From an uncultured Bacteroidota bacterium (lineage in GTDB: Bacteria > Bacteroidota > Bacteroidia > Flavobacteriales_F > PHOS-HE28): a stretch of 38,940 nucleotides of DNA. Position numbers and translations under genes: made by a program. The notes under the pieces were generated by a model that was given only the letters and a program-made list of their open reading frames with translations, had not been told where the DNA came from and searched no databases. Shown here in pieces: positions 1 to 38,940 of this stretch (its first letter is position 1; each line of letters starts with the position of its first letter). The DNA lies in NCBI GenBank assembly GCA_902825795.1, contig CADECG010000013.1, positions 1-38,940 of the forward strand, written 5' to 3'.

Positions 1-114
1 CTGGGTCAGCGTAACATCGGCTTGTACAATGTACCGGTGCAGTGGCGTGGCGATAGCCTGCACATCATCACGAAGGGAACGAAGGGTGACATCCTTTACA
101 GCTGCAAGGTGTAA
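1..114 (+). CDS. 3' end of an unidentified protein (partial)
   Basis: The first 37 codons read in frame 1 form an open C-terminal tail ending in TAA at 112-114. Codon third positions are rich in G and C, as in the clear genes of the window, so this looks coding rather than random. The tail ends in a beta-strand-like pattern (LHIITKGTKGDILYSCKV) and shows no family motif I can name. The same frame stays open and coding-like after the stop, to a second TAA at 208-210 that abuts the stop of the convergent HAD gene (207). The true gene may therefore extend to 210, with an interruption at codon 38. Function unknown. Confidence 0.5.
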   Translation: MGQRNIGLYNVPVQWRGDSLHIITKGTKGDILYSCKV

Positions 115-206
115 GCGCCTGAGACACTCACGGTGCTCAAGGAGAGTAAGGCCAACGGCAAAAAGGCAGTATTGGGCTATCGGTTCGAGGTTGACGGTAC
201 ACCGTT

Positions 207-902
207 CTAAGCCAACAAGGGGAGCAGCTCATCGAGGTGCGTGAGGCGGTGCGTTGCCTCTGCATCGACGTGCCGGCCATCTGGATCGAACAAGAGTTGA
301 TCCATACCCGCTGAGCGTGCCCCAAGGATATCGGCCTTCACATCGTCGCCGATCATCACGCTTTCGGATGCGCTGGCCCGCGCCCTGTTGAGGGCATATC
401 GGAAGATCCGTGATTCTGGCTTGCGCGCCCCGGCCCTTTCCGAAGTGACAATGCAGTCGAAGTAGCGGATGAGTCCGCTGCTATTGAGCTTGATATGCTG
501 TGGTTCCTCGAACCCATTGGTGATGATGTGCAGCGCGCATTTCCCGTGCAAATGGTTCAACATTTCGAGTGCACCCGGCATCAACGCCGTGCGCTTCGGA
601 CATCTATCGACATAGAGGTGGCCCATCGTCCGGGCCAGCCTGTCGTTCTTCACGCCGAACTGCAGCAAGGTGTTCCGGAACCGCAGCACGCGCATTACTT
701 CCTTGTCCAAGCCGTTCACGGAGTACTGCGCCCAAAGCGCTGTGTTGATCTCCTCATACACGGCAATGAATTCAGCCTTGTCCGGCAACCCGTGGGAGGC
801 AAGTTCCAGTTCGGCATGCAGCTCTTCGAGTGTTGCACGCGAGTTCGTGCGGAAATCCCAGAGGGTGTGATCGAGGTCGAAGAACAGGTGGCGGTAGCGC
901 AT
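207..902 (-). CDS. YjjG-like HAD-family nucleotidase/phosphatase
   Basis: A 231-residue HAD hydrolase most similar in pattern to the YjjG/YfnB noncanonical pyrimidine nucleotidases, which dephosphorylate nucleoside monophosphates in the cytoplasm. Visible motifs are motif I FFDLDHTLWDF with catalytic Asp9 and Asp11, motif II in HIITNGF, the motif III lysine in GARKPE and motif IV GDDVKAD. The helical cap lies between motifs I and II (about residues 20-95). An open frame continues 126 codons upstream, but that part lies inside the next gene. I start at the ATG at 900-902 because it places motif I at residue 9 and overlaps the upstream stop (TGATG), which suggests translational coupling. It is last in the radC-wecB-upp run. 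The exact nucleotide substrate cannot be told from sequence. Confidence 0.85.
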   Translation of the reverse strand: MRYRHLFFDLDHTLWDFRTNSRATLEELHAELELASHGLPDKAEFIAVYEEINTALWAQYSVNGLDKEVMRVLRFRNTLLQFGVKNDRLARTMGHLYVDRCPKRTALMPGALEMLNHLHGKCALHIITNGFEEPQHIKLNSSGLIRYFDCIVTSERAGARKPESRIFRYALNRARASASESVMIGDDVKADILGARSAGMDQLLFDPDGRHVDAEATHRLTHLDELLPLLA

Positions 903-1345
903 CACTGACCGATTCTCCAGAACACGCTCAACAGAACGCTCCATACGGCCACGGAACCGATCAAAGCGGGTATCGTACGCCGATCGTGCTTGAAGTATTT
1001 GGCCGCCAGAACGGAGCCCACTGGAATGGAAATGAAGGGCAGCACCGCAACGATACCGAGCAGCCCGTGCCCACGTTTCATGCGCACCACGAATTTGTTG
1101 AAGCGTGTGAAGATCTTGGTACGGATACCGGAGGCGAGTTGCTTGCGCACCGCACGGAGCCGCGCGCGTTCCATCAGCCATGCACTGATGCGATAGAACA
1201 CCAGTGTGCCCAAGCAACCGCCAACGAAGGACCACAGCACGGCGCCGCCGAACTTTCCGTCCAGCATGTACGCGATCCATGGCGCGAACAAGAACTTCAC
1301 CATAGCGCTACCGATCACCAACAGGATTTCGCCAAGGTTGAGCAT
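902..1345 (-). CDS. Small multipass inner-membrane protein
   Basis: A 147-residue protein with an N-terminal hydrophobic stretch (about residues 3-25), a second around 32-55, a basic cytoplasmic loop rich in Arg/Lys (about 58-95) and two further hydrophobic stretches towards the C-terminus (about 96-145). The layout resembles the small-multidrug-export/DUF-type membrane proteins common in Bacteroidota, but I cannot name the family with certainty. It starts with ATG 7 nt after the upp stop and shares one base with the HAD start (TGATG). Operon position gives no firm hint of function. Confidence 0.7.
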   Translation of the reverse strand: MLNLGEILLVIGSAMVKFLFAPWIAYMLDGKFGGAVLWSFVGGCLGTLVFYRISAWLMERARLRAVRKQLASGIRTKIFTRFNKFVVRMKRGHGLLGIVAVLPFISIPVGSVLAAKYFKHDRRTIPALIGSVAVWSVLLSVFWRIGQ

Positions 1346-1351
1346 GGCGGA

Positions 1352-2002
1352 TCAGAGCTTGGTGCCGTAAGCCAGGTCACCGGCATCGCCCAGCCCGGGA
1401 ACGATGTACGCTTGAGCCGTCATTTCTTCATCCACCGCGCCGGTCCAGTGGTGCGTTCCGGCAGGCATATGGGCCTTCAAATACTCCATGCCTTCGGCAC
1501 TCGCTATGGCCGAGACAATGTGCAGAGCCTTCGGTTTGCCCAAACGGAGGAGAGCTCGATACACCAGCACCATACTGCGACCTGTCGCGAGCATAGGGTC
1601 AGCGATGATCAACGTACGGCCTTCGATCGATGGACTGCTGAGGTATTCCACTTCAACATCGAACCCATCCTCGCCCTTCCGGTGTTTCCGGTAGGCGCTT
1701 ATGAAGGCACTGTCGGCGCGGTCGAAGTAGTTGAGCATGCCTTGGTGCAACGGCAAACCGGCGCGCAGGATGGTTGCGATCACGGGTTGTTCCGTCAACA
1801 GAGTGGTGTGTGCCACACCCAGCGGCGAGGTCACCTCGCGCTCTTCGAAGTCCAAGGTTTTGCTCAACTCGTAGGCGATGCACTCGCCGATGCGTTCCAA
1901 GTTGCGGCGGAAACGCATGCTGTCCTTCTGCACATGCTCATCGCGCAGTTCGGCCAGGAAGTGGTTCGCTATACTCTTCGTCCGGGAAAGTTCCACCACC
2001 AT
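1352..2002 (-). CDS. upp: Uracil phosphoribosyltransferase
   Basis: Converts uracil and PRPP to UMP and pyrophosphate (pyrimidine salvage, cytoplasm). The 216 residues match the usual 205-220 of the family. Diagnostic segments are ILRAGLPLHQGM in the N-terminal half, the PRPP loop LIIADPMLATGRSM around residues 129-142, and the C-terminal uracil-binding stretch IVPGLGDAGDLAYGTK that ends the protein. The ATG is 3 nt after the stop of the FemAB-like gene, so it is probably co-transcribed. A salvage enzyme next to a YjjG-like pyrimidine nucleotidase makes metabolic sense, although only synteny supports that link. Confidence 0.96.
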   Translation of the reverse strand: MVVELSRTKSIANHFLAELRDEHVQKDSMRFRRNLERIGECIAYELSKTLDFEEREVTSPLGVAHTTLLTEQPVIATILRAGLPLHQGMLNYFDRADSAFISAYRKHRKGEDGFDVEVEYLSSPSIEGRTLIIADPMLATGRSMVLVYRALLRLGKPKALHIVSAIASAEGMEYLKAHMPAGTHHWTGAVDEEMTAQAYIVPGLGDAGDLAYGTKL

Positions 2003-2005
2003 GGT

Positions 2006-2923
2006 TCAGCGCTTGAAGGGCTTGAGCCAGAACGGGAGGTTGTTCTTGCTCAGGCGTAAATATACCGTGGGCTTCGCCCCGAAACCTTTGTAGAATCGCG
2101 TGGTGCCGTGGTGTTCGCTCCCCGCGAAGTCCATCAGCGCCGAAACGGCGCAAGCGTGCTCCAACCCCACGTCGACCAAATGGAACATGGCATTCATACT
2201 GCGGCCCGCGTCGTCGCTGGCGCTTTTCAGCAGGATCGTCCGCCCTTGCCAATGCACGAATGCCACGCCAGCCTTCCAGTCGCCCTGTTCGTCGCGAATG
2301 CCGATGATGTCCACCTCGCCATGGTCGTTTCCTGCTTGCAGCAAGGCTGCCATGCTGCGAAGCCCATGCGCATCGATGCCCTTGAAACGTTCCGCCGTGG
2401 TACGCACGAACAGGTCCGAAAAGGACTGCGGGTCCATAGGATATGTAAGCGCCGACAGTCGTTCTCCGGCCATCAGCACATTGCGTTCATGTCCTTTGGA
2501 ATAGTTCGCACGGACGTTCTTGATACCCCCTGACAGGTCAAGAACGCTGTCCGGATGTTCGGTGGAAGTCCAACCTTCTGTTGGCGCGAACACCATGCCT
2601 TGGTTGATGGCGATCTCCGCCAAGCGGAAATGCTTCGGAATTGCTGACAGGAACGACGATGATATTTCCGTGGATATCGGTTGTGATGAAAACACCCCCA
2701 GTTGCTGAAGTCCGAACGGCTGGAACAGGTAACGAAGGCCGAATTTCCTGCGCCAAGTCAGTGGCATCATGGCACCGTTCGCAGCATCCACCAAGGCCTC
2801 CCATCCGGGACTTGCCACATCGAGCACATGGCTCAAGGCGTACCACAGTTTGTTCGGGCATTCAAGTAGGTTACGGTCCCATTCCGCCTTGTCGATATCC
2901 GCATGTCGCAAGCACCGGATCAT
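2006..2923 (-). CDS. FemAB/GNAT-like acyltransferase (BioF2-type)
   Basis: A 305-residue protein with the split acyltransferase layout of the FemAB/BioF2-like family found in Bacteroidota polysaccharide loci. The N-terminal half carries FGLRYLFQPFGLQQLGVF. The C-terminal half carries GVAFVHWQGRTILLKSAS, then DFAGSEHHGTTRFYKGFGA and a hydrophobic/basic tail (LPFWLKPFKR). The family transfers acyl or aminoacyl groups from CoA or tRNA. Which donor is used here is unknown. It starts at ATG 2921-2923, overlapping the upstream deacetylase stop by 4 nt (ATGA), so the pair is probably translationally coupled. The context of a deacetylase and wecB suggests a role in modifying an aminosugar glycan, which is inference. 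Confidence 0.75.
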   Translation of the reverse strand: MIRCLRHADIDKAEWDRNLLECPNKLWYALSHVLDVASPGWEALVDAANGAMMPLTWRRKFGLRYLFQPFGLQQLGVFSSQPISTEISSSFLSAIPKHFRLAEIAINQGMVFAPTEGWTSTEHPDSVLDLSGGIKNVRANYSKGHERNVLMAGERLSALTYPMDPQSFSDLFVRTTAERFKGIDAHGLRSMAALLQAGNDHGEVDIIGIRDEQGDWKAGVAFVHWQGRTILLKSASDDAGRSMNAMFHLVDVGLEHACAVSALMDFAGSEHHGTTRFYKGFGAKPTVYLRLSKNNLPFWLKPFKR

Positions 2924-4227
2924 GGCTTTGCGTATTGTGTGATCTCCTTGATCGTATCACGCCAGCCCGTCGCTTCCAGGTGATCGCTGAGGAAGCTCTC
3001 GTGCCACAAACCGATGAAGGTGCCTTGGAGGGCGCGCACTTTGTCCACCATCAATTTCCCCGCTTGCACGCCTTCCGCGGGTGTAAGCTTCAACTTGTTC
3101 CGGAGGGTATTGTCCATCACCGTGTGCGGCCAGATCTCAAGCCCGGTGGGTTGGTCGTTTTTCAGATCGAACCACTTGTATGGTGTGCAGGTGCCTGCAC
3201 GGAAACCGAGCTTGTCGTGCAGGCCCATGCTGTGATCCTCTCGAAAACCCAAGCGCCGCAGTTCAGGATATGGCGCTTCCTTATGGATGCGCAAGAAATG
3301 CTGCCGCGACAAGTTGACTGGTGCTCCTGAAACCGCTGAAAGCTGCATGCGCTGCTGCTCTATCAACGCCGGTGCGCTCAGACTGTAGTAGGAAGGATGA
3401 ATACCGATCTCCGCCCATTGCGAGGTTTCCTTGATGCGCTGGGCGAGCAGGGGAAAGGACGTCGGCACGGCGTGGTCGTGCTTTCCCCGTTCAGCGATCA
3501 ACCAGAAAACGATGCGTCGATCGGCAAGGCCTTCGGTCCATCGGCCGGTCTCTCCGTATACGTCGAACGGATCCGGCGACTTTCCGGAAAGCACATCACG
3601 ACGCGCCTTCATTTCACCGGTGCGGTTCTCCATCATTGCTCGTGCATGCGCACCGGTCACACGCCACCACGACCGGCCGAGATAGGCGAATCCATTGTCC
3701 ACATCCATTGTGAAGACATGGCTGTACTTCCTGTTGGGCAATGGAACGCGTTCGTCGCGCTCACGCCAAGAGCGCGCGAACCAAAGTGCCCACTCGTCAA
3801 CAACAGGCACATCGAGAAAGCCGTGTCGCGCAGCAAAGAGATCGTTCGTTCTCACACGGCCGTGCTCGTCGGTCGCGTCGATGGCGTGCTCTTCCATGCG
3901 CGATAGCATCCAGAAAGCGGCGGCGAAAACGTCGAATGGTGTATCGCCCGTCGCCGTTGGGAAGAGGGCATGCAGGCCGGGTAAGCGGATTACGGCGGGA
4001 TCCGTCTTCCTTACGTGCGTCTCATACAGAAGACCTTCTGGATGCACGCGGAAGACGTCCGCTATTTCAGCTGTCCCATAGAGGAGGCGCAACCCTTGAG
4101 TAGTGCGAAATGTTTCCAGTTCATCGACCCACTCCACATCCCAGCCCAACATGCGTTCCAGCACGTGGCCGATCACATAGTGCGCTCGTGACGATGGCTG
4201 CTCGATATGGACGAAGACGGGTTGCAA
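2920..4227 (-). CDS. Polysaccharide deacetylase family protein (DUF7033-type)
   Basis: A 435-residue protein. An N-terminal domain (about 1-160) of the type found in Bacteroidota deacetylases is followed by a NodB-like catalytic half. Seen are FTMDVDN near residue 172 (metal-binding Asp pair) and EIGIHPSYYS (second metal motif, H). A GLWHES motif lies close to the C-terminus. Members remove N- or O-acetyl groups from surface sugars. The longest frame starts at a TTG (4225-4227); no in-frame ATG lies between it and the upstream TAA at 4249-4251, and the first internal ATG would remove about 25 residues of the N-terminal fold, so TTG is preferred. Its stop overlaps the FemAB-like start. It follows wecB by 50 nt. 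Confidence 0.8.
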   Translation of the reverse strand: MQPVFVHIEQPSSRAHYVIGHVLERMLGWDVEWVDELETFRTTQGLRLLYGTAEIADVFRVHPEGLLYETHVRKTDPAVIRLPGLHALFPTATGDTPFDVFAAAFWMLSRMEEHAIDATDEHGRVRTNDLFAARHGFLDVPVVDEWALWFARSWRERDERVPLPNRKYSHVFTMDVDNGFAYLGRSWWRVTGAHARAMMENRTGEMKARRDVLSGKSPDPFDVYGETGRWTEGLADRRIVFWLIAERGKHDHAVPTSFPLLAQRIKETSQWAEIGIHPSYYSLSAPALIEQQRMQLSAVSGAPVNLSRQHFLRIHKEAPYPELRRLGFREDHSMGLHDKLGFRAGTCTPYKWFDLKNDQPTGLEIWPHTVMDNTLRNKLKLTPAEGVQAGKLMVDKVRALQGTFIGLWHESFLSDHLEATGWRDTIKEITQYAKP

Positions 4228-4277
4228 ATGCGCGGGGCTCGGGCAATGTTAACGATGCACCGCGCCACGGTCGTGCA

Positions 4278-5435
4278 TCAACCAAGGTCCTTCACCAACA
4301 CGTCGCATACGCGTTGTGCGGCACTGCCGTCCCCGAACAGCGGCGGACAGGCCGGAACTCCGCTGGCGAGGAAGTGATCCGCCGCTTCGTTGATCCGAAT
4401 GGCATCCGCACCGGCGAGGACGGCTTGGCGATGCTCCACCAACTCCACCCATTCCGTTTCGGGCCGGAGGATCACGCAGGGTTTGTTGAAGAAGAAGGCT
4501 TCCTTCTGTACGCCGCCGCTGTCGGTAAGTACCAATCGGGCATTGCGCTCCAGTTCGATCATATCGAGGAAGCCAACGGGTGGTATCAAATGCATCCGCT
4601 TCGAACCATCAACTGCCGCTCCAAGACCGGGATCCAGATTTGCGTTCATGCACTTGCGCAAACGGGGGTGCACCGGCAGCACGATGTTCAGTTGGTGCTT
4701 GTCAGACAATGAGAGCAGTGCTTGGAAGATGGCGTTCAGGTGCTCGCGCACATCCGTGTTGTGGTCGCGATGGATGGTCGCCAGAGCGAAGCCATTTTGC
4801 GCTAGTCCTTGATCGCGAAGGACACTGCTTTTCTTGCCAGCGCGTTCCGCGAAATGCATGCTGTTGTCGAACATCACATCGCCGTTCATGTGGACCGAAG
4901 GGGCATTGATATTCGGCTTCGCCATGCCGTGATGAACCATTCCTTCGCGCTCCAGATTCTTCACGGCGGTTTCAGTTGGACAGAACAACCAAGTGCTGCA
5001 GTGGTCGCAGGTGATCCGGTTGATCTCCTCGGGCATGGCCTTGTTCCAAGAGCGAAGTCCCGCCTCCACATGGGCAACGGGTACATGCAGCTTGGCGGCC
5101 GCCACGGCACCGGCGAGGGTGCTGTTGGTATCGCCGTAGAGCAGCACCACATCGGGCCTGTTCTTGAGCAACTGCGCTTCGATGCCGTCGATCATGCGGG
5201 CGGTCTGTGCGCCGTGGCCTCCCGATCCCGCGTTGAGCTGCACGTCGGCTGCAGGAATGCCCAATTCCCGGAAGAAGACATCGCTCATATTGTCGTCGTA
5301 GTGCTGCCCGGTATGCAGGATCGTTTCGCTGATCCTGCCCGCAAAACCGTTCGCAATGGCCCTGCTGATAGCAGCCGCCTTAATGATCTGGGGCCGCGCC
5401 CCGACAACCGTCAGTAGTTTGATCGCAGCTGCCAT
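4278..5435 (-). CDS. wecB: UDP-N-acetylglucosamine 2-epimerase (non-hydrolysing)
   Basis: Interconverts UDP-GlcNAc and UDP-ManNAc in the cytoplasm. The 385 residues fit the family. Motifs in order: VVGARPQIIKAAAI at the N-terminus, TGQHYDDNMSDVFF, LLYGDTNSTLAGA, VAHVEAGLRSWNK with MPEEINR, the C-terminal ALATIHRDHN, LPVHPR and LTDSGGVQKEAFF, then LRPETEWVE. These are the signatures of the non-hydrolysing WecB group rather than the hydrolysing NeuC group, though that split should be confirmed by phylogeny. ATG 5433-5435 lies 3 nt after the radC stop, so the gene sits in the radC-headed run. UDP-ManNAc is the donor class for the WecG/TagA-type enzyme at 7933-8676. Confidence 0.93.
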   Translation of the reverse strand: MAAAIKLLTVVGARPQIIKAAAISRAIANGFAGRISETILHTGQHYDDNMSDVFFRELGIPAADVQLNAGSGGHGAQTARMIDGIEAQLLKNRPDVVLLYGDTNSTLAGAVAAAKLHVPVAHVEAGLRSWNKAMPEEINRITCDHCSTWLFCPTETAVKNLEREGMVHHGMAKPNINAPSVHMNGDVMFDNSMHFAERAGKKSSVLRDQGLAQNGFALATIHRDHNTDVREHLNAIFQALLSLSDKHQLNIVLPVHPRLRKCMNANLDPGLGAAVDGSKRMHLIPPVGFLDMIELERNARLVLTDSGGVQKEAFFFNKPCVILRPETEWVELVEHRQAVLAGADAIRINEAADHFLASGVPACPPLFGDGSAAQRVCDVLVKDLG

Positions 5436-5438
5436 TGC

Positions 5439-6143
5439 TCAAAGCATACCGTTGTCAGCGAAACTGAAGTAGCCGGTTTCCGTCACGATCAAATGATCCT
5501 GCACAGTGATGTCCAGTAGCCGCCCACCTTCCATTAGTTTCTTGGTGAGAGCGATATCCTCGGAGCTTGGGCGCAACTGTCCGCTGGGATGATTGTGTGA
5601 GAGCACGATGCTCGCTGCGCGGCGATCCAGGGCTTCCTTGAAGATGCGTTTGGGATCGGCCACGGTACCATGCATGCCACCGTCGCTCACCATGCATTTG
5701 TCCGTTACCCGGTTCCCACGGTCCAGGATCAGCAGCCAGAACTGCTCATTCGCCAGATCAGCCATTACTGGCCTGAGTTCTTCATAGGCATCCTTGCTAC
5801 TTGCGATCATTCGGCGTTCGGGACCGGCCTGCTCGCGCCGGCGGCGCCCAAGTTCCAAGGCGGCTGCGATCGTGATGGCCTTGGCTTCGCCCATGCCGTG
5901 GGTCTTCATCAGGTCGGCTACGCTCATGCGCCCGAGCCGTCCAAGATCGTTCCCACCTGCCCGTAGGATCTCACGGCCCATTTCCAAGGCATTCATCTTG
6001 GGTGTGCCGGTGCGGATGAGGATCGCCAGCAGTTCCGCATCGCTCAGCGCTTGGGGCCCTTGCGCCATCAGCCGCTCGCGGGGTCGATCGTCCTTGGCCC
6101 ATTCGCGTATGGTGGGGCGGAAGTTCTCTTGCTCGGGGTCCAT
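5439..6143 (-). CDS. radC: RadC-family JAB/MPN-domain protein
   Basis: A 234-residue RadC (UPF0758) protein. The N-terminal third is a helix-hairpin-helix region (LSDAELLAILIRTGT, then LMKTHGMGEAKA). The C-terminal half is a JAMM metalloprotease-like domain with VLSHNHPSGQLRPSSED, the His-x-His...Asp zinc motif intact. The family was once tied to DNA repair, but its function remains unsettled. The ATG at 6141-6143 is the first gene after the rpsT terminator and heads the minus-strand run down to 207. No convincing TAnnTTCGC promoter is visible in the 79-nt gap, so some transcription may come from read-through. Confidence 0.93.
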   Translation of the reverse strand: MDPEQENFRPTIREWAKDDRPRERLMAQGPQALSDAELLAILIRTGTPKMNALEMGREILRAGGNDLGRLGRMSVADLMKTHGMGEAKAITIAAALELGRRRREQAGPERRMIASSKDAYEELRPVMADLANEQFWLLILDRGNRVTDKCMVSDGGMHGTVADPKRIFKEALDRRAASIVLSHNHPSGQLRPSSEDIALTKKLMEGGRLLDITVQDHLIVTETGYFSFADNGML

Positions 6144-6173
6144 GCGCGATATGACCGGATAGGCTGCAAATGA

Positions 6174-6201
6174 AACAGGTCCCCGTTGCGGAGGACCTGT
6201 T
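6174..6201 (-). terminator. Intrinsic terminator downstream of rpsT
   Basis: A 9-bp perfect inverted repeat (6174-6182 with 6193-6201, 10-nt loop) lies 22 nt past the rpsT stop. On the minus strand the stem is followed by TCATTT, a modest U-rich tail after a stem already ending in TT. It separates rpsT from radC. Confidence 0.7.
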
Positions 6202-6222
6202 CGATGGTAAAGTTCTGCGGGC

Positions 6223-6477
6223 TTACTTCAGGCCGGCCACGTGCTTGGTGAGGCTGCTCTTGAGGTTGGCCGCCTTGTTCTTGTGGATGATGCTGGTCTT
6301 GGCCAGTTTGTCCAACATGCTGCTCACCTCGGGCAACAGCTTGGCTGCAGCCTTCTTGTCCGTAGCGGCGCGCAGGTCGCGAACAGCGTTACGGGTGGTC
6401 TTGTGCTGGTAGCGGTTGCGTTCGTTACGGGTTTCCGTTTGGCGTACGCGCTTAAGGGCAGACTTGTGGTTGGCCAT
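6223..6477 (-). CDS. rpsT: 30S ribosomal protein S20
   Basis: A small basic protein of the 30S subunit that binds 16S rRNA. The 84 residues are the normal length. The sequence opens with [13 protein letters not shown] and carries the typical lysine/arginine-rich helices ([10 protein letters not shown] and [15 protein letters not shown]). ATG 6475-6477 follows a short leader. It is a single-gene transcription unit: a promoter-like TATATTCGC at 6500-6508 upstream and a hairpin terminator at 6174-6201 downstream. It divides the radC/wecB run from the polysaccharide locus. Confidence 0.97.
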
Positions 6478-6499
6478 GGCCGTTCTATCGAAATGGGCC

Positions 6500-6508
6500 G
6501 CGAATATA
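6500..6508 (-). promoter_or_regulatory. rpsT promoter -7 element (TATATTCGC)
   Basis: On the minus strand TATATTCGCGGCCC sits 23 nt upstream of the rpsT ATG. It matches the TAnnTTCGC element also seen upstream of deaD (29333-29341), the sugar phosphotransferase (7802-7810) and the DUF4834 gene (32951-32959). The Bacteroidota primary sigma factor prefers TAnnTTTG at this position; the C before the G is a one-base variation shared by all four. No clear -33 TTTG is visible. Confidence 0.6.
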
Positions 6509-6539
6509 GGCCCCGGCCGCTATCCACGGAAACGGGTCC

Positions 6540-6566
6540 AAAAGAAAAGTCCCGGTTGCCCGGGAC
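6540..6566 (-). terminator. Intrinsic terminator of the sugar phosphotransferase gene
   Basis: A 7-bp GC-rich stem (6549-6555 with 6560-6566, 4-nt loop) is followed on the minus strand by TTTTCTTTTGG. This is a textbook stem plus T-run, 27 nt past the stop at 6594. It ends the minus-strand glycan transcription unit just before the rpsT promoter. Confidence 0.85.
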
Positions 6567-6593
6567 CCTCCTTAACCACTGTCCGAAAATCGT

Positions 6594-7745
6594 TCAGTAA
6601 GCGAATTTCTCCTTACCGCCCAGCATGTTGGTCACCGTTTTCACCACGCACTTCAAGTCCAGCTTGAAGCTCCAGTTCTCCAGGTACCACACATCGAGTT
6701 GGATGCGCTTCTCCATCAGTTCGGGGGTGTTGGTTTCGCCGCGGTAGCCGTTCACTTGTGCCCAGCCGGTTATGCCGGGGCGCACGAAGTGGCGCACCAT
6801 GTACTTGTCCACGATGTCGCGGTAGCGATCGTTGAGACGCACAGGGTGGGGGCGGGGACCCACAACGCTCATTTGTCCAAAGAGCACATTGATGAACTGC
6901 GGCATTTCGTCCAAGTTGCTCTTCCGCAGGAAGGCCCCCACACGGGTAACGCGTGGGTCGTTCTTGGTTGCCTGCATGCTGTCGGCCTCCTTGTTCATAC
7001 GCATACTGCGGAACTTCCAGCAGACGAAGGGATGGTTGTCCCGGCCCAGCCTCTTCTGCTTGAAGAAGACCGGCCCACGGCTGCTCAACTTCACCAGCAT
7101 AGCGAGTATCGGGAAGAGCCACGTAAAAATGAGCGTGATCACCAGAAAGGAGAACACGATATCGAAGGCACGCTTGATCGTGCGGTTGCGGGCGATGTCA
7201 AGTGGTTCGCGACGCAGTGCGCCAGTAGGCACCGAACCATGGAACTCCAAGCTGGTGGTCTTCACCACGGGAATGAAGCTCTCGGCGCTGGGGATCACCC
7301 GGAAGCGGATGGTATGGCTCTCGCAGAACTCCATGAGTTCCGTGATCTCGTTACGCTGGGTGCCCGGCAACGCGCAGTAAACGATGTCGATGCGGTTCCG
7401 CAGGATGAATTTGCGCGCTTCCGCAACGGTGCCCATGCGCTTGTCCTTCAGTTCGCCTTTCGGTTCCACATCACTGAACAAGCCACGGAAGCGATAGCCA
7501 CGCACCGTCTGGTCTTCGCAATAGCGCTGGATCTCCTCAGCAGCCGGTCCCTCGCCCACGATCACCAGGTCCTTGACGGCGGTGAGCGGGTCCAACTGAA
7601 GCACCTTCACCAAGCCGTTCTGCACTTGGAGCAATGGCCTACGGCCATTGCGCAGCGCGGTACCGAGTTCGGTGCTGGCGGTCTGCAGGATCGAGCGTTC
7701 GCGTGGTACGCCGCCCGGGCCTGTCTTATCGTCGGAGGAGAGCAT
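6594..7745 (-). CDS. Polyprenyl-phosphate sugar phosphotransferase (WcaJ/WbaP type), lacking the N-terminal membrane bundle
   Basis: Starts lipid-linked glycan synthesis by moving a sugar-1-phosphate from a nucleotide sugar to undecaprenyl phosphate at the inner membrane. The 383 residues hold a Rossmann-like domain (KDLVIVGEGPAAEEI, about 58-180) and the bacterial sugar transferase domain: RAFDIVFSFLVITLIF membrane segment near 200-225, GPVFFKQKRLG, FRSMR, the catalytic Asp-Glu in SNLDEMPQF near 276, SVVGPRP and RPGITGWAQVNGYRGE. Homologues with the same middle domain usually run to about 460 residues with four N-terminal transmembrane helices. Here the protein begins after them, and an in-frame TGA lies 11 codons upstream of ATG 7743-7745. 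It has its own promoter and terminator. Confidence 0.9.
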   Translation of the reverse strand: MLSSDDKTGPGGVPRERSILQTASTELGTALRNGRRPLLQVQNGLVKVLQLDPLTAVKDLVIVGEGPAAEEIQRYCEDQTVRGYRFRGLFSDVEPKGELKDKRMGTVAEARKFILRNRIDIVYCALPGTQRNEITELMEFCESHTIRFRVIPSAESFIPVVKTTSLEFHGSVPTGALRREPLDIARNRTIKRAFDIVFSFLVITLIFTWLFPILAMLVKLSSRGPVFFKQKRLGRDNHPFVCWKFRSMRMNKEADSMQATKNDPRVTRVGAFLRKSNLDEMPQFINVLFGQMSVVGPRPHPVRLNDRYRDIVDKYMVRHFVRPGITGWAQVNGYRGETNTPELMEKRIQLDVWYLENWSFKLDLKCVVKTVTNMLGGKEKFAY

Positions 7746-7801
7746 GTTCTTCTGAAGGAATGTGTTTGGTCTTGGTCAGGGTCCTTTCGGAAGAGCGAGG
7801 G

Positions 7802-7833
7802 GCGAATGTAGAGGGGTGTGTGGTCGATGTCAA
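7802..7833 (-). promoter_or_regulatory. Promoter of the sugar phosphotransferase gene (TTGACA / TACATTCGC)
   Basis: On the minus strand TTGACA (7828-7833) is separated by exactly 17 nt from TACATT (7805-7810), which is itself the start of TACATTCGC. It fits both the general -35/-10 pattern and the local TAnnTTCGC pattern. The expected leader is about 50 nt before ATG 7745. This is the best-formed promoter in the window. Confidence 0.65.
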
Positions 7834-7863
7834 GATTCGTCGGAAGTATTCAGTGATTCGTCG
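7834..7863. repeat. Tandem GATTCGTCG direct repeats abutting the -35 (candidate activator site)
   Basis: The 9-mer gattcgtcg occurs at 7834-7842 and 7855-7863, 21 bp apart, two helical turns. The first copy directly touches the TTGACA of the minus-strand promoter. Two half-sites on one DNA face next to a -35 is the usual geometry for an activator dimer. No regulator gene is nearby to assign. Confidence 0.45.
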
Positions 7864-7932
7864 AAAGGTGACCTTCATTGAACCCTTCGGACACATTCTG
7901 ACGAATGGGGTCACTTTGGCGGTGCATCGCGG

Positions 7933-8676
7933 TCACTTTCCTTTCACAAGTGCTTTCAGGAACATGGACAGGAAAACGCTATTGGTGATGAAGTACCGCC
8001 TCCACAATCTCCGAGGCTCAAGCGCCAAGCGGTACAGCCACTCCAAGCTGAGCGTGCGCATCCATTTTGGTGCACGGCTGTCTACGCCAGCATACAGCAG
8101 GAAGGCCCCACCCAATCCGAGCATCACACCGTGCACTTTGCCTTTCATGGACGCCATCCAACGCTCTTGCTTCGGGCAGCCCAAGGCCACCATGACGATG
8201 TGCGCACCGCTGGCATTGATGCGCGCGGCGGTTTCATCCATCTCCGCTGCAGTGAGCTGCCTGAACGGAGGCGACTCATGACCCACGATCGGTGACCGCG
8301 CGTGCTCCTTGGCCGCTCGGTCGATGATCGTATCCAGTACTTCCTGCTTGCCGCCGTACAAGTACACCCCAAGGCCCTTGCGCTCGGCTTCCACCAGTAG
8401 CGCTGGCATCAGGTCGTTACCGGCCACGCGTTCCTGCTTCACCTTGGCCAACCACTGCATACTGTAAAGGATGGGCATGCCATCGGCCGTGGCCATATCT
8501 GCGTTGTTGACGACAGCATTGAAGGATGGTTCCCTGGCTTCAACGGCCATGTGCGAATTCACACAGCAGACATAGCTGCTCTGGTGCCTGCTGCCCAATG
8601 AGCAGATGGCTTGTATGTGCTCAGAAAAGCTGCCCATGGAAATGTCCACGTTGATCACCCGCCGTTTCGCCAGCAT
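7933..8676 (-). CDS. WecG/TagA/CpsF-family glycosyltransferase
   Basis: A GT26-type enzyme. Members transfer ManNAc or ManNAcA (WecG, TagA) or other sugars to a polyprenyl-linked acceptor on the cytoplasmic membrane face. The 247 residues match the family. Motifs: NSHM at 40-43, the conserved ATADGMP segment at 62-68 with catalytic Asp65, LYGGK at 106-110 and GCPKQERWM at 166-174, then a basic C-terminus (RLALEPRRLWRRY) that typically anchors it to the membrane. The ATG is 3 nt after the SDR gene stop. UDP-ManNAc could come from WecB (4278-5435). The acceptor and the exact sugar are not readable. Confidence 0.92.
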   Translation of the reverse strand: MLAKRRVINVDISMGSFSEHIQAICSLGSRHQSSYVCCVNSHMAVEAREPSFNAVVNNADMATADGMPILYSMQWLAKVKQERVAGNDLMPALLVEAERKGLGVYLYGGKQEVLDTIIDRAAKEHARSPIVGHESPPFRQLTAAEMDETAARINASGAHIVMVALGCPKQERWMASMKGKVHGVMLGLGGAFLLYAGVDSRAPKWMRTLSLEWLYRLALEPRRLWRRYFITNSVFLSMFLKALVKGK

Positions 8677-8679
8677 GCT

Positions 8680-9705
8680 TCAGCCTTTGTGGTCTGCGGG
8701 TTTCATGCGGACATCCTTCAAGGTATGCGCCACGATGCGCTCGCTGCCGTTGTCGTGCCAACGCACCATGGCCTCTGCACCTTGCTCCAAGCTCCATGGG
8801 GCTTCGCCGAAGGCGGCGATGGTCTTGTCCATGGGGGTGATGTAATCCCTTACCATGCTCCGGTAGCGACCGGTGGTGATGGGGAACGGAATGTGGAGGA
8901 ACTTCAACACATCGCCACCGAGGGCGATGGTGCGCACCAACCAACTAGGGATGTAGCGCACCGGCTTGCCCACCAACTTCCGGCTGATGGCATCCACCCA
9001 CAGGCGCAGGTCCATGGGTTGATCGCCCACATAGAACACCTGGCCATTCACCTTCTCCAACGGAGCGTTCAGGATCTGCTCGATCTGCCACACCACGTTG
9101 CCCACATACCCGTAGCTGCGCACCACCTTCTTCTTGCTCGGATGGAAGTACAGGCCTTTGCGCATCACCTTGAACATGATATCGCGGTAGCGCAAACTCC
9201 ACGGCCCCCAGATGGTAGTGGGGCGGATGATGGTCCACGCGCACTGCAATCCAGCTTCGCGGGTGTGCATCTCCGTGAGCCGCTTCGTTTCGCCGTAAAG
9301 CGTGAAGGGTTTGAAATCGAGATCGTGCTTGGGCTGGTAACCGGCCTCGCAAACGAACTGTGTGCTGGTGACGATGATGCGCTGGATGGAGGGGAACTCC
9401 TTCACCACTTCCAGGAAGTGCTTGGTGCCGTCGTGGTTCTGCTGGTAGGCGGCGATGTCGTTCGGCTCGTCGGTGTCGGCGCGGGCTGCCAAATGCACCA
9501 CATGCGTGGGTTGGAACTCGGTGAAGCGCGCGCGCATGGTCGCACTGTCCATGATGTCGCACATGCGCCAGAAGACAGTGTGCGCGGGATCGAGCGGCTT
9601 GTTCCAATCGAGGTTCAACAGCGGGATGTTGCGCTGCTTGAAGTGCTCAATGACGTTGGTCCCTATGAACCCCGAACCACCTGTGACAAGTAACCGCATG
9701 CTCAT
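8680..9705 (-). CDS. NAD-dependent epimerase/dehydratase (extended SDR)
   Basis: A 341-residue extended short-chain dehydrogenase acting on a nucleotide sugar or similar substrate. The dinucleotide-binding motif TGGSGFIG is at residues 8-15, HLAAR follows around 70, and the active site shows VTSTQF (Ser/Thr) with Tyr and Lys in LYGETKR near 137. The C-terminal substrate half contains IIRPTTIWGP. The precise reaction (epimerase, dehydratase or reductase) cannot be assigned. ATG 9703-9705 overlaps the stop of the GT4 gene by 4 nt; a second Met two codons in would fit the Rossmann fold equally well. Confidence 0.85.
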   Translation of the reverse strand: MSMRLLVTGGSGFIGTNVIEHFKQRNIPLLNLDWNKPLDPAHTVFWRMCDIMDSATMRARFTEFQPTHVVHLAARADTDEPNDIAAYQQNHDGTKHFLEVVKEFPSIQRIIVTSTQFVCEAGYQPKHDLDFKPFTLYGETKRLTEMHTREAGLQCAWTIIRPTTIWGPWSLRYRDIMFKVMRKGLYFHPSKKKVVRSYGYVGNVVWQIEQILNAPLEKVNGQVFYVGDQPMDLRLWVDAISRKLVGKPVRYIPSWLVRTIALGGDVLKFLHIPFPITTGRYRSMVRDYITPMDKTIAAFGEAPWSLEQGAEAMVRWHDNGSERIVAHTLKDVRMKPADHKG

Positions 9706-10832
9706 TTCCGATCGTGCTCACCAACGCTCGCGAGAGCGTCTTCCATGTTGCGATGAAAGGCCTCTAACGTGAACTCGCTCGCGAAGATGCGTCGGCCTTC
9801 TTCGCCCATCGTTTTGCGCATCGCCGGATCGCGGATCAGCAGCAGCAGGTGCTGCGCCACCGCCTGTGGATCCTGCACGGGAACGAGAAAACCGCTCTTG
9901 CCGTCGTCCACCACGCTGGGAATGCCGCGCCAGCGCGTGCTCACCACGGGTTTGCCGAACTGCATGGCCTCGGCGATCACCAAGCCGAAGCTCTCCGCCT
10001 CGAAGTAGCTGGGGAAACAAAAGATGTCGCACCCGGCGAAGTGCTTCCACTTGTCCTCGCCACTCTTCACGCCGAGGAATTCCACGCGACCGGTCAAGCC
10101 GTGTTGTTGAACGAACCGCTCGCACTCGGCTTGGAAGGTGGTATCGCCCCACTTGCCCATCAGTTCAAGTGTTGCCCGCGGTTCTTCCTTGGCCACTTGC
10201 GCAAAGGCTTCCAGCAAGACGCGCACGCCTTTGGACGGGATCAGCACGCCGGTGAAGAGGATGCGCAATGGTTCACCGGTGGTGGCGGTACGCTCCTGCA
10301 CTCTTCCGCGCATATCATCAATGCCGTTGGGCACCACCACACTTCGTTTGGCGCCGAGCGCAACGCCATCATCCGGATTGAGGTCGCTGGTGCGGATGGC
10401 CAAGGCATGTCGGCGATACGCGAGATCGAACAGGGGCCTGAACAACGACGGAAGCCTTGGCCTGAAAGCGCTGACACCGCCAGCATGGAAGTGGAAGACC
10501 GTGCTGCGGAACAGCCAACGCGTGGCGCACAACAGAACAATGTCGCGTAGCACGGGTACCATGTTGGGCCCGCTGGGCGGGTAGTAGAGCACGGGCGTGC
10601 CATGGCGCAGCCGCGCCACCCAGACTTTCAGAATGGTGGTGAAGAGTACCCACACTTTCTTGATCCCGAATTTGCCCACGCTCTGCATGTCGTCGCTGAA
10701 GGCCAGCCGCACATGGAACAGTTGTATGCGCTGGAAACGACCTTCCAAGAGCTTCTCGATCATCACCGCCTGCCCACCGAACGGCGGCGGCGTTTGTCCA
10801 ACGACCAGAATGCGAAAGGGGGGTGGGGCCAC
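9702..10832 (-). CDS. Glycosyltransferase family 4
   Basis: A GT-B fold retaining glycosyltransferase of 376 residues. The N-terminal domain opens with FRILVVGQTPPPFGGQA, the glycine-rich loop typical of GT4. The C-terminal donor domain has GVLIPSKGVRVLLEAF, LELMGKWGD, and the E-x7-E motif in YFEAESFGLVIAEAM. It probably adds one sugar to the lipid-linked repeat unit on the cytoplasmic face. The start is GTG at 10830-10832: an in-frame TAG lies four codons upstream and no ATG is available before the fold begins. It is the first gene of the minus-strand group ending at 6594. The donor is unknown. Confidence 0.9.
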   Translation of the reverse strand: MAPPPFRILVVGQTPPPFGGQAVMIEKLLEGRFQRIQLFHVRLAFSDDMQSVGKFGIKKVWVLFTTILKVWVARLRHGTPVLYYPPSGPNMVPVLRDIVLLCATRWLFRSTVFHFHAGGVSAFRPRLPSLFRPLFDLAYRRHALAIRTSDLNPDDGVALGAKRSVVVPNGIDDMRGRVQERTATTGEPLRILFTGVLIPSKGVRVLLEAFAQVAKEEPRATLELMGKWGDTTFQAECERFVQQHGLTGRVEFLGVKSGEDKWKHFAGCDIFCFPSYFEAESFGLVIAEAMQFGKPVVSTRWRGIPSVVDDGKSGFLVPVQDPQAVAQHLLLLIRDPAMRKTMGEEGRRIFASEFTLEAFHRNMEDALASVGEHDRK

Positions 10833-11018
10833 GGGCCGAAACTACCGGCAGGGGTTGGGGCTACTGCCCGGTTGCACCACCTTGGATCAACGCTGGGGTG
10901 TGGAGGGAGGATGTACCTCCAATACTATCGCCTACTCATCGAGCCCCTGCCGTCGTTCGTCGAGAATATTGAACAAGGGGCTTGCGCCCGGGGTTGAAGG
11001 TCCCAGACGATCAATCCC

Positions 11019-13760
11019 ATGCTCCTGAAATTGACCCGAACGATCCTTGTTGCCAGCCTCACGTGGGCGGTCTCCCTCACCACTAGTGCGACCAACTATT
11101 ACATCAGCGCCGACGGCAACGATGCCAACACGGGTACCAGTCAAGCGCAAGCTTGGAAGACCATCGGCCGGATGACCCAGAGCATCTTCAGCCTGCAGCC
11201 GGGCGATCAGATCCTGTTCGAGCGCGGGGGCACGTACTCCGGCAAGTTGGAGATCCCTTTGAGCGGTACGGCGGCGCAGCCGATCAAGGTCGGCGCGTAT
11301 GGCGCGGGCAACGCGCCGATCATCAGTGGCGGTATCGATGTGCCCACATGGACGGTTCACCAAGGCAACATCTGGAAGGCGACCGTTACCGAGGACGTGA
11401 AGTTCCTCTTCAGCGGCGGGCAGTTGCAGACCTTGGCCCGCTACCCGAACACCGGTTGGTTGCGCAACGACGATGGCAGTGCAACGCACATCACCGACGC
11501 CGCCCTTACCCAGCCGAACGGCTATTGGGTGGGCGCGCAGCTGGTCGTGCGCAGCAGCAACTGGAGCTACGACACGCCGATCATCAGCGGCCACACTGGC
11601 ACCACCATCACCTTCCCGACGGTCTTCAGCAACCTGGCACAGCTCGATTGGGGCTACTTCCTCCAGAACAAACTGAGTGAACTGGACAGTCCGGGTGAGT
11701 GGTACTACAGCGCCAGCGATGACCAACTGTATTTCCAAGCACCCTCCAATGCCGACCCCAATGTGTTGAACGTGAAGGCGGCCGTCAAGCCGCACGGCGT
11801 GTTCGTGCATTGGAACGTTCACCACATCACCGTGCAAGACCTCGACTTCCGTTACCAGACCGAGGCCAGCGTGATGAACAGCGGCGGCTACAACGTGACA
11901 GTGCAGGATTGCCATTTCACGGATACCTACAAAGGCATCCACAGCTTTGGTCACGACGGCCTCTTCACCGGCAATACGATCGAGCACACGTTCGCCACGG
12001 CGGCGCATATCATGGAGGACGATGCGGTGATCAGCAACAACACCTTCCAAGATGTGGCCCTCTATCCCGGTCTCGGCGAAACCACTTGGGGCTATATGGG
12101 CCTTCGTGTGAACGGCCAGAGCTACACGGTGTCGAACAACACCTTCAACAACATCGGCTACATCGCGATCAATCCTGAGGGCAGTGGCACCATCGAGAAG
12201 AACTTCGTGAGCCAAGCCATGGCCACCTTGAACGACGGAGGGGGTATCGCCTTCGACAATGCCGATGGCCTCATTATCCAAGACAACATCATCACCGACC
12301 TGATCGGTAACTTGGAAAGCAGCGCACCCGATTTCGACAACTACGTGCCGATCAACCACGGCATCTACTTCGGCAACACCTCGATCAAGAACACGATCGT
12401 GCGCCGCAACACCGTGTCGAAGTGCGCGGGCAGCGGTATCCACGTGGACCATACCATGGTGAGCGTGAACAACCAGATAAAGGACAACGTGCTCTACGAC
12501 AACGAGATCCAGATGAGCATCAGCGACGCGAGCAACAACACGGGGCCCGGCGCGCAACCACCGTACTACGTGGCCAACTTCAACGATGTGTACAGCGGCA
12601 ACGTCATGTACTGCCTGAAGGACGAGCAACTGTGCTTGTGGATGTATAACACGCACAGCACCGCACCGGTGGACTTCGGCACATTCACCAACAACTTCTA
12701 CTTCAACCCATGGGACGAGATCGCGATCGTAATCCACAACACGGTGGCCCCATGGCACAAACGCTTCAGCTTGGCCCGTTGGCAGGCCGAGCGCGGCGAG
12801 GATGCCGGCAGCACCATCAGTCCGTTGCATCTGAACAAGTACGAAGTGCTGAGCGTGATCGGCAACAACCTCACACCCAACGGCGGCTTCGATAGCAACG
12901 TGAGCGGCTGGGGCGGCTGGCCCACCAACGCACAACTCACGCAGGACTACACCTATCTGGACAATGGCGCCTGCAAGATCAACTTCCCGAACGGTACCAT
13001 GTACCCGACGTTCGGTCTGCGCCACAGCACCACGGTGAACATCACCAGCGGCAACTGGTACCGCATGAAGTTCAGTTTGCAAAGCACCACAGACGGCGAA
13101 GTGAAGGCAGGGTTCAAGACCCTGAGCCAAGAGACCGGTCCGGACATGTACGGCAGCAAGTACATCCCCTTCGGTCCTGTTCGCCGCGATGTGGAGATGA
13201 TCTTCCAATGCAACCAGACGGAGCCCGGCTACAGCCGCTTCGATAACATCTGGCAGGAACCGGTGTACTGGTTGGACAACGTGCAACTGGAGCGTGTTAC
13301 AGTGCAGGAAGTGGATCCGTATGTTGATCATGTGCTGCTGTACAACAACCAGAACACGGCGCAGGACTTCCCCCTCATCGGTTGCTGGGCCGAGGTGGAC
13401 GGAACGTTGCACAGTGGCTCCATCACCATCGCCGCTTTCCAAGGCGCAGTACTGGTGCGTCAGGATGACGCGATGTGCGGATTGAGCACGGGCGTGGATG
13501 ATGAAGCACCAACGGCGACGAACGAAGTCGGCTTCTTCCCGAACCCGATCAACGCCGGTGATATGCTGCAATTCATGCAGCCGTTGGAACAACCCACACG
13601 TTTCGAATTGATCGATGCGCAAGGCCGAATTACCCGAAGCGAACAACTTTCCGCAGGTACCAAACAGCTGACCTTGGACAGCAGCATGGCTCGTGGCGCG
13701 TACATCTTGCTACTGACATCTGCCGAAGGCAGTAAGCGGGATCGGTTGGTAGTGCAGTAG
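11019..13760 (+). CDS. Secreted right-handed beta-helix protein with CBM-like domain and T9SS sorting domain
   Basis: A 913-residue extracellular protein, possibly a polysaccharide lyase or hydrolase. Residues 1-23 form a signal peptide ending SLTTSA. YYISADGNDANTGTS follows, the opening common to pectate-lyase-like (DUF1565) beta-helix proteins. Residues about 250-560 carry repeated beta-helix rungs (YNVTVQDCHF, DAVISNNTF, YTVSNNTFNNIGY, GLIIQDNIITD, KNTIVRRNTVSK). Residues about 612-765 (NNLTPNGGFDSNVSGWGGW to YWLDNVQLERV) look like a CBM4/9-type jelly roll. The last 75 residues (FFPNPINAG to RLVVQ) form a type A T9SS sorting domain. It is divergent from the glycosyltransferase group, and a strong terminator follows. 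Catalytic residues cannot be assigned by eye. Confidence 0.85.
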   Translation: MLLKLTRTILVASLTWAVSLTTSATNYYISADGNDANTGTSQAQAWKTIGRMTQSIFSLQPGDQILFERGGTYSGKLEIPLSGTAAQPIKVGAYGAGNAPIISGGIDVPTWTVHQGNIWKATVTEDVKFLFSGGQLQTLARYPNTGWLRNDDGSATHITDAALTQPNGYWVGAQLVVRSSNWSYDTPIISGHTGTTITFPTVFSNLAQLDWGYFLQNKLSELDSPGEWYYSASDDQLYFQAPSNADPNVLNVKAAVKPHGVFVHWNVHHITVQDLDFRYQTEASVMNSGGYNVTVQDCHFTDTYKGIHSFGHDGLFTGNTIEHTFATAAHIMEDDAVISNNTFQDVALYPGLGETTWGYMGLRVNGQSYTVSNNTFNNIGYIAINPEGSGTIEKNFVSQAMATLNDGGGIAFDNADGLIIQDNIITDLIGNLESSAPDFDNYVPINHGIYFGNTSIKNTIVRRNTVSKCAGSGIHVDHTMVSVNNQIKDNVLYDNEIQMSISDASNNTGPGAQPPYYVANFNDVYSGNVMYCLKDEQLCLWMYNTHSTAPVDFGTFTNNFYFNPWDEIAIVIHNTVAPWHKRFSLARWQAERGEDAGSTISPLHLNKYEVLSVIGNNLTPNGGFDSNVSGWGGWPTNAQLTQDYTYLDNGACKINFPNGTMYPTFGLRHSTTVNITSGNWYRMKFSLQSTTDGEVKAGFKTLSQETGPDMYGSKYIPFGPVRRDVEMIFQCNQTEPGYSRFDNIWQEPVYWLDNVQLERVTVQEVDPYVDHVLLYNNQNTAQDFPLIGCWAEVDGTLHSGSITIAAFQGAVLVRQDDAMCGLSTGVDDEAPTATNEVGFFPNPINAGDMLQFMQPLEQPTRFELIDAQGRITRSEQLSAGTKQLTLDSSMARGAYILLLTSAEGSKRDRLVVQ

Positions 13761-13777
13761 GTTCTCCTCCATCCAGG

Positions 13778-13810
13778 CATGAAGCCCCGACTTGTCGGGG
13801 CTTCATGTTT
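13778..13810 (+). terminator. Strong intrinsic terminator after the beta-helix gene
   Basis: A perfect 13-bp stem (13778-13790 with 13795-13807, tetraloop cttg) is followed by TTTTGTT on the plus strand, 17 nt past the stop of the beta-helix gene. Confidence 0.92.
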
Positions 13811-13867
13811 TGTTAACCTTGAGGGAGAAACGCCGTTCAAGTCCTACTCCCACCGACCCCCTCAACC

Positions 13868-14572
13868 GTGGATCAGCCAAGAGACTTTCAACCCCGGCGT
13901 GTACTGCGCACACTACTGGCCATTGTTACCGGGCTGGTGTGCATGCACTTGTTCCTCTTGTGGCTGCGCGAAGGCTTGGGCATGGAGGCCCGTGCACTCA
14001 CCATGTTGTTCGATCTCGACCACGAGGCGAACATCCCCACGCTTTTCTCGGTGCTGCTTTTCGCCGCTGGTGGCGTGCTGTTGCTGGTGGCATACCGCAC
14101 TGCATTGAACGAAGGTCGTCGCCAGTGGCAATGGCGCCTGCTGGCCTTCGTCTTCTTCTTCCTGGCGCTTGATGAAGGCAGCCAGATCCACGAGAAGTGC
14201 ATTGAAGCCGTGCATCGGCTGATGGGCGGTATTCCGCATGCCTCGCTCACTTACGCGTGGGTGATACCCTACGGTTTGGCCGTTGTGGGCTTGGGCATCA
14301 TCATGGCTCCTTTCCTGTTGAAGCTGCGCAAGCGCACGCTATGGTTGTTCGTGATTTCGGGCGCCGTGTACATCGGTGGGGCGTTGATCACCGAGATGCT
14401 GGAGGGCGCAGCCACGGCCGATGGTGGTGAGACGAGCCTCTTCTACCTCTTGCTCAACACCAAGGAAGAAACGTTGGAGATGATCGGCCTCGCGCTCTTC
14501 AATTACGCCTTGCTCGATCATCTTTCAGGTACGCGCACCACGCTCACGCTGAGCCTGTCGTTGGACCCATAG
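13868..14572 (+). CDS. Unknown multipass membrane protein
   Basis: A 234-residue protein with roughly six hydrophobic segments (about 13-32, 57-76, 89-102, 127-150, 156-176 and a weaker one near 200-216). A conserved-looking polar motif ALDEGSQIHEK follows the third segment, and a second acidic patch, NTKEETLEMIG, sits near the end. Acidic and His residues next to helices recall membrane hydrolase or metal-site families, but I do not recognise the family and assign no function. The start is GTG (13868-13870); the next Met is residue 26, inside the first helix. Its last 29 nt overlap the convergent acyltransferase gene. It follows the terminator at 13778-13810, so it needs its own promoter, which I do not see clearly. 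Confidence 0.7.
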   Translation: MDQPRDFQPRRVLRTLLAIVTGLVCMHLFLLWLREGLGMEARALTMLFDLDHEANIPTLFSVLLFAAGGVLLLVAYRTALNEGRRQWQWRLLAFVFFFLALDEGSQIHEKCIEAVHRLMGGIPHASLTYAWVIPYGLAVVGLGIIMAPFLLKLRKRTLWLFVISGAVYIGGALITEMLEGAATADGGETSLFYLLLNTKEETLEMIGLALFNYALLDHLSGTRTTLTLSLSLDP

Positions 14573-15071
14573 GGCGTGGAAGGATCCGCGCGGGATTGCC
14601 TACGGCAATGTGCTGCGACGGTACATCTTTCAACACTACGGCGCCTGCGCCGATGCCAACGTCATCGCCGATGGTGATGGCGCCGATGATCACCGCGTTC
14701 GCGCCGATGTCGACACGATCGCCGAAACGCGGACTGCGACTGTACGTGCCGTCCTTCAGTCGGCGATTGCCGATGGTGGTGCTGTTGCGCACGGTGCAGT
14801 TGCTACCGAACACGGTGCCGTCGTTGACGATCAACGCTTGTCCGTGATCGATACGGAAGCCCGGACCGATGCGCGTTTTCCATGGTAGTTCGATACCAAG
14901 GAACCATTCCACGGTGATGCGGTAGAGGATGAACAGCGGCAGGAAGAGGATGAAGGAAATGGTACTCTGCCTGAGCAAGTGCAACGTGCGGAACCACAAC
15001 ATCACCAACACGCCTTTCGGGTTGCGTGCGTTCGCGTGGCGGTCCTGTGCGATGTTCCAGATGCTTGCCAT
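14544..15071 (-). CDS. Left-handed beta-helix acyltransferase (serine acetyltransferase/CysE-like, EPS type)
   Basis: A 175-residue hexapeptide-repeat acyltransferase, probably O-acetylating a sugar of the surface glycan from acetyl-CoA. The N-terminal region (IWNIAQDRHANARNPKG) and a hydrophobic stretch (ISFILFLPLFILY) resemble EPS-locus CysE-like enzymes. The hexapeptide repeats run from GPGFRIDHGQALIVNDG through IGNRRL and VDIGANAVIIGAITIGDDVGIGAGAVVLKDVP to AVGNPARIL. Longer frames start inside the upstream GT2 gene, so I use ATG 15069-15071, 17 nt after that stop. It is the last gene of the wza-headed run. True serine acetyltransferase activity is less likely given the short N-terminus and the context. 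Confidence 0.82.
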   Translation of the reverse strand: MASIWNIAQDRHANARNPKGVLVMLWFRTLHLLRQSTISFILFLPLFILYRITVEWFLGIELPWKTRIGPGFRIDHGQALIVNDGTVFGSNCTVRNSTTIGNRRLKDGTYSRSPRFGDRVDIGANAVIIGAITIGDDVGIGAGAVVLKDVPSQHIAVGNPARILPRPMGPTTGSA

Positions 15072-15088
15072 GGCGCTTGCCGAAGTGG

Positions 15089-15916
15089 TCACTGTGTTGG
15101 CGAAGATGATACGCTGCGGTTGAACCACAGTTTCAGGAGTTTGGGCACATGCAAGGCGATCGTAACGCATTGCGCCACCGCCGACCCGAACGCGTTCATG
15201 CCCACTGCAGCGCTCAGCTTCCTGCGCTCATCCAAGGTCTTCTTCAAGGGTATCGTCATGCTGGCACCACCTGCACTGAAATTGGCCAGGGCACCCGGCA
15301 GGTAGAGGAAGCCGTCCGGGTCCTCGAGCCATGCGCACAACGTCCAATGATGGTCGCCGCCGATCTTCAGGTCGGTGCGGAACGGGCGATCGCGATAGAA
15401 CGACCGGCGCACGAAGAAGCTCGGATGGTTCAACACCATCTCCCAGTACTTGAGCAGGAAGCCGTTGCGCTTCGCGTACTTCATTTTTCGCCCCCCGCCT
15501 TCGTAATGGATCCAGATGTCGCCATGTACGATGTTCACGCGAGGCTGCGCCTGCACCGCTTCGATCACGCGGCGAACACTGTCCGGCTCGTACCAATCAT
15601 CGGCGTTGATCAACGCGACCCAGTCACCCGTGCACAGCGCGACACCTTTGTTCATTGCATCGTAGATCCCCTTGTCGCGCTCGCTCACCCAGTGGTCGAT
15701 GCGGTCCTCGTAGCGCTTCAACAGGTCCACCGTGCCATCGGTGCTACCTCCATCCACCACGATGTATTCGATGTTCGGATAGTCTTGCTCCAGCACGCTC
15801 TTGATCGTGCGTTCCAACGTGCCCGCTCCGTTGTACACGACGGTAACGATGCTCACCAACGGTTGACCAAGAGATCTCTCCCGCGACTTTCCCTGAGCGC
15901 GCGTTCCGCCGGTCAT
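15089..15916 (-). CDS. Glycosyltransferase family 2
   Basis: A GT-A fold inverting glycosyltransferase of 275 residues. It shows PLVSIVTVVYNGAGTLERTI at the nucleotide-binding start, EYIVVDGGSTDGT, SERDKGIYDAMNKG and the metal-binding DXD-type ALINADDWY. Toward the end, GGDHHWTL provides the usual catalytic-base neighbourhood. It adds a sugar to the repeat unit in the cytoplasm; the sugar is unknown. ATG 15914-15916 overlaps the stop of the O-antigen-ligase-like gene by 4 nt, so expression is probably coupled. Confidence 0.92.
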   Translation of the reverse strand: MTGGTRAQGKSRERSLGQPLVSIVTVVYNGAGTLERTIKSVLEQDYPNIEYIVVDGGSTDGTVDLLKRYEDRIDHWVSERDKGIYDAMNKGVALCTGDWVALINADDWYEPDSVRRVIEAVQAQPRVNIVHGDIWIHYEGGGRKMKYAKRNGFLLKYWEMVLNHPSFFVRRSFYRDRPFRTDLKIGGDHHWTLCAWLEDPDGFLYLPGALANFSAGGASMTIPLKKTLDERRKLSAAVGMNAFGSAVAQCVTIALHVPKLLKLWFNRSVSSSPTQ

Positions 15917-17229
15917 TCAGCAGCGGGTGTTACGGGTTCACCGTTCAACAACCGGTCGGGCCGTGAAATGAACCGTTTGTCGACCGCGAGGTAGGCAAGC
16001 ATGGAGAAGAGGACCATGTGGCCGAGAAAGATGCCGTGCGCAAAGATGTCGATCTGGTATACGAAGAGGATGTAGATGAGTGCGGCGTAGATCGGGGCCT
16101 CGCTCAGACCGTCGATGTAGCGCTGACGGTAATACTTGTACGCAACCCACATCAGCCAATAGAAAATGCCTAAGGCAATGATCCCTTGGCTGGTGAGGAT
16201 CTCCAGAAACGTGCTGTGCATGTGCAGGTTGTATGCGTCCTCTTCACCCCACAGGCGCGCAACTTCGTCGAGCATGCCGATCTTGTAGTGGCCGTGATAG
16301 CTCAGGCCTTGCACCATCCCACGGCGATCGTGCATGGCCCAATCGGCCACAGCTTCCCAGATGTAAGTACGGCCATTGAAGGAGGTGACATCGTCCTTGC
16401 TGACGCGACCGAGGATACTGGCGAAGAAGGGGAGGCTGAGAACGGTGTAGATGAGCAGCGCGAAGCTCATCATCAACGGCATGGTGAAGAGCGAGATCAA
16501 GTAGACACGGGCCGCTTTCATGGCCTTGAAGAGGAAGAGCACCGTGAAGAGCAGGAAGAGCATGAATGAGAGGCGGCTGTTGATGCTGAGCATCGCCCCA
16601 AGGTTCAGTAGGTACAGGCCGCCGTACCCGAAAAACCGAAGTGGCCGTGAGCTCATCTCGGCGAACTTGATGCGGAACAGCAGCATCATGTTGACGATGG
16701 CCACAAGGTGCGATCCGTCGTAGATGCCCGTTGCGAAAGGCAGGCTCACCCGGCCGGGGAAGGTGTGCATGAGGTTGCGCAAACCGGCCGCGTAACCGAG
16801 GTAGTTGATGATGAGCAACGCCAAGAGGCTGCGCAGGAGGAGCTCCGTAAAATCGAAATCCTCAGCGGCGCGGTTGTATATCAGAACGATCACCACCGCC
16901 GGGAAGGGCACCAGAACCAACAGCGATTGGCCCACGGTGTTGGGCAGCGTGAGGATGGGAACATGATGCACCAGCAGGCCGATCCAATACATCAACACCA
17001 GCGATGCGATGTAGGCCATGGCCACCCAGAACACCCGATTGGTCATCGGTTGCAGCACGCGCTGATACATGCGGTCGATGACCCAGAACAGGATGATCGC
17101 CAGGTAACCCAGCGACGCCGTGATGTACCCGATGGTCGGGCTCTGTTTCACGATCAGCCAGCACCCGATGCCGTAGATGGGCAGGGCGGCAACGAACATG
17201 AAATTGATGAGCTTCCGCTTGCTGAGCAC
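15913..17229 (-). CDS. O-antigen ligase/polymerase-like membrane protein (Wzy/WaaL type)
   Basis: A 438-residue, strongly hydrophobic protein with about a dozen predicted membrane spans. Near the C-terminus lies a large periplasmic loop containing SFNGRTYIWEAV and, further on, the family hallmark HMHSTFLEILTSQGIIALG. Family members either polymerise lipid-linked repeat units (Wzy) or transfer chains to an acceptor (WaaL). Beside Wzx, Wzc and Wza a polymerase is the likelier role, but sequence alone does not separate them. The start is GTG (17227-17229). A 94-nt gap separates it from the preceding gene. Confidence 0.85.
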   Translation of the reverse strand: MLSKRKLINFMFVAALPIYGIGCWLIVKQSPTIGYITASLGYLAIILFWVIDRMYQRVLQPMTNRVFWVAMAYIASLVLMYWIGLLVHHVPILTLPNTVGQSLLVLVPFPAVVIVLIYNRAAEDFDFTELLLRSLLALLIINYLGYAAGLRNLMHTFPGRVSLPFATGIYDGSHLVAIVNMMLLFRIKFAEMSSRPLRFFGYGGLYLLNLGAMLSINSRLSFMLFLLFTVLFLFKAMKAARVYLISLFTMPLMMSFALLIYTVLSLPFFASILGRVSKDDVTSFNGRTYIWEAVADWAMHDRRGMVQGLSYHGHYKIGMLDEVARLWGEEDAYNLHMHSTFLEILTSQGIIALGIFYWLMWVAYKYYRQRYIDGLSEAPIYAALIYILFVYQIDIFAHGIFLGHMVLFSMLAYLAVDKRFISRPDRLLNGEPVTPAAE

Positions 17230-17303
17230 GGCTGTGGATGGCTGCGGGCCAAGGTATCCTTCCCTCCAGCCGGTGTTCGCGTTCAGTAAGGCGGCCCGCT
17301 GAC

Positions 17304-17325
17304 GATCGGCTGTTGGCCGCCGATC
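17304..17325 (-). other. Inverted repeat just after the HlpA-like gene
   Basis: A 7-bp inverted repeat (17304-17310 with 17319-17325, 8-nt loop) overlaps the stop region of the upstream gene on the minus strand. No T-run follows, so it is a weak candidate for a leaky terminator or processing hairpin within the operon. Confidence 0.3.
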
Positions 17326-18319
17326 AGTTGATGCCGAGTTTGCGCTGCAACTTGCCGAGGACGGGCGTAATGGCCTGATCGATCTCCTTGGGTAGCGCCT
17401 TTTTCAACTTGTTCTTCAAGCGGCGCAGCATGCTCGGCTCGATGTACTTCTGGAAATACTCCAGATCACGCTCTTTATCGCACACCATGAAGGCCGGGTG
17501 CTTCAGCGGGAAGGTCATTTCGCCAGCGGCATCCTTGTTGCGTGGATCCAAGTGACTGCCGGTATGCGTGCTGCCATCACCGAAACCAATGTTGCGGATC
17601 AGGTTCACGGTGGGGATGATGTTCATGCCACCGTGAACGATACGGCCGTAATCGAGCTGAAAGTCCCAGCTATGGATACGGCCATCCCAGCTGCTCTCAA
17701 GCAAATGCATGGCCTCGCGGGCCTCGCCCTTATCGAGGAAATGTCCGTTCAATAAACCGCCGTCGCGCAGCGCCGGCCAATCGTTCATGTGCAGGTCGTA
17801 CTTGTGCCACATGCGGCGCCAACTGGCCCAGCCCCAATAGGCGCCGTAGCCGTGGGCGCTGTAGTAGTAGCTCTCGTTGTTGCGCGCGGGCCACTCGGGC
17901 ATGAGGTTGTTGCCCATAACGATCCAGATCCGCTCGTCGTCGCGGTAGCGCAACAACATGTCCTGTGCGAACCAGAACCACGAGAGCATCGGCTTGCAGT
18001 CATCCTCAAGTATGATCCCTTCCTCCTCGTGCTCGAAGAACCATGTGATCGCTGCCGGTGGACCGAATTTCACGGTCTGGTTGGTTTCGCTGAAGCGCGT
18101 TTTCAGCTCGCACGGCCAGTCCACCAGCTTCACCAGGTCGCGCACACGCTGCACGTCCTCACGCTCCTTGTCGTTGCGTGCACCATCGCAAGCGAAATAC
18201 AAGCGCGGGGGTTTCGCAGCGCGGATGCCCTCCATAACGGCCTTGCTCTCTTCGAACCGCTTGAAGGCGATGAAGAGAACCGCTGTGTTGAGCGGACCCG
18301 GTGGTGTGAACGTGCTCAT
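17324..18319 (-). CDS. HlpA-like nucleotide-diphospho-sugar transferase
   Basis: A 331-residue GT-A-like transferase of the group often annotated as hemolytic-protein HlpA-like or nucleotide-diphospho-sugar transferase in capsule loci. Visible are LNTAVLFIAFKRFEES at the start, YFACDGARND, the metal-binding EDDCKP in GIILEDDCKPMLSWF, and a long aromatic-rich acceptor region (YYYSAHGYGAYWGWASWRRMW, then SWDFQLDYGRI). It probably adds a sugar to the repeat unit. A longer in-frame extension exists but lies in the neighbouring gene; ATG 18317-18319 overlaps that gene's stop (ATGA) and gives a sensible N-terminus. Confidence 0.82.
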   Translation of the reverse strand: MSTFTPPGPLNTAVLFIAFKRFEESKAVMEGIRAAKPPRLYFACDGARNDKEREDVQRVRDLVKLVDWPCELKTRFSETNQTVKFGPPAAITWFFEHEEEGIILEDDCKPMLSWFWFAQDMLLRYRDDERIWIVMGNNLMPEWPARNNESYYYSAHGYGAYWGWASWRRMWHKYDLHMNDWPALRDGGLLNGHFLDKGEAREAMHLLESSWDGRIHSWDFQLDYGRIVHGGMNIIPTVNLIRNIGFGDGSTHTGSHLDPRNKDAAGEMTFPLKHPAFMVCDKERDLEYFQKYIEPSMLRRLKNKLKKALPKEIDQAITPVLGKLQRKLGIN

Positions 18320-19617
18320 TCGTTGCGCCTCGGTTTTCCCGTCCAGTAGGGATCGCTCCCGAAGGTATTGGTGACCTTGTTCCGGTAATACAGGTCGAAG
18401 TTGCGCAGCATGCCGATAGCATGGCGGGCCACTTCGCCGGGGCGGGCGAACTCGCCGACGAAACGGTATAGGAACAATTGCATTCGGTCGGCCCATCGTA
18501 CGCTGATGTCCTGCACGATGTTGCCGTGCCGATCGTAGGGAAGGATCTCGATGCAACCCGCTGCTAAGGCCGTTGGCAATAGCATGTTGCTGCCGTGTAC
18601 CCCCACCACCAGTTGGCTTTTGGCGTAGGCATGGCACCACGTGCGTTCCATGGCCTCGTCCATCCGTGTGGTACGCAGGTCGTCGGCCAGACTTCCGTAG
18701 CCGCCTTTCGGCGCGAGGCCCACAACACTGAAGGTGCATTGCGGAACGGCGGCCTTGATGGCGCGCATACTGCGGCGGATCATGCGGTCCTGAGCCGATA
18801 CGAAGAGCATTTTCGCAAGACCCTTCATGCCCAAGCGACCCATTGCACGCGAACAGAACTTCGCCAAGCCGTTGGCGAACCAGAGCCTGTCCTGCCGCGC
18901 CACGAAGGTTATGTGCGGAGAGCGTGTGCTGAACTCCTGCAGCTTGAAGGGTGCAATACCGGTGTAGCGTTCGATGTCGATCCGCGTGAAATCGGGGTGG
19001 GCATAGCCGCGCGCCATGTTCACTTCATCGTACTCTACTAATCGCTCTTGCACGAAGGTGTTGATGGCAGTATGCCATGCTTGGCCTTGTCCCAGTTTCA
19101 CATCCACGATCCACACCTCGGCGCAGCCCTTCGGTTCCAGCCATGCGAACATGCGCGGCAACAGCACCACAACTCCGTGATCCGGATAGTTGTCGATGTA
19201 GTGCTGTGCGTTGTACAGCTTCAGCAGCACGTGCCCATAGAGGAAATCGATCGTATCGAGGATGATCACCCGTTTGCTCGGGCGCAGCACCTTGCGCTCG
19301 ATCTTCACCGGCGCATCGCTTCGGTTCTTGAAGGCGTTCAGCAAGGGACCGTACAACCAGCTTTCGGCGCCGGACTGGTTGAAGAGCTGACCATCAGTTT
19401 TGCCGATAGCGATGGGATGATCCACCGAGAAGCCGACCGGTAGGTCGCGGAGAAAATCGAGGCCGCAGGCGTTGCACCGGTGGTCGCCGAGTACGTGAGC
19501 GCCGGGGAAGAGCACACCGTTGCATGCGATGTCGCCGGAGCCACAGGAAGGACACACGAATGCATGGTACTGCACCGGCTTCACGGGTACCAAATGGCGG
19601 TCGGCGGTTATGTTCAT
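18316..19617 (-). CDS. GT61-like glycosyltransferase with N-terminal zinc ribbon
   Basis: A 433-residue protein. Residues 17-55 contain CPSC at 22-25 and CNAC at 48-51, a Cys4 zinc-ribbon pattern. The rest resembles GT61 (DUF563) glycosyltransferases: RVIILDTIDFLYGHVLLK, NMARGYAHPDF, HITFVARQDR, SVVGLAPKGGYGSLAD and the family hallmark VVGVHGSNMLLPTALAAGCIEILPYD near residues 335-360. GT61 enzymes transfer pentoses or GlcNAc in other organisms; the donor here is unknown. ATG 19615-19617 overlaps the flippase stop (ATGA). Longer frames upstream lie inside the flippase gene and were rejected. Confidence 0.75.
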   Translation of the reverse strand: MNITADRHLVPVKPVQYHAFVCPSCGSGDIACNGVLFPGAHVLGDHRCNACGLDFLRDLPVGFSVDHPIAIGKTDGQLFNQSGAESWLYGPLLNAFKNRSDAPVKIERKVLRPSKRVIILDTIDFLYGHVLLKLYNAQHYIDNYPDHGVVVLLPRMFAWLEPKGCAEVWIVDVKLGQGQAWHTAINTFVQERLVEYDEVNMARGYAHPDFTRIDIERYTGIAPFKLQEFSTRSPHITFVARQDRLWFANGLAKFCSRAMGRLGMKGLAKMLFVSAQDRMIRRSMRAIKAAVPQCTFSVVGLAPKGGYGSLADDLRTTRMDEAMERTWCHAYAKSQLVVGVHGSNMLLPTALAAGCIEILPYDRHGNIVQDISVRWADRMQLFLYRFVGEFARPGEVARHAIGMLRNFDLYYRNKVTNTFGSDPYWTGKPRRNE

Positions 19618-20939
19618 CGGGCCCGGTGGAATTTCCAGAAGCTGAACATGGCTTTCATCATCCAGCCGAAGTTGGCGCGCGTATCCTTGAAGAACAGGTC
19701 CATGAGGAAGATGCTCACGGTAAAGGAAATGACCGATGCCCAGATGCTGCCGATGGAGCCCATGGTAGGAATCAACAGGTAGTTGATGCCGATGTTGAGC
19801 GACGCACCGACAACGGCCGTGATGAGCGAGTACTTGAACAGGCTCTCGTTGGTGATGAAGCTTGCCTTGCCCATGCCCATGTTGGTGAAGAGCAGGCGGA
19901 TGCTGAACAGGCCCAACAGCACACCGGCAGGCCTGAACTCTTCGCCGAAGTACCACGCCATGATCGGTTCGGCGAGCAGGTATAGCGGGACCGCAGTGCA
20001 GAGGAACATGAGGAACATGAGGCGGTACTGGTTGAGCAACCGGTCCTCATACTTCTCGCGGCTCTCCATTTTGGCCCGCGCGATCGCGGGTGCTAAACTC
20101 TTCTGGACGATCACGGGCAGGAAGCCGAGCGCTTCGACCATCTTCAGCGCTACGCTGTATTGGCCCACTTCAGCAAACGCTTTCTCCTTGCCATAGTCTG
20201 GATGTTTCGCGAGAAGATCGCCGATCATCACTTGGTCGATCTTGGCCTGAACATACAGCGCGATACCGAAGACGATCAATGGCCAGCTCTGTTTTAGCAG
20301 ATCTCTCAGGAGGTCTTTGCTGTATTTCCATGCCCGCCATGTCGCGCCGCTGCGTTCATACGCGATCAAGTAGCCGCCGCTCAGCACCAGCATCTCCACC
20401 ACATAGCTCCATGCGAACCAGGTGAGCGGTGCGTCGATGGCGATGAGGAAGAACTTGTAGCCCGCGCTGATCAACGCTTGGGCAATGAGCACCAAACTCG
20501 ACGTTCGGGCTTCCACCCGGGCCTGGTACCAGTACTCGATGACCACGAACGGCTTGAGCAGTTCGGCGATGGCGATGATGCCCACCAGCATCAGCGTGTC
20601 GCTGTCCATTCCCTTCAGGAAACCGATGCCGGTTGTGAGGACGACCAGTAGCAGTGCCCCGATGAACTTGAGCATGGCCGAGGTACCGAGAAGGTCGTCG
20701 CGGCGTTCGGGTTTGCGCACGAGATCGCGCACCACGATCTCATCCAACCCCATGCTCGTCAGCGCGAAGAAGAGCCCGACGAACCCAGCGGCGTAGCTCA
20801 ATTGACCGAAATCGGTGGCCCCTAGTTTTTCGGTGACGTACTTCGTGGTGATGAGCACCACAACAAGTCGAAGCACCTTCTCCACGAACATCCATGAGGT
20901 GTTCGCCAGGTACTTGCGCGCGCCTTCGCTCTTCAGCAT
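19614..20939 (-). CDS. Wzx-type polysaccharide flippase
   Basis: A 441-residue member of the MOP/PST superfamily that moves lipid-linked repeat units across the inner membrane. It opens with KYLANTSWMFVEKVLRLVV and LGATDFGQLSYAAGFVGLF, the usual first two helices. GLDEIVVRDL follows, then alternating hydrophobic segments consistent with about 12-14 helices. The length is normal. The ATG lies 17 nt after the Wzc-like stop, and the 3' end overlaps the GT61-like start. Its presence, with a polymerase and a Wzc/Wza pair, defines the locus as Wzx/Wzy-dependent rather than ABC-transporter or synthase type. Confidence 0.92.
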   Translation of the reverse strand: MLKSEGARKYLANTSWMFVEKVLRLVVVLITTKYVTEKLGATDFGQLSYAAGFVGLFFALTSMGLDEIVVRDLVRKPERRDDLLGTSAMLKFIGALLLVVLTTGIGFLKGMDSDTLMLVGIIAIAELLKPFVVIEYWYQARVEARTSSLVLIAQALISAGYKFFLIAIDAPLTWFAWSYVVEMLVLSGGYLIAYERSGATWRAWKYSKDLLRDLLKQSWPLIVFGIALYVQAKIDQVMIGDLLAKHPDYGKEKAFAEVGQYSVALKMVEALGFLPVIVQKSLAPAIARAKMESREKYEDRLLNQYRLMFLMFLCTAVPLYLLAEPIMAWYFGEEFRPAGVLLGLFSIRLLFTNMGMGKASFITNESLFKYSLITAVVGASLNIGINYLLIPTMGSIGSIWASVISFTVSIFLMDLFFKDTRANFGWMMKAMFSFWKFHRAR

Positions 20940-20956
20940 TCGTGCGTGCGTGGTCC

Positions 20957-23281
20957 TTACTTGACGTAATAACCGTAGCCGCTGCTATTGCCCTTGGCCA
21001 CGTCGTTGAGCAACAGGTCGATGCGACCGAGCTTGCCGTTGGCGTGCAAGCCGTTCACCAATCGTAGATCGCGGCGGTGGGTATGGCGCTCGCGCACAAC
21101 GTACAGGGTAACGTCGATGTGGCGCATGAGGATCACGAACTCGCTCACCAAGCCCATGGGGCTGGCATCAATGATCACGTGATCGTAGCGTGCGCGCAGT
21201 TGTTTGAAGAACTCTTCCATGTGCGGGCTTTCGACCAGTTCCAGCGGATTCGGTGGTATGGGGCCGGCGGTGATCACATCCAAGCCCGGTATATCGGTGC
21301 GGCGGATCACACTGTCGAGAGCGGCATCGCCGATCAGGATGTTGCTCAGGCCCGGGCCATCCTTCAGTTCAAGCGTTTCCTGCACACGCGGGCGACGCAT
21401 ATCGGCATCCACCAGCACCGCACGTTTGCCGCTCAGCGCCATCACCGTGGACAAGTTGAGGGCGCAGAACGTTTTGCCTTCGCCACTGCTGCTGCTGGTG
21501 AAGCCCACGACCTGTCGCGGTGCATCGGCATTGAGGTATTGCAGGTTGATGCGCGCGGTGCGGAACGCCTCGGCCAACAGGCTCTTCGGCTCATCCATGG
21601 TAATGCGCTTGCGCTTGCTGCTCGGTATGGTGGCCAGCAGGGGTATCGGGCTCAATCGCTTCAGCTCGTCCTGATCAGCGATGGTGTCATTAAAGAAGTC
21701 ACGGAGCAGGATGAACCCGATGGGAAGGATCAAGCCAAGCAGGAGCGCAGCTCCGAAAATGGTCTTCTTGTCCGGAGCGACCGGCCCACCACCGATCATA
21801 CGGGCGGGATCCACCACGGTCTTATCCACTTGATCGGAGTTGATGGCGATCTGCGCCTCGTAGAGCTTCTCCATCAAATAGTTGTTGATGCTCTCCGTGA
21901 GTTCGTATTGATTGATCGCGATATCCTTCCGTTGCTGCTCTTTCGGCAACTGGCCCAGTTGCCAATTGGCTTGGCCGATGCGCTGATTGGCATCCTGCAA
22001 CTCGATCTGCAATTTGCTCAACAGGTTCTTCGCACTGCCGATGATCTGCGCACGTCCGTCACGAATGGTCTTCATCAAGGCCAGGGTAGGGGCTGTCGGA
22101 GTTTTCTCGGTAACGCGGATCTGGCTCAGTCGATTGACGTTCTGGTTGTATCGGTCGATCAACGATTCCAGGCCGGGATCGCCCAAGTTCGCGGAGGAGG
22201 GGACCGTGCGATCGTCATCAGCCGACATGCCGTTGATCAGTTGCTCTTGCAGATACTGGATGCCCGTTCGCGCACGACTTTGTTGCTCTTGGTACCGGGC
22301 CATCTCATTGTAGAGCTGTTCAGCACGGCCGTCGCCTCCAACCGGACCGCTCTGGATCACGATATCGGTTGCGGCCTGCATTTCGGCCCGGGAGCGTTTC
22401 AACTGCGAATCGATGAACTCGATGGTGCGATTTCCCTTCTCGTTCTGTTTGTCCTGCTCGCTTTCGATATAGACCGCCATCAGCGTATTCAGGAAGTCCT
22501 TCTCCTTTTCCACTGCTTCGCCGGAGGTGCTGAGCATGACGATGTTGCTCTTCTCGCCCATGCTTTCGATACCAAGCTTTGCGCCGTAAGAATCAACAAG
22601 GCCTGTTAGACTGTTGATAAAGAAGAAATAATCCGTTTTCGGGTCGTACGGAAAGCTATCAGGGAATGAGATGGTGAACGCCAAGTGGGGCAATTTCACA
22701 GGCTCGCCGAATTTGCGCTCTTCCTTCACGCTGGCCAACGGATCGAACGCGTCCGTTACCACCTCTTTCACCGGATCATAGAGGTGGACATTCTTGCCTT
22801 CTGCGTTAACGGTGTAGGTTTTTGCAGCGCTGTTCACCTTAATGTGGATCGGGAGCCCGGTGTACTGGTGCACCGAGCTATCGAGTTTCACTTGGAACGG
22901 TGGGTAGTCGTACAACTCACTGGTGAGGTAGTTCTTCTTCGCCAAGTAACTGATGCCGAAAGGCAGGCGCTTCAGTGTTTTTTGCAGGATGTTCTGACTG
23001 CGGAGTACGGCGATCTGGTCCTCGATGTCCGCGCTGTTGCGCAGGTAGCCTGTACCCTTGATGAATTCCTCGTTGCTCGCGCCGAAACTGTTACGGCTTT
23101 TCTCACTGAGCATGATGGATGCGCCGACGAGGTAGGACTTGGTCGTCGTCTTGTATTTCCAGACCGCACCGGCGGTGCACAAGCCGATCGTGATCAGGAA
23201 CAACCACCACATGGCGGTCATCTTACCGAAGATGGCCCGCAAGTCGATAGTGTCGCCAGCGGTTTGTTGTTCCCTGCTCAT
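20957..23281 (-). CDS. Wzc-like polysaccharide co-polymerase / tyrosine autokinase
   Basis: A 774-residue inner-membrane protein controlling chain length and export. The N-terminal Wzz domain has a first membrane helix at about 24-42 (MWWLFLITIGLCTAGAVW) and a periplasmic region with coiled-coil stretches. A second helix lies at about 505-528. The cytoplasmic BY-kinase domain has Walker A SSSSGEGKTF near 592, Walker A' AVLVDADMRRPR near 622 and Walker B HVIIDASP near 702. A short C-terminal tyrosine cluster (GYGYYVK) is the likely autophosphorylation site, with only three Tyr. The kinase is fused to the membrane part, as usual outside Firmicutes. It overlaps the Wza-like stop by 4 nt. Confidence 0.94.
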   Translation of the reverse strand: MSREQQTAGDTIDLRAIFGKMTAMWWLFLITIGLCTAGAVWKYKTTTKSYLVGASIMLSEKSRNSFGASNEEFIKGTGYLRNSADIEDQIAVLRSQNILQKTLKRLPFGISYLAKKNYLTSELYDYPPFQVKLDSSVHQYTGLPIHIKVNSAAKTYTVNAEGKNVHLYDPVKEVVTDAFDPLASVKEERKFGEPVKLPHLAFTISFPDSFPYDPKTDYFFFINSLTGLVDSYGAKLGIESMGEKSNIVMLSTSGEAVEKEKDFLNTLMAVYIESEQDKQNEKGNRTIEFIDSQLKRSRAEMQAATDIVIQSGPVGGDGRAEQLYNEMARYQEQQSRARTGIQYLQEQLINGMSADDDRTVPSSANLGDPGLESLIDRYNQNVNRLSQIRVTEKTPTAPTLALMKTIRDGRAQIIGSAKNLLSKLQIELQDANQRIGQANWQLGQLPKEQQRKDIAINQYELTESINNYLMEKLYEAQIAINSDQVDKTVVDPARMIGGGPVAPDKKTIFGAALLLGLILPIGFILLRDFFNDTIADQDELKRLSPIPLLATIPSSKRKRITMDEPKSLLAEAFRTARINLQYLNADAPRQVVGFTSSSSGEGKTFCALNLSTVMALSGKRAVLVDADMRRPRVQETLELKDGPGLSNILIGDAALDSVIRRTDIPGLDVITAGPIPPNPLELVESPHMEEFFKQLRARYDHVIIDASPMGLVSEFVILMRHIDVTLYVVRERHTHRRDLRLVNGLHANGKLGRIDLLLNDVAKGNSSGYGYYVK

Positions 23282-24063
23282 GGGTTGGAATTCTGTACCA
23301 CGGTTACGACAAGCGCCGCAGCGCTGATGGCCGCGAAAAGGATACCCAGTAGGTCGAGGTTCGATCGACCCACTTTCGCCCTCAACGTTGGAACGTACAC
23401 CACATCCCCGGGCAGCAAATAGTAGTATTCGCTCGTGAGCACATCGGTGCTACCGAGGTCCACATAGATCGCTTGCACGCCTTTGTCGCTCTGGCGCATC
23501 AAGGTCACCTTCTCCTTGTCGCCGAACTCATTGGCACCACCGGCTTGCGCAAGGGCCTCCAGGATCGTGATCTGGTTGTTGTACACGAAGTACGTACCGG
23601 GGCGCTGCACATCGCCGAGCACGCTCACGCGGTAGCTCACCAGTTTCAGGATCACAGTAGCATTGGTGAAGATGTCATTGATCTTGCGCTGCACCAATTC
23701 CTGTGCTTCGCCCACGGTGAGGCCTTGCACCTTCACCTTGCCCACGCTGGGCAGTTGCACTTGACCGTTCTTATCCACGCTGTAGCCGTTCACGAAGAGC
23801 GCCGCTTCGTTGAGCCCAACGGATCCGTTGGCGCTTTCCACGTTGAAGAAGATCGATGTAGCGGCGTCCAGGCCCATCACGCGGATGCTCATCACATCGT
23901 TGACCTGGATGCGGTACTCGAACTTCTTGTTCTCGAACAGCTTGGCACCCTCGGTGCTCAGCGAATTGTCGCGCAGGTAGTTGATATCGCGGCGACCCAC
24001 GCATGAGGCTAAACTCGCCATCACAAAAATGCCGAGCAGCCACTTCATTCCCTTCACTTCCAT
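23278..24063 (-). CDS. Wza-like polysaccharide export lipoprotein (OPX)
   Basis: A 261-residue outer-membrane polysaccharide export protein. A lipoprotein signal ends in MASLASC (Cys21). The polysaccharide export domain follows (FEYRIQVNDVMSIRV), then an SLBB-type region (VSVLGDVQRPGTYFV, ITILEALAQAGGANEFGD) and a terminal hydrophobic helix (LLGILFAAISAAALVVTVV) typical of Bacteroidota OPX proteins. ATG 24061-24063 is the first start; a Met five codons in (24048) sits closer to the signal core and is equally likely. It is the first gene of the run that continues to 14544 and partners with the Wzc-like kinase. Confidence 0.92.
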   Translation of the reverse strand: MEVKGMKWLLGIFVMASLASCVGRRDINYLRDNSLSTEGAKLFENKKFEYRIQVNDVMSIRVMGLDAATSIFFNVESANGSVGLNEAALFVNGYSVDKNGQVQLPSVGKVKVQGLTVGEAQELVQRKINDIFTNATVILKLVSYRVSVLGDVQRPGTYFVYNNQITILEALAQAGGANEFGDKEKVTLMRQSDKGVQAIYVDLGSTDVLTSEYYYLLPGDVVYVPTLRAKVGRSNLDLLGILFAAISAAALVVTVVQNSNP

Positions 24064-24108
24064 GATCCGTATGCTTTAGCCCGGTAAGAGGCCGTTTTTG
24101 GAGAAGGC

Positions 24109-24116
24109 GAAAGATA
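24109..24116 (-). promoter_or_regulatory. Possible promoter element upstream of the Wza-like gene
   Basis: On the minus strand TATCTTTC sits 45 nt upstream of the Wza-like ATG and matches the Bacteroidota -7 box TAnnTTTG at seven of eight positions. A TTGG lies about 15-18 nt further upstream, slightly closer than the usual -33. This is the only promoter-like site seen ahead of the 9.5-kb run. Confidence 0.35.
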
Positions 24117-24233
24117 CGTGCGCGACCCTGCCAAGGTTTCCGTTGGCGCCTTAAGCATAGGACCCGCGATGGACCGCGGAAGGCGATCGACAAGTACCCC
24201 TCCCGCGCGTACGGAAGCGCCCCGCGAGAGCGA

Positions 24234-24791
24234 TCAGTTATTGAGCGACCCGACCGCTTCGTTGGGTCCGCCTGGTGTTGGTGGGGCCAGCGGCACCCAG
24301 GTGTCCGTGCCATCCGGCGCACGACCCGTTGAAACATCAGGGCGGGCTGTATCCTGTATCCGGATCTCGTCCACCACCATGATGCCATGGCCATCGAAGT
24401 GCACCAAGGCAACAGTTCCATCGTTCCCCGAGAGCCTGAAGTTGGTGTGGATACCTTCCTGGTCGGTGTTCTCGCCGTCGCACCAGATCACGAGGAATCC
24501 TTCGCCGGGGATCATCACCTCGGGCAGTTCATACTTCAAGGGCTCGTGGTCAAGGTCGTCCGTCACGAACCATTTTCCACAATTCAGCAGCAAGTCATTC
24601 CCGGGAGCGTACAACTCGAACCAGTCGGCCTGTTCACCGAACTCGTTCATCTGATGCGATCCGGAAGCGACCAGTTCATTGATCACAATGCATCCGGGAT
24701 GGACCTCGACCAACGTTGGCGGATCCGGTTTTCCCTCCTTTCCACAGGCGATGTACATCAAGGGGATGGATGCGAGGAGAGGCAGTTTCAT
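24234..24791 (-). CDS. Lamin-tail-domain lipoprotein
   Basis: A 185-residue exported protein. The first 16 residues form a short signal ending in MYIACGK, with Cys16 as the probable lipidation site. The body is a lamin tail (LTD) fold: CIVINELVASG, QADWFELYAPG, CGKWFVTDD, PGEGFLVIWCDG, FRLSGNDGTVALVHFDG and DTWVPLAPPTPGGPNE, the proline/glycine ending typical of bacterial LTD domains. Such domains are found on cell-surface proteins of Bacteroidota and are thought to mediate binding. A TTG start four codons upstream (24803) is possible, but ATG 24789-24791 gives the better signal peptide. The gene lies 171 nt ahead of the Wza-like gene on the same strand. Role unknown. Confidence 0.78.
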   Translation of the reverse strand: MKLPLLASIPLMYIACGKEGKPDPPTLVEVHPGCIVINELVASGSHQMNEFGEQADWFELYAPGNDLLLNCGKWFVTDDLDHEPLKYELPEVMIPGEGFLVIWCDGENTDQEGIHTNFRLSGNDGTVALVHFDGHGIMVVDEIRIQDTARPDVSTGRAPDGTDTWVPLAPPTPGGPNEAVGSLNN

Positions 24792-25031
24792 GGTGCGAAA
24801 CAACCTCGGGGTTGCTACGACCTGATTTCGTCAGCATGAAGGTTAGGTGAAGCGGGCACCTTGATGGCTTCATCCCTGAACTGCTCATTGGGCCGAACCG
24901 TTGCCAACATCGTACTGATGATGTATCTCATCCCGCTCTGGACATGCATCCTGCAGTTGACCGACCTTCGCTGACCTCATAAGCCGGGTATGTGCACAGG
25001 ACAGGTCAATAGGCAACGTGAAAGTCTGAAA

Positions 25032-27278
25032 ATGGTGCGGGGTGTTGCCGTGCTTTCCATCGCGCTCCTTTCGCTGGGAGCATGTGGTCAAAGCCCCTCG
25101 AGCAAGAGTGCTGTGCGCTTGACCGCCGTGGCGGACAGCACGGCACCTGCGATCGCGTTGTTCTGGGAGGCCTTCCCGGGTTCAAGTGCCTTCAGCGTTT
25201 ACCGCAGACCGCAGGGAGCAACCACATGGGGCGCCGCTTTGGCCTCCTTGCCCGGTGCCGCGCTATCGTGGACGGATACTGCTGTAAGCGTAGGCACTCC
25301 GTATGAGTACAAGCTCGTGCGCAGCGCGAGCGGGAACGGTTACGGTTATGTGAGTTCCGGGATCGCGGTGCCGCCGAATGAGATCCGCGGTAAGCTGGTC
25401 CTGTTGGTTGAATCGGGTGTGGCGGCGCTACTTACAGCCGAACTGGACCAGCTGGTCGAAGATCTATGGGGCGACGGCTGGATGGTGTTGCGTCATGATG
25501 TTGGCAGCAGTGATCCCGTCACTGCCGTGCGTGCACTTGTCCAAGCGGATCATGCGGCCTATCCAGGACAAGTGAAGGCGGTGTATGTGGTCGGTCATGT
25601 ACCAGTGCCGTACAGCGGCAATACGAACCCGGACGGTCATAATGAGCATCGTGGTGCTTGGGCGTGCGATGGGTATTACGGAGAGATGACAAGCACTTGG
25701 AACGATGTCACGGTGAACAACATGTCCGGCTCTTTCCCCCACAACCACAATGTTCCCGGTGATGGGAAATTCGATCACAGTGATTTCCCGTCTTCCGTTG
25801 AACTGGCCGTGGGCCGCGTGGACTTGTCCCGCTTACCGGCTTTCGCCTTACCGGAAGTGGAGTTGTTGCGTGGCTATCTGCACAAGGCGCACGCGTTCAA
25901 AACGCGCCAGTTCACGGTGCTGCCCACCGCGGTCATCAACGACGACCTTCAGTGGGTATCGAACCCGTTGGGTTCAACTGGGTACAAGAGTTCGATTCCC
26001 TGTGTGGGCCCAGCCGCATTCACGGAGCTTGTTCCATCGCTGGCTCCGTTCTCCGATCATTTCCTCGTTACCGACGATCTGTGGTCTTACCACTCCAGCA
26101 GCGGTGTGCAGCTTGTCGATAGCCTTGGCGGTACGCGGTTCGTGGGCACGGCGAACGGACTTACAACCGCCGAGCTTGCAACGAACCAGCACGGGGCGAT
26201 CTTCAATATGTCTTTCGGTAGCTACTACGGCGACTGGGACAACACCGATAACATGCTACGGGCAATGATCGGCGGCGGGAACCCACTAATGCACGTGTGG
26301 TCAGGTATCCCCAATTGGTTCTTCCATCCAATGGCCATGGGCGAAACGGTCGGCGCGTGTGCCTTGCGTTCCATGAACAATACCAACACGGACTACAGTC
26401 TCCAGAACGGTGGCTGGCAAGGACAAGGGATGGTGCGTGCACACATGGGCCTCATGGGCGATCCTTCGCTGCGCATGCGTTATGTAGCTCCGCCCTCGGG
26501 GTTGGTCGCAACGAATACCAGTTGGTATGCTTCATTCAGTTGGAACCCCTCACCGGATGCGGTGGATGGTTACTACATCTATAAGGTGGACAGTGCGAAC
26601 GGACAGATCACACGGATCACGCCAACACTTGTCACGGACACGTTCCATGTATCAACCATGCAGTTTTTCCCCGGGGACCGATACATGGTGCGGGCCATGG
26701 CGCTTACCACCTCACCAAGTGGTTCGTACTACGACTTGTCGTTGGGCGCGTTGGGCATTGCCCAAGGAACCCAAGTAGCCGATTGTCTGGGCATCATTGG
26801 TGGTACGGCCATACCGGGTACGGCATGCGATGATGTGGACCCAAACACGGGGAACGACCTGCTGGATACGCTCTGCATTTGCAGCGGACTTCCCTTCGAT
26901 TGTGAAGGTGTGCCAGGTGGACCAGCGACCGTAGGTAGTGCTTGCGACGACGGCAACCAGCTAACCATCAACGATGCGTATGACGCTTCATGCTTCTGCG
27001 TGGGCATCGTCGATGGCATCCATGAAACAGCTGCCAACCCACTGCGTGTTGGGCCAGTGCCGTGCAATGATGTGTTGGATGTCAGCAGCGATATCGTGCT
27101 GCGCGGCACCTTGAGCATTCGTGCCCTCAATGGTTCGTTGGTGCGCGATACGGTCTGCAATGGCAAGCAAGTACGCATCGACGTGCGGCCACTGGCCAAC
27201 GGCACGTACGTGCTGATCTACGCACCCAAAGACGCCGAACGGGGCGAGCGCACCGTGCGCTTCACCGTCCAGCACTGA
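25032..27278 (+). CDS. Large surface lipoprotein with gingipain-like (pseudo)peptidase domain, Cys repeats and T9SS tail
   Basis: A 748-residue exported protein. The signal MVRGVAVLSIALLSLGAC predicts lipidation at Cys18. Next come an FnIII-like domain (about 27-110) and a long domain resembling C25 gingipain folds: KLVLLVESGV, AVYVVGHVPVPYSG, VELAVGRVDLSRLPA and the closing LMGDPSLRMRY. Where C25 enzymes have the GHG and catalytic Cys motifs this protein reads NMSFGSYYGDW and VWSGIPNWFF, so it is probably inactive. A second FnIII (about 490-570), two 39-residue Cys repeats (584-661) and a T9SS-type C-terminal domain (about 675-748) follow. An upstream ATG (24990) was rejected because it buries the signal peptide. 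Confidence 0.72.
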   Translation: MVRGVAVLSIALLSLGACGQSPSSKSAVRLTAVADSTAPAIALFWEAFPGSSAFSVYRRPQGATTWGAALASLPGAALSWTDTAVSVGTPYEYKLVRSASGNGYGYVSSGIAVPPNEIRGKLVLLVESGVAALLTAELDQLVEDLWGDGWMVLRHDVGSSDPVTAVRALVQADHAAYPGQVKAVYVVGHVPVPYSGNTNPDGHNEHRGAWACDGYYGEMTSTWNDVTVNNMSGSFPHNHNVPGDGKFDHSDFPSSVELAVGRVDLSRLPAFALPEVELLRGYLHKAHAFKTRQFTVLPTAVINDDLQWVSNPLGSTGYKSSIPCVGPAAFTELVPSLAPFSDHFLVTDDLWSYHSSSGVQLVDSLGGTRFVGTANGLTTAELATNQHGAIFNMSFGSYYGDWDNTDNMLRAMIGGGNPLMHVWSGIPNWFFHPMAMGETVGACALRSMNNTNTDYSLQNGGWQGQGMVRAHMGLMGDPSLRMRYVAPPSGLVATNTSWYASFSWNPSPDAVDGYYIYKVDSANGQITRITPTLVTDTFHVSTMQFFPGDRYMVRAMALTTSPSGSYYDLSLGALGIAQGTQVADCLGIIGGTAIPGTACDDVDPNTGNDLLDTLCICSGLPFDCEGVPGGPATVGSACDDGNQLTINDAYDASCFCVGIVDGIHETAANPLRVGPVPCNDVLDVSSDIVLRGTLSIRALNGSLVRDTVCNGKQVRIDVRPLANGTYVLIYAPKDAERGERTVRFTVQH
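26781..27014 (+). repeat. Two tandem 39-residue Cys-rich repeats within the lipoprotein gene
   Basis: In-frame tandem copies of 117 nt (26781-26897 and 26898-27014) encode the pattern DC-G--GG-A--G-ACDD----T-ND--D--C-C-G. The four Cys per copy are conserved, whereas the DNA has diverged, so this is an old protein-level repeat. Similar spacers precede T9SS tails in other Flavobacteriales surface proteins. Confidence 0.75.
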
Positions 27279-27297
27279 TCGGTTTTTCGGTTTCCGC

Positions 27298-29064
27298 TCA
27301 GTACTTCTTCTTCCCAGCGAACTTCTTCTTGAACGGTGCGCGTTCCCCTGATGCATCGGTACGTGGACGCTCACGGAAGCCGCCGGTTCCTTCTTGACGT
27401 GGGCGCGCAGCGCCACCGCTGTTACTGCCTTGTTGCAGGTCAACGCGCACAGGCCGGCCTTTGTAGTTGGCGTTCTGGAACGCGGCCATGGCCTTGCTGA
27501 GTTGGCTAGCTTCGATGTCCACGAAGGAGTACACATCTTTCAACGTGATACGCCCGATCGAATCGCCTTGCATGCCGGTGATACCACAGATGTAGCCGAG
27601 CATGCGGCCTTTGTCGAAACCATCAACGGTGCCCAAGTTGATGAACATGCTACCGCCCATGGCGAAGCGTTCGCGCGGCTCGCCCAATGCAGCACCGGGA
27701 TGTGGCCGGCGCGTGTGGTCCTTCTGGCTCATGTCCACGTTGAGGTCCATGCTACCGCGGTAGATCTCCAGGAAACGGTTGAACTCGATGGAGACCACGC
27801 GTTTGATCAATTCCTCTTTGCTCAGTTTCTCCAGGTCGAGGCGCACGGCGTCCATGAATCCGGCAATGCCTTCTTCATCGATCTCCACGTCTTTGATGCG
27901 CTGGATGAGCAGCAACAATTGGCGTTCGCAGATCTCCGCACCGCCCGGCACACGCATGTAGGTGAAGTGCGTTTTCAGCGCGCGCTCCAACTGGCGCACT
28001 TTGCCAATGTCACGCTGTCCGATGATGCTCAATGAAATGCCTGAGCGTCCCGCGCGTGCGGTACGACCGCTGCGATGGGTGTAGCTCTCGGCCTCACCGG
28101 GCAGATCGAAGTGGATCACGTGGGTGATGTCCTGCACATCGATGCCGCGTGCCGCCACGTCGGTGGCGATGAGCAATTGCAGTTGGCGGCTGCGATAGCG
28201 CGCCATGACGCGATCGCGTTGTTGCTGGCTGAGATCGCCGTGGATCGCATCGGCGTTGTAGCCGTCCTTCATCAGGTGCTCAGCAAGCTCCTGTGTTTCG
28301 TGTTTGGTGCGGCAGAAGACGATGGCGAACAGATCGGGCGTAGCATCAACGAAGCGTGTGAGCGCTGCGTAACGATCGCGCATCTGCACCACGCAGTAGC
28401 GGTGGTCGATGGCTTCGGCCGTGGTGTTGGTGCGACCGACGTTGATCTCCTGCGCTTCGCGCATGTAGCGTTTCGCGATGCGTCGCACTTCGCTGCCCAT
28501 GGTGGCGCTGAAGAGCCAGGTGCGTTTGTCCTTGCGAGTGGTTTCGAGGATCGCCGTGAGGTCTTCCTGGAAACCCATGTTGAGCATCTCGTCGGCTTCG
28601 TCGAGCACCACGATGTCCACCAAGGCCAAGTCGATGGCTTCGCGACCGAGCAGATCGAGCAAGCGACCGGGTGTGGCCACTACGATCTGCGCACCCTTGC
28701 GGATGTCGCGGATCTGGTCGCGGATGGGAGCGCCACCGTACACGGCCACGCTCTTGATGCCCTTCATGTACTTGGCGAAACGATCGAAATCCTTCGTGAT
28801 CTGCATGCAGAGTTCACGCGTGGGCGAGAGGATGAGCGCCTGAACGGCGTTCACCGAAGGATCCAACTGTTGCAACAGCGGAAGGCCATAAGCCGCTGTC
28901 TTGCCGGTGCCGGTCTGGGCCAGCACCACGCTGTCCTGCTCGCTCTTCAGCAGCACGGGGATCGCCATTTCCTGTACGGCGGTAGGGGCGGTGAAGCCGC
29001 TTTCCGCAAGCGACTTCAGGAGTTGTTCGTTGAGGCCGAGGTCGGCGAAGGATGGAGTAGGCAT
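27298..29064 (-). CDS. deaD: DEAD-box ATP-dependent RNA helicase (DeaD/CsdA type)
   Basis: A 588-residue RNA helicase that unwinds structured RNA in ribosome assembly, RNA decay and cold adaptation. Motifs in order: Q-motif region FTAPTAVQEMAIP, Walker A AQTGTGKTAAYG, PTRELCMQ, TPGRLLDLL, DEAD in VLDEADEMLNMGF, SAT in LFSATM, then IVFCRTKHETQEL, ATDVAARGIDV and YTHRSGRTARAG. A DbpA-type RNA-binding domain (about 465-545: FINLGTVDGF, IGRITLKDVYSFVDIE) and a basic Gly/Arg-rich tail ending KKKFAGKKKY follow. ATG 29062-29064 is preferred over a TTG 12 codons earlier because it places MPTPSFADLGL at the normal N-terminus. It is convergent with the gene ending at 27278 (19-nt gap) and has an unusually long leader. 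Confidence 0.95.
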   Translation of the reverse strand: MPTPSFADLGLNEQLLKSLAESGFTAPTAVQEMAIPVLLKSEQDSVVLAQTGTGKTAAYGLPLLQQLDPSVNAVQALILSPTRELCMQITKDFDRFAKYMKGIKSVAVYGGAPIRDQIRDIRKGAQIVVATPGRLLDLLGREAIDLALVDIVVLDEADEMLNMGFQEDLTAILETTRKDKRTWLFSATMGSEVRRIAKRYMREAQEINVGRTNTTAEAIDHRYCVVQMRDRYAALTRFVDATPDLFAIVFCRTKHETQELAEHLMKDGYNADAIHGDLSQQQRDRVMARYRSRQLQLLIATDVAARGIDVQDITHVIHFDLPGEAESYTHRSGRTARAGRSGISLSIIGQRDIGKVRQLERALKTHFTYMRVPGGAEICERQLLLLIQRIKDVEIDEEGIAGFMDAVRLDLEKLSKEELIKRVVSIEFNRFLEIYRGSMDLNVDMSQKDHTRRPHPGAALGEPRERFAMGGSMFINLGTVDGFDKGRMLGYICGITGMQGDSIGRITLKDVYSFVDIEASQLSKAMAAFQNANYKGRPVRVDLQQGSNSGGAARPRQEGTGGFRERPRTDASGERAPFKKKFAGKKKY

Positions 29065-29310
29065 GTGTCGAATGATGAATGTCCAAGGCTCAATAGCCAA
29101 TGTTCAAGTGGGGGTACGTCCGCACTTGCGCAGAAGGAAGAAAGCGAAGGGTGTGGGTTGTAGGAGAGGGTTGTTGAGGGTTGAAGCGAGAGGGCCAATG
29201 AGCGGGGCTGCCGCTTCCCTTGGTATTCCTCAGCTTTCAGCCTTCACCCTTCCATGCCATTAGCAGCGGCAACCTGGGAGCGATGGCGGAAAGCTCGTAC
29301 CGCCGTTAGT

Positions 29311-29341
29311 GTTCCGTTCCGTGGAACGGGCCGCGAATGTA
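29311..29341 (-). promoter_or_regulatory. deaD promoter element and hairpin at the start of a ~265-nt leader
   Basis: On the minus strand TACATTCGCGGCCC (TACATTCGC at 29333-29341) matches the promoter element of rpsT for 13 of 14 bases. It is immediately followed by a perfect CGTTCC-ac-GGAACG hairpin near the expected transcript start. The start would lie about 265 nt from the deaD ATG, and no gene occupies 29065-29359. Long leaders are known for cold-inducible deaD/csdA genes in other bacteria. Confidence 0.5.
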
Positions 29342-29359
29342 GACTTATCCGCCGGATGC

Positions 29360-32074
29360 TCAGTAGGTGACCCCCAAACTATCCCACGGCATCACGCTGA
29401 CGCGGAAGTCGTCGAGCAGCACGGTGCCCGGCCCGTTGTTCCAGACGTAGGCCTTGAGGGTGCCGGGTTTCCAGCGGAGTTGCTCGACTTGGGCGATGAG
29501 GCAGAGTGATGCCCAGCCGTCAGCGTCAATATCGTGTTCGTCTAATTGCTTGGTACGGTAGAAGAGCAGCTCGCCTTCATTCTCAACACTGAGAACGAGG
29601 AAAGACTCCACTGGGAAAATGAACCCGCCCATGGTATCGACTTCCATCACCATGTTGTAGCTGGCTTGAACGATAAGCGCGTCACCGCTATTTGCTCCGA
29701 GTCCGCTGATCTCCATCTCGAACGCGGGAGACCAGTCGGAAGAGTCTTTCTTGAGGACCATAGCGTTGCGCAGGATGATCGGTTCAGCTCGCTGGGGAAG
29801 TGTGTATTCCAGTTCAGCGAAGGATCTCTCATAGAGAACGGACCCGGATCTATCGGCAGGACAACCGCCGCGAGCATTGCCCTCCGCACCATGCACTGTT
29901 GCCCCTGCGCATCGGGTAAGCAGAGCGGTCCCCGTAACTGCGATCGCCCATCCAACCGACAGAACGCGAGACGTGCGACCAGAGCAGGAGATGGCAAGGA
30001 GCCAAAGAGCGATCAGGAACGAGCACCACGACAATGTGCGCAGCCAACCCAGTACATCTAGTTCATACCGGATCTCGACCAGATGTTCACCACCCACTAA
30101 TGGGATCCGGAGCAGCGGGTCCCCGGGAAATGGCAGGAGCAGGGTAGGTATTCCATCCACATAAGCGACCCACCCGGGAAGTGCGTTCTGCTGGATGACC
30201 AGATAACTTTCTTCACATGCTTTCACATTGATGTCGAACCCAGTGGAACTTATCTGCCGAACCCTCATCACCAGTGGTTCGCAGGATAACCCATCAGGGG
30301 CTTCCGTAAATGGTTGATCGACATATGCGAATGGACGGTAGCGCGCGAGCATTGATCCAAGCGAATTGTTCATCATCGCCAAGTGGTCCTTAGGCCAATA
30401 GCTGTTGAACCCATCATGTGACACCCGCTTCTGGAAGATGTTGGTGTTGCGCCAGAGCGGCTGGAGGTCCTGGTTGTCATCCTTGTTCCAAGCAAGCTCT
30501 TCGTTGTTCGGTGAGGGAAATCCCTCCGGCCGCATCTCCACAATGCGGTCGATGATGCTCGGCGAGGTATCGCTGATACCGGTCTGCCAACTGCACAGCA
30601 GCACGGCGATGACACCTTCCACCGTCACCAGTGCAACCAGACGTGTCGTGGAGAACCACTTCCGCTTCCACAGCATTGCGGCGAACACAGCGAGTAACGC
30701 GAGTTGGACAACGCCATGCACTATGGTGCGTTCAGCAATGCTCGTCGCGTTCATCCGCTCGAAAAGGTTCGCGTGCACATCGTCCAGCGCGAAGCCTAAG
30801 CCGAACTGAATAGTGGCAGCCCTCAAGACCGCGATCAGGATGATGGCGGCTGCAATGGCTATCAACGCCCACAGTGCGGTTCGCGATCGTGGTGTCAGTT
30901 CATTCCACTGGGCCAACGTCCGCGCCACGGGCAACAACCAGCACAACAATGTGAAGTAGGTGTAGTACGAGGGGAAGCGGAACACATCCAGCCCCGGCAA
31001 CGCACTGTACAGCAAACGATGTACTGGCAGCGCATTACCGAACGAGGCAAGCAGACACACGGCGCCGAAGACCAGCAAAACATTCTCCGTTGCGGTACGC
31101 TTCCGCAGGAACGCCAGTGGTACCAACACCAGCATCAGTATGCCCATGTGTGCGTTGGCCATGGTGATGTTGGTGCCCGTGATCTCCGGTCCACCGGTGG
31201 TGGCCCAAGGGATCAGGAACGAGAGTGTCGCTTTCCACGTGAACGGGTTCTGCGCGGCCATTGCGTAGTCCATGCCACCCATGCGCTCGATGAAGGGCGC
31301 GGAATACCACCACGCATGCAACACACCACAAGCCATGATGAGCGTGGCGCAAGCGAAAAGGAGCAGGTGCCCGAACAGGCGCAATGCTGCTCGACGATCT
31401 CCAGAGCGCAGGAACGGCACGCAACGCACTACAATAAGCGCCAGCATCAGGTACGCACCGATGATGGTGAACGTGTGGTTGCCACCGGTGAGCAAGAGGA
31501 ACTGGAACACCGCGGTTTCCAGCGCAGGGCGCCAACCGGGCTTATCGAGCAAGCGCAGGAAGGCAGCGAACATCCACGGCCACCACGCGCCGCTGATGAA
31601 CGAATACTGGTGCATGACGTGGGCTGTGAAAAAGCCCGACAGCGTGTATGCAATGCCGATGGCCAAGGCCGCGCTATGACTTCCGCAGAACTGCTTGGCC
31701 AGCCGGTACATACCCATGCCAGCCACCAGCAGGTATACGATCACCAGCGACTGCAACACATAAATGCTCTGCCCGATCGTCCCGCCCAACAGCAATGCTT
31801 CGGGATACCATGCCGGGCCTTGCAGATCCGCATGCACCGGATAGCCCATCTGCTGGTAGGGGTTCCAAACGGGCCACTCACCATTCTGCAGGCAATCCGC
31901 GATGAACGTGCGCCACGGTAGCCAGCAATCGAGCATGTCGCCGTGCACCACGCAATAGGTGAAGGTGGCCAGGGGCCACCAAGCGATCAGTACGCAAGCG
32001 AGCAGGACAAGGAATGCCCGAAACTCATTGGTGAGCGTTAGCCCGGTGCGTTCGACTCCCCTATGTCGCATCAT
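29360..32074 (-). CDS. YfhO-like multipass membrane protein (first of two)
   Basis: A 904-residue membrane protein of the YfhO (GT-C-like) type. The first periplasmic loop carries CVVHGDMLDCWLPWRTFIADCLQNGEWPVWNPYQQMGYP, here in pieces: HGDMLDCWLPW, an acidic pair region as in GT-C active sites, and WNPYQQMGYPVHADLQ. About a dozen hydrophobic helices follow to roughly residue 490. A soluble C-terminal part contains PGWVAYVDGIPTLLLPFPGDPLLRIPLVGGEHLVEIRYE, one more pair of helices and a beta-rich tail. YfhO proteins are implicated in lipoteichoic acid glycosylation in Firmicutes; the role in Bacteroidota is unknown. The longest frame starts at TTG (32089); ATG 32072-32074 is preferred. Confidence 0.78.
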   Translation of the reverse strand: MMRHRGVERTGLTLTNEFRAFLVLLACVLIAWWPLATFTYCVVHGDMLDCWLPWRTFIADCLQNGEWPVWNPYQQMGYPVHADLQGPAWYPEALLLGGTIGQSIYVLQSLVIVYLLVAGMGMYRLAKQFCGSHSAALAIGIAYTLSGFFTAHVMHQYSFISGAWWPWMFAAFLRLLDKPGWRPALETAVFQFLLLTGGNHTFTIIGAYLMLALIVVRCVPFLRSGDRRAALRLFGHLLLFACATLIMACGVLHAWWYSAPFIERMGGMDYAMAAQNPFTWKATLSFLIPWATTGGPEITGTNITMANAHMGILMLVLVPLAFLRKRTATENVLLVFGAVCLLASFGNALPVHRLLYSALPGLDVFRFPSYYTYFTLLCWLLPVARTLAQWNELTPRSRTALWALIAIAAAIILIAVLRAATIQFGLGFALDDVHANLFERMNATSIAERTIVHGVVQLALLAVFAAMLWKRKWFSTTRLVALVTVEGVIAVLLCSWQTGISDTSPSIIDRIVEMRPEGFPSPNNEELAWNKDDNQDLQPLWRNTNIFQKRVSHDGFNSYWPKDHLAMMNNSLGSMLARYRPFAYVDQPFTEAPDGLSCEPLVMRVRQISSTGFDINVKACEESYLVIQQNALPGWVAYVDGIPTLLLPFPGDPLLRIPLVGGEHLVEIRYELDVLGWLRTLSWCSFLIALWLLAISCSGRTSRVLSVGWAIAVTGTALLTRCAGATVHGAEGNARGGCPADRSGSVLYERSFAELEYTLPQRAEPIILRNAMVLKKDSSDWSPAFEMEISGLGANSGDALIVQASYNMVMEVDTMGGFIFPVESFLVLSVENEGELLFYRTKQLDEHDIDADGWASLCLIAQVEQLRWKPGTLKAYVWNNGPGTVLLDDFRVSVMPWDSLGVTY

Positions 32075-32114
32075 TCTTCCACAGTCCAAACAGAATGGGA
32101 TCGGGCTCTTCTGA

Positions 32115-32852
32115 TCAACGTTCGATGTCGAAACGAATGGGCAATCGATAGCGTTGTTTCATTGTCATCCCATCAGCTTGCGCTGGTATCCACCGCGGCA
32201 TAGACGACACAACGCGGAGGGCTTCCTCATCCAGCAGTGGATGCACGCTCTTCAAAACCTGGATATCCGCGATAGCCCCATCCTCCAACACCATGAATTC
32301 AAGTTCTATACGTCCCTCGATACGGTTTCTCATGGCTTTCCGGGGATATCGAAGGTTCTCTCCAAGGTATGCGAACAGTTGGGCCTCGCCGCCTGGAAAG
32401 GAAGCAGTTGATTCGAATGGTACCCAAGGCAGCGGATTGCCAAGGCTGTCGTGCATTTCACCCGAAACGTGCACACCCATCGAGTACACATCATGCCTCT
32501 TCAGCGCCCCATTCTTCCACCAGCTCCGAAAGTCACCGTCGAGTTGATCTCGAATATAGTTGCACTCAACCCAGCCTTCGGTTACAGGAAACCAGAATCG
32601 ATGCCGACCATGCAACAAGAGTTCACCGCTAGGCACCTTTATCCAATTGGATTCCTCAGTGAGAAAGCCGCTTACCTCAAAAACCTTGCGCCGGAAAGTT
32701 CCATCGATCGCGCTGAGCGCTGACCAGATCGAATAGTGATGCGCTAAGGCCAAGGAGTGGACCGTGTCCTCCCGATGATCGAAGTATGTGGTATCCTGGC
32801 ATAGTCCGATACCAGAACCCAGCACCATAGGCAGAATTGCAATGAATCGCAT
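32115..32852 (-). CDS. TonB C-terminal-domain protein with MORN-like segment
   Basis: A 245-residue exported protein. The signal peptide is MRFIAILPMVLGSGIGLCQ. A MORN-like stretch (VPSGELLLHGRHRFWFPVTEGWVECNY, DGDFRSWWKNGALKRHDVY) describes a short run of beta hairpins. The last 90 residues are a TonB-C domain (FPGGEAQLFAYLGENLRYPRKAMRNRIEGRIELEFMVLEDG in pieces, then ILKSVHPLLDEEALRVVSSMPRW). In Bacteroidota such energy-transducer-like proteins without an N-terminal TonB helix are common and poorly understood. Longer frames start at 32897, but ATG 32850-32852 places the signal peptide first. It is 40 nt upstream of the YfhO-like gene on the same strand and divergent from the DUF4834 gene. 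Confidence 0.78.
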   Translation of the reverse strand: MRFIAILPMVLGSGIGLCQDTTYFDHREDTVHSLALAHHYSIWSALSAIDGTFRRKVFEVSGFLTEESNWIKVPSGELLLHGRHRFWFPVTEGWVECNYIRDQLDGDFRSWWKNGALKRHDVYSMGVHVSGEMHDSLGNPLPWVPFESTASFPGGEAQLFAYLGENLRYPRKAMRNRIEGRIELEFMVLEDGAIADIQVLKSVHPLLDEEALRVVSSMPRWIPAQADGMTMKQRYRLPIRFDIER

Positions 32853-32950
32853 TGAGCCAATGTACTCGTAATGATCAACAGCCATTGTCGAGCGCATCTT
32901 GACGTACTAGCGCACAAGGCAATTCGAGCTTATCCACGCCCCACGATCGG

Positions 32951-32959
32951 TACTTTCGC
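32951..32959 (+). promoter_or_regulatory. Promoter element (TACTTTCGC) of the DUF4834-YfhO-GT-neuB run
   Basis: TACTTTCGC lies 24 nt upstream of the DUF4834 ATG and matches the TAnnTTCGC element seen ahead of rpsT, deaD and the sugar phosphotransferase gene. It is the only copy found on the plus strand and stands at the head of the five-gene plus-strand run to the window edge. No clear -33 box. Confidence 0.45.
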
Positions 32960-32983
32960 CCGCCTTGGCACGAAGCCATTGGA

Positions 32984-33238
32984 ATGAACGAAGCAAGCTT
33001 CACCGGGTTCTTCCGCACCCTGCTCACCATCATCGTGGTGTGGTGGGTCGTGCGGTTTCTGGTGAAGGCCTACATCGTTTGGAACGCCACGCAAAAGAGC
33101 CGGAGTTCCTTCCATCAAACAAAACCCGACCCGCGCGTGAAGGGCGAAGTGCGCATTGAACGCTTGGACAAGAACGACCCACGCTCGCCCGGCTACCAAG
33201 GACCGGTGGAAGACGCGGACTACGAGGAAGTGAAGTGA
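32984..33238 (+). CDS. DUF4834 family small membrane protein
   Basis: An 84-residue protein with one N-terminal membrane helix (FFRTLLTIIVVWWVVRFLVKAYIVW, about 9-33) and a polar C-terminal tail with KGEVRIERL and an acidic end (GPVEDADYEEVK). This layout matches the small Bacteroidota-specific DUF4834 family of unknown function. The ATG at 32984 is 24 nt after a promoter-like TACTTTCGC. The following YfhO gene begins 20 nt downstream, an arrangement compatible with one transcript. Confidence 0.8.
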   Translation: MNEASFTGFFRTLLTIIVVWWVVRFLVKAYIVWNATQKSRSSFHQTKPDPRVKGEVRIERLDKNDPRSPGYQGPVEDADYEEVK

Positions 33239-33257
33239 TCATTGAAATAGAACCAGT

Positions 33258-36098
33258 ATGCGGAACAATCTGTTGAAGAACCTGCTGCCCATCGGTGCAG
33301 CGGTCATCCTTTTCCTCGCGCTCAGTCTTGCCTATTTCAGTCCGGTGGTCGATGGCAAGCGCTTGGCACAACAAGATATCCAACAGTTCAAGGGATCGAG
33401 CCAGGAGATCGTCGAGCACCGTGATGCCACGGGCGAGGAGCCGTTGTGGGTGGGCAGCATGTTCAGCGGTATGCCCGCCTACCAGATCAGTGTGTTGTTC
33501 AAAGGCAACCTGCTGAAATACGTGGACAAGGCTTTCCGGCTTTGGTTACCGGCACCGGCAAGTTTCCTGTTCCTCTATCTCGCCGGTATGTACATGTTGT
33601 TGCTCTGCCTGCGCGTGGACAAGTGGACCGCGTTGGTCGGCGCGCTGGCTTTCGCGTTCAGCAGTTACTTCTTCGTGATCATTGATGCCGGACACAACAG
33701 CAAAGCCGCTGCTATCGGCTGGATGCCACCGGTGCTGGGGGCTTTTGTGCTGCTGTACCGCGGAAAGGAAATGTTGGGGGCTGCGTTGCTCGCGCTCTTC
33801 ATGGCGTTGGAGATCCTACAGAACCACGTGCAGGTCACATATTATCTGGGACTTGTGCTCGCCCTGTTCGCCTTCGCGGAAGCGATCAAGGCGGTGCGGG
33901 AAAAAACGATCATGCCTTTCGTAAGGCGATCGGCTTTGGCGTTGGTGGCCTTGGTGCTCGCGGTGCTCTGCAATGCGGGCTTGCTGTGGAGCACCTACGA
34001 GTACGGCAAATACACCACGCGGGGAAAGACCGAACTGACGATCACGCCCGATGGCTCATCGGCCGTGGCCAACCAGACCACCGGACTGGACCGCGATTAC
34101 GTTACGCAATGGAGCTATGGCAAGCAGGAGAGCTTTACGTTATTGATACCCAACGCCAAGGGTGGCGCCAGCGGAAGCATCATCAATGATCGTAAGGATT
34201 TCGATGCGATCAAGGACCAGGATTTCAAACGCATCGTGGGCGAGAAGTACCAGAGCAGCTACATCAACTCCTACTGGGGCGATCAAATGGTCACTAGCGG
34301 CCCGGTGTACTTGGGCGCGATCGTGGTGTTGCTCATGTTGCTCGCCTTGTCGCAGGCCGAGGCGCTTGGCAAATGGTGGGCGCTGGCTGGCCTTGCGGTC
34401 ATGGTTGCGCTTATCTACGTGACCAGTCCCATGGTTGCAGGCTTGTTACTGGTCGCTTACCTGCTGGCCGGTGCTTTCCTGTGGAAGGACACCTTGGGAT
34501 ATGCGCTCTTCGCGGCGCTGGTGCTTACGCTCACTCTTTCCTGGGGGAAGAACCTGATGCCGCTCACTGATTTCTTCCTCGACCATTTGCCGGGCTACAA
34601 CAAGTTCCGCGCGGTCACCATCATCCTGGTGATCGTTGAACTCGCGGCACCGGTCTTGGGCATTCTGTATCTCGATCGTCTGTTGAAGCAAGGAACATGG
34701 GACAAACTCGCCCAGCGCCGATTCCTCATTACGGCGGGAAGTCTTGCGCTCTTGGTGGCGGTGATGGCGATCACGCCGGACACCTTCTTCAGTTTCTTCA
34801 GCGATAACGAAGCCGCGCAACTGGAAGCGGAAGCCGCTGCGGGTGCTGCCGAAGCGAACAAAGCACAGGACTACATCGACGGATTGAAGTCGTGGCGTAC
34901 CGGAGTGTTCAGTGCCGATGCGTGGCGGAGCTTCGGGTTCATCGTTGCAGGTGCCGCGCTGCTTTGGTTCTTCGGCAAGGGCAAGGCGAACAAAGCTGTT
35001 GTGCTCGGAGGTCTGGGCGTTCTGCTTCTCCTCGACCAATGGACCATTGATCGGCGCTACGTGAACAGCGATGCGAAGAAGGAGAACGGCAAACCCCAGT
35101 GGGAAGATCCCGTCGACAATTCAATGCCGTACGCAGCAACTGGCGCCGACATGGCCATCCTGCAAGCCGAGTCGACCAATAACCCGGCCTTCAATGCGGA
35201 GTTCGAAGCGGTAATGGCCCGCCTGAAAGAGAAAAAGAGCGGATTGAGCGGGCGTATGAAGATGATGACCAAGGAGGACGAAACGCTCGCACGGTTCAGC
35301 GCGCTGCGACGGTCCACACACTATCGCGTAGCCAACCTCCGCGATCCCTTCAACGATGCCAGCGCCAGTTGGCTGCACAAGAGCATTGGTGGGTACCACG
35401 GCGCCAAACTCAAGCGCTATCAAGAGATGATCGAATTCCACCTGTCACCTGAGATCAGGGGTTTCGCAGCGGGCATACGAGGCGCCACGAGCATGCAGGA
35501 GGTGAACGATGTATTAGCTCAACAGCCAGCGCTCAATATGCTCAACACGCGCTACCTCATCATCGATCCCACGAAAGCCCCGATCCGTAACCTGCACGCG
35601 CTGGGTGGCGCGTGGTTCGTTGAGCAAGTGAAGTGGGTGAAGAACAGCGACGAGGAGATCCAGGCCATCAATGGGTTGCAACCGGACAGTGTGGTGGTAG
35701 TGGACGAGCGCTATCGCGCCGACCTGTCTCAACCCGCAGCTAGCGATCCCAGTGCAACGGTCGAGTTGAAACAATACGCCTCGGACCGTATGGAATACAC
35801 CTGTCGTAGTGCGAATGGTGGGGTCGTCGTGTTCAGCGAGATCTGGTATGGCCCCGATTGGGTGGCAACCATCGATGGGCAACCAGCGCCCTACGTGCGG
35901 GCCAACTACATCCTGCGCGCCATGAACGTGCCGGCGGGTGAGCACACCATTGTTTTCCAAGTCCAGAGCCGCACGTTCACCGCTGGTGGTACCATCAGCT
36001 TGATCGGTTCGTTGTTGGTGCTGTTGATCGCGGCTGGTGCGCTGTATATGGACTGGAAGAAGTCAGGTACACGTGGATCACTACCCGCAGCTGCATGA
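33258..36098 (+). CDS. YfhO-family membrane protein (second of two)
   Basis: A 946-residue multipass protein of the YfhO family, typical of Bacteroidota. It opens with a membrane helix and an extracytoplasmic loop carrying LAQQDIQQFKGSSQEI and EEPLWVGSMFSGMPAYQIS, the conserved loop in which an acidic residue (DIQQ) is expected to act in GT-C-like catalysis. Roughly a dozen helices follow to about residue 600. A large extracytoplasmic region comes next (NMLNTRYLIIDPTKAPIRN, VVVDERY, FSEIWYGPDWVATIDGQPAPYVRANYILRAMNVPAGEHT in pieces), then a final helix. The full-length layout suggests an intact protein. The GT4 start is 11 nt after the stop. The function, probably sugar transfer at the outer face of the membrane, is inferred from the family. 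Confidence 0.88.
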   Translation: MRNNLLKNLLPIGAAVILFLALSLAYFSPVVDGKRLAQQDIQQFKGSSQEIVEHRDATGEEPLWVGSMFSGMPAYQISVLFKGNLLKYVDKAFRLWLPAPASFLFLYLAGMYMLLLCLRVDKWTALVGALAFAFSSYFFVIIDAGHNSKAAAIGWMPPVLGAFVLLYRGKEMLGAALLALFMALEILQNHVQVTYYLGLVLALFAFAEAIKAVREKTIMPFVRRSALALVALVLAVLCNAGLLWSTYEYGKYTTRGKTELTITPDGSSAVANQTTGLDRDYVTQWSYGKQESFTLLIPNAKGGASGSIINDRKDFDAIKDQDFKRIVGEKYQSSYINSYWGDQMVTSGPVYLGAIVVLLMLLALSQAEALGKWWALAGLAVMVALIYVTSPMVAGLLLVAYLLAGAFLWKDTLGYALFAALVLTLTLSWGKNLMPLTDFFLDHLPGYNKFRAVTIILVIVELAAPVLGILYLDRLLKQGTWDKLAQRRFLITAGSLALLVAVMAITPDTFFSFFSDNEAAQLEAEAAAGAAEANKAQDYIDGLKSWRTGVFSADAWRSFGFIVAGAALLWFFGKGKANKAVVLGGLGVLLLLDQWTIDRRYVNSDAKKENGKPQWEDPVDNSMPYAATGADMAILQAESTNNPAFNAEFEAVMARLKEKKSGLSGRMKMMTKEDETLARFSALRRSTHYRVANLRDPFNDASASWLHKSIGGYHGAKLKRYQEMIEFHLSPEIRGFAAGIRGATSMQEVNDVLAQQPALNMLNTRYLIIDPTKAPIRNLHALGGAWFVEQVKWVKNSDEEIQAINGLQPDSVVVVDERYRADLSQPAASDPSATVELKQYASDRMEYTCRSANGGVVVFSEIWYGPDWVATIDGQPAPYVRANYILRAMNVPAGEHTIVFQVQSRTFTAGGTISLIGSLLVLLIAAGALYMDWKKSGTRGSLPAAA

Positions 36099-36108
36099 TG
36101 CTTCAGGC

Positions 36109-37407
36109 ATGAAGCGTATTCTCTTCATCACCTACTACTGGCCACCGAGCGGAGGTGCGGGCGTGCAGCGTGGGTTGAAGTTCGTGAAGTACCTGCCGGA
36201 GTTCGGCGTGGAGCCCGTGGTGCTCACCGTGGATCCCGATCAAGCGAGCTACCCGAGCATCGATGTATCGTTGATGGCCGAAGTGGCCAAAGAGGTGCGC
36301 GTGATCCGCACTAAGTCGTTCGAGCCGTTGCGCATACTTGGGGCTGTTGCGGGTAAGAAGGCCGTGCCGCATGCCGGCTTCGCAGGTGCAAAGCGCGAAG
36401 GTCTAATGCAGCGGGCCATGCGCTGGGTGCGTGGCAACTGGATGATCCCGGATGCACGACGTGGGTGGGTGAGGTACGCTGTTGAAGCCGCTGCGGATGT
36501 CATAGCCCGTGAGAAGATCGGCACGATCATCATCTCATCGCCTCCGCACAGCTCGCAACTGATCGGGTTGGAATTGAAGAAACGTTTCCCTACGCTGCAT
36601 TGGATCGCTGACCTGCGCGACCCGTGGACCGATATCTACTTCGCGAAAGAGCTGATGAAAGGACCACGCGCCGAGCGGCTGGACGCGCTATGGGAAGCGC
36701 GGGTGATGAACGAAGCCGACGCGGTGGTGGTGGTGGGTCCATCGATGAAGAAGTCTTTCGCTGCGCGATATGGGAATGCAGTGGACCGGAAGATCACGGT
36801 GATCCCGAACGGCTATGACGCAGAGGATCTTCTTCCGGTGAAGAGTATTGCGCCGCCAAGCGACCGAACGCGCATCACCTATGTGGGCTCCATGGCGGCC
36901 TCTTACCAGCCGCACATCTTTTTCGATGCGATCGCCGAGTACGTCGGTGCGGGTGATCACAAAATTGAGCTCCGTTTTGTTGGCAGTGTAAGTGAAGACA
37001 TCAAGGCCATTGCAGCGCAAGCGGGTGTTGGTCATTTGTGTACGTGGGTGCCGACGGTCTCCCACACAGAGGCGCTCAAGGAGATGGCGGCCGCACATCT
37101 GCTGCTGTTGGTCATTCCTGCTGGCGCAGGTGATGAGCGCATCCTCACTGGCAAGTTGTTCGAGTACCTCGGTGCGCGCCGTCCGATCGTCGGTATCGGT
37201 CCGCCCTATGGCGATGCTGCGGCGATCATCGCGGAATGCGATGCCGGATGCATGTTCGATCGTCATCAAACGAACGAATTGGCAGGCTGGCTCGGGGCCA
37301 AGTTGGCCGCTGTTCGCTCCGGGGATAGCCTCACTCTCGTGAGAAACGCTCACCAGCGATATGACCGGCGAGCAACGGCTGAGGCGCTCTCGAGACTCGT
37401 TCCGTGA
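36109..37407 (+). CDS. Glycosyltransferase family 4 (N-terminal GT4-like domain)
   Basis: A 432-residue GT-B glycosyltransferase. It begins MKRILFITYYWPPSGGAGVQRGLKFVKYLPEFG, the proline-rich glycine loop (YYWPPSGGAGVQR) of a group common in Bacteroidota. Then come IIISSPPHSSQLIG, WIADLRDPWTD, VVVGPSMKKSF, VIPNGYDAEDL and the C-terminal ITYVGSMAASYQP, LTGKLFEYLGARRPIVGIGP. A longer in-frame extension (from 36037) overlaps the YfhO gene and was rejected in favour of ATG 36109-36111. The gene lies 33 nt ahead of neuB on the same strand, so it may transfer a nonulosonic acid or a related sugar, which is inference. Confidence 0.9.
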   Translation: MKRILFITYYWPPSGGAGVQRGLKFVKYLPEFGVEPVVLTVDPDQASYPSIDVSLMAEVAKEVRVIRTKSFEPLRILGAVAGKKAVPHAGFAGAKREGLMQRAMRWVRGNWMIPDARRGWVRYAVEAAADVIAREKIGTIIISSPPHSSQLIGLELKKRFPTLHWIADLRDPWTDIYFAKELMKGPRAERLDALWEARVMNEADAVVVVGPSMKKSFAARYGNAVDRKITVIPNGYDAEDLLPVKSIAPPSDRTRITYVGSMAASYQPHIFFDAIAEYVGAGDHKIELRFVGSVSEDIKAIAAQAGVGHLCTWVPTVSHTEALKEMAAAHLLLLVIPAGAGDERILTGKLFEYLGARRPIVGIGPPYGDAAAIIAECDAGCMFDRHQTNELAGWLGAKLAAVRSGDSLTLVRNAHQRYDRRATAEALSRLVP

Positions 37408-37440
37408 ACGGTGGTGACCACCCGATAACTTGCACCGCTC

Positions 37441-38454
37441 ATGAAACCCGTGTACATCATTGCCGAAGCGGGCGTGAACCACAACGGCAGCCTCGAAATG
37501 GCCATGCAGTTGGTGGCGAAAGCGAAGGAGATCGGTGCGGATTGCGTGAAGTTCCAGACGTTCCGTGCCGAGCAGATCGTCACCGCCACATCGCCCAAGG
37601 CGAATTACCAGATGGAGGTGACGGACAAGGCCGAGAGCCAGTTCGATATGTTGAAGAAGCTGGAACTCGGGCGTACTGATTTTGCCCGGATCCAAGCGCG
37701 TTGCAAGGAACTGGGCATCGACTTCATGAGCACGCCCTACAACCCGGAGGACGCCGAATTGCTCCACGGCATCGGGGTGGATGTGTTCAAGATCGCCAGC
37801 GGGCAAGTGGTGGAGCTGCCTTTCCTGCGACAGGTCGCGGCATACGGTAAGCGAATGATCATCAGCACCGGCATGGCGGACATGGCCGAAGTGCGGGCGG
37901 CGGTGGACGTGATCCGTGCTGCGGGCAACAGCGACCTGGTGGTATTGCAGTGCAACACCGATTACCCATCGCGCATCGAGGATGTGAACATCCGCGCGAT
38001 GCTCACCATGCGCGATGAACTCGGTGTGCGTGTCGGTTACAGCGATCATGTGCCGAACAACCATGCCTGTTTCGCAGCCGTCGCCTTGGGCGCGGAAATG
38101 ATCGAGAAGCACTTCACACTTGACAATGCCCTGCCCGGTCCGGATCATTCCAGTTCCTTGGAACCGGAGGCGTTCAGGCAGTTGGTGCAAGGCATACGCG
38201 ACATTGAGAAGTGTTTGGGCGATGGTGTGAAGCGTCCCAGCGAGCGCGAAAAGGCAAACACATATGGCATGCGCCGCAGCATGGTCGCGGCGCTCGACCT
38301 TCCGGCTGGCAAACGGATCGGCCGTGAGGACATCGGGTTCAAACGCCCGGCCAATGGTCTTGCCCCGAAGCATTTGGACGAGATCCTCGGCAAGACATTG
38401 CTCAAGGCCATGCGCGCCGATGAACCGTTCACCTTGGACTTGATCGCGCACTGA
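37441..38454 (+). CDS. neuB: NeuB-family N-acetylneuraminate (nonulosonate) synthase
   Basis: Condenses phosphoenolpyruvate with a C6 N-acetylamino sugar (ManNAc, or the bacillosamine-derived analogue for legionaminic acid) to give a nine-carbon nonulosonic acid in the cytoplasm. The 337 residues fit the family. The TIM barrel opens IIAEAGVNHNGSLEMAMQL, then CVKFQTF, FMSTPYNPEDAELL, VFKIASGQVVELPFL, MIISTGMADMAEV, VVLQCNTDYPS, VGYSDHVP, MIEKHFTLDNALPGPDHSSSL. The C-terminal antifreeze-like SAF domain is RRSMVAALDLPAGKRIGREDIGFKRP. The exact product (Neu5Ac, legionaminate or pseudaminate) is not decidable by eye. It follows the GT4 gene by 33 nt and is followed after 4 nt by a GNAT gene. Confidence 0.95.
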   Translation: MKPVYIIAEAGVNHNGSLEMAMQLVAKAKEIGADCVKFQTFRAEQIVTATSPKANYQMEVTDKAESQFDMLKKLELGRTDFARIQARCKELGIDFMSTPYNPEDAELLHGIGVDVFKIASGQVVELPFLRQVAAYGKRMIISTGMADMAEVRAAVDVIRAAGNSDLVVLQCNTDYPSRIEDVNIRAMLTMRDELGVRVGYSDHVPNNHACFAAVALGAEMIEKHFTLDNALPGPDHSSSLEPEAFRQLVQGIRDIEKCLGDGVKRPSEREKANTYGMRRSMVAALDLPAGKRIGREDIGFKRPANGLAPKHLDEILGKTLLKAMRADEPFTLDLIAH

Positions 38455-38458
38455 ACCC

Positions 38459-38940
38459 ATGCCTGTGCAACGCATTGTGCCCGGAGACCACACGCTATTG
38501 AGGAGCTTCCTCGACGGCGCCGGAGACTCGCTCACGTCGTTCCGCTATTTCGACAAGCGCCCGTTGGACGCAGTGGCGAACCACCTCTGTACGTGGCTGT
38601 GGCTGGAAAAAGGAAAGCCCATGGCCTATGGGCACTTGGATAACGAGGACGGCATCACGTGGCTGGGCATTGCCGTGCAGGAGCAGCACCGCGGCCAAGG
38701 CCATGGCAAGCGCATGATGCAATTGTTGCTCGATGCGGCTCGGGGCTGTGGCGTCCAACAACTGAGGCTGTCGGTCGATAACACTAACGCACCGGCGATC
38801 AAATTGTACGAAGCGTTCGGTTTCGTGCTGTTGGAACGCACCGACCGCTTTTCATTCTTCACCTGTGATCTGAAGCCGAAGCGGGAGGCCGTCATGAGCT
38901 CGTTGGCGTTCATAGGTCAGTCCGTTGAAGCCATGATCGC
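38459..38940 (+). CDS. GNAT-family N-acetyltransferase (runs off the window)
   Basis: An open frame from ATG 38459-38461 to the window edge, 160 codons without a stop. It shows a GNAT acetyl-CoA-binding signature (LGIAVQEQHRGQGHGKRMMQLLLDAA, in pieces: WLGIAVQEQHRGQGHGKRMM), then LRLSVDNTNAPAIKLYEAFGFVLLER, the standard end of the fold near residue 130. The frame continues past the fold (KPKREAVMSSLAFIGQSV) with no stop, so the gene is either a fusion or simply longer than a plain GNAT. It begins 4 nt after neuB and may N-acetylate the sugar precursor of the nonulosonic acid, as PseH-like enzymes do. That role is inference. Confidence 0.8.
   Translation, partial: MPVQRIVPGDHTLLRSFLDGAGDSLTSFRYFDKRPLDAVANHLCTWLWLEKGKPMAYGHLDNEDGITWLGIAVQEQHRGQGHGKRMMQLLLDAARGCGVQQLRLSVDNTNAPAIKLYEAFGFVLLERTDRFSFFTCDLKPKREAVMSSLAFIGQSVEAMI

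Follow-up and report, generated by a model that had tools for sequence, protein, structure and literature searches.

A gene in the stretch of DNA analysed here (the window; 38,940 nucleotides from an uncultured Bacteroidota bacterium) encodes a protein with the frame of a C25 cysteine peptidase. The locus raises the question of whether this protein is a peptidase at all and, if not, what the fold may be doing. The first-pass annotation had called it a gingipain-like lipoprotein that has lost both catalytic motifs and carries a T9SS tail. The open reading frame and the strings on which that description drew, VVGHVPVP, AVGRVDLSRLPA, LMGDPSLRM, MSFGS, WSGIP and LGAC, are all present in the translation. 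The gene at 25032-27278 is genuine, and a second in-frame ATG lies upstream of it at 24990. Its features are collected in Table 1.

Table 1. Features of the gingipain-fold gene and its convergent neighbour; positions are those of the window, residues those of the window protein.
Feature	Position	Strand	Basis
Gene of gingipain-fold protein, 748 aa	25032..27278	+	ORF translation
Signal peptide, residues 1-19	25032..25088	+	Gln20 column; cleavage before Gln20 if signal peptidase I acts
LGAC, lipobox-like, residues 15-18	25074..25085	+	Sequence; Cys near Gln in 5/5 clade members
fn3-like domain 1, residues 31-112	25122..25367	+	PDB fn3 matches by sequence and by model
Gingipain-fold domain, residues 114-484	25371..26483	+	Profile alignment, model, fold searches
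Conserved polar cluster, N-terminal subdomain, residues 201-264	25632..25823	+	Conservation in 140 cores
Strand 3 and loop aligned with C25 GHG loop, residues 351-358	26082..26105	+	Profile alignments
Strand 4 and loop aligned with catalytic Cys strand, residues 391-403	26202..26240	+	Alignments, conservation
Ser397 codon, at Cys place	26220-26222	+	Profile alignments
End of strand 5 and loop WSGIPNWFFHP, residues 423-433	26298..26330	+	Strand count of model
fn3-like domain 2, residues 485-576	26484..26759	+	Pfam fn3 19.6 bits (cut-off 25) and model matches
Four-Cys repeat, two copies of ~39 residues each, residues 585-619 and 624-658	26784..27005	+	Sequence pattern, own model
T9SS C-terminal sorting domain, residues 669-748	27036..27275	+	Mirolase CTD match; PF18962 below cut-off
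DEAD-box RNA helicase gene, convergent neighbour	27298..29100	-	Domain search; kept in window's clade

Fold and domain order

An AlphaFold2 model of the protein, built with 83 sequences, has a mean pLDDT of 86.5 and a pTM of 0.80, with pLDDT mostly above 90 across residues 114-484. On this model the protein is clearly a gingipain fold set between two fn3-like domains. Structure comparison gives Z 25.9 to Kgp (4rbm; rmsd 4.5 over 366 residues) and Z 25.8 and 25.7 to RgpB (4ief and 1cvr), and the top Foldseek match is likewise RgpB (E 2.4e-12). PorU, the T9SS sortase, shares the C25 fold but scores lower (Z 13.3, rmsd 15.1), and the best match outside C25 is the caspase-like CHAT protein of Craspase at Z 11.2. 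As in RgpB and Kgp, a two-subdomain fold is followed by an Ig-like domain, with six strands in the C-terminal subdomain; Kgp likewise ends in a T9SS domain, according to an excerpt of PMC6426963. The window protein differs from both in an extra fn3-like domain before the core, with 11-13% identity over the aligned part, and its family differs at the catalytic places, with mostly Gly where they have His (Ser in the window protein) and Ser where they have Cys.

In profile-profile comparison, the family profile aligns globally with 32 C25 domains at probability 96.7 (E 4.9e-10) and locally at 91.3, over the N-terminal half; an earlier comparison with 21 C25 domains had given 77.8. The C-terminal half alone reaches a modest 52-53% in local hhalign (E about 1.4e-4). 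The resemblance of the window protein to C25 exceeds chance. The C25 fold read into it at first pass is thus upheld by the Kgp, RgpB and profile comparisons, but PF01364 misses the protein, which has no match to it at E up to 1. Three of ten relatives scanned pass the PF01364 cut-off of 23 bits (L114, 29.7; L029, 37.0; L155, 26.7), as do two of the four same-genus family matches listed in a genome search (G008, 32.6; G023, 23.1), with a second G008 copy (22.0) and the C8 copy of the window's genome (19.5) below it. Two family proteins from other genomes, L093 (29.2) and L094 (27.4), also pass. An HMM of the 32 C25 domains gave weak matches among 82 family proteins (best E 0.009), and a sequence search of the PDB with the family profile, at E up to 1, found no gingipain.

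The T9SS tail is also confirmed. Residues 669-748 of the model match the mirolase C-terminal domain (8qb1_A) at Z 10.5 and rmsd 1.6 over 74 residues, with the sorting-domain models below their cut-offs (PF18962, 19 bits against 27; TIGR04183, 17.1 against 23); the sister protein L113 exceeds both. A mirolase-type C-terminal domain is shared with type A T9SS cargo, from which the possible N-terminal lipobox sets the window protein apart. The genome encodes SprA (2531.5 bits) and a separate PorU-type C25 protein (C29; 347 bits to PF01364) which, unlike the window protein, retains GHG and Cys.

The repeat region is poor in the full-length model; modelled alone with 35 sequences, it reaches pLDDT 93.5. 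By our own pattern the window protein has two repeats, L113 and L114 none and L118 one (L010 is cut by a contig end), with 0 to 20 per protein elsewhere in the genus. Matches to the repeat occur in 35/35 genus genomes, the window's own included, and in 1/23 others, and the unit of about 39 residues (DCxGxxGGxAxPGTxCDDGxxxTxNDxWxxxCxCxG) fills many stalks in the genus, for example L056:4054-8193. Pfam assigned no family to these repeats, giving a weak TSP_3 match (17.3 bits; cut-off 25) plus the tail in L056. A fold search of the repeat model against the PDB found nothing better than E 5.6, which weighs little for a query as small as 83 residues.

Position and conservation of the catalytic sites

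We collected 162 cores of the domain, of which 140 were kept after removal of near-duplicates, the window included. In clan CD, the third and fourth strands of the C-terminal subdomain end in the His and the Cys, respectively (excerpt of PMC4357240); the triad proposed for Kgp is C477, H444 and D388, with the subdomain border at 375/376 (excerpt of PMC6426963). The RgpB His is printed as His221 in the excerpted text of PMC4357240; in the numbering of our alignment, GHG of RgpB is 210-212 and the Cys is Cys244. By our own count, the strands of the C-terminal subdomain in the model are 300-304, 330-333, 351-356, 391-396, 420-423 and 474-476, strand 3 ending at 356 and strand 4 at 396, with an extra hairpin at 358-373.

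Over the whole domain, hhalign pairs Ser397 with the catalytic Cys. For the C-terminal subdomain, the same pairing appears in local and full-length runs, with and without the C25-like protein L110, and in the global run with L110; the global run without L110 yields no alignment (probability 0.05). Five of the nine hmmsearch pieces printed also contain the pairing (L158, L156, L179, L164 and L174) and four misalign the strand, all nine being weak (each below 0 bits). From the Cys, RgpB reads CVNGDF; from Ser397, the family mostly reads SYFGDW. The spacing from residue 356 to Ser397 is 31 in 88/140 cores, and from Ser397 to the GDP motif the eight commonest lengths are 70-79, against 85-97 in the 32 C25 domains. 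Taken together, the profile alignments, strand count and spacings place GHG at 351-358, the Cys at Ser397 and WSGIP after strand 5. The strand 3 site of the window protein reads LWSYHSSSG (350-358), and the family mostly reads Y-G-C-G-G-G from 353. The residues of the window protein at the aligned His and Cys places are therefore Ser356/Ser357 and Ser397, the His place being uncertain by one residue (356 or 357). The WSGIP loop would lie on the S1-pocket side, as in the gingipains, whose S1-pocket residues are described in excerpts of PMC4357240 and PMC6426963.

MSFGS and WSGIP had been taken as the remnants of GHG and Cys, a register that would put His at 395 and Cys at 424. In fact Ser397, at the Cys place, is the final residue of MSFGS. 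The absence of the dyad holds in all 140 cores, but these two strings lie one strand too far downstream, as indicated by L110, hhalign, hmmsearch and the strand count, and this register was rejected. Its spacing of 28-30 had looked fitting against 29-34 in C25; residue 424 stands 52 residues from GDP in the window protein.

L110/L241 (G035:C78), from another Bacteroidota genome, is a second, separate C25-like protein in which, as in the window's family, both dyad residues are absent. In its Cys strand (MSLGGYWGDW), FLMSLGGYWGDW resembles FNMSFGSYYGDWD. It differs from the family in scoring 152 bits to PF01364 (over 1-372) and in having Gly, not Ser, at the Cys place, and its local match to the family covers just 21-25 residues.

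The Ser397 column holds Ser in 139/140 cores, the exception being L093 with His. At residue 356, Gly occurs in 133 cores, Ala in 4 and Ser in 3; residue 357 is Gly in 102, Pro in 14, Ser in 10, Ala in 9 and Thr in 5. No core has His at either position, and by alignment none has an intact His-Cys dyad. Of 32 C25 domains taken from PF01364 matches for comparison, 31 have the His and 31 the Cys, and the exception is one protein without either. By the defining dyad the window protein is no C25 peptidase, but it stands on the C25 scaffold. The word "lost", applied to the window protein as an event of its own, does not survive this comparison, since the dyad is absent from all 140 non-redundant cores.

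Both former active-site loops are among the best-conserved stretches of the gingipain-fold domain. Mean entropy is 0.79 bits in the loop after strand 3, 0.45 bits in that after strand 4 and 1.79 bits over the whole domain, with 2.23, 2.53 and 1.63 bits after strands 1, 2 and 5 of the C-terminal subdomain. In the N-terminal subdomain, the loop that follows strand 3 has 0.60 bits. For strands 1, 3, 4 and 5 pooled, conservation is higher at the end than at the start, a difference at least as large arising in 65 of 20,000 permutations; this set of strands was our own choice and omits strand 2, whose end is not conserved. The low entropy of these loops without the dyad shows that they are under constraint.

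Distribution, neighbourhood and N-terminus

The window's genome holds four copies of the family. A family match at E 0.001 was found in 40/58 genomes, the window's own included, among them 34/34 of the same genus; in one of the 40, G035, the match is just a 66-residue fn3-like stretch. Among Bacteroidota genomes at least 90% complete, 26/296 (own included) carry the family, with best E below 1e-80 in 25 and a fragment at 2e-17 in the other. A scan of genome contigs confirmed at least 508 relatives. The titles of the 79 loci listed name Flavobacteriales, Saprospiraceae, Hymenobacter, Planctomycetota, Pedosphaera/Verrucomicrobia, Lentisphaerae, Omnitrophica, Lujinxingiaceae and others, a phylum spread read from record titles, which may be wrong for MAGs. 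The phage collection gave no match, and the plasmid members come from Roseobacter (three records) and Methylomagnum (one) only, all four annotated as hypothetical protein. C-termini vary among the ten relatives scanned: in L113 the T9SS tail model passes its cut-off and in L145 it falls below, and the MYXO-CTERM model passes in the planctomycete L156 (17 bits; cut-off 15.85) and falls below in L127. Searches of open-licence papers on gingipains as pseudoenzymes or pseudoproteases, on C25 proteins without catalysis and on planctomycete C25 turned up no such family. This is a separate gingipain-fold family, large, unnamed and well conserved.

The Roseobacter denitrificans member, on plasmid pTB2 (L242:5650-8324), is distant. 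It and the Methylomagnum member retain D201, H203, D213, Y216, R262, D264, H287, Ser397 and H432. Most of the Asp-rich loop is gone from the Roseobacter member, D225, N240 and D248 with it. Its strand 3 loop, DFGHHKG, includes a His, and Ser occupies the Cys place. The gene adjoins a rhomboid protease gene that scores 27.1 bits to the rhombosortase model (cut-off 84), and its surroundings also include a polysaccharide export gene.

In the window, polysaccharide synthesis and export genes (Wzy_C, Polysacc_synt, Wzz/AAA_31, Poly_export) occupy 15913-24063 on the minus strand. On the same strand lie a small protein gene at 24234-24803, lamin-tail-domain-like below the Pfam cut-off and with a lipoprotein-like start (IACGKEGK), and a 909-residue ORF at 29360-32089 for which neither Pfam nor NCBIfam gave a match at E up to 1. 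The window gene and the Roseobacter gene thus both have polysaccharide genes nearby, but tblastn of the two window export genes tested found them in 0/10 loci (four in the window's clade; most span only a few kb), and no weight is put on the shared setting. In the FastTree phylogeny, the window protein groups with L010, L113, L114 and L118 in a single clade with local support 1.0. The convergent helicase gene is kept downstream in L113, L114 and L118 at 63-67% identity, which is 3/3 of the clade loci long enough (that of L010 is too short), and did not turn up in the six other loci tested, two of which overlap.

At the N-terminus, LGAC fits the lipobox motif with its Cys. In each of the five clade members a Cys precedes the conserved Gln by 2-4 residues (LGACGQ, LLACAQ, FYGCGFGQ, LSACGQ, CVACGQ), and three of the five have a strict lipobox. 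Outside the clade such a Cys is uncommon. Among the 113 N-termini parsed of 137, partly redundant, 11 have a Cys within five residues before a Gln, a count that did not pick up L118: four are clade entries and one a duplicate, L179 and L057 are genuine, and L180, L056, L048 and L050 were judged to lie off the cleavage site. By eye, L188 and L160 also have a Cys before Gln. The Gln20 column is conserved in at least 90% of 83 sequences, and Gln20 agrees with the Q-rule described for signal peptidase I in Bacteroidetes (excerpt of PMC5837995). The lipobox overlaps this signal peptidase I site. The kept Cys points to lipidation and the kept Gln to signal peptidase I, and we hold the two outcomes to be about equally probable. 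The lipobox and T9SS tail noted at first pass do occur together as sequence, but for this reason lipidation itself does not follow from the motif.

Binding head or enzyme

We give slightly better than even credence to the following account: the family consists of exported gingipain-fold proteins without the dyad, surface-displayed heads whose former cleft binds a ligand and leaves it uncut. The window protein would be exported by Sec and pass the outer membrane via T9SS, relatives in other phyla partly using other C-terminal anchors. A short Cys-rich stalk would hold its head of fn3, gingipain-fold and fn3 domains at the cell surface, where the protein would act as an adhesin or receptor, its old cleft binding a peptide or glycan and leaving it uncut. 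Display at the surface would fit the T9SS tail, the SprA and PorU-type C25 of the genome and the MYXO-CTERM match in L156. Of this account, the fold, domain order, tail, missing dyad, conserved cleft loops and distribution are results of the computation, and surface location, lack of catalysis, binding and type of ligand are inferred from them. The first-pass annotation had put forward a surface scaffold or binding protein as possible, and the present results support a likely surface binding protein. The nearly invariant Ser397, with conserved His432 and His471 (133/140), also matches what an enzyme would show. An active serine hydrolase, in which Ser397 replaces the Cys and the base comes from elsewhere, for example His432 or, in some members, His354, seems to us unlikely. 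Ser397 and His432 (122/140) are both present in the Roseobacter and Methylomagnum members, the entropy of the Ser loop is very low, and the Roseobacter loop FGHHKG brings a His next to the Ser; however, the old His place lacks His in every core, His432 is Gln in 12, and His354 is found in just 11/140, the window protein and three of the four other clade members (L114, L118, L010) among them, with His anywhere in 352-359 in 13/140. Strand 1 ends at residue 304, the place of the triad Asp in gingipains; this residue is Asp in 125 cores and Asn in 11 and may be that Asp by its strand position, but the stretch faces a gap in the global profile alignment, with a gap there in Methylomagnum too. That the fold has been rebuilt around a Ser397 nucleophile with its base outside the GHG loop, giving surface enzymes in several phyla, we hold to be unlikely as well.

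Similarly doubtful in our view is that the function resides in the N-terminal subdomain, with D201-x-H203, D213, Y216, R262 and D264 as a binding or metal site and the cleft structural. D201, D213 and R262, like G396, are the same in 140/140 cores, H203 and D264 in 139 and Y216 in 138, and all six residues of the cluster are retained in Roseobacter and Methylomagnum despite wide change elsewhere. Yet D213 and R262 each have an invariant counterpart, Asp and Arg respectively, in the C25 set also. D225, N240, D244 and D248, each the same, as are the six, in 138-140 of the cores, lie with E257 near the structural calcium site of RgpB (Asp103/Glu107; excerpt of PMC4357240), which could mean plain calcium binding; by this alignment with RgpB, calcium at 213-257 would be a fair guess, although D225, N240 and D248 are lost in Roseobacter. 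Least probable by far is an ordinary peptidase gene decaying under relaxed constraint. It would fit the missing dyad, the identity to the window protein as low as 33% among 82 aligned relatives and two members in other genomes that are split over two matches and possibly broken (G208:C100, G287:C44), but 18 columns are invariant among the 83 aligned sequences, no internal stop occurs in 60/60 same-genus matches listed (strong ones, E up to 1e-150; three from the window's genome), and the helicase neighbour is kept in the clade. Recent decay was rejected, because relatives under several phylum titles share the same changes.

A binding head that does not cut therefore remains the account we prefer, and Ser397 is a single clear residue for testing this reuse of a protease fold; if the serine-nucleophile reading were true instead, the clan CD fold would have gained a new catalytic type. 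Gingipain-fold proteins are readily mistaken for proteases, and since some family members score above the C25 cut-off without the dyad, automatic annotation could call them cysteine peptidases. Large, conserved and absent from the literature searched, the family would thus offer a tractable case of protease-fold reuse at the cell surface.
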